Below are positions 1-64,000 of a stretch of DNA of 64,000 nucleotides, piece by piece (within the stretch, counting starts at the first letter, position 1; each line of letters opens with the position of its first letter). The stretch comes from a virus. The notes beneath the pieces are model-generated. The model was not told where the DNA came from. It made no database searches and saw only the letters and a program-made list of their open reading frames with translations. The stretch lies in the IMG/VR virus record IMGVR_UViG_3300028115_001816, positions 1-64,000 of that record, one strand, 5' to 3'. The translations under genes were made by a program, and so were the position numbers.

Positions 1-403
1 TAAGAATGCCTTTTTGATGTACTCTTACTCTAATGTGCCCATTGTACCAGTCATCTGATTCCAGTACTTTATATCTGAATTGTTCTCTTGCTTCTATATA
101 AGATAGTTCTGCTTTACTTGAACAGAAATATAATATCTTACGTTTGAATTTATCTTTGCCTAATGTTTCGACGTCTTGTGTAAGTTCGTCTGATGAGCCA
201 TAATAATCACGCCAATCACTTTCTACTAGTGTACGACGTTTGTTTTTTCTGCCTTTGAGGGGAGGTTTAGTCTTCTTAAATTGAGCCAGTTTTTTACCAA
301 TATATTTTTTGTCGTTTGTAGTATTTGTTATCAAATATACAAAACCAATCATGCCTTCTGGTATTTCTTTAACGATTTTGTTTTTGTAATACCAGTTTTG
401 CAT
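1..403 (-). CDS. GIY-YIG endonuclease (Seg-like), C-terminus beyond window edge
   Basis: 134 codons are visible, open to the left edge, starting at the ATG at 403-401. The sequence has the two halves of the GIY-YIG motif, FVYLIT at residues 21-26 and KYIGKK at 33-38. It then shows WRDYYGSS, a conserved-type glutamate in SYIEAREQ (about E104) and WYNG (N121), the usual order in this nuclease family. Such proteins in T4-like phages are free-standing homing or mobility endonucleases that cut related phage DNA; that role is inferred from the family. It is the most downstream gene seen in the minus-strand gp55-gp47-gp46 run. The missing C-terminus prevents judging its length. Confidence 0.75.
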   Translation of the reverse strand, partial: MQNWYYKNKIVKEIPEGMIGFVYLITNTTNDKKYIGKKLAQFKKTKPPLKGRKNKRRTLVESDWRDYYGSSDELTQDVETLGKDKFKRKILYFCSSKAELSYIEAREQFRYKVLESDDWYNGHIRVRVHQKGIL

Positions 404-425
404 GTTATCTTGTATATATCTTTCT

Positions 426-599
426 TTACATATTATTCTTTTTATCTTGGATTTCTGCACGCCTTGCTTTTGCAAGTTTGCCTAATTCGCCTAATGCTTT
501 TCTTGCACGAGCCGCAGCTGCTTTCACACCCTTAGTTTCAAATGATTCTGATTCCTTTAGGTATGCTTCATATGCTTCTATAATTTTTTCGTGTGACAT
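426..599 (-). CDS. small basic Ala/Lys-rich protein, 57 aa
   Basis: The ORF runs from ATG at 599 to TAA at 426. An AGGAG Shine-Dalgarno lies 7 bases before the ATG, which supports real translation. The product is helical-looking and lysine/alanine-rich, with KAAAARARKALGEL in the middle and KARRAEIQDKKN near the end. It resembles small histone-like or structural-helix proteins common in marine T4-like phages; no function is assigned. It sits between the radical SAM gene at 610-1503 and the GIY-YIG gene. Confidence 0.7.
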   Translation of the reverse strand: MSHEKIIEAYEAYLKESESFETKGVKAAAARARKALGELGKLAKARRAEIQDKKNNM

Positions 600-609
600 T
601 TTTTGTCTC

Positions 610-1503
610 CTATTTTAATTGTATCTCTTGTTTCCATTGAGACCGTTTATTTAAAGTTTTACCACAACTTCTTTTACAAACATAGAATGGATTGTTATTG
701 TCCAATCTGACTTGATATTCGTTCATCAGTTGTTCTGGTAAATGTTGAAGTATATCCTTATTACGTTCTTTATTTGTATAATATACTTCAGCAATATGAC
801 AACAAGGAAATTCCTGACCTTTGTAATCTACATAGGTAGATTTTTCATTATTACGTTCACATTGTATACTTGTTATATTATCATAGTCAATATAATTATA
901 ATTATTTACTGGTTTTATATGGTCAAATTGAAAAATATCCCATCTATCTGTTTCTTTACTACGAAACCATGTAAATCCCATGTCATTAGCAAGTTGTTTA
1001 CATTCTTCTACTTGGTGTTTGTTATGGTCAAATACTAACATATCCCAATGAGCACTTGCTCCTGCATCTATGTATGCTTTTGCATTTTCCATAATCTTTT
1101 TAAATTGTACACCTACTCTATAGATATGATTTGTATCTTCTAATCCATCTATACTAAACACAACATAGTCATAAACACCTGTAAGTAAGTTTGCACATTC
1201 ACGCCACCATTTTGGATTTCTTATACTACCATTAGTGTTTATACCAATTACTGTATCTGGCCGTATTTCTTTTACCCATTTTATTTTGTCTAGTAATTTT
1301 ATATCTGCACAAGGGTCGCCTACAGTGCCACAAAAGAATATTTTTTCTAATGTTTTTATATTTTTAGTTACATGTAATTTAAAATCATATATGTCAAGAT
1401 CAGCAAGACTAACTATACAACCTTCGCCATTTGTATTTCTTGCACACATAGGACAGGCGGCATTACATTTACTAGTAGGTTCAAAATGTAATATTTTTAC
1501 CAT
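610..1503 (-). CDS. radical SAM protein with C-terminal SPASM-like cysteines
   Basis: 297 aa. The [4Fe-4S]-SAM motif CxxxCxxC is C13-NAA-C17-PM-C20 at the very N-terminus. GDP follows at the position of the usual GGEP strand, then INTNG and SIDG typical of the core barrel. A cysteine-rich C-terminus (FPCCHIAE, then VCKRSC) looks like a SPASM/twitch region for an auxiliary cluster. So the domain order is the canonical one, core first. Its start overlaps the end of the next radical SAM gene (1497-2528), suggesting translational coupling. The substrate is unknown. SPASM proteins in other systems modify peptides or proteins, but nothing here proves that. Confidence 0.8.
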   Translation of the reverse strand: MVKILHFEPTSKCNAACPMCARNTNGEGCIVSLADLDIYDFKLHVTKNIKTLEKIFFCGTVGDPCADIKLLDKIKWVKEIRPDTVIGINTNGSIRNPKWWRECANLLTGVYDYVVFSIDGLEDTNHIYRVGVQFKKIMENAKAYIDAGASAHWDMLVFDHNKHQVEECKQLANDMGFTWFRSKETDRWDIFQFDHIKPVNNYNYIDYDNITSIQCERNNEKSTYVDYKGQEFPCCHIAEVYYTNKERNKDILQHLPEQLMNEYQVRLDNNNPFYVCKRSCGKTLNKRSQWKQEIQLK

Positions 1504-2528
1504 TCTGTAACATGTTCCCGATCAAAAAGTTTTGCTTTTATGCATTTAGTTTTACATTCTAAATTATCAAACTTTTTAAATTCACCTTGCCACCAGTCAT
1601 CTGCTAGTATTTCATCTAGTGTATTGTTATATAAATTAAATTTTGTTTCAGCAAGTTTATTCCATTTTTCATTGTGTGGATAACGTAGAGCAGTCCAGCA
1701 ACAAGGATAAAATTCGCCAGTTGCTTTCAGGAATACACCTTTATTGCCTATATAGCAAAGTGCTGGATATTCTGTACTATTTTGCAATTCTTTTGCACGT
1801 TGCCAGAATGTTTCTTTTAAGTCTGCACCAGGACGTTGTTTTGCAGTAATATAATTTTGTTCTCGTTCAAATCTATGCCCACTAGCAATAAGTTTTTTGT
1901 CTAATGGTTGTAATAAATCATCATTGCCATATGCATCTGGATATGTACTACCAAATTTTGTACTTTTAGTAAGTTGCCAACAATCAAAATTATAGTCATA
2001 TGCAAGTTTTACTATTTTTTTTAAATCTGTTTCGTTAAATCTAAAAGCAATTGTTGCAATTACTGTATATGTAGTTTTATTGTATTTTCTAAAAGTTACT
2101 ATACCATCAATAATACTGTTCCAGTCACAGTTTATCCTATATTTACTGTTACTATCTTGGTCCCATCCATCTAAACTCCAGTGTATTTCATCATACTCGT
2201 TGCAGTATGAAGCAAGTTTTTGCCACCAGTCTAAAGTTTTGTAACTTCCATTTGTTATTATTAATAATTGAATGCTAGGATTTATATTTTTAATCCATTC
2301 TACAATTTCTAAAAACTGTTTTGCATATATTGGGTCGCCATCATCTCCACAAAAACTTATTTTGCGTATCTTTTTTATTTGTGATTCGCCTATCTGATTA
2401 CGGAAGAAGTCCAATGTAAGTTGACGATTAAGTAGTGTTTCTGGTATTTCTGCTCTAGTGCATCTAGGGCATTTTAGTGTACATATACTGCTTACTTCTA
2501 TATGCCAATGATCTAGTGCTATGTTCAT
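1497..2528 (-). CDS. radical SAM protein with C-terminal SPASM-like cysteines
   Basis: 343 aa with C16-TLK-C20-PR-C23 near the N-terminus, FCGDDGDP as the GGEP-like strand, ITNGS and SLDG. The C-terminus carries FYPCCWTA and a CKTKC segment, consistent with a SPASM-like auxiliary cluster domain. It overlaps gp46 upstream by 4 bases (ATGA) and the second radical SAM gene downstream by 7 bases, so the three are probably one translation unit. It is a diverged paralogue of the 610-1503 protein, with a similar layout and size. The substrate is unknown. Confidence 0.8.
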   Translation of the reverse strand: MNIALDHWHIEVSSICTLKCPRCTRAEIPETLLNRQLTLDFFRNQIGESQIKKIRKISFCGDDGDPIYAKQFLEIVEWIKNINPSIQLLIITNGSYKTLDWWQKLASYCNEYDEIHWSLDGWDQDSNSKYRINCDWNSIIDGIVTFRKYNKTTYTVIATIAFRFNETDLKKIVKLAYDYNFDCWQLTKSTKFGSTYPDAYGNDDLLQPLDKKLIASGHRFEREQNYITAKQRPGADLKETFWQRAKELQNSTEYPALCYIGNKGVFLKATGEFYPCCWTALRYPHNEKWNKLAETKFNLYNNTLDEILADDWWQGEFKKFDNLECKTKCIKAKLFDREHVTEW

Positions 2529-4288
2529 GCAATTTCAACATCCGTATCGTAACTAGTAAAACCATTTTCTTTTATAACTTTAAGTACATTATTTACACGG
2601 CCAATTAGTTCATCTTTATGTGAAACTAACCACACACTCTTATTACGTTCTCTACTCATACGTTTTAGTACACCCATACTGTTTTCAACACCAGAGCTAT
2701 CCATACCACTGTCAACTAGTTCGTCTATGAATAATAAGTTAATTGGTTGATATAAACTTTCCCACACATCACGGAATGCCCAACTTAAACTTAATATTAG
2801 TCTGTTACGTTCACCTCTACTTAAATTATCAAAGTCTAAATCTCTACCTAGTTCTTGTATTTCTACAGTCAAGTCGTTTTGGAATACTACAGTATGTGGT
2901 AGTCCAATTGCATTTAAGTATTGATCTAGTCTTGTATTTAAGTATGACAAGTTTTGTTCTATGATTCTTTTACGTATAAAACTATCTTTGTTTGTTAGTA
3001 GTTTTAGTAAAAACTCTTGATGTTGTTGTACTCTTGTAAGTTCATTTATACTGTCCCAACTTATTTCCTGTACGGCAGTAGTTTCCATATCTGCAATTTG
3101 ATCAACATAAGGATCAATTTCATCTTGTTTAGTGTTAAGTTGAGACTCTAATGTAGATAAACTTGATCTGTGATTATGTGCATCATTTACACTGTCATAA
3201 AATGTTTTAGGTTTATCAGGTACAGTTTGTTTTTGTGTTTCTAGTTCGGCTATACCTTTTTCTAATTCTTGCAAAAAATTAGTTGCGTCATCAAATTCTT
3301 TTTGTGCTTTTTGTATTTGTTCTTTATGTGTTTCCAAGTGTGTAACACTCTGTTTACAACTACCACATATACCTTCATTTACATTATCTAATGCTTTTTT
3401 AGTACGATTACTATCACGTTCTGCTCTACTAATTTGTGCTTGTAGTGCTGATATATCTTTTGTTAGTTGTATTTGTGCATTGTTTAAGATATGCCAATCG
3501 TTTAGTTCAGTGTGTATTCTTAGTTCTTTATCGATATCTACGTGTGCTAGATCATCTATTGCAGTTTTTAGTTTGGATATATCTTCATCTTTTTTCTTTT
3601 GCCAAAGTGATTGTCTGCGTTTAAGAGCATCAACCTGTTCTGTAATTTTACTATTTGCATCTTCAACTGCTTTGATACGAAACTCTTCCTGTTGGATTTT
3701 GTTTTTAGTAGCACGTAATTGTTCTTTTAAGTTTTCTGCTTTTTCAGATAGTATAGTTATTCCTAATAACTGTTCTATTATAGCACGTTGATCGTTTTGT
3801 CGCATACTTAAGAAAGGTTCACTGTAGGTATTTAGAGCCAGTACATGTTTGAACATAGCATGACTCATACCCAACAAGTTTTCTATTGCTTTTTGTGTCT
3901 CTCTACTATCGCCCTGTGCATAATCATCTGCTTCTTGCTCATTGTTGTTTATATAAAACTTAAGAACATTACTTTTCCGGCCACGTTCAATTCTATATTG
4001 AACTCCGTCTTTTTCAAACTCAACAGTAACTAACATATTTTTGCCGTTAGTTTTGTTTATTAGATTGTCTTTACGAATGTTAGTTAGTGCATCACCATAT
4101 AATGCATAACTTAGTGCATTGATAATTGTAGTTTTGCCTGTACCATTTCTAGCACCAGCATCACCGCCACCTGTATCTAAGTTTTCACCCAGTACCAGTG
4201 TAAGATCATTACGATTAAAGTCGATCGCTTGTGTAGTATTTCCTACACTCATAAAGTTTTTTACTGTAAGAGTATCGATTTTAAAAAT
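2525..4288 (-). CDS. 46: gp46 recombination nuclease subunit (SbcC/Rad50-like ATPase)
   Basis: ATPase subunit of the T4 gp46/gp47 (Rad50/Mre11-type) complex that resects DNA ends for recombination-dependent replication. Numbered from the ATG at 4252 (575 aa), Walker A GARNGTGKTT is at residues 33-42. A long coiled-coil-like middle holds a zinc-hook CxxC (GICGSC, about residues 295-299). The C-terminus has the signature NLSRGERNR and Walker B LLFIDELVDSGMD. Family members begin with a short strand before the NFMSVGN segment. Here that strand is encoded upstream of the ATG with no stop and no ATG/GTG/TTG. An ATT at 4288-4286 placed 6 bases after AGGAG is the best start (587 aa). If ATT is not used, the product lacks its first beta-strand. 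Confidence 0.93.
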   Translation of the reverse strand: MFKIDTLTVKNFMSVGNTTQAIDFNRNDLTLVLGENLDTGGGDAGARNGTGKTTIINALSYALYGDALTNIRKDNLINKTNGKNMLVTVEFEKDGVQYRIERGRKSNVLKFYINNNEQEADDYAQGDSRETQKAIENLLGMSHAMFKHVLALNTYSEPFLSMRQNDQRAIIEQLLGITILSEKAENLKEQLRATKNKIQQEEFRIKAVEDANSKITEQVDALKRRQSLWQKKKDEDISKLKTAIDDLAHVDIDKELRIHTELNDWHILNNAQIQLTKDISALQAQISRAERDSNRTKKALDNVNEGICGSCKQSVTHLETHKEQIQKAQKEFDDATNFLQELEKGIAELETQKQTVPDKPKTFYDSVNDAHNHRSSLSTLESQLNTKQDEIDPYVDQIADMETTAVQEISWDSINELTRVQQHQEFLLKLLTNKDSFIRKRIIEQNLSYLNTRLDQYLNAIGLPHTVVFQNDLTVEIQELGRDLDFDNLSRGERNRLILSLSWAFRDVWESLYQPINLLFIDELVDSGMDSSGVENSMGVLKRMSRERNKSVWLVSHKDELIGRVNNVLKVIKENGFTSYDTDVEIA

Positions 4289-4299
4289 GGTTAACTCCT
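4286..4299 (-). promoter_or_regulatory. Shine-Dalgarno deciding an ATT start for gp46
   Basis: On the minus strand AGGAG (4299-4295) is followed by TTAACC and then ATT (4288-4286). The ATT is in frame with gp46, 12 codons before its first ATG. No AGGAG-like site lies just before the ATG at 4252. The spacing of 6 bases is ideal for ATT and far too long for the ATG. Confidence 0.6.
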
Positions 4300-4307
4300 G
4301 ATGAATT

Positions 4308-4994
4308 TTATATATTATAGTGATTTAGTATAGTAGTTGTCAAATTAAGTTCGTCTGTAAAAAATTTATTTGATTTTATTTTTACAATTGTTGTATTAAA
4401 TTCTTCGAATGTGTTTATGTATAAAAATTTACTAATAGTACTAGTGAACAAACTATCTAGATACATGCTTTTATCGCAATTACTATAGTGCCACAATTCA
4501 CATTGTTCAATTTTTAAAAAAGGCTCTAGTCCCATTTCATTCAACAAAGGCCTATTAATTGATACTCCAGCCCAGTCTACATCATCTACTATTAACACAC
4601 CATTAGGCAATAAGTGAGGCATTATATTAATGAAATCTTTTTTGACATCAGGTTCTTTATGACTGCCGTCTATTAAAATAAGATCAAATTTGTTAATTTT
4701 AGTAAAGTCAAAAGTTGTACTATCATGTTCGAAATCAGTACGTTTTTGTTTACCGTATATTTTGTAAAAAAGATCAGTATTCAGTTTTATATCTATACCA
4801 GTAATGTTTATGTCTGGGTTACATTCTAATATTAGACCACTAGTACTGCCTTGATATATTCCTATTTCTAAATAATCTTTAAATTGAAATTGCTTAAAAA
4901 AGTCCCACAATACTACTGCATCGGTAGTGCATCTCATCATAATGTCAAATTTATTATAATTTTTCCAGAATTTAGTTTGGGTAAATTTTTTCAT
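4308..4994 (-). CDS. class I SAM-dependent methyltransferase
   Basis: 228 aa. The SAM-binding motif I is DYLEIGIYQGSTSG, followed by an acidic strand end (ITGIDIK), DLILIDGSH and a late motif GVLIVDDVDW. These are typical of the Methyltransf_24 type Rossmann methyltransferases, often acting on sugars or small molecules. The gene lies exactly between gp47 and gp46, which are usually adjacent. It abuts gp47 (stop and start one base apart) and ends 20 bases before the proposed gp46 start. It therefore looks like an accessory gene inserted into a core operon. The substrate is unknown. Confidence 0.75.
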   Translation of the reverse strand: MKKFTQTKFWKNYNKFDIMMRCTTDAVVLWDFFKQFQFKDYLEIGIYQGSTSGLILECNPDINITGIDIKLNTDLFYKIYGKQKRTDFEHDSTTFDFTKINKFDLILIDGSHKEPDVKKDFINIMPHLLPNGVLIVDDVDWAGVSINRPLLNEMGLEPFLKIEQCELWHYSNCDKSMYLDSLFTSTISKFLYINTFEEFNTTIVKIKSNKFFTDELNLTTTILNHYNI

Positions 4995-6005
4995 TTATAA
5001 GTTCCGATATATATCCAACATTAATTTACTATCATATTGTTTACTATCGATTTGTTGTAATTGACTTGTAACTATACTATCTACACTTTCGAAGTTTATT
5101 TCACCTTGTATCTGCATATCCATGTCTTCATTCTTTACTGGTATAAGACTCATTTCTCGCAAAGAGTATTCAGTCATGAACGTTTCTTTTATAAAATTCG
5201 CTTCTTCATAACTTATGTCTACATCTAAATTTACACGAGCATATGTTTTTGGGCTCAAATATTTTTCAGGACCTTCTAATAATTGACTAATTTTTAGTGT
5301 GCGATATTTAGGTTGATCAGGCCATGCAATAAATTGTTTTGTGCCATCCCAGTCTAGTATCATCATACCTCTTTCATCGTCCCATGCATCACTGTAGTTG
5401 TGTGGAAAAGCATTTCCTGTGTAAATTACATTATCACGTTCCTGTCTTTTGTGAAAATGTCCTGTAAAAACTGTACCACACCGTCCAAAGTCTGTATGAT
5501 TTAGTTCTCCATGGTCAGGCATTTGTACCATTGCGTTCATATAAAAGTGAGGAAGTTCAAAATGTCCAATTACATAATCAGCCTTTATCTTTTGCATTTG
5601 TTTGTGTTCGTCGCCTACTAACCAAGGTATAAATGCAACGCCATCAACTGTAGTAATATCGTTATAGAATTGAATATTTTCAAATTTTTTAATAAATGCA
5701 ATACTATTATAGTCACGTTTATCTCTGTAGTATTCATCATGATTGCCCGGTATGAAGTGTACGACATCAAAGTTTGTATTCAGTAACTCCAGTGCTTGTA
5801 AACTGTAATTCAGTGTAGCAACATTGATACTTGCACGTTGATGGTGCCAGTCACCCATAAAAATACAGGTATCTGCATTCTGTGCTTTTGCTTCAGCACA
5901 AAACCAAGTAACAAAATCAAGACAATCTTTATTGAATGTTTGACTGTTGCTTTTATTTCCAAAGTGAATATCCGTAAAGACGGCGGCCCGTTTGAATAAA
6001 CTCAT
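4995..6005 (-). CDS. 47: gp47 recombination nuclease subunit (SbcD/Mre11-like)
   Basis: 336 aa calcineurin-like metallophosphoesterase, the nuclease partner of gp46. Metal-binding motifs appear in the family order: TDIHFG (D12, H14), MGDWHHQ, PGNHDEYY, VIGHFE and TGHFHKR. The ATG at 6005 is the first possible start: reading upstream in frame meets TAA at 6032-6030 with no start codon between, and the catalytic motif begins only 11 residues in. There is no Shine-Dalgarno; instead a consensus promoter -10 box ends 6 bases before the ATG (see promoter entry). Confidence 0.93.
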   Translation of the reverse strand: MSLFKRAAVFTDIHFGNKSNSQTFNKDCLDFVTWFCAEAKAQNADTCIFMGDWHHQRASINVATLNYSLQALELLNTNFDVVHFIPGNHDEYYRDKRDYNSIAFIKKFENIQFYNDITTVDGVAFIPWLVGDEHKQMQKIKADYVIGHFELPHFYMNAMVQMPDHGELNHTDFGRCGTVFTGHFHKRQERDNVIYTGNAFPHNYSDAWDDERGMMILDWDGTKQFIAWPDQPKYRTLKISQLLEGPEKYLSPKTYARVNLDVDISYEEANFIKETFMTEYSLREMSLIPVKNEDMDMQIQGEINFESVDSIVTSQLQQIDSKQYDSKLMLDIYRNL

Positions 6006-6039
6006 GTACGTATTATAGCATCTTATAGATTATTGTCAA
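6003..6039 (-). promoter_or_regulatory. consensus extended sigma-70 promoter, predicted leaderless gp47 mRNA
   Basis: Minus strand: TTGACA (6039-6034), a 16-base spacer, then TATAAT (6017-6012). TG one base before the -10 gives an extended TGnTATAAT. Six bases (ACGTAC) separate the -10 box from the ATG at 6005, so the expected transcription start falls on or next to the A of the ATG. The -35 box overlaps the TGA stop of gp55. No ribosome binding site is present. The same architecture recurs at 37007-37044. Confidence 0.75.
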
Positions 6040-6851
6040 GTGATAGGTTCTGCACTTTTCGCCATTTCATTTTCGTTTTGTCTAGTATAACTTGGATTTA
6101 ACCCAGCACTTTCTAGTATATCATCTCTAATTGCTTGGTTTTTCTTTTCTAAGTTTAGTACACGAGTAAAACTATTTGTAATAGCGGCAGTATAGTAAGC
6201 AAATGGATTTTCACTCTTGCTTTCGTCAAATTGTAGTCCGATTTGCGTTAATTGTAATAATGCTTGACTACGCATCTCATCATTGTAGGTATAACCACGC
6301 CAGTTTGAACGTGTTCCGTAGCGTTCACACAGTTTCATATACATTCTAGCAAGTTTACTTGTAGTTTTGCCATGTGTTTTGCTAAATTGTCCGTTTTCTA
6401 GTCCACCTTCCCAATGACTTTTTCCAACTAATATTGTATTATCGTCATCATCTATTCTATAGTGTTGAAAAGGAGGAAAGTTACACTGTACATGATGGTC
6501 TGCAACTGTTTTTGGATTCTTTTTACGTCCTGGGTGTAGAGGAATATGATCGTGTGTCATAATTCTAAACACTACATCTTTTTTATTGATCTTTTTCCAA
6601 TCTACTGCAAAGTCTGCTTGCTTTACCTTAAGTCCTTCTGCTCTAGCTGCTTCGTAATTTTGTTTTTGTATACGATCTGCTTGGTTTCGTTTTGCTTGAG
6701 CAACTGTTCTTATGTTTATTTTTTCAATATTTGGTAAAATGATGTCATACACATCATCACCTTCAGCAACAAAACTGCTATATGTATTTTTACTTTTGTG
6801 TATTTCCTTTAACAAGTCACGATTGTTAAGGTAATTTTTACGTTTTATCAT
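6036..6851 (-). CDS. 55: gp55 late-transcription sigma factor
   Basis: 271 aa. The C-terminal half has the T4 gp55 pattern: NWRGYTYNDEMRSQAL, then FDESKSENPFAYYTAAITNS, then a basic VLNLEKKNQ segment. This matches sigma region 2, which binds core polymerase and the late -10 element. T4 gp55 is about 185 residues; here about 80 extra residues precede the sigma part, including a basic GRKKNP segment. An AAGGA Shine-Dalgarno precedes the ATG at 6851. The gene diverges from the first late structural gene, whose TATAAATA element it would be expected to recognise. Confidence 0.85.
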   Translation of the reverse strand: MIKRKNYLNNRDLLKEIHKSKNTYSSFVAEGDDVYDIILPNIEKINIRTVAQAKRNQADRIQKQNYEAARAEGLKVKQADFAVDWKKINKKDVVFRIMTHDHIPLHPGRKKNPKTVADHHVQCNFPPFQHYRIDDDDNTILVGKSHWEGGLENGQFSKTHGKTTSKLARMYMKLCERYGTRSNWRGYTYNDEMRSQALLQLTQIGLQFDESKSENPFAYYTAAITNSFTRVLNLEKKNQAIRDDILESAGLNPSYTRQNENEMAKSAEPIT

Positions 6852-6877
6852 ATATGGGATTCCTTTTATATACGTAT

Positions 6878-6907
6878 ATTATACAGCCTATAAATATACT
6901 TATGCAA
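6878..6907 (-). promoter_or_regulatory. sigma-70-like promoter of gp55
   Basis: Minus strand TATAAT (6883-6878) with a weak -35 TTGCAT (6907-6902) 18 bases upstream. A start near 6871 would give a leader of about 20 bases containing AAGGA before the ATG at 6851. It overlaps the divergent late promoter TATAAATA on the plus strand. Confidence 0.5.
6889..6896 (+). promoter_or_regulatory. T4-type late promoter TATAAATA for the baseplate block
   Basis: A perfect match to the T4 late -10 element TATAAATA, 34 bases before the GTG start of gp48. gp55, the sigma factor that reads such elements in T4, is encoded just upstream and divergently. Related elements recur before gp6 and two fibre genes. Confidence 0.7.
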
Positions 6908-6930
6908 TATAAAAATAAGGATTTTTTTAA

Positions 6931-7779
6931 GTGTCATTTGATTTAGGACAAAAATTTACCCGTAAAGCGAAACAATTTACAGAAGATGCAGTCGGAAGAG
7001 CACTTCCGGGCAATGATCCTCTAAGTAAAGTTGGTCGTAATGTATTAGATGCTAGTGCGAATAGATTAATATCATCTGGGTTAAATTTTCTTAAAGATAA
7101 TAAATTTATAAATGATATCATTACTACTACTTTTCGAGACAATGATACACGAGTTAGATTATCACTTAGTCCGGACAGTGGTCCAATATTATATAAAAGT
7201 TTAAGTAATAGATTGTTAGAACCACTTTCAGACACAAATGGTGTATTATTTCCATATACCCCTACAATAAGTGTAAGCCATACTGCACAATATACTGGTA
7301 TGCATCCTACACATAGTAACTATGTTCAGCACAGTTACAATGCAAGTTCAGTAGATGCAATTAGTATAGACGGATATTTTACTGCGAATAATGCAGACGA
7401 AGCAAGATATGTTTTTGCAGTATTACATTTTTTACGAAGTGCTTACAAAATGTTTTTTGGTACAGATGCTAACAGAGGCACACCTCCTCCTGTGTTAAGA
7501 TTAAGTGGTTATGGGCCTTTCAATTACCATAGTGTGCCGGTAGTCCTAACAAATTTTACAGAAATAATGTCAGCTGATAGAGATTATATAGAAGTACCAC
7601 TTGCATCAGCACCTGATGCAGCAACAAAAACAATGATTCCAACTTATATGAATATGACTATGACACTAAGTCCAATATACACTAAACAACAAATATCTAA
7701 TTTTGGTTTAGATAGTTTTGCACGTGGTGATCTAATAGGAAGACCAGGTGGTGGAAGTCAAGGTGGAGGATTTTTATAA
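6931..7779 (+). CDS. 48: gp48-like baseplate tail-tube cap protein
   Basis: 282 aa starting at GTG 6931, preceded by TAAGGA. A basic, helical N-terminus is followed by a tube-like beta domain containing NGVLFPYTPTISVSHTAQYT, HTNYVQHSYNASSVDAI-type strands and AVLHFLRSAYKMFFGTDA. It ends in a Gly-rich tail. This is the pattern of the marine-phage gp48/gp54 tail-tube-cap family that closes the inner tube at the baseplate. Position before gp53 agrees with gp48; gp54 cannot be fully excluded from motifs alone. Its stop overlaps the gp53 start (TAATG). Confidence 0.7.
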   Translation: MSFDLGQKFTRKAKQFTEDAVGRALPGNDPLSKVGRNVLDASANRLISSGLNFLKDNKFINDIITTTFRDNDTRVRLSLSPDSGPILYKSLSNRLLEPLSDTNGVLFPYTPTISVSHTAQYTGMHPTHSNYVQHSYNASSVDAISIDGYFTANNADEARYVFAVLHFLRSAYKMFFGTDANRGTPPPVLRLSGYGPFNYHSVPVVLTNFTEIMSADRDYIEVPLASAPDAATKTMIPTYMNMTMTLSPIYTKQQISNFGLDSFARGDLIGRPGGGSQGGGFL

Positions 7780-8081
7780 TGGCAGTTGAATACAGTAGCG
7801 ATAGCCCATATTCTGATACTAGTCAATATAGTTATTATTTAGATGTACTTACACCAAGAATTATTTTGCCCTATAAAGATGATGTTCTACATACACTTAC
7901 ACAAGTGCATCAATATAGACCAGATCTTTTAGCATATGATTTGTATGGAAACAACAATTTATGGTGGGTATTTCAAGCAAGAAATCCAAATGCTTTTGAG
8001 GATCCTATTTGGGATTTTCAAACAGGTGTAAAATTTTATCTACCTAAGAAAGAAACAATTGATACTGCGTTAGGAATTTAG
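7779..8081 (+). CDS. 53: gp53 baseplate wedge subunit
   Basis: 100 aa. The central segment RPDLLAYDLYGNNNLWWVF followed by IWDFQTGVKFYLP is the hallmark of gp53, whose LysM-like fold clips baseplate wedges together. It is shorter than T4 gp53 (196 aa), as is usual in marine T4-like phages. It is coupled to gp48 by TAATG and directly precedes the probable hub gene. Confidence 0.85.
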   Translation: MAVEYSSDSPYSDTSQYSYYLDVLTPRIILPYKDDVLHTLTQVHQYRPDLLAYDLYGNNNLWWVFQARNPNAFEDPIWDFQTGVKFYLPKKETIDTALGI

Positions 8082-8082
8082 T

Positions 8083-10701
8083 ATGGCAGTACCTCCAAAT
8101 AAAAAATTTCAAAATCCATCACCACAGGATTTAAGTTTATTCACAGAACCTGTTGATCGTATTAAAATACCTGCAGGTACAACTATAGCATATGCTAATG
8201 ATGCAATAGATAGAAATGTAGATTACAGTAAATCTGAAAATCCAGTGAATACAGATGGAATACCTAGAATTACTATATACCCTAATAATCAAGATTTTTC
8301 TGATTTTGCTGGACCAAATCCAAATAAAAAAGGCACACCTGAAGATATAGAGTACGGTGGATTCACTAATAATGATTTCAATGGACTTATGGGATCCAGA
8401 GATAGTGCAACCGGAGCAATTCCAGGATTAAATTCTAATAAAAAGCCTGTAAAAGTTTCAACAAGTAAAGATGCAGGCACTAACACAAAGGCAATCACAA
8501 AACCTTTTACTGAAAATTTAGCATCTGTGCCTATAGAACCAAGAGCAAACGAACTTAACCAGTATGCAAGTGTTTCTTATAATATTGCACTTTATATGAT
8601 GAACAGTAGAAGTTATGTTGATATAACAAAGTCTCCAAGCAATCCAAGTGATGCATTAAAATATCCAAATAGCCAACTCTTAATGCGTAGTGGTGGAGTT
8701 GGATTAGATCAAACAGATGGACAAGGTAATATTGTCAATGACTTTTCCAATGACTTTTTCATAGATGATCTAGAAATAAGTAATGTTGCAGTTGGGCCTA
8801 ATAAGTTTAGACATAATACAAATGCTACAGATATAAGATTTACTATAACTGAACCTCGAGGAGTAACACTATTGGAAAGGTTACAAAGGTTGGCTGGTAC
8901 TGTGTTAGTGACTACTAGAGAAAAGTATATTCATGCTCCATATCTTTTAGAAATAAAGTTTAAAGGATATAATCAAACTGGTAAGCCTGTGCCGACACTT
9001 AGTAAACCTAAATATATACCTATAAGAATTACAGATATGACATTTGAAGTAACAGCAAGTGGCACTCAATATCGTGTCACTGCAGTGCCTTTTTCTAATC
9101 AAGCATTAAAATCGATTGTTAGTACAATACCACATAATATTGAATTAACTGCAAAAACTGTTGGCGATATTTTTAATAGTGAAGTAACAAAAGTTGTTGA
9201 CGAATCAACTAAAATTAATAATACAAACCAAGGTATAGACGGACCTGCAGTTTCTCCATCATTAGTAAAAAGAACAAAAGTTAAAAATCTTGGAGAAATT
9301 TTAACTGATAGTCAAAAAACACGCACAGGAACACCCCCTCTATCAGGTAATGCTAAAACTATTATCTCAAAAAATGGTAAACCATATCAAGTACCTCCTC
9401 CTGCAGAAAAATATGATACTTATAATTTTTTAATTGCAGATGAGATTGCAAACGCAAAGTTAAATTTAGGTGACTTGTATGATGTGCTAAACACTCCTGT
9501 TCCTACTGATGGTGAAAAGAAGAATAAGAAAAAAACAGATCGTAGTCAGTTTGAAACATATGTTCAAGGTTTAACAAGGGGTGTAAAGTTAGATAAAGAT
9601 ACAGGTATTTTTAAAATAAACGCTGGTACAGATATTTCTAAGTTAATAAATTTAGTAATAATGCATAGTGATTACATGGATAAAAATATAGAAGAAAATC
9701 CAGATCAATATGCAAAGTCAGGTGATCCAATAAATTGGTTTTCAATTAGACCTGTAATACAAAGTGCTACTGGTAAAGGCGGAGGATACGATAGAAAAGA
9801 GGGCAGATACAAATATGATATAATGTTTGCAGTAGAAAAAGCTACTATATATTATCATGATTTTCCCTGGGCTAAGAAGAGTAAACCAATAGGACAAGGA
9901 TATCATAAAACCTATGATTATATTTTTAGCGGACAAAATACCCAAGTTTTAGATTTTCAACTAAAGTTTAACACTGCATTTTTACAGGTTATGACTGCTG
10001 GCACAGGAAGTCCTTTTGCAAACAAGTCTGCTACTGCACCTTTTACTCCTGTGCAAAAAGAAGTAGTTGATAGTATTGAGGGAAATACTACTAATGTTGC
10101 AGATAACATCACACGTAAACGAGCAAAAGATCTTTTTAGTAGTGTAATGAGCGATGGTGTTGATATGGTAAATTTAGACATGCAAATTGTAGGAGATCCT
10201 GCATGGATTCCAACAAGTGATGCGTATTGGCAGGACAAAGTACGCAAAGGTGAACAATATACACAGGCTTTTATGGAAGATGGTACGATAAATTACAATC
10301 TTTCACCGCCTTTCATACAAGTAAATTTAAAAACACCAACAGATTATAATGAAACTACAGGATTACAAGATCCTAGCAAAGCAATAAACAGTAGTTTTAG
10401 TGGTATATATCGTATAACACAAGTTGATAGTACATTCTCAGGAGGAGCATTTCAACAAAGGTTAACAGGACTAAGAGCACCTATGCAATCAGTAGCAGGA
10501 GGAGTTGCTCGTGATCCAAAACAAAATGAAACTGCAGAAAGAAATGCAGTAATAGATGAGTTTAGTGATAATGCTTTAAGTTACTTGCAAAAACAAGCAA
10601 AAGATTATAAAATGAAAGATGTTAGAGTCAAAATTCCTCATCCTAATGATAGTATACCATTGGGGTTAAATGATTATGACGAAACTGATACTTTTACATA
10701 G
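8083..10701 (+). CDS. probable baseplate hub structural protein
   Basis: 872 aa, unassigned but clearly structural by position between gp53 and gp5. A disordered polar N-terminus (to about residue 210) contains DFSDFAG at about residue 71. A beta domain follows with TITEPRGVTLLERL and APYLLEIKFKGYNQTGKP. The C-terminal part closes with GIYRITQVDSTFSGGAFQQR, the type of strand that ends gp27/gpD-like hub domains. T4 gp27 is not otherwise visible in the window, so this gene may fill that role; that is inference. Its N-terminal motif is shared with gp5 next door. Confidence 0.55.
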   Translation: MAVPPNKKFQNPSPQDLSLFTEPVDRIKIPAGTTIAYANDAIDRNVDYSKSENPVNTDGIPRITIYPNNQDFSDFAGPNPNKKGTPEDIEYGGFTNNDFNGLMGSRDSATGAIPGLNSNKKPVKVSTSKDAGTNTKAITKPFTENLASVPIEPRANELNQYASVSYNIALYMMNSRSYVDITKSPSNPSDALKYPNSQLLMRSGGVGLDQTDGQGNIVNDFSNDFFIDDLEISNVAVGPNKFRHNTNATDIRFTITEPRGVTLLERLQRLAGTVLVTTREKYIHAPYLLEIKFKGYNQTGKPVPTLSKPKYIPIRITDMTFEVTASGTQYRVTAVPFSNQALKSIVSTIPHNIELTAKTVGDIFNSEVTKVVDESTKINNTNQGIDGPAVSPSLVKRTKVKNLGEILTDSQKTRTGTPPLSGNAKTIISKNGKPYQVPPPAEKYDTYNFLIADEIANAKLNLGDLYDVLNTPVPTDGEKKNKKKTDRSQFETYVQGLTRGVKLDKDTGIFKINAGTDISKLINLVIMHSDYMDKNIEENPDQYAKSGDPINWFSIRPVIQSATGKGGGYDRKEGRYKYDIMFAVEKATIYYHDFPWAKKSKPIGQGYHKTYDYIFSGQNTQVLDFQLKFNTAFLQVMTAGTGSPFANKSATAPFTPVQKEVVDSIEGNTTNVADNITRKRAKDLFSSVMSDGVDMVNLDMQIVGDPAWIPTSDAYWQDKVRKGEQYTQAFMEDGTINYNLSPPFIQVNLKTPTDYNETTGLQDPSKAINSSFSGIYRITQVDSTFSGGAFQQRLTGLRAPMQSVAGGVARDPKQNETAERNAVIDEFSDNALSYLQKQAKDYKMKDVRVKIPHPNDSIPLGLNDYDETDTFT

Positions 10702-10721
10702 ACAATACATAGAGATATTTA

Positions 10722-13700
10722 ATGGCAGTAGATACAACAAGACAAGGCTCAAAAGGAGGCGATCCTCAATACAATCCAGAACTTCGAGGCGTAAGCGAAG
10801 AACGTGGTATTGTAGTTGGTATAGTCAAAGCAAATGTGCATGGTTCCCATATGGGTATTATACAAGTTTATATACCAGAAATGTCAACTGACGAAGAGGA
10901 TAAAAGTCAGTGGAGAACAGTTAGATATTGTACGCCTTTTTATAGTAGAGTAGACAGTACAGAAGGCGCAAATAACAAAAATCGTTATATTGATACCAAA
11001 ATGCCGTCGGGTATTGTAACTCCTCCACCTGATCTAGGCACTACTGTGCTTTGTTTCTTCCCACACGGCAAAAATAATGAAGGTTATTACTTTGCGTGTG
11101 TACCAGATACCTATATGATGCAAACTTTACCTGAACCTACTGTAGTAGAGGACTTTGAAAATGGACCATATGTAGGTGGTGAATTAAACGATAAGAAAAA
11201 TAACCCTAATGATATTGTAAATTGGAAACAACAACTAAGACCTGAAGATTTTATTACACAAAAGATTGTTAAGGAACAAGGTTTATTAAACGATAGAGTA
11301 AGAGGCCTTAATAATAGTAGTTATATGAGAGAATCTCCAAGTGAGATTATAGGCATAAGCAGTAAAGGACGAAGAATTACTGAAAGTGGCAAGGATTTTT
11401 TAAAAGAAAATGCTGCTGCACTAAAAAACCCTAATACTACAGATGAAAAAATATTAGAAGGACTATTAGGGCCTATTGCTAGACGAAAAGGACATAGTAT
11501 TGCTCTAGATGATGGCGATATAGAAGGAAATAGTAATCAAATACGTCTACGTACAAGTACAGGACATCAAATTTTACTCAATGACAGTGAAGGAATTATA
11601 TATGTAGGTAATTCTACTGGTAGTGTTTGGATAGAACTTGGAAATCAAGGCACAATGGATGTTTTTGCTAATGACAGTATAAACTTTCGTAGTAAAAATA
11701 TAAATTTTCACGCAGATGAAAACATAAAATTTCACAGTAAAGGGTATACACAACTTGTAAGTGAACAACAGATGCATTTACAATCAGGTGACGATTTTGT
11801 AGTAAGCAGTGAAGGCGATACAGGTATCACAACTAAAAAGTTTAGTGTAACTGCAAGTGGACAAATGAATTTAAGTGGAGGTGCTACTGCTAGTATAAAA
11901 GCAAGTGGTATTATGGCAGTAAGTGGGGCACTAGTAATGTTGCAAGGTCCTAGTTTAGGATCACAAAGTGCAAAACCAGTAAGACCACAGCAGAAATTAG
12001 ATGCAAAGTATGATGCTGCTCAAGGAAAGTATGTTCTTAATAGAGATAGTGTTACTACTACAACTGTAGACAGATTAGCAACACACGAACCTTTTGTTTC
12101 TCATGGCGAGAAAAACACAAGCACTGGTTACTCTGGAGGATTAGCAGGCGGTGGTGGTCTTGGTGCAGCTTTTAGTATTATAAGTACAGGTTTTCAGATA
12201 GCAAGTTCTTTACCACCGGGTACATTTGGTAATATTCCTGGCGCCGATTTCAGTGACTTTGCAGGAACAAATTTATTTGGCACAGATGTTAGTGATTTTG
12301 CAGGAAATAATCTTTTTGATAATATTGGTTTAGATGCCTTTGGCGGTGCAGGAGATGCAGTAATAGACTTCAGTGATTTTGCTACTGGCGGTTCTAGTAC
12401 CTTTTCACCTGGTTTCTTTACAGATGTTACAGATACATTTACGCAAATTTCTGATACAATAGGAAACAAAATACAGACTTTCACAGATGCAGTTGGTGAT
12501 ACAATCGGAAAATACGGAAATAGTATTACAGGTACAGATATTACTAGTCAAGATTTTCCTGGAATAGATGCTTTCGGAGGTGCTGGCACTAGTATAGGTG
12601 GACTTCAGGGTGACTTTAGTGATTTTTCAGCTATTTCTCCATCTATTGATAGTGTTGCAAGTGGTGGTACAGGTATAGGTTTTATAGATGATTTAGCAAA
12701 TTCAAATTTGGGCAAATTAGTAGTTGATGGCTCAGGTAAAATTGTAGACATTGCAAAAGAAGTAGCTGATCAATATCAGGCTGATTTGCCACAAATACAA
12801 AAAGGTTTACAAAAGTTAAGTGCAGTCAGTAGTATTGCTAGTGCTGCTGGTGTAAATGTATCTGGTGTAGATAAGTTGTCAGGATTTTTACTTGAACCCA
12901 AGATTGCAGGATTTGAGATTACTGATGTTGTAAAACAATTAGATACAGGATTTAGCATAGGTGACTTAGACAGTACAGATATGCAAGGCTTGGCGGCTGC
13001 AGTTGTAAAAGTATCAGGCAGTAATAACTCAAATAGTTTTATAAACAGTACAACTAAAGCAATGGGAAAATATGGATTTACTGTTGACCAATTAAAAGCA
13101 GCTGGTTATGTTAGACCGGAAGCAAAATTTAATGATCAATTGTTACAAAGTAGTGTGTGGACAGGAAAAGATAATATTAATAGCCATACCAAATTTTTAG
13201 CAAACGCTGGTATACAGGAGCAAACATACCAACAAGTTATTGCAAGTACATACCAAACACTAGTTAATAGTGGTGCAATCACACCTAATGATAAACCTAA
13301 GGAAATTATGGCAATGCTTGCCGGATCATCAATTAGTAATGCTGATATTGTAAAACAAGTTAGATTTGGTAATGCAACTATTGATGGACCAATTCGTAAT
13401 ACTACAGGAATTCCACAAAACGGTGATGTTTTAAGTTTTGTAAAAGATGCTATGCAAAAAGGCGGAGCCGCAAGTGACTTAGTCACAAATTTAAAGAATA
13501 AAAATGATACAGGTATACAAGATTTGTCAACACTTAAAGTATTTCAAGGCACTCTTAAAACAGGAGAAACACTAAGAAATATTAACGGTGTAAGTTATGT
13601 TGTTCCTGCTCCTGCTAATGATCCTTATTCTGGACCTAATGGTGGAAAGAAGAGAGATTTAGATCAAAGAATTGCTAAACTTGAGAAAGATAGATCTCAA

Positions 13701-13790
13701 TTAGTAAAAGATGGCAATGATGACAAAAATATAATAGAACGAATAAGCGATACTCTTAGTGATTTATATGCACAGAGAAACAATTTATAA
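10722..13790 (+). CDS. 5: gp5 baseplate hub/needle protein, VgrG-like
   Basis: 1022 aa. The N-terminus has the gp5 OB-fold sequence ERGIVVGIVKANVHGSHMG followed by IPEMS. Residues of about 270-420 form the triple-stranded beta-helix type repeats (QILLNDSEGIIYVGN, then short NFRSKNINFHADENIKF-like rungs) of gp5/VgrG spikes. No lysozyme domain is recognisable. A long low-complexity extension (about 480-660) carries DFSDFAG/DVSDFAG/DFSDFAT/DFSDFSA at about 509, 522, 549 and 631 and two DAFGGAG copies, then a helical C-terminus. T4 gp5 is 575 aa, so this is greatly extended. Role: membrane-puncturing spike at the hub. Confidence 0.8.
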   Translation: MAVDTTRQGSKGGDPQYNPELRGVSEERGIVVGIVKANVHGSHMGIIQVYIPEMSTDEEDKSQWRTVRYCTPFYSRVDSTEGANNKNRYIDTKMPSGIVTPPPDLGTTVLCFFPHGKNNEGYYFACVPDTYMMQTLPEPTVVEDFENGPYVGGELNDKKNNPNDIVNWKQQLRPEDFITQKIVKEQGLLNDRVRGLNNSSYMRESPSEIIGISSKGRRITESGKDFLKENAAALKNPNTTDEKILEGLLGPIARRKGHSIALDDGDIEGNSNQIRLRTSTGHQILLNDSEGIIYVGNSTGSVWIELGNQGTMDVFANDSINFRSKNINFHADENIKFHSKGYTQLVSEQQMHLQSGDDFVVSSEGDTGITTKKFSVTASGQMNLSGGATASIKASGIMAVSGALVMLQGPSLGSQSAKPVRPQQKLDAKYDAAQGKYVLNRDSVTTTTVDRLATHEPFVSHGEKNTSTGYSGGLAGGGGLGAAFSIISTGFQIASSLPPGTFGNIPGADFSDFAGTNLFGTDVSDFAGNNLFDNIGLDAFGGAGDAVIDFSDFATGGSSTFSPGFFTDVTDTFTQISDTIGNKIQTFTDAVGDTIGKYGNSITGTDITSQDFPGIDAFGGAGTSIGGLQGDFSDFSAISPSIDSVASGGTGIGFIDDLANSNLGKLVVDGSGKIVDIAKEVADQYQADLPQIQKGLQKLSAVSSIASAAGVNVSGVDKLSGFLLEPKIAGFEITDVVKQLDTGFSIGDLDSTDMQGLAAAVVKVSGSNNSNSFINSTTKAMGKYGFTVDQLKAAGYVRPEAKFNDQLLQSSVWTGKDNINSHTKFLANAGIQEQTYQQVIASTYQTLVNSGAITPNDKPKEIMAMLAGSSISNADIVKQVRFGNATIDGPIRNTTGIPQNGDVLSFVKDAMQKGGAASDLVTNLKNKNDTGIQDLSTLKVFQGTLKTGETLRNINGVSYVVPAPANDPYSGPNGGKKRDLDQRIAKLEKDRSQLVKDGNDDKNIIERISDTLSDLYAQRNNL

Positions 13791-13799
13791 GGAAGAGAG

Positions 13800-14171
13800 A
13801 TGGCAGTAGCAGTATACAAAGGTATTAGCACAGTAAATAACAATTTTGGAAGTATTAAATTAACCGATACTGATCTAATAAAGAGAGATTTGCTAAACCA
13901 CTTTGCAATACGCAAAGGTGAAAAACTAATGAATGCTGAATTTGGTACAAGCCTAAGAGATCTTATTATGGATCCATTAACAGAAGAAACTAAAGCATTG
14001 ATAGTTCAGGAAGTTGATGATGTAATAAAAAATGATCCAAGAGTCAGATCAGAGGGAGTTACTATTGATGAATATGAAGGTGGATTGCGTATTGAAATGG
14101 CAGTGAGATATGTCATTAACAATCAAGTAGAAAACCTAATGGTTAAGTTTGATAGGCCTACTGCAGAATAA
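13800..14171 (+). CDS. 25: gp25 baseplate wedge subunit
   Basis: 123 aa of the GPW/gp25 family, which joins the wedge to the sheath. Characteristic segments are LNHFAIRKGEKLMNAEFGTS, LRDLIMDPLTEETKALI and VDDVIKNDPRV. Length is close to the T4 protein (132 aa). A GGAAGAGAG Shine-Dalgarno sits directly upstream of the ATG. It lies between gp5 and gp6 as in other marine T4-like phages. Confidence 0.92.
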   Translation: MAVAVYKGISTVNNNFGSIKLTDTDLIKRDLLNHFAIRKGEKLMNAEFGTSLRDLIMDPLTEETKALIVQEVDDVIKNDPRVRSEGVTIDEYEGGLRIEMAVRYVINNQVENLMVKFDRPTAE

Positions 14172-14191
14172 TATACCTATATAATACAGTG

Positions 14192-14199
14192 AATAAATA
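14192..14199 (+). promoter_or_regulatory. late promoter element AATAAATA before gp6
   Basis: AATAAATA differs by one base from the T4 late TATAAATA and lies 25 bases before the gp6 ATG, in the 53-base gap after gp25. The same NATAAATA core precedes three other late genes here. Confidence 0.5.
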
Positions 14200-14224
14200 C
14201 TGCAATAGATAGGAATATTTAATA

Positions 14225-17200
14225 ATGGCTGCAAGTACAAGACAAGTAAATTTATTCGCTGCTGAAGACTGGAAAAAAGTCTACGAGACTTTTAGAGAAG
14301 CAGATTTTCAAAGTTATGATTACGAAACAATTCGTAAAAGTATGGTGGATTATATCCGCACATACTATCCTGAAGATTTCAACGATTTTATAGAATCAAG
14401 TGAATATATTGCACTTATAGATATGATTGCGTTCTTAGGACAATCATTAAGTTTCCGTGCAGACTTAAATGCTAGAGAAAACTTTTTAGAAACTGCTCAG
14501 CGTAGAGATAGCATCCTTAGATTAGCACGTATGCTAAACTACTATCCTAAACGTCAGCAGATTGCAAGAGGTTTTATAAAAGTTACTAGCGTAAGAACTA
14601 CAGAAGAAGTTACAGACAGTAATGGCAATAGTTTACGAGATACAGAAATAGTATGGGGAGATCCTACAAACAGTGATTTCTTAGAACAATTCACAACTAT
14701 TCTAAACAGTGCATTTGTAAGCACACAAAAATTTGGAAACCCTGCACTAAAAAATACTATTGGTGGTATTAATATAGAAGAATATCAATTAAGTCTTAAT
14801 GCAGGCACAATACCTGTTTATGATTTCAAAACAGTTGTTGGATCACAAAACTTAGAATTTGAATTAGTAAATGGAACATACAGTGGTAAAGATTTCTTGT
14901 ATGAACTACCTCCACAGCCTACCAGCACTACTAATATATTATATAGAAATGATAATAGAGGTTTTAATAGTGCTAACAATGGTTTCTTTTTCTACTTTAA
15001 ACAAGGTAGTTTACAGAGTGCAGACTTTACAATAGAGGAAAAATTACCTAATAGAACAGTAGAAATTGATGTAAACAACATTGATAACAATGATGTTTGG
15101 TTATATTCACTAGATGATCAAGGCAACGAAACTACACGTTGGGAAAAAGTGCCTGCTATTTCAGGTAACAACGTAATTTATAACAGCCTTAGTCAGCAGA
15201 ATAAAAATTTATTTACTGTGCGTAGTCGTGCAAATGATCAAATAAGTTTGGTTTTTGGTGATGACGTATTTGCAAATGTACCAGTAGGTGATTTTCGTGT
15301 ATATTTTAGAACAGGTGTTGGAACAACATATAAAATATCACCGGACGATATGCAAAATCTTCAGATTGTTATTCCATATGTAAGTCAAGTAAATCAAATT
15401 GAAAATTTAACAGTAAGTTTAAGTTTAACAACAACCGTTGCAAATGCAAGTGGTAGAGAAAACTTACGTGATGTAAAAGAGAAAGCACAACAACAATATT
15501 ATACACAAGATCGTATGATAACTGGAGAAGATTATCAGATCTTGCCGTACACAAAGTTTAGTAACATTATCAAATCTAAAGCAATTAATAGAACTGCCAG
15601 TGGAATAAGTCGTTATTTAGATGTTCGTGATACTACAGGAAAATATAGTAGTACTAACATAGTGGCAGAGGACGGTATATTTTATCGTACAGAAGATTTA
15701 CAAAATTTTCAATTTACTTTTGTAACAGATAGTGATATTAGTAATGTTATATCAACACAAGTAGAAAGAAATATTCTTAAAAAAGATAGTTTACACTATT
15801 ATCTCAAAAATTATGGTGGCACAGATGTCACAAGTTTAAATGCAGAATGGAATCTTACTACTAGTTCAAGTGGAACTTGCACAGGCTATTTTAAGAATGA
15901 TGCAGATGCTCCTCTCAAAATAGGAGATTTTACAAGTAGTAATTTGAAATTTGCTAAAGTTGGTGCATTGTTAAAATTTACTGCTCCTGCAGGAAAAGTT
16001 TTTGATGTAAACAACAATCTTATTACTGGAACAAGTGGTACAATTAATACAAAAGATTTTATATGGGCCAGTATTTCAGCAGTAGTAACTGATGGAACAA
16101 ATCAAGGTGTTGGAAATTTAGATACAGGACAAGGACCTGTCACACTTACAGAAGTAATACCAAGTGATGCAGTTTTAGATAAAGTAATTGCAGTTTGGAA
16201 TACAACTATTACTTCTGCAGTTAGAAATGAAATAATACAGGCGATTGGTGATTATAAAACATTTGGATTACGTTATGATTTGGATACACAGGCTTGGGTT
16301 ATTATTACAAATGCTAATTTAAATCAAGCAAATACTTTTAGTTTAGACAATGCAGGAAATACTAGTAGCACAGGATTAGATAACAGCTGGTTTTTTAAAT
16401 TTACAAATGATGGAAGCACATACACTGTAAATTATAGATCAACTAGTTATATTTTTGAAAGTAAACTTGAAACACGCTTTTATTTTGATAAAGATTTAAG
16501 TATATTTGACCCTAGAACTGGTAAAACAATCAAGGACAAGATTAATATTCTTAAAGTAAATTCTTTGCCAGATACAACAGGCAGTCTTGCAGTAGATTAT
16601 GCCATGCAAGTTGATGATGTAATTACAGAAACAGATGGTTACATTTTAACAAACAGAATAAAAGTTACATTTCCTGATATAGATAGTGATGGTGTAGTTG
16701 ACAATCCAGATGTGTTTGATATAATTGTTGCACCGGATGTAAACGCAACAACAAAAGTTGTTTTTTATGAGACAGATACAAGTAGTGGAGGTTATCTCAC
16801 TTATTCTGCAGTAGACGCAACTAGTATAGAGCAAAGATATACTACCCAGTCTGCAATAAATGAAGTAATTGCACAGTTTTCTAACGGACAAGTATTTTAT
16901 GCAAGTGCTGATGATAAATTTTACATACTAAGTGTTAGTGGAGCAAACGTAAAGAGTATTGCACAAACTACTGATTATGTAAAAAGAACTGGACGAGATC
17001 AACTATTATTTCAATATACACACAACAGTCCTAATAATAGACGTATTGATCCAAGTCCAAGTAATATAACTGACTTGTTTTTACTAACTAGACAATATGA
17101 CACCGACTATAGAAACTATATAACTGATATTACAGGCTCAGTACCAAAACCTGCTAATCCTACTACTAATGAATTGCGTGATCAATATGGATCACTTGAA

Positions 17201-17764
17201 TCTTATAAAAGTGTTAGTGATACTATAATTTTTAATGGTATTACTTATAGACCACTTTTTGGCGACAAAGCAGACGAAGAATTACAAGCAACTTTTAAAG
17301 TTGTGAAAAATAATAGTACACTAATTAGTGATTCCGAAATTAAAGAAAAAGTTATTGTTGCAATTAACAACTACTTTGCAATTGAAAATTGGGATTTTGG
17401 AGATGTCTTTTACTTTAGTGAATTGTCTGCATATCTTTATAATGCATTATCTCCTGACGTCCTTAGTATTTTAATTGTTCCTAAGTTATCTACTAGCAAC
17501 TTCGGAAGTTTATTTCAGATTCAAAGTCAAAGAGACGAAATACTAATAAGTGCAGCTACAGTCAATGATGTAGAAGTTATAGACGTTATTACTGCTAATA
17601 GCTTACAAGCATCAGGAAATATTGTTAATACTACTTCAACAAATCTAGTAACTGAAAGTGTTAGTGCAAACAGTACGAGCACTAGTGTAAGCACAACAAG
17701 CACTAGTGTAAGTTCATCTACAACTACTGTAAGTTCTAGTTCTAGTGGAGGTTATAGTTACTAA
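14225..17764 (+). CDS. 6: gp6 baseplate wedge subunit
   Basis: 1179 aa. The N-terminus is strongly gp6-like: DFQSYDYETIRKSMVDYI, then DMIAFLGQSLSFRADLNARE and RMLNYYPKRQQIARG. gp6 dimers form the continuous inner ring of the baseplate. T4 gp6 is 660 aa; the extra length is mid-protein beta-rich sequence plus a C-terminal Ser/Thr-only tail ending in GGYSY (last about 50 residues). An AGGA site precedes the ATG. Its stop overlaps the start of the giant downstream gene (TAATG). Confidence 0.9.
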   Translation: MAASTRQVNLFAAEDWKKVYETFREADFQSYDYETIRKSMVDYIRTYYPEDFNDFIESSEYIALIDMIAFLGQSLSFRADLNARENFLETAQRRDSILRLARMLNYYPKRQQIARGFIKVTSVRTTEEVTDSNGNSLRDTEIVWGDPTNSDFLEQFTTILNSAFVSTQKFGNPALKNTIGGINIEEYQLSLNAGTIPVYDFKTVVGSQNLEFELVNGTYSGKDFLYELPPQPTSTTNILYRNDNRGFNSANNGFFFYFKQGSLQSADFTIEEKLPNRTVEIDVNNIDNNDVWLYSLDDQGNETTRWEKVPAISGNNVIYNSLSQQNKNLFTVRSRANDQISLVFGDDVFANVPVGDFRVYFRTGVGTTYKISPDDMQNLQIVIPYVSQVNQIENLTVSLSLTTTVANASGRENLRDVKEKAQQQYYTQDRMITGEDYQILPYTKFSNIIKSKAINRTASGISRYLDVRDTTGKYSSTNIVAEDGIFYRTEDLQNFQFTFVTDSDISNVISTQVERNILKKDSLHYYLKNYGGTDVTSLNAEWNLTTSSSGTCTGYFKNDADAPLKIGDFTSSNLKFAKVGALLKFTAPAGKVFDVNNNLITGTSGTINTKDFIWASISAVVTDGTNQGVGNLDTGQGPVTLTEVIPSDAVLDKVIAVWNTTITSAVRNEIIQAIGDYKTFGLRYDLDTQAWVIITNANLNQANTFSLDNAGNTSSTGLDNSWFFKFTNDGSTYTVNYRSTSYIFESKLETRFYFDKDLSIFDPRTGKTIKDKINILKVNSLPDTTGSLAVDYAMQVDDVITETDGYILTNRIKVTFPDIDSDGVVDNPDVFDIIVAPDVNATTKVVFYETDTSSGGYLTYSAVDATSIEQRYTTQSAINEVIAQFSNGQVFYASADDKFYILSVSGANVKSIAQTTDYVKRTGRDQLLFQYTHNSPNNRRIDPSPSNITDLFLLTRQYDTDYRNYITDITGSVPKPANPTTNELRDQYGSLESYKSVSDTIIFNGITYRPLFGDKADEELQATFKVVKNNSTLISDSEIKEKVIVAINNYFAIENWDFGDVFYFSELSAYLYNALSPDVLSILIVPKLSTSNFGSLFQIQSQRDEILISAATVNDVEVIDVITANSLQASGNIVNTTSTNLVTESVSANSTSTSVSTTSTSVSSSTTTVSSSSSGGYSY

Positions 17765-20700
17765 TGGCTCTTAAAAAAAGTTCTGTATTATTACCTAGTG
17801 TCTTTCAAACGATTAAAAATGAAAAGTTTTTAAATGCTACAGTTGACCAATTAATTAGTGAACCTAATTTAAAAAGGTTCAATAGTTTTATAGGTCGTAA
17901 ATTTGCTCCTAACTTTACAGTTGGTGATGGATATATTCAGGAAGCAAGTGTTGATAGACAAAACTATCAATTAGAACCAGCAGTAGTTTCTCGTAATGAT
18001 GCAAACCAGATAGAACACTTAACTGGATATATAGATTTTGTAAACAAACTAGGTTATAACAATGTTGATACTACACGTCATAACGACCTGTTTTCACAAC
18101 AGTATTATAATTATAGTGGTTTTGTAGATTTTGATAAACTAGTAAATTATGGCGAATACTTTTGGTTGCCTGCAGGCCCAGACAGTGTACAAGTTTTCAA
18201 TAGTATAGTTGATACTGAAAAAACATACACAGTATATAGAAGTGGTGATGATATAAGATTTGACAGTACTACTGCAGATCCTAATAGAACTATTATACTT
18301 GCAAGAGGCGGAACTTATAACTTTGAATTAAGTGAAACAGGAAATCCTTTTTGGATCCAAACTGAAACTGGAACTAGCGGAATAAGTTCTTACAGTACTG
18401 CAACTAGTACTAGAGAAGTACTAGGCGTTTCTAATAATGGTGCTACAACTGGCACTGTAACATTTACTGTTCCAGACGTTGATACACAAAATGAAGAAAT
18501 AAATGCAGTACAAGCAGCAAATCCTGACTTTGCAACAGATTTAACTTATAGACAGATACATAATCAGCCCTATAGTACTTTTATTGATACACATGGTGGT
18601 ATAGACAAACAAACAATTATAGATGGAAAAACTCTTGTATTTGTAAATACATCAACAATTTCTAGTGATTGGTCTTCAGCTCCCATAACAGAAGGTGGAT
18701 TTGGCAGTTCTTTTGATGAAACTACAGTAATTGATATAGAAAATAGATATGATGTATACAACATAGAAATACAAACTATAGATAGTGTTGATACAATAAT
18801 ACTAACAAGAGTCACAGATTGGCCACAAGGACAAAAAGTAAAAATTAAACAAGGTGATTCTTACGGAAGCAGAGAATTTTTTAAAGGTGGTGATTCATTA
18901 CCAAAATTAATTGCACCCTATACTGCTGGTGCTACTACATTATATTATCAAGATGGTAGTGTTGAAAATAAGTTTGGAAAAATTACACTAGTTGAGATAG
19001 ATGAGATTAGTCCAATTGATATAGAAAATGATATTGTTGGAAAAACAGTTTATACAAGTGATAATGATGTAACTTTTACTAATGGTTTGAAGGTTGAATT
19101 TAACAGTGATGTTACACCTAGTACATATGCAAGTAGAGAATATTTTGTAGAAGGAGTAGGACAACCTCAAGGTATAACACTGACTCCTGTTGACGAATTG
19201 CTTACTCCCGAAACTTACAGTGTCAGTAGTAGTGATGGGTTTGATACTGTTGCGTATGATGCTGGCGGATGGGACGGTACACTTAATGCGCCTACTACTC
19301 AAGACTATATAGTAATAAATCGTAGTAGTCCAGATAGAAATGCGTGGAGTAGAGGAAATCGCTGGTTTCATAGAGCAGTGATAGAAGCTACTGCAGGTTA
19401 TAATGAATATACTGCAGTAATAGATGACAGTGCTAGAGCAAAAAGACCTATAATTGAATTCTATGGTGGACTTGAACTTTACAATATGGGTACGACTAGT
19501 AAAGCACCGGTCACAGTAGTAGATACTACACAAACAGATGCGTTTAGTAATGTTAATGGTTCAACTGGTTATTTTGCTGATGGTATAGATTTACAACAGG
19601 ATAATACTGTAATTTTTAGTGCAGATACAGATTCAGATGTCAGTAATAAAGTTTATCGTGTAGATATTGTAGATCAAGATGCAAATATTTCAACAGATCC
19701 AATTATTAATCTTGTGCAAATAGATACAGTTGCAGACGGAGATTGTGTTTTAAGTACACTGGGTGCTACCAACCAAGGTAAACAGTATTGGTTAGATGGT
19801 ACTACTTGGCGTACTGCACAACAAAAGACTACTATTAATCAAGATCCATTATTTGATATTTTTGATCCAGATCATGTTAGTTTTAGTGACCAAACAAAGT
19901 ATCCTAGTAGTAATTTTGTTGGCAACAAACTTTTTAGTTACAAAAGAAATGGCAATGCTGCACCTGATGCAATTTTAAATTTTGGTTTAACCTATAAAAA
20001 TTTTAGCACACTAGGTGATATTGTTTTTGATAATAATTTTGATACTGATAAGTTTCAATACACAAAAAACACAGGCAACGTAAATGTAATTTTAAGAAGT
20101 GGTCACGTTCATCAGTTTGACGCTCAAGGTGCCAGATCTTTATATAATGGTTGGACAAAAGTTCTTGAACAAAGTGTACAATATCAGGTAGTATCATATG
20201 ATGTTACAGCCAATGAATTATATAGTTTTGAAATAGGTGCAAGTGTAGATACAACTAAAACTATTCAACCTTTACGTGTATTTGTAAATGGAAAATTTAT
20301 TGCACCAAGCAAATATACACACTTAGTACAAAGCGAAAGAGAATATGTTGTTTTTACAAATAAACTTGCAGTTGATGATGTAGTTACTATTAAATTTTTT
20401 AGTAATACAAAAGCATCAAATAGCTTTTATGAAGTTCCTAGTAATTTAGAAAACAACTCCAGTAATGCAACTTTTCCTACACTTACACTAGGACAGATGC
20501 GTAACCATGTCACAACTTTTAGTACATTTATCCAAGATTTATCGGGTGTTGCTCCGGGTAATAGTAATATAAGAGATAAAAACTTTAGAGGTTACCCTGG
20601 AGATATATTACAACATAGTGCAGGACTAATAACACCAATATATGCACTTACAAACAACGAAGCAAATGTAATAAAAAGTATAAACTATGTCAAGAACGAA

Positions 20701-23700
20701 TACACAAAATTTAAAAATAGTTTTATAGACAATATAAACAAACTAGATTTAGATTTGACAAATCCTAGTAAGTGTGTTGATGACATTATAACACATATGG
20801 TAGGCAAGAAAACTAGTGCATTTCCATTCTATTACAGTGACATGCTTCCATGGGGTTCGCAAAAAAGTCAAGTAGTATACACAATTGATGATTCTACTGA
20901 GGTTGAATTTGAGTTTACAACACAGTTTGATTTGACAAGTATATCTAACAGAGGTGTTCTTGTTTATAAAAATACCACACTCTTAGTAGAAGGCAAAGAT
21001 TATACATTTGACACAGTAGAAGCAAAAGTTTTACTTACAACTAATAATCTAGGTACAAGCAACATTGGTTTAGCAGTAAATGATACAATTACTATTGTAG
21101 AATATTCAAACAATGAAGGAAGTTTTTGTCCTCCTACTCCTAGTAAACTTGGATTATATTATAAATTTGAGCCTTACAAGTATACAGACAATACTTATAC
21201 AACTGCAAAAACAGTAGTACAAGGACATGATGGTAGTACCTGGATAGGATATAATGATATAAGAGACGATATTGTTTTAGAGTTTGAAAAGCGTGTCTAC
21301 AATAATATAAAAACACAATACAAGACAAATCTGTTTGATTTTTCAGAAGTAAAACCAGGATATTTTAGAAGCTCATTAACAAATCTTAATGAATCTAATA
21401 ACATAATTAGAAGTTACTTTGGCGAATGGGCTTTAAAAAATAAAGTAAGGCTACAAGAAAATACAATAACAGATAACACAAATTTATTTACATGGAACTA
21501 TACGACTAGTGTAAACACACTAAACAGAGAACGTATACCTGGATATTGGAGAGGTATATATAGATGGTTCTATGACACTGATACACCGCATACTACACCT
21601 TGGGAAATGCTAGGACTTAGTGTTAAACCTATGTGGTGGGACGATAGATATGGCGAAGCACCTTATACTAGTGGTAACACAGTATTATGGGAAGACTTGC
21701 GTGATGGAAAACTTTACAGTGATGCTACAGGAACTACGTTTACGACTGTAACAAACAGAAAACGTCCTGACTTATTAACTATTATTCCAGTTGATCCACA
21801 AGGAAATTTAAGAGCACCTGGCGAGTTCTTAACTGAAGGCACAGTAGTTACAAACAACAATGAGCCTTGGGCATTTAGTGATGGCAGTCCTGCAGAAACT
21901 GCTTGGGTTAGAAGTAGTGAGTATCCTTTTGTAATGCAAATACTAGCTGCCAATTTAAGACCTGCAAAGTACGGTGCATTAATGTTTGATACAAACTTAT
22001 TAGAATATAATGCAGTATATGATCAAATACTACAAACAGGAAAAAGTTATAGACCTGCACTAAATGATTTACAAATGCACGGTACACTACTTACTGATGG
22101 TACTGTACAAAAAGCAGAAGGTTATAACCAATTCATAAGTGAATATATCACAAGTACAGGGTTTAGTATAAATGATACTATTACAAATTTTAAAAACTTA
22201 GAACTAAATCTTTGTTATGGTATAGCAGGATTCACTGATAAAAAATATTTAAAAGTAGTAGCAGAAAGTGTTACACCAAGTAGCGAAAGTGAAAATATTT
22301 TTATTCCAGATGAAAATTTAAACATCTTTCTTAAGAAGAGTTTACCATTAGAACGTATTTTGTATAGTGGCGTTCAGATTATTAAAAGAACAAATGGTTA
22401 TGAATTACAAGGTTATGATACAGAAAATCCATTTTTCAAAATTATCCCTAGTGAACGGACTACAAATCCTTACGAACATACTGTAGGACAAAATACATAT
22501 TTTGAGTTTCAACAGTATGAAAACGTGATTGCTAATATTCCATATGGCACAGTAATCACAACAAAACAACAAGTATTTGACTTTTTAGTAAGTTATCAGA
22601 GATATCTTTTAAGTAAAGGATTTGTTTTTGATGGAATCACATCTAGAGGTGATAAAAATGATTTTGTTACAGGTGGTAAAGAATTTGCTTTTTGGACAGA
22701 TCAAAATTGGGAAACAAATAGTGTTATAGTTTTGAGTCCATTTAGTGAAGGTCTTAAATTAAATAGAGCTCTTGCTACGGTAGATGATATTACAGTAAAT
22801 GGAAGTCCTAAAGATGCTAATGGAAGTATTATAAATCCAAAATTTTATGATGTTACACGTATTGATAATTTTGTAGAAATAATTTTAGACAAAGAAAATA
22901 CACAACTTTATAGTGTACAACTTGATCCAATTCAATATGAACATGCCATAGTTTTAGATAATCAAACTATTTTCAACGATGTTATTTTCCAACCAGAACT
23001 AGGAAATAGACATGATAGATTAAAACTTATTGGTTCTAAAAGTGGAGACTGGAATGGAACACTACACGCTCCTGGCTTCTTTTTAAATGAAGATAAAATC
23101 AACATTTGGCAATCATACGTAGATTATAAAAAAGGTGATTTAGTAAGTTTTCAAAATAAAACATATTCTGCCAAGTATGAGATAACTGGGAGCAACATTT
23201 TTAACTTTGATGACTGGAATGTTGTTAACAATATGCAGACTGGCCTAATTAAAAACTTAACTAATAAAGCAAGTCAATTTAAAGAATTTTTTGAGATAGA
23301 CGGACTTAATTTAGAAGATGGCGTTGATAAACTAGGTAAAGGCACAATAGGGTTCAATCAAAAGGATTATCTTGCAGGATTAGGTTTAGATGATGTGAGT
23401 CAGGTAAAGTTTTATCAAGGCATGATAAAACAAAAAGGTACCGGATCTGCAATTAACAAACTTATAGATGCTAAACTTACAAATTTAGATCAATCTATAG
23501 ATTATTTTGAAGAATGGGCGTTTAGAGTTGGTGAATATGGAAGTATTGACAGCAACCAAGTAATAGAAGCAATTATTCCGGAAGAAAATGCAACGAATAA
23601 TCCTGTAGTGATACATTATCATAATAACGGAGAATTAAGTACTCTTACAGATGATGATCATTACCATATTCAACAAAAAGATTTATATAAAACACCTAAC

Positions 23701-26700
23701 AATTATACCAGTGATGTTTTCCCAATCAGAGATTCAAATACTGATACTAAAAATGATTTAGATACTGCAGGATATGCAAGACTAGATGATGTGGATTACA
23801 CTGCATTTACTGCAGATGAATTAGTTGATTTATCAAATAATTTAGCAGTCATAGGAAAAGGCGACAAAATATGGACTGCAACTGATACAAATAATACATG
23901 GAGTATACGTAGAGTTGATGAAACTTTAAGTACAATTACTAGTGTACAAAGCACAGGCAATGGATATTTAATTTATACAACAGATACTAATCACGGATTA
24001 GTAAAAGATGACTTTGTAATTATTAGAGCTCAACAACCAATAGGAAAAGTTGCTAAGATATTTGAAGTATCTAGTCCAAATAGTTTTACAATTGCTGATA
24101 CAACAACAGAAGCTGATATACAAAACGTTAGTATCCCAATGTTCAAACTTAGTAATGTAAGATTTACACAAGCAAGTGATTTAAGTTCATATACTCCTAT
24201 AAATGGTTGGAATAATAAAGAAGTCGTATGGGTAGATAAGGATAAAGAAAATAAGTGGAGTGTATTACAAAATACTAGACCATGGACAACTACTGGTATT
24301 AAATCTACTGCAAGTGTTACTGCAAGTGATAATCTAGGAACAAGTATAACAATTAATGCACAAGGGACACTAGCAATTGCAGGAGCACCGGAACAAGATG
24401 CAGGTGCAATTATTCCATTTAGACGTGCAGAAAGTGGTGCACTAGTAGAAGGCAATATTAGAACAGATGCTACAATAGGTGATAGTTTAGATAGATTTGG
24501 AGAAGCAGTAGCGGCAGGCATAGATTATATTGCAGTCGGAGCACCAGAAACAGAAACTGGCACAGGAGCAGTATTCATTTATTTTGTAGATGTGGCAGGA
24601 GACTTAAATAGACGTCCTACTATTAGACCAAGTGGTTTGAGTAGTTCTGCTAATTTTGGTAAAAGTGTTGTAATGAGTGGCAATGGTAGATACTTATTTG
24701 TTGGTGCTCCTGGTGATAACACAATTTACGCATACACCTTAGTAACAATTCCTGAATCTAGTGTTGCTGTTGATACAATTACAAGTGATACAAGTGCAAT
24801 ATACTCTATTAATTTTACGCCTATAAGTCAAGAAACATTAAATGTAGTTGATCAAAACGGTAAAGTCTATCTTCCAAACAAAGATTTTACACTAAGTGGT
24901 CCAAGCCAGATTACGTTTACTGCAAATCCTGCGAATTTATTACAAATTGTTGTAAGACAACAAGACTACTTTGCACTAAGTGATACAATAACTCCTTTTG
25001 ATAGTATGTCTGGGGACAACTATGGTTATTCTATTGATTGTGATTACAGTGGTAGAAATATTGTAGTAGGTGCTCCTAATGCTAGTGTTGCAGGAACAGA
25101 CAGTGCAGTTATTGCAGATGCTGGTGAAGTTAGCGTTATTTCACAAGTTGTCCAACAGTTTGCTGGTGATGGAAGTACAAAAATATTTACTACTCAAGAG
25201 ACATTACAAACAAAAATCTTTGTAGAAGTAGATGGAATACTACAAACAGAAACAGATAATGCAGACGTTCCTACAGACAATGATGGAAGTAGTGAAGGAT
25301 TTTATCTAAGATCTAGCAATACAATTACATTCAAGTATTCACCAGCTTCAGGTGCTAAAATTGTTGTATACACTGGTACATATTTTGAAAAACAAAAAAT
25401 AGATCAAAACGTAACAGGACAGACGCCGTCTACTGGAGAGCAATTTGGTTATAGTGTTGCTATTGATAGCAGAGGGACAATGATCGCTATTGGTAGTCCT
25501 GGTGAAGATGAAATAGATATAGATACAGGTAGTGTGTTTGTTTTTCAAGATAGTGGTAAAAACTACGGAACTGTCACAACAAATACACCTCATAATCAAA
25601 CTTCAGGCGATACATTTTATATAGATAACAGATTGATTACTGTTACAAGTAGTGCAGATAATCCAAGTAATTTAGCAAGCGATATCAATCTTGCTAGTAT
25701 TCCAGGTGTTACAGCAAGTGTCAACTCAAATGGTGCAATAGTCATAACATCTACTAATACAGAGGAATATAATAAACTTACAATTAATCCTGGTACAGGA
25801 CAGATGTTTGCAAGAGATGATGTATTTGAAATATTTAAATTTACACAAAAAATAAATCATCCTCAAGGAGCATCAAACGAAAACTTTGGTAGAGCAGTAG
25901 CATTTGACAAGTACATCAATAATGTAACACTATTAGGCGGGACAAGAAACTTAGTTGCTAGTAGTGATAAGGCAAGTACACGACTAAGTGTCAGATTTGA
26001 TGTTGAATCGAATTCAAATAAAGAAAATTATTTAGATGCTACTACCACATTTGATGCTGAAGGTACAACATTTACAGACAAGAGAACAGAAAGTGGAGCT
26101 GCATATCTATATGAATTGCTAGATGCTCACAGTGCTACTATTGATAATCCAGATAAGTTAGTATTTGGCCAACAGTTGACAACAACAAACGTTGCAACTG
26201 CTGATCAATTTGGATTCAGTGTAGCCTTTAATGATAATAGAATTTATGTAGGTAGTCCCCAAGACACAATAGTTAGAGGTTCTGTAACTTTAACTAACAG
26301 CGGAAGTGTATACGAATTTAACAATGATAACAGATTAAGTAGTTGGACTGCTATACGAAATGAAGACACTAGAATAGATGTAACACAAATTAATCGTGTT
26401 GCACTTTATAATAAAAATACAAAAGAAATAAGTGTATTTTTGGATTACATTGATCCAGTAAAAGGTAAAATTGCAGGTGTTGCAAATGCAGAATTAAGTT
26501 ATGTTAGTAAAACAGATCCTGCAATGTACGCAAACAGTTTATGGAGTTACAAATACAAGCATAGACTATGGTGGGATACTAGCACAGTTCACTACTTAAA
26601 TGCTGAACAAAGCGATTTAGATTATCGTAAAAATTATTGGGGAACAACTTTTCCAGGTAGTACAATAGATGTATATGAATGGATTGAAAGTAATGTACCG

Positions 26701-29700
26701 CCAAGTGAGTATACAGGCGAAGGCACAGTAAAAGATGTAAACTTATTTACTAGTGCTAATGTTTACAATAGTTCATCTGATAGCACACAACTTAGATATT
26801 ATTTTTGGGTAAGTGGCAGAACAGATATCCCAACAGAAGCAGAATTTAGAACAATTAGTGCAGATAGTGTACGCAGTCTCATAGAAGATCCAAAAGCTCA
26901 AGGTTTGCCTTATGTTACATTTTTAGACAGAGATGCAGTTGCACTTTACAACTGTAAAGATTATTTTGCCGATCAAGATACTGTGTTTAGTGTAAACTAT
27001 GATGTGGTTAAAAACGAAGGTGTACTACACAGCGAGTTTGAATTATTTGGTAAAGGAAACACAGATCAGGATATTCCAACTAGAATTTACAATAAGTTAG
27101 TTGATAGTTTAGCAGGAAGTGATAGTGTTGGTAATATTGTTCCAGATCCTTTTTTAAGTGAAGTAGAAAAATATGGTGTATTGACACAACCAAGGCAGAG
27201 TATGTTTGTTAATAGAGCTAGTGCATTAAAAGTTTTAGTAGAATATTGTAACAAAATATTTAAAACTGCTCCATTTGCAAAGAATTCAACAATGACAAAG
27301 TTATTGAGTAGCGAAAATATTCCTACAGTAAACAGTGGTGAATACAATAAAAGTGTAGATACACTAGCAGAAAGAGACTATTTAAACACTGCAATTCTTA
27401 GTACAGGTTATAAAGTTTTAGTATTAGAAGACGAAAGTAAAAGCGATTATTGGACAATATATTCACTAAATGCTGATAAAACTTGGTTGTTAGTGAACAT
27501 ACAAGGATATAACACTGCTGACTATTGGTCTTATGCTACTTACTATGCAACAGGTTACGATAGTACTACAGTTCCTAATTTTCAAGTACCAACAGAAGCA
27601 GACTTACAAACTTTGACTACTGCAGTAGAAGGTGATGTAGCAAAAGTGGTAAGTAATGACTCTGGTGATATGAGTATGTTTGCGTTAGATAACAACGGAA
27701 CATGGAATGAAGTTATTACAGAAAAAGGAACAATACAGTTTAATGCTAGTCTTTATTCATTTGCCACATTAAATTCAAACTTTCAAGCAACTGGTTTTGA
27801 TAATGATGGATTTGATTTTGGAAGTTTTGATAAAGTACCTACACAAGAAATTAGACAAATTTTTGATGCACTTACAAATGATATATTTGTAGACACTTAT
27901 AAAATTAACATGAATGAATTGTTTTTTAGGTTAATGGAATATGCATTAAATGAAACATCATTTACTAATGACTGGATTTTTAAAAGTAGTTTTATTAGTG
28001 TGGCACATAAATTACGCAGTTTAGATCAATACAATACATTTAAGTATGATAACACTACTTTTATTGAAAATTTTATAGAAGAAGTAAAACCTTATAAAAC
28101 TAAAATAAGAGAGTATATAAGCAAATATGATAAAGTAGATCAATTTGACGGAGATACAACAGACTTTGATTTACATCCATTTTACGATAGTGAACTAAGT
28201 TTTTTCCGTAGTCCAAGTGGAGATTATAGCGGAGACGAAGTACTTCAGACTCAAGGACTTAACAAACCTTGGAGCGAGAATTACGGCTATAGATTAGATA
28301 GTATTAGTATTGTAAATGCAGGATCAGGTTATCTTACAGATCCTACAGTAACCATTAGTGCCCCTCAACTAGCAGGAGGTGTACAAGCAACTGCCACTGC
28401 TACAACAAATGGTGATATAATCACAAGTATTACAATGGCAAATAAAGGAAGTGGGTATACTTCTGAACCAACTGTTACAATAACAGGCAGTGGTACAGGT
28501 ATACTAGTAAGTCCTAGACTTGTTAATAATACTGTAAGAAGTTTTGATACTACAATTAAGTTTGATAGAATAACTTATTCTAGTGATATTAAAGACTGGA
28601 CAGCAAATACTGCTTATACAACAGGTGATATTGTAGCATATCAGAACACTACAACACAAACACAAGAAGTTTATACTGTTACTGCAGATTTTACAAGTGG
28701 TACAACTTTTAGTGTTGAAGACGCTAGTGGCACAACTGTACTTACAGTAAAAGCAGACGAAGATTTCACAAATACTGCAGACAGAATACACGCTTACTAT
28801 TATCCTTCATCAGGTATGATAGGAGATGATTTAGAATTACTGCAAAAAGGCACAGGCTATTTAGGAACTAAAGTAACAGGCCCAGGATTTGACCAAAACC
28901 CTGGCTTTGATAGTAGTAATTTTGATGTGATAGGTTTTGATAACTTTGAGATTGATGAAGAAGGACTGGCAGTTCTTGCTGGTGTTGATACAGTTTTTAG
29001 AGGAACTGAGTTTGCAGATGACGCAATTGGTAGTGAATACATAGTAAGGGGATATGTTGCTGATGGATACACAAGTCGAGTAAGTTTAGGTTTAGACCCT
29101 GAAAGTATAATTGTAGACGGAGCAGGGTTTGTTGATACTTATAACAGTCATGCACCTGAAGAACTGATACCAGGTAGAGTATATGATACACTAGATATGG
29201 AAGTTTATACGCATCCAAGTCATGATTATGAAGTAGATGGAGGGTCTCCACAGATACAACATACTTCTTATAGTAACTTGCTTGATAGTTTTTCTGAAGG
29301 ATTCGTTGAACCTGGATATGTTGAAGGTGATTATGTCTCACTTACCGGCACTACAATTAGTCAACGTGATTTTCAATATGGAGATCCTACGAAAAGTTCT
29401 GAGGATTATGAGTACTTAATTGTATACCAAAATGACTTGAGAATATACAATTTTACTACAAATTACACAGATAAAACTGTTACTTTAACTGATCCTATAT
29501 TAGCTACAGATTCTATTCATATCTATGCATATAGTCAAGTTGGTGAAAAATTAATTGGTGAGTATACAGAAATAGGCGACGGAAGTAGTGTAAATTTCCT
29601 TTTAGGAAATACACCAGCACAAACAAAACAAACACTGGTATTTGTAGATGGCGTAGAGACTAGTGTAACAGTAAGTGAACAGGATGATAGGACGCTTATT

Positions 29701-31032
29701 GTTTTTAGTTCTCCTCCAAGAAACGGAGCTCATATACATGCGTTTGTGTATAGCCAAGAAACAGATAGAGATGCACCAACAAGAATAGCATTACAAACTA
29801 CAACACTAACTTCAGGTACATTCATATATGCATTAGATAATACAGTAAATTATGCACAACCTTTTAGTGCAAATACAGTAGTAGAAATAGATAATGTAAG
29901 GCTGCGTCCTGCAAACTCTGCATACTATACAGGTGATGGAGCAACAACACAATATAATATTGCGGGCACTGCAGGTGAATCTACAATTGGAAATATAAAT
30001 GATATAGGTGTTACAGTTATTTCAAAGTCTACAGGACAAGCACTAAATGGTGTAAGAGATATAGATTTTACTGTAGCCACAGGAGTAAATTTCATAACAC
30101 TTACTACTGCACCTGCTGACGGTGATACAATAATTGTGTATAACAATGCAGATGCAGAGTATATAATTAGTGCGTCCGGTGAAGAAATTGTAATTAATAG
30201 CTCAGTAAGTTTTACAAGTAGTAGTGTAATGCGTGTCAATACTTTTGCAAATCACGATCCTTTACGTATACAAACTAAGGTATACGAAGGAGACCCTGGT
30301 GGAGGTAGATATCAATTTGATAGAACTATTACTGATACTGCTTATCTTTGGGTAACTTTAGATGGACTTAGAATTCATCCAGGAGAATTTAGTGTTGAAA
30401 ATAATGAAATAGTAATGAGTGAAGTCATTAGTGATACTTTGACTGCTAGTAGTTTAATAGTTGCTACTCATATAACTGAAAATACAATGGGTCCTAGTAC
30501 AGGTTTTAGAATATTCCAAGACATGAACGGAAACATAGAATATTTAAGATTGTGTAAAGATAACACTACTACTACAGTTTTGCCTGCTCTACCTACAGAT
30601 ACGAAGATATATGTGAACGATGCAAGTGTCCTTCCGTATATAGAACCAACAAGTGAATACCCAGGTGTAGTGTTTATTGGCGGCGAAAGAATAACTTATT
30701 GGGAAGTAAATTTAGAGGAAAATTATATTACAGGATTACGTAGAGCAACAAACGGTACTGCTATGGTACAACGTATGACAGAAGGCTTTTTAGTAGTTGA
30801 TGGAGGAAAAGATCAACTATTGCCTGCTACAAATACGCATACAAATACTTGGTATAATGCAGGTTCAGGTACTGCAGCAGACGGTTTAGGATTACAACAA
30901 TCTACTACTACAAATGCAAACTTTTTAAATGCTTGCCAGGCAGAAATTCCTAATTTTAGAGCAGAATTGAATGCCGGTGAATATATGGTTGACGACTATG
31001 TAGTTGATGACTACGTAGAAGTAAGACAATAA
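17764..31032 (+). CDS. giant baseplate wedge protein in gp7 position, with FG-GAP propeller
   Basis: 4422 aa, the largest gene of the window, coupled to gp6 by TAATG. The first about 400 residues (IGRKFAPNFTVGDGYIQE, FVDFDKLVNYGEYFWLPAGP) are the conserved start of the marine-phage gp7-position wedge protein. Residues of about 2190-2830 carry seven FG-GAP-like units, for example DRFGEAVAAG..IAVGAPE, ANFGKSVVM..FVGAPGD, DNYGYSIDCD..VVGAPN, EQFGYSVAID..IGSPGE, ENFGRAVAFD and DQFGFSVAFN..VGSPQD. These are as expected for a seven-bladed beta-propeller. Further on are repeated GDGS..F / VDG beta units. T4 gp7 is 1032 aa, so most of this protein is added domains that may contact host or fibres. The gp7 name is inferred from position. 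Confidence 0.7.
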   Translation: MALKKSSVLLPSVFQTIKNEKFLNATVDQLISEPNLKRFNSFIGRKFAPNFTVGDGYIQEASVDRQNYQLEPAVVSRNDANQIEHLTGYIDFVNKLGYNNVDTTRHNDLFSQQYYNYSGFVDFDKLVNYGEYFWLPAGPDSVQVFNSIVDTEKTYTVYRSGDDIRFDSTTADPNRTIILARGGTYNFELSETGNPFWIQTETGTSGISSYSTATSTREVLGVSNNGATTGTVTFTVPDVDTQNEEINAVQAANPDFATDLTYRQIHNQPYSTFIDTHGGIDKQTIIDGKTLVFVNTSTISSDWSSAPITEGGFGSSFDETTVIDIENRYDVYNIEIQTIDSVDTIILTRVTDWPQGQKVKIKQGDSYGSREFFKGGDSLPKLIAPYTAGATTLYYQDGSVENKFGKITLVEIDEISPIDIENDIVGKTVYTSDNDVTFTNGLKVEFNSDVTPSTYASREYFVEGVGQPQGITLTPVDELLTPETYSVSSSDGFDTVAYDAGGWDGTLNAPTTQDYIVINRSSPDRNAWSRGNRWFHRAVIEATAGYNEYTAVIDDSARAKRPIIEFYGGLELYNMGTTSKAPVTVVDTTQTDAFSNVNGSTGYFADGIDLQQDNTVIFSADTDSDVSNKVYRVDIVDQDANISTDPIINLVQIDTVADGDCVLSTLGATNQGKQYWLDGTTWRTAQQKTTINQDPLFDIFDPDHVSFSDQTKYPSSNFVGNKLFSYKRNGNAAPDAILNFGLTYKNFSTLGDIVFDNNFDTDKFQYTKNTGNVNVILRSGHVHQFDAQGARSLYNGWTKVLEQSVQYQVVSYDVTANELYSFEIGASVDTTKTIQPLRVFVNGKFIAPSKYTHLVQSEREYVVFTNKLAVDDVVTIKFFSNTKASNSFYEVPSNLENNSSNATFPTLTLGQMRNHVTTFSTFIQDLSGVAPGNSNIRDKNFRGYPGDILQHSAGLITPIYALTNNEANVIKSINYVKNEYTKFKNSFIDNINKLDLDLTNPSKCVDDIITHMVGKKTSAFPFYYSDMLPWGSQKSQVVYTIDDSTEVEFEFTTQFDLTSISNRGVLVYKNTTLLVEGKDYTFDTVEAKVLLTTNNLGTSNIGLAVNDTITIVEYSNNEGSFCPPTPSKLGLYYKFEPYKYTDNTYTTAKTVVQGHDGSTWIGYNDIRDDIVLEFEKRVYNNIKTQYKTNLFDFSEVKPGYFRSSLTNLNESNNIIRSYFGEWALKNKVRLQENTITDNTNLFTWNYTTSVNTLNRERIPGYWRGIYRWFYDTDTPHTTPWEMLGLSVKPMWWDDRYGEAPYTSGNTVLWEDLRDGKLYSDATGTTFTTVTNRKRPDLLTIIPVDPQGNLRAPGEFLTEGTVVTNNNEPWAFSDGSPAETAWVRSSEYPFVMQILAANLRPAKYGALMFDTNLLEYNAVYDQILQTGKSYRPALNDLQMHGTLLTDGTVQKAEGYNQFISEYITSTGFSINDTITNFKNLELNLCYGIAGFTDKKYLKVVAESVTPSSESENIFIPDENLNIFLKKSLPLERILYSGVQIIKRTNGYELQGYDTENPFFKIIPSERTTNPYEHTVGQNTYFEFQQYENVIANIPYGTVITTKQQVFDFLVSYQRYLLSKGFVFDGITSRGDKNDFVTGGKEFAFWTDQNWETNSVIVLSPFSEGLKLNRALATVDDITVNGSPKDANGSIINPKFYDVTRIDNFVEIILDKENTQLYSVQLDPIQYEHAIVLDNQTIFNDVIFQPELGNRHDRLKLIGSKSGDWNGTLHAPGFFLNEDKINIWQSYVDYKKGDLVSFQNKTYSAKYEITGSNIFNFDDWNVVNNMQTGLIKNLTNKASQFKEFFEIDGLNLEDGVDKLGKGTIGFNQKDYLAGLGLDDVSQVKFYQGMIKQKGTGSAINKLIDAKLTNLDQSIDYFEEWAFRVGEYGSIDSNQVIEAIIPEENATNNPVVIHYHNNGELSTLTDDDHYHIQQKDLYKTPNNYTSDVFPIRDSNTDTKNDLDTAGYARLDDVDYTAFTADELVDLSNNLAVIGKGDKIWTATDTNNTWSIRRVDETLSTITSVQSTGNGYLIYTTDTNHGLVKDDFVIIRAQQPIGKVAKIFEVSSPNSFTIADTTTEADIQNVSIPMFKLSNVRFTQASDLSSYTPINGWNNKEVVWVDKDKENKWSVLQNTRPWTTTGIKSTASVTASDNLGTSITINAQGTLAIAGAPEQDAGAIIPFRRAESGALVEGNIRTDATIGDSLDRFGEAVAAGIDYIAVGAPETETGTGAVFIYFVDVAGDLNRRPTIRPSGLSSSANFGKSVVMSGNGRYLFVGAPGDNTIYAYTLVTIPESSVAVDTITSDTSAIYSINFTPISQETLNVVDQNGKVYLPNKDFTLSGPSQITFTANPANLLQIVVRQQDYFALSDTITPFDSMSGDNYGYSIDCDYSGRNIVVGAPNASVAGTDSAVIADAGEVSVISQVVQQFAGDGSTKIFTTQETLQTKIFVEVDGILQTETDNADVPTDNDGSSEGFYLRSSNTITFKYSPASGAKIVVYTGTYFEKQKIDQNVTGQTPSTGEQFGYSVAIDSRGTMIAIGSPGEDEIDIDTGSVFVFQDSGKNYGTVTTNTPHNQTSGDTFYIDNRLITVTSSADNPSNLASDINLASIPGVTASVNSNGAIVITSTNTEEYNKLTINPGTGQMFARDDVFEIFKFTQKINHPQGASNENFGRAVAFDKYINNVTLLGGTRNLVASSDKASTRLSVRFDVESNSNKENYLDATTTFDAEGTTFTDKRTESGAAYLYELLDAHSATIDNPDKLVFGQQLTTTNVATADQFGFSVAFNDNRIYVGSPQDTIVRGSVTLTNSGSVYEFNNDNRLSSWTAIRNEDTRIDVTQINRVALYNKNTKEISVFLDYIDPVKGKIAGVANAELSYVSKTDPAMYANSLWSYKYKHRLWWDTSTVHYLNAEQSDLDYRKNYWGTTFPGSTIDVYEWIESNVPPSEYTGEGTVKDVNLFTSANVYNSSSDSTQLRYYFWVSGRTDIPTEAEFRTISADSVRSLIEDPKAQGLPYVTFLDRDAVALYNCKDYFADQDTVFSVNYDVVKNEGVLHSEFELFGKGNTDQDIPTRIYNKLVDSLAGSDSVGNIVPDPFLSEVEKYGVLTQPRQSMFVNRASALKVLVEYCNKIFKTAPFAKNSTMTKLLSSENIPTVNSGEYNKSVDTLAERDYLNTAILSTGYKVLVLEDESKSDYWTIYSLNADKTWLLVNIQGYNTADYWSYATYYATGYDSTTVPNFQVPTEADLQTLTTAVEGDVAKVVSNDSGDMSMFALDNNGTWNEVITEKGTIQFNASLYSFATLNSNFQATGFDNDGFDFGSFDKVPTQEIRQIFDALTNDIFVDTYKINMNELFFRLMEYALNETSFTNDWIFKSSFISVAHKLRSLDQYNTFKYDNTTFIENFIEEVKPYKTKIREYISKYDKVDQFDGDTTDFDLHPFYDSELSFFRSPSGDYSGDEVLQTQGLNKPWSENYGYRLDSISIVNAGSGYLTDPTVTISAPQLAGGVQATATATTNGDIITSITMANKGSGYTSEPTVTITGSGTGILVSPRLVNNTVRSFDTTIKFDRITYSSDIKDWTANTAYTTGDIVAYQNTTTQTQEVYTVTADFTSGTTFSVEDASGTTVLTVKADEDFTNTADRIHAYYYPSSGMIGDDLELLQKGTGYLGTKVTGPGFDQNPGFDSSNFDVIGFDNFEIDEEGLAVLAGVDTVFRGTEFADDAIGSEYIVRGYVADGYTSRVSLGLDPESIIVDGAGFVDTYNSHAPEELIPGRVYDTLDMEVYTHPSHDYEVDGGSPQIQHTSYSNLLDSFSEGFVEPGYVEGDYVSLTGTTISQRDFQYGDPTKSSEDYEYLIVYQNDLRIYNFTTNYTDKTVTLTDPILATDSIHIYAYSQVGEKLIGEYTEIGDGSSVNFLLGNTPAQTKQTLVFVDGVETSVTVSEQDDRTLIVFSSPPRNGAHIHAFVYSQETDRDAPTRIALQTTTLTSGTFIYALDNTVNYAQPFSANTVVEIDNVRLRPANSAYYTGDGATTQYNIAGTAGESTIGNINDIGVTVISKSTGQALNGVRDIDFTVATGVNFITLTTAPADGDTIIVYNNADAEYIISASGEEIVINSSVSFTSSSVMRVNTFANHDPLRIQTKVYEGDPGGGRYQFDRTITDTAYLWVTLDGLRIHPGEFSVENNEIVMSEVISDTLTASSLIVATHITENTMGPSTGFRIFQDMNGNIEYLRLCKDNTTTTVLPALPTDTKIYVNDASVLPYIEPTSEYPGVVFIGGERITYWEVNLEENYITGLRRATNGTAMVQRMTEGFLVVDGGKDQLLPATNTHTNTWYNAGSGTAADGLGLQQSTTTNANFLNACQAEIPNFRAELNAGEYMVDDYVVDDYVEVRQ

Positions 31033-31038
31033 TGTGTT

Positions 31039-31046
31039 GATAAATA
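31039..31046 (+). promoter_or_regulatory. late promoter element GATAAATA before the tail-fibre gene
   Basis: GATAAATA, one mismatch from T4 late TATAAATA, in the 51-base gap between the giant wedge gene and the fibre gene, 37 bases before the ATG. An AAGGATGAGG Shine-Dalgarno region follows. Confidence 0.5.
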
Positions 31047-31083
31047 CTCTTATACGCATTGATATACTAAGGATGAGGATAAA

Positions 31084-33891
31084 ATGGCAATAACACTTAG
31101 AGGAAATAAAAGTCAAGCACTGACATTTAATGAAATGGACGGTAACTTTACTGACTTGGATGGAAGAGCTACAACGCTTGAAGGTAGTACTGTACAAACA
31201 GTTAATGGATTAAGTCCTACAAGTAATGCAATAACAATAACCACTGCAAACATTACTGAAAATACAAACTTATATTATACTGATGCAAGAGCCAGAGCTA
31301 GTATAAGTGTTGTTGATAGTGGAGGTGATGGTAGCATAGGTTACAACAGCAGTACAGGGGCAATAACTTATACTGGACCAAGTGCTTCTGAAGTAAGAGC
31401 TCACTTTAGTGCAGGTGAAGGCATTGATATATCCTCCGGTACAATATCTGGTGAAGATGCATCCTCATCAAATAAAGGCATAGCATCCTTCTCTGGATCG
31501 GAATTTACAGTGACATCAGGTGATGTTGCAATTAATGACGCAACAACCTCTGCTAAAGGTATTGCTTCATTTAGTAGTGATCATTTTGACGTATCATCAG
31601 GTGCAGTTACAATTAAAGCAGACAGTATTGATGATACTCATATAGACTTTGGTACAGGCACAAATCAAGTTAGTACTGCAGATATTCCTGAAGAAACTAA
31701 TTTATATTATACAAATGCACGTGCCGATTCACGTATTTCTTCTGCAAGTGTTGGGGATTTAAGTGACGTTGATATAACAACTTCAGCACCAAGTGCAAAT
31801 GATGTATTAACATGGAACGCAGTGGATGGTGAATTTCAGCCAGCTGCAGCACCTGGTGCGGCAGGTGGTGAAGCAAACACTGGTAGTAATGTAGGTACAG
31901 GAAGTGGATTATTCAAAACTAAAGTAGGTTCTGATTTACAATTCAAAAGTATAATTGGTACAGATCCAATTGTTGCAACATCAAATACAAACGATGTAAC
32001 TTTAACTTGGGATCCTGCAGCAGATCTTGATATTAATTCAAATAAATTAAGAAACGTCACAGATCCAACAAGTGCTCAAGATGCTGCAACTAAAGCATAT
32101 GTAGATAGTCAAGTAAGTTCAGTCAGTACAACTGCAATTAGTCAAGGTAACAGTGATGTTACTGTAACAGACAGTGGAACTGGACAGGTAGTTACTACTA
32201 TTGATGGTACTGCAGAATTAACAATAGTAAGTGCAAGTGCAACATTTGGTGGTAACATAATTATACCAGATGCAGGCAATATTGGTAGTGCAAGTGATAC
32301 AGATGCTATAGCAATTGCATCTGATGGAAATGTGACATTCAGTCAAGATGTAACTGTGACTGGTGATTTAACTGTAAATGGAGACACAACAACTGTCAGT
32401 ACTACTAATATGGTAGTAAGTGATAACTTAATTGAACTTAATAATGGTGCATCAAGTAACGCAAACGATAGTGGTATTGTTATTGAAAGAGGAAGTACAG
32501 GCGATAATGCATTTATAGGTTGGGATGAATCATCTGATAAATTTATAGTAGGTACAACTACTGCTACAGGTGCAAGTACAGGTACTCTTGCAATTACAAC
32601 AGGAACACTAGTAGCAAACGTTGAAGGCAATGTCACTGGTGACGTAACTGGTGATGTAACTGGAAATGCTGATACTGCTACAAGTGCAGCAACTCTTACT
32701 ACAGCCAGAGCAATTGCACTAAGTGGTGATGTTGTAGGAACTGCAAACTTTGATGGTAGTGCAGGAATAAGTATTTCTACTACAATCCAGGCTAATAGTG
32801 TTGCATTGGGTACAGATACAACTGGTAGCTATGTAGAATCATTAGTTGCTGGTGCATTAATTGATTTACAAAATAACACTGGTGAGGGAGCTACTCCTAC
32901 TATTGATGTTGACTTGTCGGAACTTACAGACGGTACAGAAGATATCATAGGGTCACAAGACGAATTAGTTTATCTGGATAATGGAAGTCAAAAACGTAAA
33001 CTTATTTCAGAAATATCAATTGGTGAATTTACAACTGCAAATCAAATTGCATTAGGGACTGATACAACCGGAAACTATGTTGCCGCAGGTGCTACAAGCG
33101 GTAGTGGTATTAGCGGTAGTGTAAGTAGTGAAGGTGGAACATTTACAGTTACATCAAACGCAACTAATGCAAATACCGGTTCAACTATTGTATTCCGTGA
33201 CGGTAGTGGAAATTTTAGTGCAGGTACTATTACTGCTAATTTAACAGGTAACGTTACAGGAGACGTAACAGGTGATCTTACTGGCAATGCTGATACTGCT
33301 ACAACTGCTACATCTGCAACAAGTGCAACGTCTGCAACAAGTGCAACTACTGCAACTACTGCTACTAATGTTACAACAACAGATAATACTGCAAACAATG
33401 AAACAGTATACATTACATTTGTAGATGGAACAAGTGGCGGACAAGGTATCGAAGTTGATAGTACAGGATTAACATACAATCCAAGTACAAACACATTAAC
33501 AACAAGTGTTTTTAGTGGAGAAGCAACTGCAGCACAATACGCTGACTTGGCAGAAAAATACACAACTGATGAAACATATTTACCAGGAACAGTAATGGCA
33601 GTAGGTGGTGATGCAGAAACAACTGCAGCAAGTGCAAGTTCACAATACATAGCAGGTGTTATATCAACAGATCCTGCGTATTTAATGAATAGTGGCTCAG
33701 ATGGACAAGCAATTGCACTAGTTGGTCGTGTACCGGTTAGAGTAGTTGGTAGTGTAACAAAAGGACAAGCAGTATTTGCAACAGATAATGGTGTAGCAAG
33801 TACAGATGGTACAGGCCCAATCGTTGGAATTGCATTAGAAACAAATAGCAATTCAGACGAAAAGAGTGTAGAATGTATGCTTAAGGTGTAA
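31084..33891 (+). CDS. tail-fibre-like structural protein
   Basis: 935 aa. The N-terminus GNKSQALTFNEMDGNFTDL is the attachment-type start common in marine myovirus fibres. The body is Ser/Thr/Asp/Gly-rich with LYYTDARAR and LYYTNARAD units. It also has two copies of a GNVTGDVTGD..TGNADTAT module, the first followed by LTTARAIALSGDVVG. The C-terminal about 110 residues, from QYADLAEKY through GTVMAVGG and PAYLMNSGSDGQAIALVGRV, form a compact domain that recurs in the 34617-36071 product. Likely a trimeric receptor-binding or baseplate-attached fibre; the exact T4 counterpart cannot be named. Confidence 0.75.
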   Translation: MAITLRGNKSQALTFNEMDGNFTDLDGRATTLEGSTVQTVNGLSPTSNAITITTANITENTNLYYTDARARASISVVDSGGDGSIGYNSSTGAITYTGPSASEVRAHFSAGEGIDISSGTISGEDASSSNKGIASFSGSEFTVTSGDVAINDATTSAKGIASFSSDHFDVSSGAVTIKADSIDDTHIDFGTGTNQVSTADIPEETNLYYTNARADSRISSASVGDLSDVDITTSAPSANDVLTWNAVDGEFQPAAAPGAAGGEANTGSNVGTGSGLFKTKVGSDLQFKSIIGTDPIVATSNTNDVTLTWDPAADLDINSNKLRNVTDPTSAQDAATKAYVDSQVSSVSTTAISQGNSDVTVTDSGTGQVVTTIDGTAELTIVSASATFGGNIIIPDAGNIGSASDTDAIAIASDGNVTFSQDVTVTGDLTVNGDTTTVSTTNMVVSDNLIELNNGASSNANDSGIVIERGSTGDNAFIGWDESSDKFIVGTTTATGASTGTLAITTGTLVANVEGNVTGDVTGDVTGNADTATSAATLTTARAIALSGDVVGTANFDGSAGISISTTIQANSVALGTDTTGSYVESLVAGALIDLQNNTGEGATPTIDVDLSELTDGTEDIIGSQDELVYLDNGSQKRKLISEISIGEFTTANQIALGTDTTGNYVAAGATSGSGISGSVSSEGGTFTVTSNATNANTGSTIVFRDGSGNFSAGTITANLTGNVTGDVTGDLTGNADTATTATSATSATSATSATTATTATNVTTTDNTANNETVYITFVDGTSGGQGIEVDSTGLTYNPSTNTLTTSVFSGEATAAQYADLAEKYTTDETYLPGTVMAVGGDAETTAASASSQYIAGVISTDPAYLMNSGSDGQAIALVGRVPVRVVGSVTKGQAVFATDNGVASTDGTGPIVGIALETNSNSDEKSVECMLKV
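33295..33369 (+). repeat. Ala-Thr-Ser/Thr triplet repeat inside the fibre gene
   Basis: About eight in-frame nine-base units of the type GCN-ACN-TCN/AGT/ACT encode consecutive A-T-S/T triplets (such as SATSATSATSAT). The units are near-identical in DNA. They follow the second NADTAT module and precede the C-terminal domain, so they probably form a variable linker. Confidence 0.6.
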
Positions 33892-33893
33892 TA

Positions 33894-34559
33894 ATGAAAG
33901 ATAACGATATGGAAAAAACGGATATTGAACAACCTCAAGCACCAGAAAGTGCAATTAAAGATACTAGCGGTGTAATGATGGAAGGACACATTCGTATTTT
34001 TGATCCTGAAACAGGTGAAGATTACGTTAATAAAAGAAATGCTATACACTATGAAAATATGAGCGAAGCACTTGCATTAAGTATAGCAAACAAAACAACA
34101 GGTTTTATACATGAAATGAGTTTTGGTAATGGTGGCACTAGTGTAGATCCTACAGGTGTTATTACGTATCTACCAGCAAATAGCAGTGGTAGTAATGCAA
34201 ACTTATACAACCAAACATATTACAAAGTAGTAGATGATAATAGTAGTTTGAATACAGATACTGCTAGAAATAAACTTACAATTAGTCATACAACAGGACA
34301 AATTTACACTGATATAGTTGTAAGTTGTTTGCTTGATTACGGTGAACCTAATAGTCAAGCGGCGTTTGATAACACAAGTAATTTTAATGATACATATACA
34401 TTTGATGAGCTTGGTTTAAGAAGTTGGACAGGTACAGTGAACACAGGTAAACTGTTAACCCATGTTGTTTTTCATCCTGTACAAAAAAGTTTGAATAGAC
34501 TTATACAAATAGATTATACAGTTAGAATACAAACATTGACTAATCTTAGTAGTATATAA
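33894..34559 (+). CDS. conserved marine T4-like virion protein
   Basis: 221 aa. After a charged N-terminus, the segments KRNAIHYENMSEALALSIA, EMSFGNGGTSVDPTGVITYL and HVVFHPVQKSLNRLIQIDYT are of a kind I recognise from T4-like marine phages, where the protein has no agreed function. It starts 2 bases after the fibre stop and lies inside the late fibre block, so a virion or baseplate-appendage role is likely. No catalytic motif is visible. Confidence 0.6.
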   Translation: MKDNDMEKTDIEQPQAPESAIKDTSGVMMEGHIRIFDPETGEDYVNKRNAIHYENMSEALALSIANKTTGFIHEMSFGNGGTSVDPTGVITYLPANSSGSNANLYNQTYYKVVDDNSSLNTDTARNKLTISHTTGQIYTDIVVSCLLDYGEPNSQAAFDNTSNFNDTYTFDELGLRSWTGTVNTGKLLTHVVFHPVQKSLNRLIQIDYTVRIQTLTNLSSI

Positions 34560-34579
34560 TATACTATGTTAATTTAGTT

Positions 34580-34587
34580 GATAAATA
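34580..34587 (+). promoter_or_regulatory. late promoter element GATAAATA
   Basis: GATAAATA, identical to the element at 31039, in the 57-base gap before the fibre-like gene, 29 bases before its ATG. A GCGGAG Shine-Dalgarno follows. Confidence 0.5.
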
Positions 34588-34616
34588 TTACTAACGAATA
34601 GCGGAGCAACTTAAAG

Positions 34617-36071
34617 ATGGCTTATACAGTTAATAAAACCAATGGCACAATCCTTGCTACAGTAGCAGATGGTACAATTGATACAACAACTGATCTTACA
34701 CTAATAGGTAAGAACTATGCAGGATACGGTGAATTTTTTAATGAAAATTTGGTAAAATTATTAGAAAATTTTGCAAATACTAGTGCACCTAGTAGTCCAA
34801 TTGCTGGTCAAATGTGGTGGGATAGTACAAACAGTTTATTAAAAGTTTACACAGGTACTGCTTTTAAAACAGTAAGTAGTAGTACTTCAAGTGCAAGTAC
34901 ACCTACTACAAATGTTACTGGTGATTTATGGTGGGACACAACTAACGGACAGTTAAAGGTTTACAACGGAACAAGTTTTACAACTATTGGCCCAAGTTTT
35001 ACAAGTGGCACAGGAACTTCAGGTGCTATTGTTGAAACAGTAACTGACAGTGGTGCAACAGATCACGTAGTAGTAAAAATATACACAAACAATACAGTGG
35101 TAGCAACAGTATCAAAAGATGCTACATTTACTCCGCAATCAGCTCTTTCAGGATTTGCAACAATTAAACCAGGTGTTCAACTTTCAACTGCAGTTTCAAA
35201 TGCAAAATTCCAAGGTACTGCAACAGATTCAGACCAACTAGGTGGTATTGCTGCAGCAAACTTTTTACGTAGTGATGCAAGTGATAGTACAAGTGGCGTA
35301 CTTAGTGTACTTAATGATACAGGAATTGTTGTTGGTGTTGACAGTGACTTTACGGTAGGTGTTAGCGGAAGTGACATTAGTTTAAGTAATGCAACAAGTG
35401 ATGGTGATATACTAATTAAAGTGAATGATGGCGGCGTTGTTTCAACTGCTATGACATTTGACGGTGCTACAAACCGTGTAAGTGTTGCAGGAGCACCAAC
35501 CGATAGTTTACATATTGCAACAAAAGCATATGTTGATGCTACAGTATCAGGTGCAGGAGCACTAGCAACCACAGGTGGTACAATGACAGGTGATATACTT
35601 GTAAGTGGCACAGTAAACTTTGGTAGTAGCGGAAATAGAGTTAGTACAGTATTTGCAACAACATTTAATGGAACTGCTACTGCAGCTGAATATGCTGACT
35701 TGGCAGAAAATTTTGTACCAGACAACAATTATGCACCAGGCACAGTAGTTGCACTAGGTGGTGTAGAAGAAATTACTGCAGTAAATGAAGAATTATCAGA
35801 TAAAGTGTTTGGTGTTGTAAGTAGTCAACCAGCATATTTAATGAATAGTGCTCAACAAGGCGGTGCACCAGTTGCGGTAGCCGGAAGAGTGCCTGTAAGA
35901 GTTACAGGAAGAATAAATAAAGGTGATAGACTTGTTAGTGCTGGTAACGGACTTGCAAGAGCAGCAAATACAGAAGAATCAATAAATGCTTTTAATGTAA
36001 TTGGTAGAGCAATTCAAACTAAAAATACACTAGAAGAAGGCACAGTGGAAGCCTTTGTTACCATTAATTAA
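34617..36071 (+). CDS. tail-fibre-like structural protein
   Basis: 484 aa. The N-terminal domain (VNKTNGTILATVADGTID, then LIGKNYAGYGEFFNENLVKL) is followed by two QMWWDST / DLWWDTT repeats with LKVYNGT, typical of phage fibre attachment regions. The last about 120 residues repeat the C-terminal domain of the 31084-33891 protein (EYADLAENF, GTVVALGG, QPAYLMNS, VAGRVPVRVTGR). It has its own late promoter and a good ribosome site. Likely a second fibre or a fibre-associated protein that assembles with the first. Confidence 0.7.
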   Translation: MAYTVNKTNGTILATVADGTIDTTTDLTLIGKNYAGYGEFFNENLVKLLENFANTSAPSSPIAGQMWWDSTNSLLKVYTGTAFKTVSSSTSSASTPTTNVTGDLWWDTTNGQLKVYNGTSFTTIGPSFTSGTGTSGAIVETVTDSGATDHVVVKIYTNNTVVATVSKDATFTPQSALSGFATIKPGVQLSTAVSNAKFQGTATDSDQLGGIAAANFLRSDASDSTSGVLSVLNDTGIVVGVDSDFTVGVSGSDISLSNATSDGDILIKVNDGGVVSTAMTFDGATNRVSVAGAPTDSLHIATKAYVDATVSGAGALATTGGTMTGDILVSGTVNFGSSGNRVSTVFATTFNGTATAAEYADLAENFVPDNNYAPGTVVALGGVEEITAVNEELSDKVFGVVSSQPAYLMNSAQQGGAPVAVAGRVPVRVTGRINKGDRLVSAGNGLARAANTEESINAFNVIGRAIQTKNTLEEGTVEAFVTIN

Positions 36072-36084
36072 CGGAGAAATTTAA

Positions 36085-36984
36085 ATGGCTTACACCTCAG
36101 GTGATACAATACTAGACAATCATTATAATGATTTTGCAACTTCAGTAAATGCAATATGGGGTTCAGGATCAGGCGATAAAGGATATGGACAAACTAATAC
36201 AGTAAGTAGTGTTAGTGCAGGTACAACTGTAACAGCTTCGCAATGGACAACATTACTAGCAAGAATTACTAGTGCTGCAAACCATCAAAGCTCAAGTATT
36301 ACTAGTATTAGTAATCCTAGTGCAGGTGATACAATTAGTGCATATGCTGCTTTATCAGGAAATATTAGTACAATTACAACTAACAGATTAAATGTACATG
36401 CAAGAGATTCAATTTCAGAATCAAGTTGTAGTACAACAACTACACTTACTGGTACAATTGAACAACGTGGTACATGGGCTTGGGGAAGTGAAGCACAAGC
36501 AAGATACTTTTTTAATGCTGGCGGAAGACTACGTGTACGTTGGGATTTAACTGGACACACTAGTGACAGTAAAGCAAATGAATGGAATAACTTAGCAGCA
36601 GCTTGTGGTAACTTTTATATCTATGCACAAAGTTCAGGTAAGTCAGGTGGTAGTGGAAGTGCTAGTACAAATAATGGAAATGCAGGTTGGCACGATATGA
36701 CAGGTTCTTATGTAACTTATTTTCAACAATATGAAGATACAGGACCATACACTGCAAGTAACATTCAACTAGAATATTATAAAACAGGCGGTAGTGTACT
36801 ATTTAGAAGTAAATGGAACGATGCCGCTGCAGACCAAACTAGTTATAACAAAAACATTTATAACGTACTAGACCAAGTTGATGGCACAAAACTCACCTAT
36901 TTTGGACACGAAGAGCCAACAACAACTTACATTTCAGATACATGGGGCAATGGTCCTTCACAAACTGTTAACGCTAACGGTTAA
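36085..36984 (+). CDS. virion structural protein, fibre-associated
   Basis: 299 aa. It starts GDTILDNHYNDFATSVNAIWG and contains GDKGYGQ, RFFFN-type RYFFNAGGRLRVRWDLTG and a C-terminal YNVLDQVDGTKLTYFGHEEP. This composition (Ser/Thr/Gly-rich, single copies of structural-looking strands) matches small late structural proteins of marine myoviruses, but no T4 homologue is recognisable. A GGAGA site precedes the ATG. It is the last gene of the late block; a GC-rich hairpin follows 26 bases after its stop. Confidence 0.6.
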   Translation: MAYTSGDTILDNHYNDFATSVNAIWGSGSGDKGYGQTNTVSSVSAGTTVTASQWTTLLARITSAANHQSSSITSISNPSAGDTISAYAALSGNISTITTNRLNVHARDSISESSCSTTTTLTGTIEQRGTWAWGSEAQARYFFNAGGRLRVRWDLTGHTSDSKANEWNNLAAACGNFYIYAQSSGKSGGSGSASTNNGNAGWHDMTGSYVTYFQQYEDTGPYTASNIQLEYYKTGGSVLFRSKWNDAAADQTSYNKNIYNVLDQVDGTKLTYFGHEEPTTTYISDTWGNGPSQTVNANG

Positions 36985-37006
36985 TTGTAAAACAAAATTT
37001 TTATAC

Positions 37007-37035
37007 TTGACAGGCGCTACGGCGCCTGTTATAAT
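37007..37035 (+). promoter_or_regulatory. consensus extended sigma-70 promoter of the accessory operon
   Basis: TTGACA (37007-37012), a 17-base spacer, TATAAT (37030-37035), with TG one base before the -10 (TGnTATAAT). Every element is consensus. The -10 box ends 6 bases (ATCAGC) before the ATG at 37042, so the mRNA should start at or beside the start codon. The spacer is the hairpin described separately. It is the same design as the gp47 promoter. Confidence 0.8.
37010..37029 (+). terminator. GC-rich hairpin with UACG loop (terminator or operator)
   Basis: ACAGGCGC, loop TACG, GCGCCTGT: a perfect 8-bp stem closed by a C(UACG)G tetraloop, a very stable UNCG type. Its core is 14 of 18 G/C in otherwise AT-rich DNA. 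It follows the last structural gene, but only TT, then ATAAT, comes after the stem, so the U-tract is poor. It lies exactly in the spacer of the promoter at 37007-37035, so it could equally be an operator. Confidence 0.55.
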
Positions 37036-37041
37036 ATCAGC

Positions 37042-37386
37042 ATGACAAATCAAGAAGAATATGCTCGTGAAAGATTCGAGCTCAATAGACAAAAACAAAC
37101 ACTAAAAGAACAACAACAACAAAGATTGACTGTGCCTTATAATGGAGGACTGTTCAAAGTTGATATGACACTGCTAAACTATTTGTACATGAAGTGTGCA
37201 AATGCAGGATTATTTCAATCCAGCAGAGAGGATATACTAACTGACAGTTACGATACACCTATAAAAATAGATGTGCAAGAATTATTAGTACTAGCAGACC
37301 AACGTTGGAAAGAAGTTCATAATGATTGGTACAATCAATACCAAGAACTTAAAACAAAACGCAAAGCAGGTGACGTTGAAGTCTAA
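37042..37386 (+). CDS. hypothetical protein, first gene of accessory operon
   Basis: 114 aa, not recognised. The N-terminus is very polar and helical (ERFELNRQKQTLKEQQQQRL), followed by a compact segment VPYNGGLFKVDMTLLNYLYM and a basic C-terminus. There is no signal peptide or membrane segment. No Shine-Dalgarno is present; the predicted transcript begins at its ATG. Upstream in frame there is no ATG, GTG or TTG before a TAA at 36988. Being the first, leaderless gene after a strong promoter, it may be an early-expressed regulator, but nothing in the sequence proves that. Confidence 0.65.
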   Translation: MTNQEEYARERFELNRQKQTLKEQQQQRLTVPYNGGLFKVDMTLLNYLYMKCANAGLFQSSREDILTDSYDTPIKIDVQELLVLADQRWKEVHNDWYNQYQELKTKRKAGDVEV

Positions 37387-38155
37387 AGGTGTACTGTTAT
37401 TATACAGTGAGAATAGTAAGTTAGATTATGAACGTCTGGCTGAACTTGCAGCACGACTAGCAGAGCATTATTTAGGTGTTCCTAGTACTATTGTAAAACT
37501 AGATGTTGTCCAAGAAAATATTCGTACATTTAGATATGAAGATGGCGTTGAAACTATAGCATGGAATAACATAGGACGTTATGATGCTTTTAATTTAAGT
37601 CCATATGATGAAACCATTCTTATTGATACCGACTATTTCATTCAAAATGATAACCTAGCAAACTATTTTGAAACCGATCAAGACTTTTTATGTCATAATA
37701 GTAGTTATGATGTAACAGGAAATGAGATATTTAGACACAACCGTTTTTTAGAAAGTGGTGGTAATGGATTTGAAATGCGTTGGGCCACAGTAGTATATTT
37801 TAAGAAGAGCAAACATGCAAAACAGATCTTTGATACTTGGAGGACTGTTTACGAAAATTATGAATATTATGGTAAATTGTTAGGATTTAGACGTACGCCT
37901 TTTCGAAATGATTTTGCATTAAGTATTGCTCACAATATTTGTAATGGATATGCAAATACAAACACATTTGTACACAACTTGCCTGCAATAAGCACAACAG
38001 ACAGTGTAATAGACTATGGAAATAATAATTGGTTAATCAAATATAATATTAGAAATAGTAAAAACATAATGCGTTATAAGGGTGATTTACATGTTATGAA
38101 TAAAAAATGTATTTTACAAACTGACGTATACGATAAACTATGGAATAGTATATGA
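37376..38155 (+). CDS. glycosyltransferase-like protein (GT-A type)
   Basis: About 259 aa from TTG 37376, which has AGG a few bases upstream and overlaps the previous stop; GTG 37370 and ATG 37322 are alternatives. The product shows a Rossmann-like start (SKGVLLLYSE), then ETILIDTDYFIQND with a DTD metal-binding type motif. RWATVVYFKKSKHAKQIFD and a basic RRTPFRNDFALSIA segment follow. This is the usual layout of GT-A nucleotide-sugar transferases. The sugar and acceptor are unknown. Next gene overlaps by 4 bases. Confidence 0.55.
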   Translation: MKSKGVLLLYSENSKLDYERLAELAARLAEHYLGVPSTIVKLDVVQENIRTFRYEDGVETIAWNNIGRYDAFNLSPYDETILIDTDYFIQNDNLANYFETDQDFLCHNSSYDVTGNEIFRHNRFLESGGNGFEMRWATVVYFKKSKHAKQIFDTWRTVYENYEYYGKLLGFRRTPFRNDFALSIAHNICNGYANTNTFVHNLPAISTTDSVIDYGNNNWLIKYNIRNSKNIMRYKGDLHVMNKKCILQTDVYDKLWNSI

Positions 38156-38970
38156 GAGAAAAGAAATACAACCAAGGATATTTAACTTTTGCTCAAGGCA
38201 AACAATATCTAAATTGTGCCTACTTGCTTGCTCTTAGTGTTAAAACTTATTGTAAAATTAATAAGTTTGCAGTTGTTGTAGACGAAAATACTCCTGTGCC
38301 AGAACATATGACTAGAGTTTTTGATGAAGTTATTACAATACCTACTATGGAACCTTTTGCAAATGAGTGCCTAGCATGGGAACTTACACCATTTAAAGAA
38401 ACATTTAAGGTTGAGAGTGATATGCTTATTACAAGTAGTATAGATCACTGGTGGTCAGGGGTTAGACTCAAAAATATTTGTTTTACTACACAAGTTTGTA
38501 ACTATAGAGGTGAGTTTGCAGATGATAGTAACTATAGAAAAATGTGGCAAGAAAACAATATGCTCAATGTTTATAATGGCTTTATGTATTTTAGGCATTG
38601 TGTAGAAACAAAGAAGTTTTTTGACGATTGCAAAACTGTATTAAATACATTTAATATATACAAATCGAGTATTTTGAAAAATTGCAGACACGAGTACGCA
38701 GATACAGATGTGTTTATGAGCATAGTTGCTACTGAAACTGGTAGCGAAGATTTTTATGTGCCGACACTAGACTATCCGACATTCACACATATGAAACGTT
38801 ATATAAATCGATTTGGTACAGATGATTGGCGTGATGCGTGTAGTTGGGCATTAACAGATGATAAAATATTTTTAGTAAATGGATATGCCCAAACACGCCC
38901 TTTCCATTATTATCACAAAGACTTTTGCACAGAGGAGTTAACCAAAAGATATGAGCAGTTCGTTCTTTGA
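38152..38970 (+). CDS. glycosyltransferase-like protein (GT-A type)
   Basis: 272 aa. TFAQGKQYLNCAYLLALSVK resembles the start of GT8-like transferases, and the acidic FKVESDMLITSSIDHWW occupies the DxD position. Later parts (VYNGFMYFRHC and YADTDVFMSIVA) resemble the acceptor-side strands of that fold. Starts with ATGA overlap to the previous GT-like gene, so the pair is probably translated together. Assignment is by fold-level motifs only; donor sugar is unknown. Confidence 0.55.
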   Translation: MREKKYNQGYLTFAQGKQYLNCAYLLALSVKTYCKINKFAVVVDENTPVPEHMTRVFDEVITIPTMEPFANECLAWELTPFKETFKVESDMLITSSIDHWWSGVRLKNICFTTQVCNYRGEFADDSNYRKMWQENNMLNVYNGFMYFRHCVETKKFFDDCKTVLNTFNIYKSSILKNCRHEYADTDVFMSIVATETGSEDFYVPTLDYPTFTHMKRYINRFGTDDWRDACSWALTDDKIFLVNGYAQTRPFHYYHKDFCTEELTKRYEQFVL

Positions 38971-39235
38971 AGCACAACATGTATTCGAGTCTGCACCACC
39001 TCCAGAAATACGTTTGTATTATAATCAAGAAGGTGTTATACTTGATAAAAAATATGTAAAAAAGGATTTATCCGAAAACAAAACTTACATTGTAATTACA
39101 CAAGAACAGTATGATGCAATCAATTTTGAAAGACATCGTGTAATAGATAAAGAATTAGTTTGGATAACGCCTAAAAAAACAAACTGGTTTTTAAAACAGG
39201 AAGAATTAGCAAGGAATCCTTATGTCAAAGATTGA
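38951..39235 (+). CDS. hypothetical protein, 94 aa
   Basis: Not recognised. The product contains APPPEIRLYYNQEGVILDKK and NKTYIVITQEQYDAINFER, suggesting a short beta-rich domain, and ends with a basic segment. It overlaps the preceding gene by 20 bases and the following one by 14, so it is embedded in the operon. No signal peptide, membrane segment or metal motif is visible. Confidence 0.6.
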   Translation: MSSSFFEAQHVFESAPPPEIRLYYNQEGVILDKKYVKKDLSENKTYIVITQEQYDAINFERHRVIDKELVWITPKKTNWFLKQEELARNPYVKD

Positions 39236-40133
39236 TGTAGCAGATTTAGATTGTATATATCTAAGTTATGATGAACCTAAAAAAGAAGAGTTCTGGGCTA
39301 AGATACAAAACATGGTACCCTGGGCAAAACGTGTTGACGGCGTTAAAGGATCTGATGCTGCACACAAAGCAGCAGCCAGTGCTAGTGATACTGAGCGTTT
39401 TGTACTAATAGATGGCGACAATATGCCTTATCCAGAATTTTTCGATATAACTTTAGATATAAAACCTGAACATGAAGACTGTGTATTTCGTTGGAAAGCA
39501 GTGAACGCAGTCAACGGACTTATGTATGGTAACGGAGGTATAAGTTGTTGGACACGTGAGTTTGTAAACAACATGCAGACACATGAAAATAGCAATGGAG
39601 CAGATGAAAACGAAGTAGAGTTTTGTTATGATCCAAAATATTTGGCTATGAATAATGTTTATAGCACCACGCATCCTAATGGTGATGAGTTCCACGCATG
39701 GAGAGCAGGATTTAGAGAAGGTGTAAAGATGTGTTTGAAGAAAGGCACAAAGCCTAGTCTGTTAGAATTTAACGAAATGGTTCATCGCAGTAACTTTGAT
39801 AGACTAAGCATATGGCACAACATAGGTGCTGACGCAGAATATGGTGATAGTTGTATAGCAGGTGCTAGATATGGTACTTACAGGACAATGCTTACTGAAT
39901 GGGATTACACAGAAGTACAAGACTTTTACCATTTAGGCGAAATATACAGTGAATGGAAGACTGTTGATCAAACAAACATAAACAAGTTATTACAAACACG
40001 TTTAGGATTACACATAAGTGAGTTTACAAGTGAACAGAGTAAATTTTTTAAAAAACACTACTACAATACCTATACAAAATCAGATCCTATGACATTAGAA
40101 ATAGATATGCTAAGAAAGTCTGAAGGATGGTAA
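39222..40133 (+). CDS. GT-like protein, one-domain member of a marine phage family
   Basis: 303 aa. The order DLDCIYLSYDEPKKEEFW, then AKRVDGVKGSDAAHKAAASA, then RFVLIDGDNMPYPEFFDI, is a nucleotide-sugar-transferase-like layout with an acidic DGDN at the DxD position. A C-terminal segment DSCIAGARYGTYRTMLTE is shared with the 58268-59509 protein (YCTAGANHG). So the two are paralogues; the other one carries the domain twice. The exact reaction is unknown. Confidence 0.55.
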   Translation: MSKIDVADLDCIYLSYDEPKKEEFWAKIQNMVPWAKRVDGVKGSDAAHKAAASASDTERFVLIDGDNMPYPEFFDITLDIKPEHEDCVFRWKAVNAVNGLMYGNGGISCWTREFVNNMQTHENSNGADENEVEFCYDPKYLAMNNVYSTTHPNGDEFHAWRAGFREGVKMCLKKGTKPSLLEFNEMVHRSNFDRLSIWHNIGADAEYGDSCIAGARYGTYRTMLTEWDYTEVQDFYHLGEIYSEWKTVDQTNINKLLQTRLGLHISEFTSEQSKFFKKHYYNTYTKSDPMTLEIDMLRKSEGW

Positions 40134-41101
40134 CAATAGATATTACGCCTTACTGTGGAGCATCTAGGAATTGGAATACTGAAATATTAGCCTGTAAGAT
40201 TGCTCAAAACTCTAATGAAAAAATTATATTAGACCTCAAACATGAGGGTTGGGATATAGTTGAAAATGGTATAGAACAAAAGGTAAAGATTATTTGTGAT
40301 GAATTAAAAATACCTTACACACAAATAGAATTTAGAAGTAGTGATAGACTATGCAAAGCAAAAACATTCAAACATAAAAATACTATCGAACTTTTAAACT
40401 TTTTTGCAAGACTTTTTCAACAAGATATTCAAATAGTTTTGCCTAATAAGTTTCAATATGGATTATTCTGTGGTCGTGCAAGCAATGAAAGGTTATATGC
40501 CTTTTATCATCACAAAAATTGGAAGTATTCGAATAAAGGCAAAGCAAGTATGCATTTAGATGTTAATGATGTGCCGGAAGTTACTAGTGATTATGCAGAA
40601 TTTATCATTGAGTATAACAAAAAATGGAAAGAACTATGTAAAATACTACCATATAGCGATGTATCTCATTACATGAAACCTCCATTGCGTAGACAATCTG
40701 AAGACAAAAATCTATGGAATAACATTTATAAAGACATAGCAATAGAAATTGTTTGTGAAACAAATACAACTCCAGATACTTTTTTCATGACTGAAAAAAT
40801 TATACGTCCTATTGCATATGGAAAACTTTTTTTAGTAATAGGCAGTCCTAACTTTGAATTAAATTTAAAACATATTGGCTTTGACATTTTTGATGATATT
40901 ATTGACAAAAATTATGATAAAGAAAGTAGTTACATGAGAGTAGATAATGTTTTTCAAAGTTTAGAAAAGTTTTTAAGTAATCCAATAGATATAGAAGCAT
41001 TACTGCCACGACTAGAAGCAAACAAAAAAGTTTTAAATAAATTACCAGTGACAATGGCTGGAAACAAGATAGCAAAACTATTAGGACTTGATAATGAGTG
41101 A
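40127..41101 (+). CDS. glycosyltransferase-like protein with C-terminal TEK motif
   Basis: 324 aa. The C-terminal half has VCETNT, FFMTEKIIRPIAYGKLFLVI, then GFDIFDDIIDKNYD. This resembles the nucleotide-sugar-binding end of GT10 (fucosyltransferase-type) enzymes, where TEK and a following glycine-rich strand contact the donor. Two further genes (44499 and 45520) share this C-terminal layout with different N-terminal halves. Substrate unknown. Confidence 0.55.
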   Translation: MVTIDITPYCGASRNWNTEILACKIAQNSNEKIILDLKHEGWDIVENGIEQKVKIICDELKIPYTQIEFRSSDRLCKAKTFKHKNTIELLNFFARLFQQDIQIVLPNKFQYGLFCGRASNERLYAFYHHKNWKYSNKGKASMHLDVNDVPEVTSDYAEFIIEYNKKWKELCKILPYSDVSHYMKPPLRRQSEDKNLWNNIYKDIAIEIVCETNTTPDTFFMTEKIIRPIAYGKLFLVIGSPNFELNLKHIGFDIFDDIIDKNYDKESSYMRVDNVFQSLEKFLSNPIDIEALLPRLEANKKVLNKLPVTMAGNKIAKLLGLDNE

Positions 41102-42452
41102 TTACTATCAAGATGCACTTGTTGCAAAAGATAAATTAGCAAATATAAGTGATAGTTTCTGTTTGGCTAAATGGAAACAAGTAAGTCTGCATCTTACTAC
41201 TGGACATACTAATAGTTGTTATCATCCTCCTTTACATAAAATTCCAATTGCACCACTCTGGGATAATCCTAGTGCATTACATAATACAGAACACAAAAAA
41301 CAAAGTCGCCGTGAAATGATGCAAGGCGTAAAATGTACAGATTGTAATTATTGTTGGAATATAGAAGCACAAGGTAACATAAGTGATAGGCATTATCGTA
41401 GTGGTGAGCCTTGGGCAATGGATAGTTTTGATGAAATAGTTGCTAATCCAGATGCAGATATAAATCCTAGTTATGTAGAAGTTAATTTTAATAATGTTTG
41501 TAATCTTGCATGTAGTTATTGTTCACCACAATTTAGTAGTACATGGACAAAAGAAACTAATTCACTAGGTGCATGGCCCACTACTACACCTCATAATGCT
41601 CCAGAACACTTTACAGGTGAACGCAGAGCAATACCTAACAGAGAAGAAAATCCATACAGAGAAGCATTTTGGCGTTGGTGGCCTGACCTATATAAAGATT
41701 TAAAACATTTTCGTATGACAGGAGGCGAACCTACTATGGATCCAAACACTTACCGTGTGTTTGACTATGTGCTTGAGAATCCCAAAACAGATCTTCATCT
41801 AAATACTACAAGTAATTTTAGCGTTGAAGAAAAGATATGGCAAAAGTACAAGTCGTATGTTCAGCGACTATGTCAAGGTCAACAAATAGAGCATTTTATG
41901 CAATTTGTCAGTCTCGATACTTGGGGTTCTCAAGCAGAATACATTAGACATGGTTTAAACTTTGACCTTGCGATAAATAGATGTGAAGAGTTTGTTAGAG
42001 ATGTACCATATAGAAGCAGTCTAACATTCATCATCACAATGAACAACCTTAGTATTCTTTCATTAAAAAAACTTTTAGAGTATATAGTATACTTGCGTAA
42101 AACATATACAGATACGTATCAACGTATTTGGTTCGATACACCGCTTTTGTATACACCAGAATGGCAAAGTTTACAAATACTTCCTAAAGAATTTAGTATT
42201 TTAATGGATGATATAGTGAAGTATATGGAAGATAACTTAGATGAAATGCATGGATTTAAAGATTACGAAGTTCTTAAGATGAAGAGAGATAGAGATTGGA
42301 TGTTAGCAGGTACAGAAAATGTAGAACGTAAAAGAGGTGACTTTTTTAAGTTTTTTAGCGAACATGATCGTCGCAGAGGAACAAACTTTTTAGAAACATT
42401 TCCTGAGATGGCAACTTTTTGGCAACAGTGCGAGTATTGGAGTAGTAAATGA
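41094..42452 (+). CDS. radical SAM protein, SPASM/twitch-like cysteines N-terminal to core
   Basis: 452 aa from ATG 41094 (TTG 41088 is also in frame). The first part has cysteines at 23 and 42 (SCYHPPLH) and a KCTDCNYCWNIE cluster near 81-87. The radical SAM motif comes only afterwards: C136-NLA-C140-SY-C143. TGGEPTM follows. Thus the auxiliary-cluster-like region precedes the core. Closest relative in the window is 49490-50890. The FSSTW segment after the core motif is shared by both. Substrate unknown. Confidence 0.8.
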   Translation: MSDYYQDALVAKDKLANISDSFCLAKWKQVSLHLTTGHTNSCYHPPLHKIPIAPLWDNPSALHNTEHKKQSRREMMQGVKCTDCNYCWNIEAQGNISDRHYRSGEPWAMDSFDEIVANPDADINPSYVEVNFNNVCNLACSYCSPQFSSTWTKETNSLGAWPTTTPHNAPEHFTGERRAIPNREENPYREAFWRWWPDLYKDLKHFRMTGGEPTMDPNTYRVFDYVLENPKTDLHLNTTSNFSVEEKIWQKYKSYVQRLCQGQQIEHFMQFVSLDTWGSQAEYIRHGLNFDLAINRCEEFVRDVPYRSSLTFIITMNNLSILSLKKLLEYIVYLRKTYTDTYQRIWFDTPLLYTPEWQSLQILPKEFSILMDDIVKYMEDNLDEMHGFKDYEVLKMKRDRDWMLAGTENVERKRGDFFKFFSEHDRRRGTNFLETFPEMATFWQQCEYWSSK

Positions 42453-42826
42453 ATAGAATAAAAAAACTTAATCCTTCTATAAATCCTATTACGTTTAAGG
42501 ACGGAAGAGGCATTATACAGACTTACCTGCCAGAAACAGATACAATAAAAGAATGGAACTATATTGTTACACTTAAAGGTGCTGTAAGAGGACATCATTA
42601 TCATAAAGAATTTGATGAATATATTATGTTTGTTGATGGTGAGGGTGTATACACTGAACTAACAGATGGCAAAGAGCTAGTAACTCCAGTAGCATCTGGT
42701 GATTGTGTATACTTACCCATGCATGTACCACATACATTCTATCCTACTGCTGACTGCAAAATGATTGCACTGATTACTAAAAGATGGGATAAATGCCAAG
42801 AACCTATAACAAAGGTACAGATATGA
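42449..42826 (+). CDS. sugar-modifying cupin (WxcM/FdtA/RmlC-like)
   Basis: 125 aa single cupin. The metal or sugar-binding strand is VRGHHYHKEFDEYIMFVDGE and the second cupin motif contains VYLPMHVPHTFYP. This is the layout of nucleotide-sugar ketoisomerases and 3,5-epimerases (FdtA, WxcM, RmlC relatives). It overlaps both neighbours by 4 bases, and an NAD-dependent epimerase follows. With a DegT aminotransferase at 60330-61409 it could feed a 3-amino-deoxysugar route, which is inference. Confidence 0.65.
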   Translation: MNRIKKLNPSINPITFKDGRGIIQTYLPETDTIKEWNYIVTLKGAVRGHHYHKEFDEYIMFVDGEGVYTELTDGKELVTPVASGDCVYLPMHVPHTFYPTADCKMIALITKRWDKCQEPITKVQI

Positions 42827-43719
42827 AAATAATGATTACAGGTGCATTAGGTTATTTAGGCACTCAACTTCTATCACAACTTGTTGATACTGATGTAGAA
42901 ATAATAGCCATTGACAATAGCACTGAAGCAATATCAAGTCGATTAGGAAGTTTTTTATACAACACTAAATTTTCTTTTTACAATGTAAATGTAACCGATA
43001 CACAGCGATTAAACGCATTGCCCAAAGTTGATTTAATTGTACATTTAGCCAGTGTGGTAGGATATATTAGTTGTAATATTACTCCTGGACTAGCACATGA
43101 CACAAACGTAATAGGTACAGAAAATATTGCTAATTTAAATACTCCTGTTATATATCTAAGCAGTGGAAGTATATACGGTGAAATCGGAGACGTGTGCAAT
43201 GAGGAAACACAAATTAATCCTAAAAGTCTATATGCCGAACATAAAGTTCTCGGCGAGAAGGCGGTAAGTCGCGTTTCCAATGTTATACTTAGACCTGCGA
43301 CATTGTTTGGCTGTAGTTATAAGATCAGAGACGACTTACTGGTACACACACTGATACAAGACGCAGTTAGAACTAACTATATAGATTTATATCAGCCTTA
43401 TGCTCGTAGAAGTTTTTATAGCGTCCGTAAAATGGCTAGTCTTTTAAAATATATATGTGAAAATTACAGTAAATTTGAAGGTGAAGTAGTGAACGTAGGA
43501 TGTGAAACCGGAAACCTTACTAAAAGACAGTTATGTGAAATTATTTCAAAATATACTAACACGGATATTAGAATAGTGCTTGGCCAGGATTTGGATAGTA
43601 GAGATTATAACATTGATTATGGAAAACTTAAATCTTTATGGTCAGAGTATGATGAAAATTTTGAATTACATATACCCAAATTGGTGAGATATTATGAAAA
43701 TATTAGTAACAGGAAGTAG
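42823..43719 (+). CDS. NAD-dependent sugar epimerase/dehydratase (extended SDR)
   Basis: 298 aa from ATG 42823, which overlaps the cupin stop (ATGA); an in-frame ATG at 42793 would add ten unrelated residues. The Rossmann motif is MITGALGYLGTQ (GxxGxxG), then LASVVGY, SSGSIYG and the catalytic Y-x3-K as YAEHK. A NVGCETGNLTKRQL substrate-domain segment follows. It belongs to the GalE/RmlB/Gmd superfamily; which nucleotide sugar it uses cannot be read from sequence. Confidence 0.8.
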   Translation: MKIMITGALGYLGTQLLSQLVDTDVEIIAIDNSTEAISSRLGSFLYNTKFSFYNVNVTDTQRLNALPKVDLIVHLASVVGYISCNITPGLAHDTNVIGTENIANLNTPVIYLSSGSIYGEIGDVCNEETQINPKSLYAEHKVLGEKAVSRVSNVILRPATLFGCSYKIRDDLLVHTLIQDAVRTNYIDLYQPYARRSFYSVRKMASLLKYICENYSKFEGEVVNVGCETGNLTKRQLCEIISKYTNTDIRIVLGQDLDSRDYNIDYGKLKSLWSEYDENFELHIPKLVRYYENISNRK

Positions 43720-44506
43720 GGGTTTCTTCGGACAAAATTGTGTAAAGTATTTTACACAGCGTGGGCATAGTGTTACTGCTTGGACAGAAGATGTTAGAAT
43801 AAGTATGCCTGATGAAAACTATGACGTTTTGATGCCATTTGCTTGTAAGATAGGCGGTCGTAAAGGTATGGATAACAAGGCCTTGATGATAGCGGGAAAT
43901 GTTGAAATAGACAGATGCCAATTTTTGTGGGCAGAAAAGCACTGTGGCAGGATAGTATATCCAGGCAGTAGTAGTGCTTATCCACGTGAAGATTCAATAT
44001 TCTTAGAGCATAGGGTAGGAAGCGACATTCCGTCGGACGATATATATGGACTTTACAATTATTTTAGTGAACGAATGCTTGCCCATTGTAGCATTCCTTC
44101 TAGCATTGTTAGACCAGTTAATGTATACGGACCTGGACAAAGTTTACACTATCCAATGCCTAGTATTATTGAACGTACAAAACGTGGAGAATGCAGTGTA
44201 TGGGGTAGCGGAAAACAAGCACGAGATTGGATACACATTGATGATGTAATGCGTATATTTGAATACTGTGCTACTAGCAATGAAAATATTATAGTTAACG
44301 CCGGTTGTGGGACGGCAATAACTTTTATAGAACTTGCTGAAACTGTGTATCGTATTATACACGGGCATACTATACCAGTAATAACAGATCCTTCTCAACC
44401 CGAAGGCCCATTATATAGGCAAGCAGATATCACACGATTAGAAAGTTTTGGATTGCTTCCCCTTATTAGTTTACAAGAAGGTATTAAGGGAATGATTGAT
44501 GCTTGA
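43694..44506 (+). CDS. extended SDR epimerase-like protein with missing catalytic lysine
   Basis: 270 aa. The cofactor motif VTGSRGFFGQN and SSSAYPRE are present, and RPVNVYGPGQ and ARDWIHIDDV show the GDP-fucose-synthase-like branch. The Y-x3-K pair reads YGLYN: tyrosine is present but the lysine codon is AAT (Asn) at 44065-44067. So the enzyme may be inactive in classical redox chemistry or use another residue. It overlaps the upstream epimerase and the downstream GT-like gene. Substrate unknown. Confidence 0.7.
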   Translation: MKILVTGSRGFFGQNCVKYFTQRGHSVTAWTEDVRISMPDENYDVLMPFACKIGGRKGMDNKALMIAGNVEIDRCQFLWAEKHCGRIVYPGSSSAYPREDSIFLEHRVGSDIPSDDIYGLYNYFSERMLAHCSIPSSIVRPVNVYGPGQSLHYPMPSIIERTKRGECSVWGSGKQARDWIHIDDVMRIFEYCATSNENIIVNAGCGTAITFIELAETVYRIIHGHTIPVITDPSQPEGPLYRQADITRLESFGLLPLISLQEGIKGMIDA

Positions 44507-45539
44507 AAAAGTTGGAATTCACTTTCCTAAAGATTGGCAATATGGACCTGAAGAAATACATATATTTGATAGCACTGCAAAACAAGTAGACAAACAGTTT
44601 CCTAATGATCGTAATCTAGTTATAAACACTACTTGGTTTGGTCCTCAATTTTCTAATGGCGAATGGAAAAAGGCTAACAGTTTTGATCAAGATTTTGATA
44701 ATCTATTCTTGCTTAGTGTAATAGATCCTTTACACTTGCAAAATGAAGACTTAGATTTGCTAATAAAGAAATATAACATAAAAAATGTTTATAGGATAGG
44801 AATGTTTGAAGGCAGTGAGCACGAATGGAACTTTCATGCGTTAATCGGCAAGGATCTGATGCCCAATTATACTGAAGAACAAGTGCTAATGCAAGATCCT
44901 ACATATATCTATATGCTTTATCAACGTAAACCAAGATATCATAGAATAGAAATAACGGAGATACTTAGACAACGTAATTTATTACAAGATGGAATAGTTA
45001 CATTAGGAGGACCAGATTCTGAAACAAAGTGGGAAGGTCATCATAAAGATTGGGAAGTTTTAAAAATCGAAGATTATCCAGAGAATTATTTAGGTACAGG
45101 AGGTCCAAAAGATGCATTTGGCGGAGTGCCTGATGATTTAGTAACAGTTGGCAGACTAGATTTATGGCAATCCCATTTTTTAAATATATCTAGCGAAACA
45201 GTGTTTGATGAATGGGAACCGTTATTAGTCACAGAAAAGATGTGGAAACCTATTATTGGGCTAAGACCTTTCATAGTGCATGGAAACCCTAAAACATATT
45301 CTTGGATGAGAAAAAATGGTTTCAAAACATTTAATAATTACTGGAAACATATTGATGTGGAAAATCTTGGTGCTCATGATACTGTTTATAGAGTTATAGA
45401 ATTTCTAAAAACACAAGATCTATCAAAAATGTACATTGACATGTTAGCAGACTTACGCTACAATAAAGAACGATTTTATGAGTTTAGTAGCGAGCAAGAA
45501 TATAAAATGGAGAACATTTTTGAAAATTATAAGCCCTAA
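44499..45539 (+). CDS. glycosyltransferase-like protein with TEK motif
   Basis: 346 aa from ATG 44499 (TTG 44496 precedes it in frame). The C-terminal half contains EPLLVTEKMWKPIIGLRPFI, HGNPKTYSWMRKNGFKTF and an acidic helix, the same layout as the 40127 and 45520 products. The N-terminal half (PEEIHIFDSTAKQV) is distinct. Probably a GT10-type or related transferase; acceptor and donor unknown. Confidence 0.55.
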   Translation: MLEKVGIHFPKDWQYGPEEIHIFDSTAKQVDKQFPNDRNLVINTTWFGPQFSNGEWKKANSFDQDFDNLFLLSVIDPLHLQNEDLDLLIKKYNIKNVYRIGMFEGSEHEWNFHALIGKDLMPNYTEEQVLMQDPTYIYMLYQRKPRYHRIEITEILRQRNLLQDGIVTLGGPDSETKWEGHHKDWEVLKIEDYPENYLGTGGPKDAFGGVPDDLVTVGRLDLWQSHFLNISSETVFDEWEPLLVTEKMWKPIIGLRPFIVHGNPKTYSWMRKNGFKTFNNYWKHIDVENLGAHDTVYRVIEFLKTQDLSKMYIDMLADLRYNKERFYEFSSEQEYKMENIFENYKP

Positions 45540-46620
45540 TATTTTTTTCCCTCGTATGCTTTTGGAAGAATATAAAGAATATTTTGAAAAAGCACATAGT
45601 AAACTAAGTCCTTGTGATAGTATCTTTGTTTGTATGTTCGATGATATAAAAAGTTATGCTTTTACCCAAAATAAGGTTATTATATTTTATATAGATACTT
45701 TTTTTGATCATAGACAAATTGAAGATTATGTTGAAGTTTTTAATTTACATAAAGATAAACAATTTTATGTTTTTTCAGATAAGTTCAATTTACAGTCTGA
45801 TATGTATGCACCAAATTGTAAACATTTTCAAATAGGATTAGGTGATCAAAGTGTTCTACAATTAGGCACACATGCTACCGCAGTTGAGGATAAGAATTTT
45901 GATAGTGACTGTATTGGTATTTCTTTAAATAGACAACCTAGAAATTTTAGGTTAATGCTTATCTCTTATTTACTAGGCATAAATTTTAATCAACATTGTA
46001 GGATTACTGCACCATTACTACAGACAAGAATTAAAGAAGAGAAAAATATTCTAAATATATGTAATTATGATTTTTATGACTACACAGATACTATACTAAA
46101 GGGTTGGGAAAAAGCCAAACAAAATGATGGAATAACAGATACAACTGATGCGTGGGAGCCTATTAATGTAAAGGAAAAAGTAAAGTCTGATGAGACAGTA
46201 AATCCTTTAGAAAATTATAATCTTAGACTAACACCAATGTTTAAAAACAGTTTTGTTGAGGTTGTGTGTGAAACGAACTACGATTACAATTTTTCCTGTA
46301 TCACTGAAAAAACAATGCAAAACCAATTAGGAAAAAATTTTCCACTATATATGTGCAATACTGGGTATGTAAAATACTTACGTGATAATGGTTTTGATTG
46401 TTTTGATGATATTATAGACCACTCTTATGATAAAGAGACAGATCCAATTTTGCGAATGGTAAAAATGATACAAGATAATAAAATGTTGTTTATTGATACA
46501 GAAAAAACCAAAAACCTGTGGATTAAAAATAGTAATAGGTTTGATTACAATGTAAAATGCTTAGTTAAAATATATACTGATATAAGTAATAAAATTAAGA
46601 ATGTATTAGATGAATTGTGA
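45520..46620 (+). CDS. glycosyltransferase-like protein with TEK motif
   Basis: About 366 aa from TTG 45520, which has GGAG 7 bases upstream and little overlap; an ATG at 45478 would overlap the previous gene by 62 bases. The C-terminal half has VVCETNYDYNFSCITEKTMQ, then YLRDNGFDCFDDIIDHSYDK, nearly the same pattern as the 40127 product (VCETNT, GFDIFDDIID). The N-terminal half contains IIFYIDTFFDHRQ and IGISLNRQPRNFRLML. Likely a third paralogous transferase of this operon; the substrate is unknown. Confidence 0.55.
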   Translation: MKIISPNIFFPRMLLEEYKEYFEKAHSKLSPCDSIFVCMFDDIKSYAFTQNKVIIFYIDTFFDHRQIEDYVEVFNLHKDKQFYVFSDKFNLQSDMYAPNCKHFQIGLGDQSVLQLGTHATAVEDKNFDSDCIGISLNRQPRNFRLMLISYLLGINFNQHCRITAPLLQTRIKEEKNILNICNYDFYDYTDTILKGWEKAKQNDGITDTTDAWEPINVKEKVKSDETVNPLENYNLRLTPMFKNSFVEVVCETNYDYNFSCITEKTMQNQLGKNFPLYMCNTGYVKYLRDNGFDCFDDIIDHSYDKETDPILRMVKMIQDNKMLFIDTEKTKNLWIKNSNRFDYNVKCLVKIYTDISNKIKNVLDEL

Positions 46621-48112
46621 TATCTTGTTAATAAATGTTCCAAGGATAAGTTTGGTATATCCTCCTGCAGGCACAAGTTTACTGAAAGGGGTTGTAGAAC
46701 AACAAGGATTTACCTGTACTGTAAAGGATGCAAACTTTGAATTATTAGATAGCATTAAAGATCCAGATGATTTTGAAACAATTACAAATTATTTTACTAT
46801 CCCTAATGCAGAAATTACTACAAATTGTCAAAATATTATAGACGAATGGTATACTGACCTTGTAAATTATATACTTAAACTTAATCCTAAACATGTTGGT
46901 ATAAGTGTTTTTACATTTGAATGTCAGGTTGCTACTCGTGAACTTTGTAAACTTTTAAGGCAAGTTTATAATGGTAAAATTATAATAGGAGGTGCTGGAT
47001 TAAGTACTACAGGTATTGCAACACAAGTAAATGACTTTGGAAATAACCTTTTAGAAAATAATCTAGTAGATTATTACGTTAGAGGTGAAGGAGAACTTGC
47101 ACTTGTTGATATATTAAAAGAAAATAAAGGTGCAGGCATAAACAATGACAATTATATTCAAATTGAAGACCTTAATAGTTTAGCATATCCAAATTATGAT
47201 GATGTTATCAAGTACAAATACCATTATGCAATAGAGAATATACAACTTCCAATAACAACTAGCAGAGGTTGTGTAAGACGTTGCAGTTTTTGTGATATAC
47301 ATGCATTTTGGAAAAAGTATACATATAGATCTGGCGAAAATATTGCAAAGGAAATGGTTAGTCATTATGAAAAATATGGTGTACGTGACTTTTTCTTTAC
47401 AGATAGTTTAATTAATGGCAATCTTAAAAGTTTTAGACAATTATGTGATTGCTTGGTGACGTATTATGAAGAAAACAATTTGCCAGACAGATTTTTTAGT
47501 TGGGGAGGACAATGGATTGTAAGAACAGAAAAACATTTGAGTCCAGATGACTATAAAAATGCTGCACGTAGTGGTATGAATGGACTTGCAATGGGTGTTG
47601 AAAGCCTAAGTGAGCAAGTTCGTAAGGATATGAATAAAGGATTTAAGAACGAAGACATAGATTATACACTTGAACAGTTTAGATTACATAGTATTAACTG
47701 TTATTTTCTAATGATTGTAGGATATCCAACAGAAACTGAAGAACATCACTTAGAAACAATGCAGAACTTTGTAAAATATCAAGGATATGCTATAGATGGT
47801 ACAATATTTGGAGTAAACTTGGGAGGAACACTTAGTATTGACGAAGGAAGTCCTCTACATCAAGATAGTATACACTTTGGACTAGAACCTACTACAGAAA
47901 ATGAAGAATTATTTGGATTAGATTGGACAAGCAAAGAAAATCCAAAACTTACACTACTGGAAAGAATAAATCGACGAATTGACCTACAGGAATTACTTAT
48001 GGATTTAGGATATACTGTATGGAACGGTGATCACCAATTAAAAAGACTTAAAGCAAGTTATGAGCGTATTAAACAAAATACCTATCACTTTAAAGATATA
48101 CTACACTCATAG
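46610..48112 (+). CDS. radical SAM protein with N-terminal B12-binding-like domain
   Basis: 500 aa. Residues 1 to about 170 form the Rossmann domain typical of B12-dependent radical SAM enzymes (DILLINVPR, VYPPAGTSLLKGVVEQQG, GISVFTFE, IIIGGAGLS). The usual cobalamin-ligand DxHxxG motif is absent: the region reads KDANFELLD. The radical SAM cluster is TTSRGCVRRCSFC (C221, C225, C228), followed by FFFTDSLINGN and GVESLSEQVRKDMNKG. Cobalamin, if bound, would lack the normal lower ligand. Such enzymes methylate or rearrange unactivated carbons. Ends inside the next gene by 53 bases. Confidence 0.75.
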   Translation: MNCDILLINVPRISLVYPPAGTSLLKGVVEQQGFTCTVKDANFELLDSIKDPDDFETITNYFTIPNAEITTNCQNIIDEWYTDLVNYILKLNPKHVGISVFTFECQVATRELCKLLRQVYNGKIIIGGAGLSTTGIATQVNDFGNNLLENNLVDYYVRGEGELALVDILKENKGAGINNDNYIQIEDLNSLAYPNYDDVIKYKYHYAIENIQLPITTSRGCVRRCSFCDIHAFWKKYTYRSGENIAKEMVSHYEKYGVRDFFFTDSLINGNLKSFRQLCDCLVTYYEENNLPDRFFSWGGQWIVRTEKHLSPDDYKNAARSGMNGLAMGVESLSEQVRKDMNKGFKNEDIDYTLEQFRLHSINCYFLMIVGYPTETEEHHLETMQNFVKYQGYAIDGTIFGVNLGGTLSIDEGSPLHQDSIHFGLEPTTENEELFGLDWTSKENPKLTLLERINRRIDLQELLMDLGYTVWNGDHQLKRLKASYERIKQNTYHFKDILHS

Positions 48113-48569
48113 TGGACATGAAAATGGCTGGCCACTATGTAGAGTCCTATGGGATAACAAACAAGTAGCAAACTTTAAAGCAGATGGACAAGAGATTGAA
48201 TTTACTGTGATGCCTAAACCTAAAGGTACAAGCACACTAATTGTAGAACATTATGGAAAAAATGTATATGAAGAACACGATAAATTTATAGAAATAATAG
48301 GTATGAGAATAAACAATATTCCTTTAAAGAATATACTATGGGAATCTACACAGTATCCTATTACTGCACCATGGGACGAACCTTGGCAAGAAGAAGGAAA
48401 CTTATATCTAGGTCATAATGGCCATATAGTGTGGCACTTTAGTAATCCAGTTTTACTAGACATACAAAATAGATTAGGTGTTAAGAAGAAACCACAAGAA
48501 GGGCAGGAAAGCACTAAGAAAGTTTTACAAGAAATAAAAGAATATTTTAGAAATGAAAAAGATAGATAA
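48060..48569 (+). CDS. unknown beta-rich protein, possible carbohydrate-binding fold
   Basis: 169 aa from ATG 48060, the only usable start; this overlaps the radical SAM gene upstream by 53 bases. Segments TLIVEHYGKNVYEEHDKFIE, IIGMRINNIPL and GNLYLGHNGHIVWHF suggest a beta-sandwich of the type seen in calcium-dependent carbohydrate-binding modules. That fold is a guess. The 49188 product has a similar but shorter pattern (FFGKN, DHVIIKNI, FNGIWELKF), and both flank the oxygenase-like gene. Confidence 0.5.
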   Translation: MSVLNKIPITLKIYYTHSGHENGWPLCRVLWDNKQVANFKADGQEIEFTVMPKPKGTSTLIVEHYGKNVYEEHDKFIEIIGMRINNIPLKNILWESTQYPITAPWDEPWQEEGNLYLGHNGHIVWHFSNPVLLDIQNRLGVKKKPQEGQESTKKVLQEIKEYFRNEKDR

Positions 48570-49191
48570 TTTTTTTACAGAAAACGATTGTAAGTGGTTT
48601 CAATGGTATCATAACGTTTTGCCAGAGTCTAGAGATAACGGACTACGTATACAAACTATGACACATTTTGCACAACCATTTTTTGCTAGAAAGTTAAAAC
48701 AAATACAAAGTTTACTTCCAGATAATGAAGAAGTTACTACATTGAATATAAATTTTGATTATGGTGCAGGCGGAATACATAGCGATGGATATCTCGAGCA
48801 TGATAAAAATGATAAAATTGCAAATAGTTATCTAATACCTATTCAAGTCCATCCTACAGACAAGTATTACACAGTAATTTTCGAACAAACTAGTATGGAA
48901 GCAATTACGTTCAATGGTGAACTTGGACTAGGAGATAAAGGTATAACAACTTATAGGCAAGTGTCTAGGGAAGAATTTGGATTAAGTAACGAACCTTTTG
49001 ATAAAGATGTTTATAATAAGTATCTTACTCATTTAAATTATGATGCACTAAAAGGTTTGACAGTTGCACACATTCATGCATGGACACTAGGCAGTGCTAT
49101 GACTTGGCCCAGACAAAACTTTCATGTTAGTGCAAACTTTATAAACAAGGACACAAGAGCAAGTGTATTAATTGTTACGAGATATAAATGA
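48553..49191 (+). CDS. Fe(II)/2-oxoglutarate oxygenase-like protein
   Basis: 212 aa. The facial triad type HxD is GGIHSDGYLEHD (H76, D78). A distal histidine lies in NFHVSANFIN and a basic residue in TRASVLIVTRYK, at the positions expected for the second iron ligand and 2-oxoglutarate binding. These make an oxygenase or hydroxylase likely, acting on a small molecule or residue made by neighbours. It overlaps genes on both sides by 4-17 bases. Motif-level assignment only. Confidence 0.5.
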   Translation: MKKIDNFFTENDCKWFQWYHNVLPESRDNGLRIQTMTHFAQPFFARKLKQIQSLLPDNEEVTTLNINFDYGAGGIHSDGYLEHDKNDKIANSYLIPIQVHPTDKYYTVIFEQTSMEAITFNGELGLGDKGITTYRQVSREEFGLSNEPFDKDVYNKYLTHLNYDALKGLTVAHIHAWTLGSAMTWPRQNFHVSANFINKDTRASVLIVTRYK

Positions 49192-49493
49192 TAGAATTCG
49201 AATTCGAAAACAACGGTAGTTTAGAATATGAAGTTACACTCACAAACAATGGTGCTAAGATAAGATTCTTTGGAAAAAATTATAGTACAAATACAGAAGA
49301 TCATGTTATAATAAAGAATATAATTTATAAAGATTTAATTTTACCAGAACTTTTTGGATACACAAAAATGACAACAGACAATAAAGATTATGCTAACTTA
49401 ACTAATGTAAATTATATTTCATTTAATGGTATATGGGAATTAAAATTTACAGAACAAGATATTAAAAATATACTAAAGAAGAAACTTACATGA
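49188..49493 (+). CDS. unknown small beta-rich protein
   Basis: 101 aa, overlapping both neighbours by 4 bases (ATGA). It reads like a shortened relative of the 48060 product: IRFFGKN, DHVIIKNIIYKDL and FNGIWELKFTEQD align in order with GKN, KFIEIIGM and HNGHIVWHF there. A beta-sandwich binding domain is possible. No catalytic residues are seen. Confidence 0.55.
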   Translation: MIEFEFENNGSLEYEVTLTNNGAKIRFFGKNYSTNTEDHVIIKNIIYKDLILPELFGYTKMTTDNKDYANLTNVNYISFNGIWELKFTEQDIKNILKKKLT

Positions 49494-50890
49494 CTGAAGG
49501 TAATCCAGAAAATAATTTAGAACGTATTTTACAAAACACATTACCGCCACATGATTTCAAACGTGAGCATTTGGATACAAGAAGTGCAAGTTTTTGTGGT
49601 GCAAAATGGTATAATGCTACAGTATGGCTTGGTAGTGGCATGACAACTAGTTGTCATCATCCATTACCACATAAAATAGATGCAGAAGCAGTCAAAACAA
49701 ATCCTAAACTGTTACACAATACTCCTGAGAAAAAAGAACAACGCAGACAAATGCAGTGTGGCGAAAGACCTGCAGGATGTGAATACTGCTGGAAAATTGA
49801 GGACATGGGTCCTGACCATATAAGTGATAGAATTTATAAAAGTTGGATATATACAGATGAGGAACTTACTGATGCATTTACAACAGACTATAAAGAAGAT
49901 TTTGAACTTAGAAGTCTTGAAATCGCCTTTGATAGAACATGCAATTTTGCTTGCAGTTATTGTAATCCTGCGTTTTCAAGCACATGGGTAAAAGATATAA
50001 ACAATAAAGGACCATACCAAAATCTGCAAAGTGATGGTAGAGGACATTTCATACATCCACATGATAGTAACCAGTTGTATGGATACGGAGAGTATAATCC
50101 ATATGTAGAAGCATTCTTTAAATGGTGGGAAAGTGATTTACATAAAACACTAAGGCAATTAAGAGTAACAGGTGGCGAACCACTAATGAGTGCAGACTTA
50201 TGGAAACTTATAGAATGGTTTGAAAAGAATGGCGATAAAAGTCAAACAAGTTTAGCAATTAATAGTAATTTAGTAGCAAAACCAGAATTAATACAAAGAC
50301 TTGTTGATGTTAAATCTCACTTGCCAAGTTTAGGTGTTTACAGTAGTTGCGAAGCAGTAGATTCTAGTGCAGAATATATTCGTGATGGTATGGTATTTGA
50401 TCAGTGGTGGCAAAACATGCAAAAATTACATGAAGCAGATATTGACACACATTGTATGATGACAATAAATGCACTTTGTTTAGAAACGTTGCCTGAACTT
50501 GTGGATCGTATAATGCAAAAGCGAAAAGAGTATAATGGTAATAGATTTGCAATAATGAGTTTCAATATACTAAGATTTCCAAGTTTTCAAAGTCCTTTAG
50601 TGCTGAGCAATGAAATAAAAAAATATCATGTAGAGAAACTTACTGAACTTAGAAAAAAGTGGGCACCTAAGTATCTTAATAGGAGTGATTGTTTTCATGA
50701 GTTTGAACTAGGACAGTTGGATAGACTTATAGAATATTTACAAGTAGTAGATAAGCCACACAGTGAAGGTTTTGATATGCCTAGATTACACAATGACTTC
50801 AAACAATTTTACACACAATATGATATTAGACGCAACAAAAATTTTACAAAAACTTTTCCAGAATTAGAAGAATGGTATGAGTCGCTCTAA
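49490..50890 (+). CDS. radical SAM protein, SPASM/twitch-like cysteines N-terminal to core
   Basis: 466 aa. N-terminal cysteines at 36, 55 (TSCHHPLPH), 90, 97 and 100 (GCEYCWKIE) precede the radical SAM motif C151-NFA-C155-SY-C158. CNPAFSSTW and VTGGEPLM follow. It is the closest relative of the 41094 product: same CHHP/CYHP segment, same EYCW/NYCW motif, same FSSTW. The domain order is reversed relative to classical SPASM enzymes. Starts in the stop of the 101-aa gene, ends 14 bases inside the next radical SAM gene. Confidence 0.8.
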   Translation: MTEGNPENNLERILQNTLPPHDFKREHLDTRSASFCGAKWYNATVWLGSGMTTSCHHPLPHKIDAEAVKTNPKLLHNTPEKKEQRRQMQCGERPAGCEYCWKIEDMGPDHISDRIYKSWIYTDEELTDAFTTDYKEDFELRSLEIAFDRTCNFACSYCNPAFSSTWVKDINNKGPYQNLQSDGRGHFIHPHDSNQLYGYGEYNPYVEAFFKWWESDLHKTLRQLRVTGGEPLMSADLWKLIEWFEKNGDKSQTSLAINSNLVAKPELIQRLVDVKSHLPSLGVYSSCEAVDSSAEYIRDGMVFDQWWQNMQKLHEADIDTHCMMTINALCLETLPELVDRIMQKRKEYNGNRFAIMSFNILRFPSFQSPLVLSNEIKKYHVEKLTELRKKWAPKYLNRSDCFHEFELGQLDRLIEYLQVVDKPHSEGFDMPRLHNDFKQFYTQYDIRRNKNFTKTFPELEEWYESL

Positions 50891-52181
50891 AACAGAAAAA
50901 TATTACGAAACTTACGACTACAATAGTAGGAGGCCAGTCTTTGTAGAATTAGAATCCTTACGTGATGATCAACAAAAAAAATTAATTGAAAGTAAGTATT
51001 TTTGTATGATTCCTTGGACACATATACACGGATTTCCAACAGGAGAAGCATACCCTTGTTGTTTAGGTGAGATGAAACACCCTATTGGAAACATGAGAGA
51101 AAATACTCTAGAGGAAATATGGAATGGTGAGCAATATACACAAATGCGTACTAATATGCTTGCAGACAGGCCTTGTAAAGAGTGTACACGTTGTTACGAA
51201 CAAGAAGAACAAGGATTTTTTAGTATGCGTAATAGCAGTAATAAACATTTCGGACATCATATACATAAAGTAGATCAAGGAATTAATCCAAATTTTGAAT
51301 TAGTCTATTGGGATATACGTTTTAGTAATCAATGTAATTTAAAATGTCGTAGTTGTGGTCCTATGTTTAGTAGTTTATGGTATGATGATCATGTAAAAAT
51401 GCATGGACAACCTCCTAATCATAAACGTATAGAATGGGCCGGGCGTAACAAGAATGATATTTGGGAACAAATGATCCCACATATAGACCATATAGAGCAA
51501 ATATATTTTGCAGGTGGTGAACCACTTATAATGCAAGAGCATTACAATATACTTAAAGAATTAGTAAAAAGAGAAAAGTTTGATGTAAAGTTAATATATA
51601 ATACAAACTTTAATGAAACATTGTATAAAGATTTAGATGTACTAGATTATTGGGGAATGTTTGATAGCGTTAGTGTAGGTGCAAGTTTAGATGCTAGTGG
51701 CAATCGTGCAGAACTAATGCGTAAAGGTTGTGACTGGAATAAAATTACTGCTAACAGAGAACGTATGTTAAAAAAATGTCCAAAAGTAGATTTTTATATT
51801 AGTCCTACACTAAGTTTAATGAATGTAGATCATATACCAGACTTTCATAAGGATTGGGTAGAGCGTGGTTTGTTGAAACCACAAGATTTAAATATAAACA
51901 TTTTACAGAGTCCAGATTGGTATCGTGTAGATTGTTTACCAGATAATATTAAAAAGGATTTAACACATAAATTAAATGAACATATAAACTGGTTAAGTCC
52001 TAAAGATAATTTGCAAAGAGCAACAAACGGATTCAAAAGTCTTATAAGTTTTATGAATGCACAAGATAATACAACTCATTTAGAAAAGTTCAATCAAGTA
52101 ACAACTCAATTAGACAAAGTAAGGATAGAAAATTTTTATAAAGTCTTTCCAGAGTTAGAAAGTCTAAAACAGTATGCATAA
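50877..52181 (+). CDS. radical SAM protein, N-terminal SPASM-like domain
   Basis: 434 aa. Residues of about 40-110 read as a textbook SPASM domain: CMIPWTHIHG, AYPCC, IGNMRENTLEEIWNG and CKECTRC (cysteines 43, 61, 62, 100, 103, 106). The radical SAM cluster follows: C153-NLK-C157-RS-C160, then FAGGEPLI and GASLDASG. In classical family members SPASM is C-terminal. Here it leads. The order is shared by four other genes of this operon. Substrate unknown; SPASM proteins usually modify peptides or proteins. Confidence 0.82.
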   Translation: MSRSKTEKYYETYDYNSRRPVFVELESLRDDQQKKLIESKYFCMIPWTHIHGFPTGEAYPCCLGEMKHPIGNMRENTLEEIWNGEQYTQMRTNMLADRPCKECTRCYEQEEQGFFSMRNSSNKHFGHHIHKVDQGINPNFELVYWDIRFSNQCNLKCRSCGPMFSSLWYDDHVKMHGQPPNHKRIEWAGRNKNDIWEQMIPHIDHIEQIYFAGGEPLIMQEHYNILKELVKREKFDVKLIYNTNFNETLYKDLDVLDYWGMFDSVSVGASLDASGNRAELMRKGCDWNKITANRERMLKKCPKVDFYISPTLSLMNVDHIPDFHKDWVERGLLKPQDLNINILQSPDWYRVDCLPDNIKKDLTHKLNEHINWLSPKDNLQRATNGFKSLISFMNAQDNTTHLEKFNQVTTQLDKVRIENFYKVFPELESLKQYA

Positions 52182-53343
52182 ATGTATATTACCATGGATT
52201 AGTATAGAAGCAACACCTATGGGAACAACAAGACCCTGTTGTTTATATACAGACGAAATACCAAATATCAATCTTAAAAATAGTACACTAGACGATGCTT
52301 TTAATAGTAGAACTATGCGTGATTTAAGACGTAGTTTTAGAAGAGGTGAAAAGCCTGAAGGATGTAGGAATTGTTGGCGTGAAGAAGATGCAGGGAAAAA
52401 AAGCAAGCGGCAATATATGTTAGATAAGTTTAAACATTTAAATGTTGAATATAAAGACAACAAGGGTGAGAAACTTCTATTTTTAGACTTAAAATTAGGA
52501 AACATTTGTAACTTAAAATGTCGTATTTGTGGAAGCTGGAGTAGTAGTAAATGGGCACAAGAAGAATGGGATTACACAGGAAAACATAAAGATCATATAG
52601 CAAAAAAGTGGCTAAAGGACGGGCAGTGGGTAAGAAAATCGCCTAACTTTTGGAAAAACTTAGATGAATTATTACCACAAATAAAATACTTTGAATTTAC
52701 TGGTGGTGAGCCTTGGATGATAAAACAACATTTTGAATTATTACAACGTGCAGTTGAACAAGGTTTTGCAAAAGATATTGACATTCATTACAATACAAAC
52801 ACTACACAGTACCCAAAAGATCCAACTATATGGAAATATTTTAAACATGTACAGATTGCGTTTAGTGTAGACAACACAAAAGAACGTTTTGAGTATGAGC
52901 GTTATGGCGCAAAATGGAAAACATCAAATTCTAATATAAAAAAAGTTCATAGGTTGCGTGAACAAGGATATCCAATTACTACACAATTGTGTTGTACATG
53001 GAACATACAAAATATTTTTTATTTAGATGAAATATTAACTTGGGCATACACAATGGACTTTGATAATATACATTTTAATCTTATGCATGATCCTTGGGAA
53101 TTTAGTTTAAATTGTACCCCAAAAACTGCAAGAGCTCCTCTAATGCTTTATTTGCAAAAACAACAGATAAAACATAAGAAATATGCAACAGATATTCATG
53201 CTCTTAAACAAATTATTGTTGATAGTACTCACGAATCTAGTGATGATATAACAAAAAGATTAAGACGTACAGACTTATATCGTAATCAAAATTTTGCAAT
53301 AAGTCATAGTAAAATTGCAAAGGCTATAAACTATGAACTCTAA
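52174..53343 (+). CDS. radical SAM protein, N-terminal SPASM-like domain
   Basis: 389 aa. A compact SPASM-like segment occupies residues 1-70: CILPWISIEATPMGTTRPCC, STLDDAFN and GCRNCWREED (cysteines 4, 22, 23, 64, 67). The radical SAM cluster is C112-NLK-C116-RI-C119, then FTGGEPWM. It starts 8 bases before the end of the previous radical SAM gene and overlaps the next by 11, so three of these are consecutively coupled. SPASM-first order as in its neighbours. Target unknown. Confidence 0.82.
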   Translation: MHKCILPWISIEATPMGTTRPCCLYTDEIPNINLKNSTLDDAFNSRTMRDLRRSFRRGEKPEGCRNCWREEDAGKKSKRQYMLDKFKHLNVEYKDNKGEKLLFLDLKLGNICNLKCRICGSWSSSKWAQEEWDYTGKHKDHIAKKWLKDGQWVRKSPNFWKNLDELLPQIKYFEFTGGEPWMIKQHFELLQRAVEQGFAKDIDIHYNTNTTQYPKDPTIWKYFKHVQIAFSVDNTKERFEYERYGAKWKTSNSNIKKVHRLREQGYPITTQLCCTWNIQNIFYLDEILTWAYTMDFDNIHFNLMHDPWEFSLNCTPKTARAPLMLYLQKQQIKHKKYATDIHALKQIIVDSTHESSDDITKRLRRTDLYRNQNFAISHSKIAKAINYEL

Positions 53344-54610
53344 ACCTGAAAATTTATGTATGGCTCCTTGGACTCATACATATCTTAGTCCACAAACAGA
53401 ACGCAGACTGTGTTGTGCTAGTCGTGAACCTGCACAAAATTTTAAACAGTATATCGATACTGCAGAAGGCACAAACGAATATAAACCACAGCCATTAGAA
53501 GAATATTGGAACAGTGAAAATATTAGGCGTATTCGTATACAGATGCTAAACAACGAAGTTCCTCCTGAATGTGTAGTATGTGATAAAAAATTATTAAACC
53601 AAGATGTATATAGAGATTATTTTAGTCATTTGTTTGCACACAAATGGCACGAAATAATTCCTAGCACAGATGAGACAGGCCATACTACTATGAAGCCTGT
53701 AAGTTGGGATTACCGTTTTAGCAACTTATGTAATTTTAAATGTAGAATGTGTGGTCCTATGTTGAGCAGTGCTTGGGAAACAGAAGCACGTAAGCAAGGC
53801 AAAATAGAACCTTGGATGGAAAAACCTGTAAAACGTAAAATAGAAGAATTCCAAAAAAACACAGTTGAACAAGAATTCTCAGATGCAGTTGAAGAACATA
53901 GAGTAGAAGAAATTTACTGGGTAGGTGGAGAACCACTTATGTACGAACAACACTGGCGTTATATGCAACGTATAATTGAATTAGGAGATGGCCCAGGTTT
54001 ATATGCACGTTACAATACTAATTTGCATAGGGTAAATTATAAAGGTATTAATCTTTATCAGGATATATTGGATAATATTCGTGATTGGCAAATATGTGCA
54101 AGTTTAGATGGAACAGGCAAAATTGGAGAGTACATTAGAACAGGTTTAGATTATAATGTATGGTTAGAAAATTTTAAACAAGGATTAGCACACAGTAGAA
54201 ACAGACGCATGATGCGTATAGATTTCACTTTAACATTACCGGGTTTATTTGATATAGTAAATATATGTAGATTAGCACGTGAACTAGATGTTGATATACT
54301 TGCTAAAGTAACTTTTGCATTTACACCAGATATTGCAATGAGTCCACTTTTCCTACCTAAAGATATATTACATTCATATATAAATGAATTGTTATTGACA
54401 AGTGAAGTGGATAATATTACAATTAGAAATATGCTTGTAAGTTTATTAGAGCGACCTACATTTGAAGAAGAATTTCCTGATGAATATGCAAAAGCAAGAA
54501 TCAAAGGCAAATGGCGTATGCAAGCAATGGATAATTTACGTGGTCGTATGAAGTTTGAAGATACACTTAAGACGCAACAAGCAAAAGACTTTTGGAATGG
54601 AATTTGTTAG
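53333..54610 (+). CDS. radical SAM protein, N-terminal SPASM-like domain
   Basis: 425 aa. The leading domain has CMAPWTHTYLS, LCCAS, EEYWNSENI and CVVCDKK (cysteines 9, 27, 28, 80, 83); the third cysteine of the ECTRC-type motif is absent. The core cluster is C133-NFK-C137-RM-C140, then WVGGEPLM and ASLDGTG. It overlaps the previous radical SAM gene by 11 bases, and its stop is immediately followed by the ATG of the APS-kinase-like gene. The missing cysteine suggests a different or absent auxiliary cluster. Confidence 0.82.
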   Translation: MNSKPENLCMAPWTHTYLSPQTERRLCCASREPAQNFKQYIDTAEGTNEYKPQPLEEYWNSENIRRIRIQMLNNEVPPECVVCDKKLLNQDVYRDYFSHLFAHKWHEIIPSTDETGHTTMKPVSWDYRFSNLCNFKCRMCGPMLSSAWETEARKQGKIEPWMEKPVKRKIEEFQKNTVEQEFSDAVEEHRVEEIYWVGGEPLMYEQHWRYMQRIIELGDGPGLYARYNTNLHRVNYKGINLYQDILDNIRDWQICASLDGTGKIGEYIRTGLDYNVWLENFKQGLAHSRNRRMMRIDFTLTLPGLFDIVNICRLARELDVDILAKVTFAFTPDIAMSPLFLPKDILHSYINELLLTSEVDNITIRNMLVSLLERPTFEEEFPDEYAKARIKGKWRMQAMDNLRGRMKFEDTLKTQQAKDFWNGIC

Positions 54611-55066
54611 ATGAAAATATTAATATGTGGTTTGCCTGGTAGTGGCAAGAGTACACTTGCAAAACCTTTTGCAGAATTGCTAGGCGGTGTATGGATAAAC
54701 GCAGATCAAGTAAGAGAACAATATGACGATTGGGACTTCTCGCCTGAAGGCAGAATACGCCAAGCACAACGCATGAGATATTTAAGTGATGGTGTTTTAA
54801 GAGCAGGAGGTATTGCAGTTGCTGATTTTGTTTGTCCAACTGAAAAGGCACGTAAAGAGTTTGATGCAGATTATGTAGTTTGGATGGATACTATTAAAGA
54901 AGGTCGGTTTGAAGACACTAATAAAATGTTTGAAAAGCCAACAGACGTAAATTATCACGTAGCAGATTGGTTTGATGATACACATGCACAATTACTTGAA
55001 GTAGTACAAAATTACATGCGTATGAAAGAAGGATTACCAACCCTACCTATAGGAGTAAAAAAATGA
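54611..55066 (+). CDS. adenylylsulfate-kinase-like P-loop protein
   Basis: 151 aa. Walker A GLPGSGKST at residues 7-15, then NADQVREQYDDWDFSPEGRI and MRYLSDGVLRAGGIAV. This follows the APS kinase (CysC) order of DGDNVR, FSxxxR and a helix before a beta-strand, though shortened (CysC is about 200 aa). APS kinases make PAPS, the sulfuryl donor. It precedes a nucleotidyltransferase and a sulfotransferase-like gene. Other small P-loop kinases remain possible. Confidence 0.6.
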   Translation: MKILICGLPGSGKSTLAKPFAELLGGVWINADQVREQYDDWDFSPEGRIRQAQRMRYLSDGVLRAGGIAVADFVCPTEKARKEFDADYVVWMDTIKEGRFEDTNKMFEKPTDVNYHVADWFDDTHAQLLEVVQNYMRMKEGLPTLPIGVKK

Positions 55067-55479
55067 GTTTTGATTGGAAAAAACCCACAGTACAAATGCT
55101 TGGTAGATGGCAACCCTGGCATGAAGGACATACACAATTGTTTGAACGTGCAATAGAGATAACAGGACAAGTTTGTATTATGGTTCGTGATGTAGGTGGA
55201 ATAATTGGCGAAGATGCAGGTGCAGGAAGAACAATAAAACAAGATGATAATCCTTTTGATTTTGATAAAGTTTCTGAAGATATTGCAGGAAAATTATTTA
55301 CCAGAGGATATATAATAGGTGAAGAATTTGAAGTAATGCTAGTTCCTAATATTGTAGATATTAGTTACGGAAGAGGTGTAGGTTATACATTTACAGAACA
55401 TGACTTAGGAGAACGTGTTCATAATATTAGTGCAACTAAAATAAGAAAAGAAATGAGAGAAAATGGTGAATTGGATTAG
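55063..55479 (+). CDS. HxGH nucleotidyltransferase (cytidylyltransferase-like)
   Basis: 138 aa. The nucleotide-binding motif is LGRWQPWHEGHTQLFERAIE (HEGH at the HxGH position) and the C-terminal ISATKIRKEM matches the ISxTxxR motif of the cytidylyltransferase/NMNAT fold. It overlaps the APS-kinase-like gene by 4 bases. Such enzymes activate sugars, alcohols or cofactors by attaching AMP or CMP. The ATP-sulfurylase role, which would complete a PAPS pathway, is conceivable only by fold and context. Confidence 0.6.
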   Translation: MSFDWKKPTVQMLGRWQPWHEGHTQLFERAIEITGQVCIMVRDVGGIIGEDAGAGRTIKQDDNPFDFDKVSEDIAGKLFTRGYIIGEEFEVMLVPNIVDISYGRGVGYTFTEHDLGERVHNISATKIRKEMRENGELD

Positions 55480-55495
55480 AAATATTAAATAAGGT

Positions 55496-56215
55496 ATGTA
55501 TTACGGAAACGATATTCTAATGTCCTTTGTAGAATATTCTGGCGGAAAATTTGTAAAAAATTGTATTTGTTTAAGTAAATATTTTTTATTCAATTCTAAA
55601 GATAAAGATTTAGAATACCTTATTAATAATCCCGAAGATTATCAATATAAACTCAAATGTATTTTAAGTACTTTGCCAAAAAAAGAAAATATGAAACATT
55701 GGAGGACATACGAATTTGGAGAAATAGATAGGAATAGTACAATTTTTTTGCTTGCTAAGAAAAAAGGATTTAGATTTGCAAGAACTATGCATAGTTTTAG
55801 TAAAGATCTTTTAAATCTTTGCAAAGATGCAGTTATAATTAAACTTATAAATTACGAAAAATTTAGAGATATTGCTAGTAAACTAAAACATGCAAATTTA
55901 AAAGAAACTGACGAATGTGAAAGCAAGTATAAAATAGTAGCAGGTGATGACTGGCCTTCATTTCAAAAATTACAAAGTTCAGGCTTTAATACAAAATTTT
56001 TAGAGATTACAGATCAAAATATATTAGAAGATATTCATAAATATTATCAATTTGGTACCATAGAAAATAAAATGTTTTTGTATGATAAAGATAAAATTTT
56101 TAATATGTCGGATTTTATGAGTCAAATGAAAAAATTATATGAGTATTTAAATCTAGATGATTTCAACGAGGAGTTGGTTTCGGTGTATTATACAGAATAT
56201 ATGAAATTACATTAG
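55496..56215 (+). CDS. unknown protein, possible sulfotransferase-like
   Basis: 239 aa. Near the N-terminus, SGGKFVKNCICLSK occupies the position of a P-loop in a family of marine-phage proteins distantly like sulfotransferases. The middle (FARTMHSFSKDLLNLCKDAVI) and C-terminus (LYEYLNLDDFNEELVSVYYT) also resemble that family's core and end. The protein lacks a classical RSGTT loop. Context after an APS-kinase-like gene supports, but does not prove, PAPS use. AAGG sits too close to ATG 55496; ATG 55520 is an alternative start. Confidence 0.4.
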   Translation: MYYGNDILMSFVEYSGGKFVKNCICLSKYFLFNSKDKDLEYLINNPEDYQYKLKCILSTLPKKENMKHWRTYEFGEIDRNSTIFLLAKKKGFRFARTMHSFSKDLLNLCKDAVIIKLINYEKFRDIASKLKHANLKETDECESKYKIVAGDDWPSFQKLQSSGFNTKFLEITDQNILEDIHKYYQFGTIENKMFLYDKDKIFNMSDFMSQMKKLYEYLNLDDFNEELVSVYYTEYMKLH

Positions 56216-56226
56216 GAAATAAGAAA

Positions 56227-56331
56227 ATGATAAATTGGGTCAAAAGTATTATTAATAAAATTAAACTTGAAATACGCTATAGAAAGCGTTTGAAAGAATT
56301 AAGAAAAAGGGATCCATTTATATACAAATGA
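56227..56331 (+). CDS. 34-aa basic micro-protein
   Basis: ATG 56227 to TGA 56331. The product is a short amphipathic basic helix (IINKIKLEIRYRKRLKELRK) ending in RDPFIYK. Its stop overlaps the carbamoyltransferase ATG (ATGA), a coupling that argues for translation. An AGGAAA site lies upstream. It may act mainly as a coupling leader or as a small partner of the enzyme; no function is assigned. Confidence 0.6.
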   Translation: MINWVKSIINKIKLEIRYRKRLKELRKRDPFIYK

Positions 56332-57842
56332 TATTAGGACTAAGTGCAGGCTTTCATGATGCTGGAGCCACGTTAATTGATAAAAGTGGAAATATAAGGT
56401 TTGCAGGACATGCAGAACGTTATAGCGGTGTAAAGAATGATGCAAATTTAAACCAACAGCTTGTTGATGATGCACTAAGTTATGGTAAGCCTACAAGTAT
56501 TGCTTGGTACGAAAATACATGGCTAAAAAGAACACGTCAACTTTACAGTGGTGAATGGCGAAAAGCAATTGACTTTAATACAAGTCCTAAAAAACTAGTA
56601 ATGCCATATTTTAAGCAAACAGGACTTCTTCCAAAAACACAAAAGTTATCTATAAAAAGTTATTCACATCACAAATGTCATGCTGCCGCAGGTTTTCAGA
56701 CAAGTCCATTTAAAGAAGCAATAGCCATAGTAGTAGATGCTATTGGTGAATGGGATACAATTAGTGTTTGGAAATGTAGTTACAAACCTGTATACTTAGG
56801 AAGACCAATTGCACAGTATAAAAAAATATGGCATCAAGTATATCCACACAGTATAGGACTTTATTATAGTGCAATTACAAAGTACATAGGACTTAAACCT
56901 ATGGAAGATGAATATATTACAATGGGTATGGCAGCATATGGAAAGGCATATTTAAAAGCATATGAAGATAATTTAAAACTTGTACATGATGAAAAAGAAA
57001 TACTGTTCACACAAAATATGCACATAGGTTTAGAGGACGACTATTTTGTAGGTACTGGTTGCGATAAATTTGATATTGCTTCTGGTGCTCAGAAAGTAGT
57101 TGAGCAATTATTAAGAGGATTGTTTGAACGTTTTGCTACAAGGCAAACGAACGTCGTATTCATGGGCGGAGTAGCACTTAATTGTGTTGCAAATTCTATG
57201 CTAGAAAGTCATTGTAAAGACTTATGGATTATGCCTAATCCTGGAGATTGTGGAAGTAGTTTAGGTGCGGCAGCTTTGCAATGGGGTAAAAAGTTGCATT
57301 GGCGAGGACCATACTTAGGACACAACATACCAGGTGAGTATCCAGTAGATGCTATTATTGGTGGTTTGATTAGTAATAAAATTGTAGGAGTAGCAAGTGG
57401 TAGAGCAGAGTTTGGACCACGTGCATTAGGCACAAGAAGTTTACTAGCAGATCCACGTGGTGAAGACATAAAAGACAAAGTAAATAGTATAAAGAAAAGA
57501 CAAAAATTTAGACCATTTGCTCCTATGATTCTTGAAGAACATTTTAAAGATGAATTTGTAGTTTACAAAAAAGACAAAGAACCTTATATGCAAAGTGTTT
57601 ACAAATGTAAACATCCGGAGTTATATCCAGCAATAGTACACAAAGATGGAACAAGTAGAGTACAAACTGTAGGAAAAAATGATCATCCAGATGTACGAGC
57701 ATTGTTAGAAAAGTGGTATTTTATGACAGGTTGTCCTATGTTGTTAAACACAAGTTTAAATATAAAAGGTGAACCTATGGTAAACAATCGTGCTGATGCA
57801 GATAGATTTCAAAAAAAGTATAATGTAAAGGTATATAGTTAA
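56328..57842 (+). CDS. O-carbamoyltransferase (NodU/TobZ type)
   Basis: 504 aa. The N-terminal Kae1-like ATPase domain starts ILGLSAGFHDAGATLID, and the carbamate-handling HHKCHAAAGF and VFMGGVALNCVANSM motifs follow. The C-terminal YrdC-like part has VGVASGRAEFGPRALGTRSL and a LLNTSLNIKGEPMV end. Enzymes of this type transfer a carbamoyl group from carbamoyl phosphate to a sugar or other hydroxyl. Expected to decorate a sugar made by the operon, though the acceptor is not visible. Full family length. Confidence 0.88.
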   Translation: MILGLSAGFHDAGATLIDKSGNIRFAGHAERYSGVKNDANLNQQLVDDALSYGKPTSIAWYENTWLKRTRQLYSGEWRKAIDFNTSPKKLVMPYFKQTGLLPKTQKLSIKSYSHHKCHAAAGFQTSPFKEAIAIVVDAIGEWDTISVWKCSYKPVYLGRPIAQYKKIWHQVYPHSIGLYYSAITKYIGLKPMEDEYITMGMAAYGKAYLKAYEDNLKLVHDEKEILFTQNMHIGLEDDYFVGTGCDKFDIASGAQKVVEQLLRGLFERFATRQTNVVFMGGVALNCVANSMLESHCKDLWIMPNPGDCGSSLGAAALQWGKKLHWRGPYLGHNIPGEYPVDAIIGGLISNKIVGVASGRAEFGPRALGTRSLLADPRGEDIKDKVNSIKKRQKFRPFAPMILEEHFKDEFVVYKKDKEPYMQSVYKCKHPELYPAIVHKDGTSRVQTVGKNDHPDVRALLEKWYFMTGCPMLLNTSLNIKGEPMVNNRADADRFQKKYNVKVYS

Positions 57843-58157
57843 ATGGTAGATGAAAACGAATTAAGACAAAGAGTAATTGAATCACTACAAACAGTGTACG
57901 ATCCTGAAATGCCCAGTGTAAGTGTATATGATTTAGGACTTATATATAAAATAGAAATAAAAGATGACTGGGTTGGCATAGAACACACACTTACCAGTAT
58001 GGCTTGTCCTTTTGCTGATCAAATTTGTGCAGACATAGAAAATGCAGTAATGACCACACCTGGTGTTCGTGCTATTGATAGACAGTTGGTATTTGAACCT
58101 ACATTTACAATGGAAATGGTTCCTGAAGAAACTAAACTAATTATGGGATGGTACTAA
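57843..58157 (+). CDS. DUF59/MIP18-family iron-sulfur assembly-like protein
   Basis: 104 aa. The segments VYDPEMPSVSVYDLGLIYKI and SMACPFADQICADIENAV are the MIP18/SufT/PaaD pattern, with the conserved cysteine in ACPF. Family members help mature Fe-S proteins. The operon encodes up to six Fe-S (radical SAM) enzymes upstream, so a role in loading their clusters is an attractive inference. It starts right after the carbamoyltransferase stop. Confidence 0.75.
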   Translation: MVDENELRQRVIESLQTVYDPEMPSVSVYDLGLIYKIEIKDDWVGIEHTLTSMACPFADQICADIENAVMTTPGVRAIDRQLVFEPTFTMEMVPEETKLIMGWY

Positions 58158-58264
58158 TGGATACTAGAATGCTATTTGGCTTACTTGCATTACCGTTACT
58201 TGCATATATTGGATACTATGTTGGTTTAGAGCTTTGGTGCTATGCATATGGACTTTTGTATTAA
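58157..58264 (+). CDS. 35-aa membrane micro-protein
   Basis: ATG 58157 overlaps the DUF59 stop (TAATG). The product is almost one hydrophobic helix: MLFGLLALPLLAYIGYYVGL, then LWCYAYGLLY. It would be a single-pass membrane peptide. The coupled start is the main evidence that it is made. Confidence 0.5.
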   Translation: MDTRMLFGLLALPLLAYIGYYVGLELWCYAYGLLY

Positions 58265-58267
58265 TTA

Positions 58268-59509
58268 ATGTTCGATATTTATTGTATGCAAATGGGTGGT
58301 AAAACAAGTCTGCCAAAACATACACAATATACCAGATATAATAATACTCATTTAGCAACTATAAAACGTATAGTTGAAAAAGCTCAGACTGAATACGTAT
58401 GGGTTGTAAGTGATTTATGTGACTATACAGATTTTGATTTCACATGGCAACCTGTTCCTTGGGAAGCAGATCAAATACATTGTTGGGCAAGTAACAATCA
58501 ACAGTATGGTGATACTTTTTTGATACCTGTAAGTGCGTTTAAGCGTCAAGCAGACACCCTAAAAGTATTAGGCTGGTACAAACATATAAATTGGCATAGT
58601 GATGGTGTAAAACGGACTACATTAGGCAACATGTATGACTGGATTCATTATAGTGATGCACGTTTTGAATTTACTCCTAATTTATGGGAAAAACGCATTC
58701 TACATAGTTTTGGAAAGAATGGTAGCGTACTACTAGTGCCTAGAGACTGTAAACAGTATTTTAGGACACAATATTATGACTATCCCTATATATTGCGTCA
58801 TACTGACTGGAATGTAAACGAAAAACCACAAGATATAGTGTTCATTAGTTATGACGAAAAAAACGCCGATTTAAACTATAATATACTTAAAAAACAGCAT
58901 TCGAGAACTAAAAGATTACATGGTATAAAAGGTATGGAAAATGCTTTGTATGAAGCAGCTATGCTAAGTGATACAGATTGGTTTTTTGCAGTATTTGCAA
59001 AAACACTTATACATGAAAATTTTGATTTTAGTTACTTGCCTGATAGACTACAAGGCAATAAGCATTATATCTTTAATTGTAAAAATACAGTAAACGATTT
59101 AGAATATGGACATATGGGGATAATTCTCTATAATAAACAAATGATTATAGAAAGTCATGACTATGAAAAGTTAGGCTTAGATTATACTATGAGTCATAGG
59201 CATGATGTCGTGCCTGAGGTAAGTTGTTATGGAGTTTTCAACACAAGTGCTTTTGAAACATGGCGAAGTGCATTTAGAGAAACAATAAAACTTGCACAAC
59301 AACTAGATGAAAAACCTACAATAGAAACCAGATATAGATTAAAAGTTTGGTGTACAAAAGCACAAGGTGACTTTGCAGAATATTGCACTGCAGGTGCTAA
59401 TCATGGAGTTGAGTTTTATAACCAATATAAAAATGATATGCAAGAATTAAAGAAAACTTTTAGATGGGATTGGTTGCAATCTTATTTTGATAACAAGTTT
59501 TTAACTTGA
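58268..59509 (+). CDS. two-domain GT-like protein, paralogue of 39222 product
   Basis: 413 aa. The C-terminal about 230 residues repeat the 39222 layout: DIVFISYDEKN, RTKRLHGIKGMENALYEAAM, ending with EYCTAGANHGVEFYNQY. The N-terminal half (FDIYCMQMGGKT, IKRIVEKAQTEYVWVVSDLC, WQPVPWEADQIHCWAS) looks like a second diverged copy of the same domain. So this is a duplicated transferase-like protein. It ends in an overlap with a convergent gene on the minus strand. Confidence 0.55.
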   Translation: MFDIYCMQMGGKTSLPKHTQYTRYNNTHLATIKRIVEKAQTEYVWVVSDLCDYTDFDFTWQPVPWEADQIHCWASNNQQYGDTFLIPVSAFKRQADTLKVLGWYKHINWHSDGVKRTTLGNMYDWIHYSDARFEFTPNLWEKRILHSFGKNGSVLLVPRDCKQYFRTQYYDYPYILRHTDWNVNEKPQDIVFISYDEKNADLNYNILKKQHSRTKRLHGIKGMENALYEAAMLSDTDWFFAVFAKTLIHENFDFSYLPDRLQGNKHYIFNCKNTVNDLEYGHMGIILYNKQMIIESHDYEKLGLDYTMSHRHDVVPEVSCYGVFNTSAFETWRSAFRETIKLAQQLDEKPTIETRYRLKVWCTKAQGDFAEYCTAGANHGVEFYNQYKNDMQELKKTFRWDWLQSYFDNKFLT

Positions 59510-60333
59510 TCAACAGTGTCTGCTACTGCTAATGCACTATTGATATTTGTAGTTGGTTGTTTTCTGCTTTTAACACAATTTATAAAATGTTCTAATTCGT
59601 ATTCTAAAGGTGATTTATCATAGTCATAAATGTAAACTGTTGGTGATACGGCTATGGCTCTGTTGTCTGTAACACGGTTGAGATAGTGTGTAACAGTATT
59701 TTGATCTTGGTCCCAAACTATTTGTCCCTTTGTTCCTAGTATAGTTGTCCTACGTATTCTTGTAGGCGAATACCAACTTACATCAATGTCAAATCGTTCT
59801 CCTGAAAACCATACTCTATCAGGATTTGTTTGGCTAGTAAAATTAAACTGCCTTGCCACTGTAGGTTTAATAGTGCCTATCAATTCTTGCACTATTGAAA
59901 TATCATGCACTGCTAAACTTAACAGTGGATCTGTTTTTGTTTGATATATCCCCCAATTTGATCTTTCACTACTAACATGTATGATTTCACCAATGTCAAT
60001 ATTTGTTATCTTTTCCATCTGTGGATGATGTATAAAGATATGTCCAACCATCAGTATATGATTGTCAACTATTCTTGCTATATGTTCTAATTGTTCTTCT
60101 GTTTCTGCCATTGGTTTTTCAACATAAACATCATGACCTCTGCTTAAAAGTTCTACAGTCTGTTCATAGTGTTGCCATAATGGAGTTGCAAGTATTACTG
60201 GGTCAGTGTTTTTGATATCGTCAATTGTTTGTCCATTTTTAATATCAATTATGTTTGTGCTTACACCAAGTTTTTGCAAACTTTGGTCAACTTTACTTCC
60301 CCAATAACCTGCACCAACTAAATTTACTTTCAT
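59482..60333 (-). CDS. Gfo/Idh/MocA-family sugar oxidoreductase
   Basis: 283 aa. N-terminal NAD(P)-binding motif VGAGYWGSKV, then VILATPLWQH and VYVEKPMAET (EKP is the family signature), then HIFIHHPQME and VHDISIVQEL in the substrate domain. In sugar pathways such as WbpB these oxidise the 3-hydroxyl of a UDP-sugar before amination. The next gene encodes a DegT aminotransferase, which fits. The stop overlaps the convergent GT-like gene by 28 bases. Confidence 0.85.
   Translation of the reverse strand: MKVNLVGAGYWGSKVDQSLQKLGVSTNIIDIKNGQTIDDIKNTDPVILATPLWQHYEQTVELLSRGHDVYVEKPMAETEEQLEHIARIVDNHILMVGHIFIHHPQMEKITNIDIGEIIHVSSERSNWGIYQTKTDPLLSLAVHDISIVQELIGTIKPTVARQFNFTSQTNPDRVWFSGERFDIDVSWYSPTRIRRTTILGTKGQIVWDQDQNTVTHYLNRVTDNRAIAVSPTVYIYDYDKSPLEYELEHFINCVKSRKQPTTNINSALAVADTVDQVKNLLSK
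59494..59508. repeat. weak inverted repeat at convergent gene overlap
   Basis: CAAGTT, TTT, AACTTG lies inside the 28-base overlap of the two convergent genes. The 6-bp stem is AT-rich; it might serve as a weak two-way transcription stop, but its strength is doubtful. Confidence 0.2.
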
Positions 60334-61409
60334 CGTACTTTTATAACCTTTTGTGCTATATATTCTACTTGTGAGTCTGTAAGACTTGGATAAACAGGTA
60401 TACTAAAAATTTCATTACTAAGTTTTTCTGTATTAGGCAAGTTTTTATGCCAGGGAGCAAATGCTGGTGTAGAGTGTGCAGGGTTTGCATAATGAATATT
60501 TGTTTGTATACCGTGTTCTAATAATTCATTTCTTATTCTATCTCTATTTTCATGTTGTAACACATAAACATAATAACTATGTTGTCCCCAACCTAATTCT
60601 TGCATTCTAGTATAATAATTTTTAAATTGCTCATTGTAGTATTGTGCAATTTGGTATTTTCGATCTAGCCATCCTTGTAAGTAAGGAAGTTTGGCTTGTA
60701 CTACCTTTGCTTGAATATTATCAATACGAGCATTATAACCTAAGTATTCGTATACGTATTTTGTATCTCTACCGTGGTTGCTATAGTACCTTGCTAAGTC
60801 TACTAAATCCTTGCGACCAGTAACACATCCTGCATCACCTATTGCTCCTAAATTTTTTACAGGATTAAAACTAATACACGTCAAATCTGCTAAACTGCCT
60901 ACTCGTCTATTTTTATATTTGTATCCAAAAGATTGAGCAGCATCCGCAATAGCAAAAATATTGTGTTTTCTACATAGAGATACTAATGCATCACAATCAG
61001 GAGTTTGACCATATAAATCTACCCATAATATTGCTTTAGTTTTATCTGTAATTAAACTTTCTGCTTGTGCAATATCTATAAGTCCTGTGGTTTCATCTAC
61101 ATCACAAAAAACTGGAGTAGCACCTACTGTGCATACTGCTTCAGGAGTACTTACAAAAGTATGACTTACAGTAATTACTTCATCGCCTGGGCCTATTCCA
61201 CATGCTTTTAAACTTATTTGTAATGCAGTAGTGCCAGAACCACATGCACTACAACCTTCTGCACCTGTATATTCAGCAAATATTTTTTCAAACTCTGTAA
61301 CATCAGGACCTGTAATAAAACTATTATTTTCCAAACAATGTTTTATTGCTTGGTCAATTTCTGTTTTACATTCTTGATATTCAGATTGTAAATCTGTAAA
61401 TGTTATCAT
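60330..61409 (-). CDS. DegT/DnrJ/EryC1-family sugar aminotransferase
   Basis: 359 aa of full family length. The PLP lysine is K185 in FNPVKNLGAIGDAG; D156 in AIADAAQSFG contacts the PLP nitrogen, and CGSGTTALQISLKA forms the phosphate-binding region. These enzymes aminate 3- or 4-keto nucleotide sugars. Starts overlap with both the Gfo/Idh gene and the epimerase gene (4 bases each), so the three are one unit for a nucleotide amino sugar. Confidence 0.88.
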   Translation of the reverse strand: MITFTDLQSEYQECKTEIDQAIKHCLENNSFITGPDVTEFEKIFAEYTGAEGCSACGSGTTALQISLKACGIGPGDEVITVSHTFVSTPEAVCTVGATPVFCDVDETTGLIDIAQAESLITDKTKAILWVDLYGQTPDCDALVSLCRKHNIFAIADAAQSFGYKYKNRRVGSLADLTCISFNPVKNLGAIGDAGCVTGRKDLVDLARYYSNHGRDTKYVYEYLGYNARIDNIQAKVVQAKLPYLQGWLDRKYQIAQYYNEQFKNYYTRMQELGWGQHSYYVYVLQHENRDRIRNELLEHGIQTNIHYANPAHSTPAFAPWHKNLPNTEKLSNEIFSIPVYPSLTDSQVEYIAQKVIKVR

Positions 61410-62266
61410 AGTCTACTTAGAACTTCATCTAATCCTTGTGTCAGAGAAAATTTAGGACTGTAACCTAATTCTGTTTTTGCTTTAGTAATATCTAATGTGC
61501 CTCTTGTGGGATAATTATCAGGTACTGGTTCAGCAGTATAATTAGGTTTCTTGTTTAGTTTTTTATACAACATATTTGTAAAATTTTCAAGTGTATGTGC
61601 TTCGCTTCTAGTAATATTATAAATTTGATTATTAGCACCGTTTTCACATATTAGTTGTAAGCCTTGGATAACATCATCCACATGAGTAAAATCAAATAGG
61701 TTATCTGCACCTTTTAGTACTATAGGTTGATTGTTCATAATTTTGTTTATAAAAAGTTGCGTAACACGTTTACGATTATCACCATAACCATATACTGCAC
61801 TTGGTCTTACTATTGTATAATTGTTATGGAACTGCTTTACTATGCCTTCTCCTAGTAATTTTAGTTGTCCATATATATTGTTAGGAGATGCTAAGTCTTT
61901 CTCAGACATGGATTCTTTTGTCCAGTTACCGTATACCATACTACTGCTTATGTAAATAAAGTGACTGTCTTGATACTGTCTTATGGCTCTGCTTAATCCT
62001 TGAGTTCCAGTACGATATGCTTCTTTGGGATTTTGTATAACACTTGCTAGATTTGGTCTAGCTGCTAAAAAAATAACTGTATCAAATTCTAAGGGTGTAT
62101 TTGCAATACGATATATTTTGCCTCTTGGAATATCTAAATTTATATTTTGATCACTTAATAAATCAAATGTTGAACAATCGTATTTTTCATTGGATAGTTC
62201 TATAAAGCGACTGCCTATAAATCCTTCTCCGCCTATTAGTAATATTTTATCCAAAGTATACCTCAT
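61406..62266 (-). CDS. NAD-dependent sugar epimerase/dehydratase
   Basis: 286 aa from ATG 62266; an in-frame TTG 62254 with GAGG upstream is an equally good start, and an earlier TTG at 62278 is less likely. The motif LLIGGEGFIGSRF, FLAARPNLASV, SSSMVYG and catalytic YGQLK are all present, unlike the Lys-less protein at 43694. The C-terminal GTLDITKAKTELGYSP is typical of UDP-sugar epimerases. Together with the aminotransferase and oxidoreductase it should make a modified nucleotide sugar. Confidence 0.8.
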   Translation of the reverse strand: MRYTLDKILLIGGEGFIGSRFIELSNEKYDCSTFDLLSDQNINLDIPRGKIYRIANTPLEFDTVIFLAARPNLASVIQNPKEAYRTGTQGLSRAIRQYQDSHFIYISSSMVYGNWTKESMSEKDLASPNNIYGQLKLLGEGIVKQFHNNYTIVRPSAVYGYGDNRKRVTQLFINKIMNNQPIVLKGADNLFDFTHVDDVIQGLQLICENGANNQIYNITRSEAHTLENFTNMLYKKLNKKPNYTAEPVPDNYPTRGTLDITKAKTELGYSPKFSLTQGLDEVLSRL

Positions 62267-62339
62267 ATAATACACCAATTACTACTGCACATATTACACA
62301 GTTCAATAAGTGTAGTGCTATATAATCACTAGGTTTCAT
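62247..62339 (-). CDS. 30-aa membrane micro-protein
   Basis: ATG 62339 to TAA 62247. The ATG lies just inside the end of the zinc-ribbon gene, and the ORF overlaps the epimerase start. The product is hydrophobic, with YIALHLLNCVICAVVIGVLY as a single likely membrane helix. Compact overlapping arrangement is the main evidence. Confidence 0.4.
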   Translation of the reverse strand: MKPSDYIALHLLNCVICAVVIGVLYEVYFG

Positions 62340-62481
62340 TTTTATCTCTTGGGAAATATACTACTGCCACACTACCACATGTTGCACAACTAAAATTACT
62401 TTCTATTACAAACTCAGGATCGTCATCTAAGTCTTGGTCACCACCCCAGATAAGTTCGTCTTGACAATGCCAGCAGTTCAC
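62329..62481 (-). CDS. 50-aa zinc-ribbon protein, GTG start
   Basis: GTG 62481 to TAG 62329, starting 2 bases after the previous stop codon. Two CxxC pairs, CWHC near the start and CATC in the second half, separated by acidic GGDQDLDDDPEF, make a zinc ribbon likely. Small proteins of this look are common in T4-like marine phages. The function is unknown. Confidence 0.65.
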   Translation of the reverse strand: MNCWHCQDELIWGGDQDLDDDPEFVIESNFSCATCGSVAVVYFPRDKNET

Positions 62482-62482
62482 T

Positions 62483-62593
62483 CTAAAAGAATCCTAATAA
62501 AGACATTGCGACTGCCCAACCTATTATTACAATACCAATGTTTGCTATCCACTTATGCCAAAAGTTTGGATCATTGTCATTTAATTTAAACAT
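62483..62593 (-). CDS. 36-aa membrane micro-protein
   Basis: ATG 62593 to TAG 62483. The product is polar at first (KLNDNDPNFWHKW) and ends in one membrane helix, IANIGIVIIGWAVAMSLLGF. GAGG lies upstream in the end of the preceding gene. Resembles small membrane proteins of T4-like phages; no function. Confidence 0.6.
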   Translation of the reverse strand: MFKLNDNDPNFWHKWIANIGIVIIGWAVAMSLLGFF

Positions 62594-62803
62594 TTAATTA
62601 GCCTCGTTTATATTGTAAGTTTTTATAGTATCCTCAGTCATTATGCCTGTACGAAAGTTTTCTATAGCATCTTCTACATAATACATACTTTTGTCACTGT
62701 AGTCAACCAAACCTAACATTTTTCCGTCTTGATAAAATTCTACGTATACTTTGTCACCAACACGTTTAATTTTAGTATCACGATTTTCCATAATGTCAGT
62801 CAT
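62594..62803 (-). CDS. 69-aa conserved phage protein
   Basis: ATG 62803 was chosen because it follows GGAG by 5 bases; a start upstream at 62899 would add an implausible Cys-rich stretch read out of the neighbouring gene. The product has RVGDKVYVEFYQDGKMLGLV and YYVEDAIENFRTGIMT, a compact small domain of T4-like marine phages without known function. Confidence 0.65.
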   Translation of the reverse strand: MTDIMENRDTKIKRVGDKVYVEFYQDGKMLGLVDYSDKSMYYVEDAIENFRTGIMTEDTIKTYNINEAN

Positions 62804-63039
62804 TTGTTCTCCTGTATTTTTTTGTAGATTGAATGTAAAATATAAAACCAAACACCATTTATAGCAGGTTCTACAAGTGCTACTGCACCAGCCTCCCACA
62901 AACTTGCTCCAGTCATAACACTTACAACAGTCATAGCAATTAATACATGACCCAGTGTATAGATAAGTGCAAGAGTAAGACTGCTGCCTTTGATTACATG
63001 TTTAAGAAAATTATAAGCACCTTGTGTAAATTCGGTCAT
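62800..63039 (-). CDS. DUF2061 membrane protein
   Basis: 79 aa. The pattern FLKHVIKGSSLTLALIYTLG and a second helix (WEAGAVALVEPAINGVWFYI), ending in a histidine-containing LHSIYKK, is that of DUF2061, a two-helix membrane family. Overlaps the genes on both sides by 1-4 bases. Role unknown. Confidence 0.7.
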   Translation of the reverse strand: MTEFTQGAYNFLKHVIKGSSLTLALIYTLGHVLIAMTVVSVMTGASLWEAGAVALVEPAINGVWFYILHSIYKKIQENK

Positions 63040-63254
63040 TATTCATCTCCGACTAAATCTCTTTGCTTGTCTTTGTACTCTAAATATTTCTCAAAAACTT
63101 GTTCTGGCTGAAGTTCTTTACTTTCCATGTAACGTATTGCATCACCTGCTCGTTTTACAACCCCCATTCTTACTAAGTATGAACAAGCAATTATAAAATC
63201 GTTTTTGCTACAATTTAACTTATTGATTAAATCTGCAGGATGTTTTGCTCCCAT
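63039..63254 (-). CDS. hypothetical protein, 71 aa
   Basis: An AAGGAG Shine-Dalgarno precedes ATG 63254. The product looks like a small helical protein (LINKLNCSKNDFIIACSYLV, then VKRAGDAIRYME), possibly a winged or helix-turn-helix type, though no motif is diagnostic. It starts after ThyX by ten bases and overlaps DUF2061. Confidence 0.6.
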   Translation of the reverse strand: MGAKHPADLINKLNCSKNDFIIACSYLVRMGVVKRAGDAIRYMESKELQPEQVFEKYLEYKDKQRDLVGDE

Positions 63255-63264
63255 ATTTTACTCC

Positions 63265-63927
63265 TTAAAGAGTTTTTGCTAAAGGAAATATTTCTGCTAT
63301 TACTTTAGCACATTCATGAGCAATTTCCATATGCTCTTTTTGTGTACCGTTTGCACCACGTAGTTCTATATAATGGAACCAACTTCTTAGTGTACCATTC
63401 ATGTATAGTGTTGTAGTTGTAATACCTTCTGGTAATACTTTACGAGCCTGTTCTTTAGCAATGCCATTACCTATTGCCCAGTCATAGGTTTCTTTGGCAA
63501 TATCTGCTACTGCTTTTTGTCGTTTATTCCAATTAGCCTGTAAAACCGCATCATCTACTTCTATACTATTTTGTCTATTTTTAGTATCTTGTAGTCTTGC
63601 TTCACTATATTCAAATAGTTCACCTTGTAAATCTGGATCAGCATAACGTTGACTGAATTCTTGAAAACTAAAACTTCTGTGTCTTACAATCTGATGTGCA
63701 ATATCACGAGTTGTTTTTATTTCCAAACATGCACTAACCATTTCTAATGGTGACCAATGTTGATGTTTTATTAAGTACCTAATAAGTTTTTCACTTGTTT
63801 CTGTATTGATTTGTGCAGTAGGATTACTTACTCTAGCACAGAATGCAATTAATTCCTGTACGTCATCTATACCTTCTGCTTCATATTCTGAAGCAGGTTT
63901 GCTATAACTTACTAATTTTACTTTCAT
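63265..63927 (-). CDS. thyX: flavin-dependent thymidylate synthase ThyX
   Basis: 220 aa. The ThyX signature RHR-x7-S is R82 H R ... S92, followed by QRY. HQHWSPLEMV and a C-terminal LRSWFHYIELRG support it. It converts dUMP to dTMP with methylenetetrahydrofolate and FAD, a common dNTP supply gene in marine phages. Its start overlaps the stop of the truncated gene at the right edge (TAATG). Confidence 0.95.
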   Translation of the reverse strand: MKVKLVSYSKPASEYEAEGIDDVQELIAFCARVSNPTAQINTETSEKLIRYLIKHQHWSPLEMVSACLEIKTTRDIAHQIVRHRSFSFQEFSQRYADPDLQGELFEYSEARLQDTKNRQNSIEVDDAVLQANWNKRQKAVADIAKETYDWAIGNGIAKEQARKVLPEGITTTTLYMNGTLRSWFHYIELRGANGTQKEHMEIAHECAKVIAEIFPLAKTL

Positions 63928-64000
63928 TATAATACACTTTCTAACTTTGTTGCAAATTCTTCAAAGTAATTTTTATGACTTAATATACCAGGATGTTTGC
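63927..64000 (-). CDS. C-terminal end of an upstream gene, cut by window edge
   Basis: Only the last about 24 residues are visible (HPGILSHKNYFEEFATKLES then VL), ending at TAA 63927-63929, which overlaps the ThyX ATG. Too short to assign. The coupling with thyX suggests a shared operon. Confidence 0.5.
   Translation of the reverse strand, partial: KHPGILSHKNYFEEFATKLESVL

Follow-up and report, generated by a model that had tools for sequence, protein, structure and literature searches.

The window analysed here, a giant-phage genome fragment of 64,000 nucleotides (positions 1 to 64,000 of the virus record IMGVR_UViG_3300028115_001816), encodes five radical SAM enzymes, types A–E, each with an N-terminal twitch (short SPASM) domain ahead of the CxxxCxxC core. 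This layout is not new and is not confined to the window; the novelty lies in the set, i.e. five orthologous types travelling together. Their recurrence in more than 100 uncultured phage groups beside sugar-transfer genes suggests an undescribed multi-step surface-modification pathway. An earlier note on this DNA had proposed a new modification system. The gene order, the glycosyltransferases and the carbamoyltransferase support a coherent system, whereas the layout itself was already known.

Domain layout and family assignment

The labels A–E correspond to the open reading frames at 41094, 49490, 50877, 52174 and 53333, in that order. The E-values below refer to NF033640 unless Pfam SPASM is indicated.

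41094..42452 (+), N_Twi radical SAM enzyme, type A (8.6e-94; clade support 1.0)
49490..50890 (+), N_Twi radical SAM enzyme, type B (7.1e-92; AlphaFold2 pTM 0.85; clade support 0.997)
50877..52181 (+), N_Twi radical SAM enzyme, type C (1.8e-119; Pfam SPASM 8.8e-14; clade support 0.998)
52174..53343 (+), N_Twi radical SAM enzyme, type D (1.5e-96; Pfam SPASM 3.5e-7; clade support 0.913)
53333..54610 (+), N_Twi radical SAM enzyme, type E (2.1e-88; Pfam SPASM 1.7e-4; clade support 1.0)
46610..48112 (+), accessory radical SAM protein with a B12-binding domain (within the 7-kb insert between A and B; family in only 7 of 136 loci)

All five proteins matched NF033640 (twitch domain-containing radical SAM protein, N_Twi_rSAM) with 297–399 bits and near end-to-end coverage, the curated cut-off being 170 bits, and thus belong to this family, in which the twitch domain likewise precedes the core. 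Pfam SPASM (PF13186) was located at residues 43–106 of C, 4–68 of D and 9–84 of E, each time before Radical_SAM. The SPASM-like region that the earlier note had placed before the core in five reading frames was thereby confirmed. Its total of eight radical SAM genes for the 64-kb window was also correct: A–E, the B12 type at 46610, and the genes at 610 and 1497. The latter two carry the pattern C-x18-CC-x40/48-C-x3-C at the C-terminus, in agreement with the C-terminal SPASM ascribed to them; the Pfam SPASM match was sub-threshold in 1497 and absent in 610.

NF033640 is named and curated but has no assigned function. No paper naming NF033640 or N_Twi_rSAM was found in the literature search, and the homology search led to no characterised family with a known substrate. 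The family model describes single proteins, whereas A–E form an ordered, glycosyltransferase-linked cassette of five types; no description of such a cassette, its order or its glycosyltransferase linkage was found in the literature.

Among PDB sequences, a weak relative of type B (MoaA) was the only one detected for types B and C. The predicted structure of type B has a radical SAM core fold that resembles classical SPASM/twitch enzymes with Z values of 10–14, and SkfB, a RiPP maturase, is among its best matches, on a par with others. The core fold and the auxiliary cysteine pattern of A–E are like those of the classical enzymes (SkfB, anSMEcpe, MoaA, BlsE, DesII, PqqE). The classical auxiliary domain is, however, C-terminal, while in A–E it is N-terminal with four cysteines, and the C-terminal part is helical. 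For this helical part no clear fold match was present among the matches listed.

Cysteines of the twitch domain and the core

The four twitch cysteines, C43, C62, C103 and C106 in the numbering of 50877, are invariant across the five enzymes, and together with the three core cysteines they were conserved in 100% of the members of each clade. Contrary to the earlier note, therefore, the five do not differ in their auxiliary cluster ligands and none of them lacks a ligand cysteine. Since the ligands are identical, the proposal of distinct clusters was rejected and that of distinct substrates drawn from them is unsupported. Differences are limited to additional cysteines, of which C446 (A), C330 (B), C301 (C), C273 (D) and C255 (E) are clade-specific. 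Their alignment positions differ from clade to clade, and no role as hydrogen-atom donors is claimed for them. The separation into five types is based on phylogeny and clade-specific conservation, not on the cluster ligands. Only four auxiliary cysteines are conserved, all N-terminal to the core, compared with the seven, serving two clusters, of a classical SPASM domain. The motif wording 'PW...CC...EIWN', given previously for all five, describes C, D and E, while the sequence of A and B is AKW...SC(Y/H)HP...LHNT.

Genes of the cassette

The neighbours of A–E in the window were as follows.

36085..36984 (+), S/T/G-rich virion-like protein (fam4), candidate acceptor (just before the cassette in 98 of 136 loci; virion status from position and composition)
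36985..37041 (+), predicted promoter/stem-loop boundary between the virion genes and the cassette
37042..37386 (+), ~104-aa protein (fam2), first cassette gene (102 of 136 loci)
37322..38155 (+), GT8-like (glycogenin-like) glycosyltransferase 1 (fam1; family in 118 of 136 loci)
38152..38970 (+), GT8-like glycosyltransferase 2 (fam1, on the same basis)
38951..39235 (+), small protein tentatively at the position of fam5 (~118 aa), from position and visual similarity; a separate small family by clustering
39222..40133 (+), predicted GT-A glycosyltransferase (fam0), upstream of A in the canonical layout (135 of 136 loci)
40127..41101 (+), accessory protein (fam7), putatively glycosyltransferase-like (judged by eye, no profile match; 86 of 136 loci)
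56328..57842 (+), NodU/Nol-type carbamoyltransferase (Pfam Carbam_trans_C 1.3e-50 and _N 1e-33; phrog_1601 3.6e-91; 86 of 136 loci)
57843..58157 (+), Fe-S assembly domain protein (PF01883, 1.2e-17), accessory, adjoining the cassette (family in 6 of 136 loci)

The fam1 profile matched glycogenin with 2.5e-6 over about 100 residues and is thus similar to GT8. The AlphaFold2 model of fam0 (pLDDT 92) matched GT-A-fold enzymes with Z values of 8–9 at residues ~3–160 (about 140 residues), and its DxD (D64, D66) is invariant. By this modelled fold and motif fam0, usually encoded directly upstream of A, is a predicted glycosyltransferase. The GT-A fold is common also to nucleotidyltransferases. No relationship between fam1 and fam0 was detected by hhalign. 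A further family, fam3, was present in 101 loci but was not found in this window; no Pfam, PHROG or PDB relative of it was found.

Conservation of the five-type set

A–E fell into five deep clades with support of 0.91–1.0, each containing one window gene. All five types were present in 106 of 136 non-redundant viral locus groups, most loci having been retrieved with N_Twi queries, and in nearly all complete sets they followed the order A-B-C-D-E on one strand. The conserved order is partly inheritance, since the loci share ancestry. Given the profile scores and the conservation in more than 100 independent loci, chance can be excluded as the origin of A–E. The pairs B-C, C-D and D-E typically overlap or abut, and the five genes were directly contiguous in only 17 locus groups. 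The neighbourhood search suggested in the earlier note, for SPASM-first genes beside glycosyltransferase and carbamoyltransferase genes, returned this ordered set, usually flanked by GT8-like genes and the NodU-type carbamoyltransferase. The median identities of A, B and E were 62–66%, compared with 36% for the virion-like fam4. The site of the cassette is the region following the tail/virion genes.

In an independent set, loci were picked by the GT-A gene alone and shared no 101-mers with the earlier ones. N_Twi genes were found in 46 of these 49 loci. Where at least 9 kb was available downstream, all five types occurred in order in 12 of 32 loci. Some of the others were truncated by the length retrieved, but true variants also occurred, e.g. 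ACCC, AAdDD and ABED.

Promoter and stem-loop at the cassette boundary

A scan predicted a sigma70-like promoter, TTGACA-N17-TATAAT, at 37007–37035 (12/12, with TG before the -10), and an 8-bp palindrome, ACAGGCGC-TACG-GCGCCTGT, lies inside its spacer. A promoter/stem-loop upstream of the ~104-aa first gene was conserved in kind in 98 loci; a stem of at least 8 bp occurred in 42% of loci and in 1% of shuffled sequences. By its layout, a sigma70-like promoter plus stem-loop at a module boundary, the element may be classed as a putative PeSL (promoter early stem-loop). The conserved sigma70-like promoter points to early and not late expression, a timing that would fit virion assembly less directly. 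The sequence TATAAATA occurs once only, at 6889 before the structural genes, against 14.75 expected. Expression of the cassette with the virion genes as a late operon is weakened by this lone occurrence and by the promoter/stem-loop at the boundary.

Relatives in bacteria and cultured phages

The N_Twi family scored above the cut-off in 73 of 241 Bdellovibrionota genomes, and each of the types A–E has Bdellovibrionota relatives within or adjoining its clade. In one bacterial chromosome (L274), genes of all five types are clustered between rplU-obg and lgt with no recognised glycosyltransferase inside; A–E may therefore act together without a glycan. In the Bdellovibrionota loci L322 and L325–L328, GT-A homologues adjoin N_Twi genes.

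Searches of cultured phages with B, fam0, fam4 and fam2 gave no match. More distant members do occur: KVP40.0272 and KVP40.0261 share the cysteine layout of A–E (e.g. 14, 31/32, 68, 71, then 103, 107, 110), but they are only ~23% identical to type D and do not form a five-gene set. KVP40.0272 forms a short unit together with a gene for a PF00534 glycosyltransferase. K566 is another cultured phage with distant N_Twi members. Radical SAM clusters also occur at the same syntenic site in two cultured jumbo phages of distant relationship, Atu_ph07 and Sinorhizobium phage Phosso; the enzymes of these clusters, however, have the classical C-terminal SPASM. These genes adjoin a ~300-aa protein whose last 16 residues (FCHSSCHASCHNSRSRR / YCHTSCHASCHSSRSRR) are nearly all conserved, compared with 42% overall. 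This protein with its Cys-rich tail is likely the substrate of the adjoining enzymes.

Radical SAM gene cassettes rich in GT8 have been described in the tail-fibre/host-recognition region of marine pelagimyophages (PMC7029224). They are similar to the present cassette in GT8 richness and in the host-recognition site, as compared by description; in the passages of that paper concerned with them, they appear as differences between two phages, with family, types, order and domain layout unstated.

Discussion

Our tentative reading, which may be correct, is that A–E are the conserved core genes in a phage module for assembling one surface glycoconjugate and tailoring it by radical chemistry; its carrier would most likely be a tail-associated virion protein. 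The two GT8-like enzymes and the GT-A enzyme would make the core glycan, and A–E would carry out five different radical steps on this common scaffold. The CxxxCxxC [4Fe-4S] cluster of each enzyme would generate the 5'-deoxyadenosyl radical, with the predicted twitch cluster serving in electron transfer or substrate anchoring. The glycan would be finished by variable glycosyltransferases and the carbamoyltransferase. We infer the single scaffold, the stepwise action, a glycan and not a protein as substrate, the virion and not the host as its location, the early timing and the chemistry. A broader view, possible but rather doubtful, is that of a five-step radical SAM assembly line common to uncultured jumbo phages and Bdellovibrionota, in which five C-H activations on one surface scaffold would constitute a modification class not yet described.

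Proteins or peptides are common substrates of twitch/SPASM enzymes, which speaks against a glycoconjugate and for protein maturation, in which A–E would modify side chains of a neighbouring virion protein such as fam4, much as RiPP or sulfatase maturases do, the glycosyltransferases being separate. The modelled similarity of type B to SkfB, the conserved tail of the Phosso/Atu_ph07 protein and an Asp/Asn hydroxylase beside N_Twi genes in one bacterial genome point the same way. However, fam4 has no conserved cysteine, the small conserved proteins fam2 and fam5 show no RiPP-like repeated core, the Phosso/Atu_ph07 enzymes are not N_Twi, and no RRE/PqqD-type domain was found by Pfam in the cassette proteins scanned, although divergent RREs can escape and a longer protein such as fam4 could still be a precursor. 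Protein maturation is considered rather unlikely.

Still less probable is that an early module rewrites the host LPS or capsule and so blocks competing phages. The conserved sigma70-like promoter with its stem-loop and the chromosomal retention of the N_Twi family in Bdellovibrionota would agree with it, as would the GT8 genes common in marine phage host-recognition clusters, with their proposed role in host O-chain modification (PMC7029224). Against it, the cassette sits after the tail/virion genes, and among the annotated cassette genes of the window there was none identified as a flippase, a polymerase or another transport gene.

Known phage DNA hypermodification pathways employ P-loop kinases, glycosyltransferases and radical SAM proteins, and a P-loop kinase is encoded at 54611; nevertheless, decoration of DNA bases by the cassette is highly improbable, given its position beside virion genes, the P-loop kinase family in only 20 of 136 loci, and a thymidylate-synthase family (PF00303) in only 2 of 5 large cassette-bearing contigs, although these may be incomplete and the window has ThyX.

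A named family with no assigned function thereby becomes a defined, testable set of five orthologous types that occur together, with predicted glycosyltransferase partners and candidate acceptors. Tests are possible in cultured phages, either on the distant members in KVP40 and K566 or on the same-site clusters of classical SPASM type in Phosso and Atu_ph07. If confirmed, the proposal would mean that phages decorate a surface by radical chemistry in several steps, and what the numerous N_Twi enzymes of Bdellovibrionota do could be approached from there.

Family assignment of the radical SAM proteins

The N-terminal twitch region followed by CxxxCxxC, as described in the earlier note, was present in all five proteins A–E (genes at 41094, 49490, 50877, 52174, and 53333, respectively), and all five ORFs were real. 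In the Pfam search, SPASM preceded Radical_SAM in C, D, and E. The NCBIfam model NF033640 (twitch domain-containing radical SAM protein, N_Twi_rSAM; cut-off 170 bits) matched A–E nearly end to end with 297–399 bits; therefore, the N-terminal twitch layout is that of an existing named family without an assigned function. The family name was not found in the search of open-licence papers. The proposed divergence of auxiliary cysteines and loss of one ligand cysteine did not hold: four twitch and three core cysteines were invariant in A–E and in every member of each clade, and the differences were confined to extra cysteines, e.g. the second Cys of "CC" in C, D, and E. The same cysteine pattern was found at the C-terminus of the products of the 610 and 1497 genes, as had been noted. 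Both of these additional radical SAM genes (610–2528, minus strand), in which the SPASM-like cysteines are C-terminal, matched phrog_21308.

The type B model (pLDDT 83.6, pTM 0.85) aligned to the cores of SkfB, BlsE, DesII, and MoaA with Z of 13–14, and its matches among predicted viral proteins covered the whole length.

Conservation and linkage of the five types

When viral contigs were scanned with the individual proteins, 428 relatives were obtained for A, more than 600 among the matches listed for B, and 24, 8, and 73 for C, D, and E, respectively. Annotation of the fetched loci yielded 1,253 full-length N_Twi ORFs. The five window genes fell into five separate clades, supported at 0.91–1.0, in the tree of 368 representatives. 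After merging the loci sharing 101-mers, 136 groups were obtained. All five types occurred in 106 of these and the exact order ABCDE in 62, most of the remaining groups differing from ABCDE by an additional paralogue or by truncation at the contig end. The five genes were directly contiguous in only 17 groups because accessory genes were inserted at varying points; the A–B gap of the window, 7 kb, was the largest. The median identities of A, B, C, D, and E were 0.63, 0.62, 0.51, 0.48, and 0.66, respectively, and that of the S/T/G-rich virion-like protein was 0.36.

Since these loci had been fetched with N_Twi queries, a second set was fetched with the neighbouring GT-A glycosyltransferase gene alone, resulting in 77 new loci, 49 of them without 101-mers in common with the first set. 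N_Twi genes were detected in 46 of the 49 independent loci (plus strand in 45, opposite strand in one). All five genes in order were found in 12 of the 32 loci with at least 9 kb downstream; the others were shorter, cut or variant (ACCC, AAdDD, ABED). Thus, the linkage of N_Twi genes to the GT-A gene is robust, and the complete set is frequent, not universal. As far as these searches show, neither the conserved five-type cassette nor its linkage has been described before.

Gene order and putative promoter of the cassette

The canonical order was: virion genes, promoter/stem-loop, ~104-aa protein, two GT8-like genes, ~118-aa protein, GT-A gene, A, (glycosyltransferase-like), B, C, D, (glycosyltransferase-like), E, a ~362-aa protein family and carbamoyltransferase. 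The features of the window in this region are:

36085–36984, S/T/G-rich virion-like protein
36985–37041, putative promoter element; sigma70 consensus TTGACA-N17-TATAAT (12/12) at 37007–37035, 8-bp palindrome in the spacer
37042–37386, ~104-aa protein
37322–38155 and 38152–38970, GT8-like genes, match to glycogenin
39222–40133, predicted GT-A glycosyltransferase
56328, NodU/Nol-type carbamoyltransferase
57843–58157, PF01883 Fe-S assembly domain protein, adjoining the Fe-S-rich cassette
58268–59509, second GT-A-family-related protein with an additional N-terminal part

The first ~150 residues of the predicted GT-A model (pLDDT 92) matched GT-A enzymes, the PBCV-1 glycosyltransferase among them, with Z of 8–9, and D64 and D66 were invariant. 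The ~362-aa family (e.g. L206:20047–21132) followed E in 101 of the 136 loci and was absent from the window; no relatives were found in Pfam, PHROG or PDB.

The T4 late-promoter motif, TATAAATA, occurred once in 64 kb (14.75 expected), at 6889–6896, directly before structural genes. A promoter/palindrome element of the same kind was conserved in front of the cassette in other phages. A sigma70-like score of at least 10/12 was determined upstream of the same first cassette gene in 50 of 98 loci compared with 7 shuffled, and a stem of at least 8 bp in 42%, compared with 1% of shuffled sequences and 2% upstream of the GT-A gene. Elements of a similar kind, the promoter early stem-loops, have been described in T4-like phages (cited in PMC4503421). 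Judging from these sequence features, we infer that the cassette may be an early, separate transcription unit.

Source phage and its relatives

The 77.9-kb viral record to which the window belongs shows features of jumbo myoviruses, namely a T4-type late sigma factor, baseplate wedge proteins, SbcC/SbcD-like genes and a virion protein of 4,422 aa. Several related contigs were 315–345 kb long. Among cultured phages, the marker protein at 33894 had its closest relatives in the jumbo phages Phosso and Atu_ph07. A ~300-aa protein of these phages (L421:16327–17247 and L423:18086–18976, respectively) ended with (F/Y)CH(S/T)SCHASCH(N/S)SRSRR, near-invariant versus 42% identity overall; this tail of a phage protein may be RiPP-like.

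Cellular relatives

Nine loci with N_Twi were detected in the scan of cellular genomes: five in Bdellovibrionota or other bacterial MAG contigs without phage neighbours, and four in MAGs of other groups, where they represented the phage cassette. Locus L274, adjoining rplU, obg, and lgt, contained types B, E, D, C, D, A, B and one more A-like gene. NF033640 exceeded the cut-off in 73 of 241 Bdellovibrionota genomes, in none of the 14 control genomes, and in 1 of 148 genomes of the phylum of the Flavobacterium MAG, this one being the cassette-bearing MAG itself. In the bacterial genome of locus L279 (G004, ~2.7 Mb), the cut-off was exceeded by more than a dozen N_Twi genes. An 876-aa bacterial ORF (L420:11448–14078) contained two N_Twi matches, a tandem fusion, and similar long frames were found in other Bdellovibrionota genomes.

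Discussion

The favoured, still tentative, reading is that A–E would tailor a surface glycoconjugate by radical chemistry, the glycoconjugate probably being carried by the virion. Modification of protein side chains by A–E seems rather unlikely; it is favoured by the syntenic site of Phosso and Atu_ph07, where classical C-terminal-SPASM radical SAM genes adjoin the protein with the strongly conserved Cys-rich tail. Modification of the host surface is more doubtful; a pelagimyophage study reports radical SAM gene cassettes in a host-recognition cluster and proposes that its GT8 genes modify the O-chain of the host (PMC7029224). DNA modification by the cassette is highly improbable. The split of the family into types is probably older than the transfer between phages and bacteria, because bacterial relatives were found in or beside the clade of each phage type in the mixed tree.
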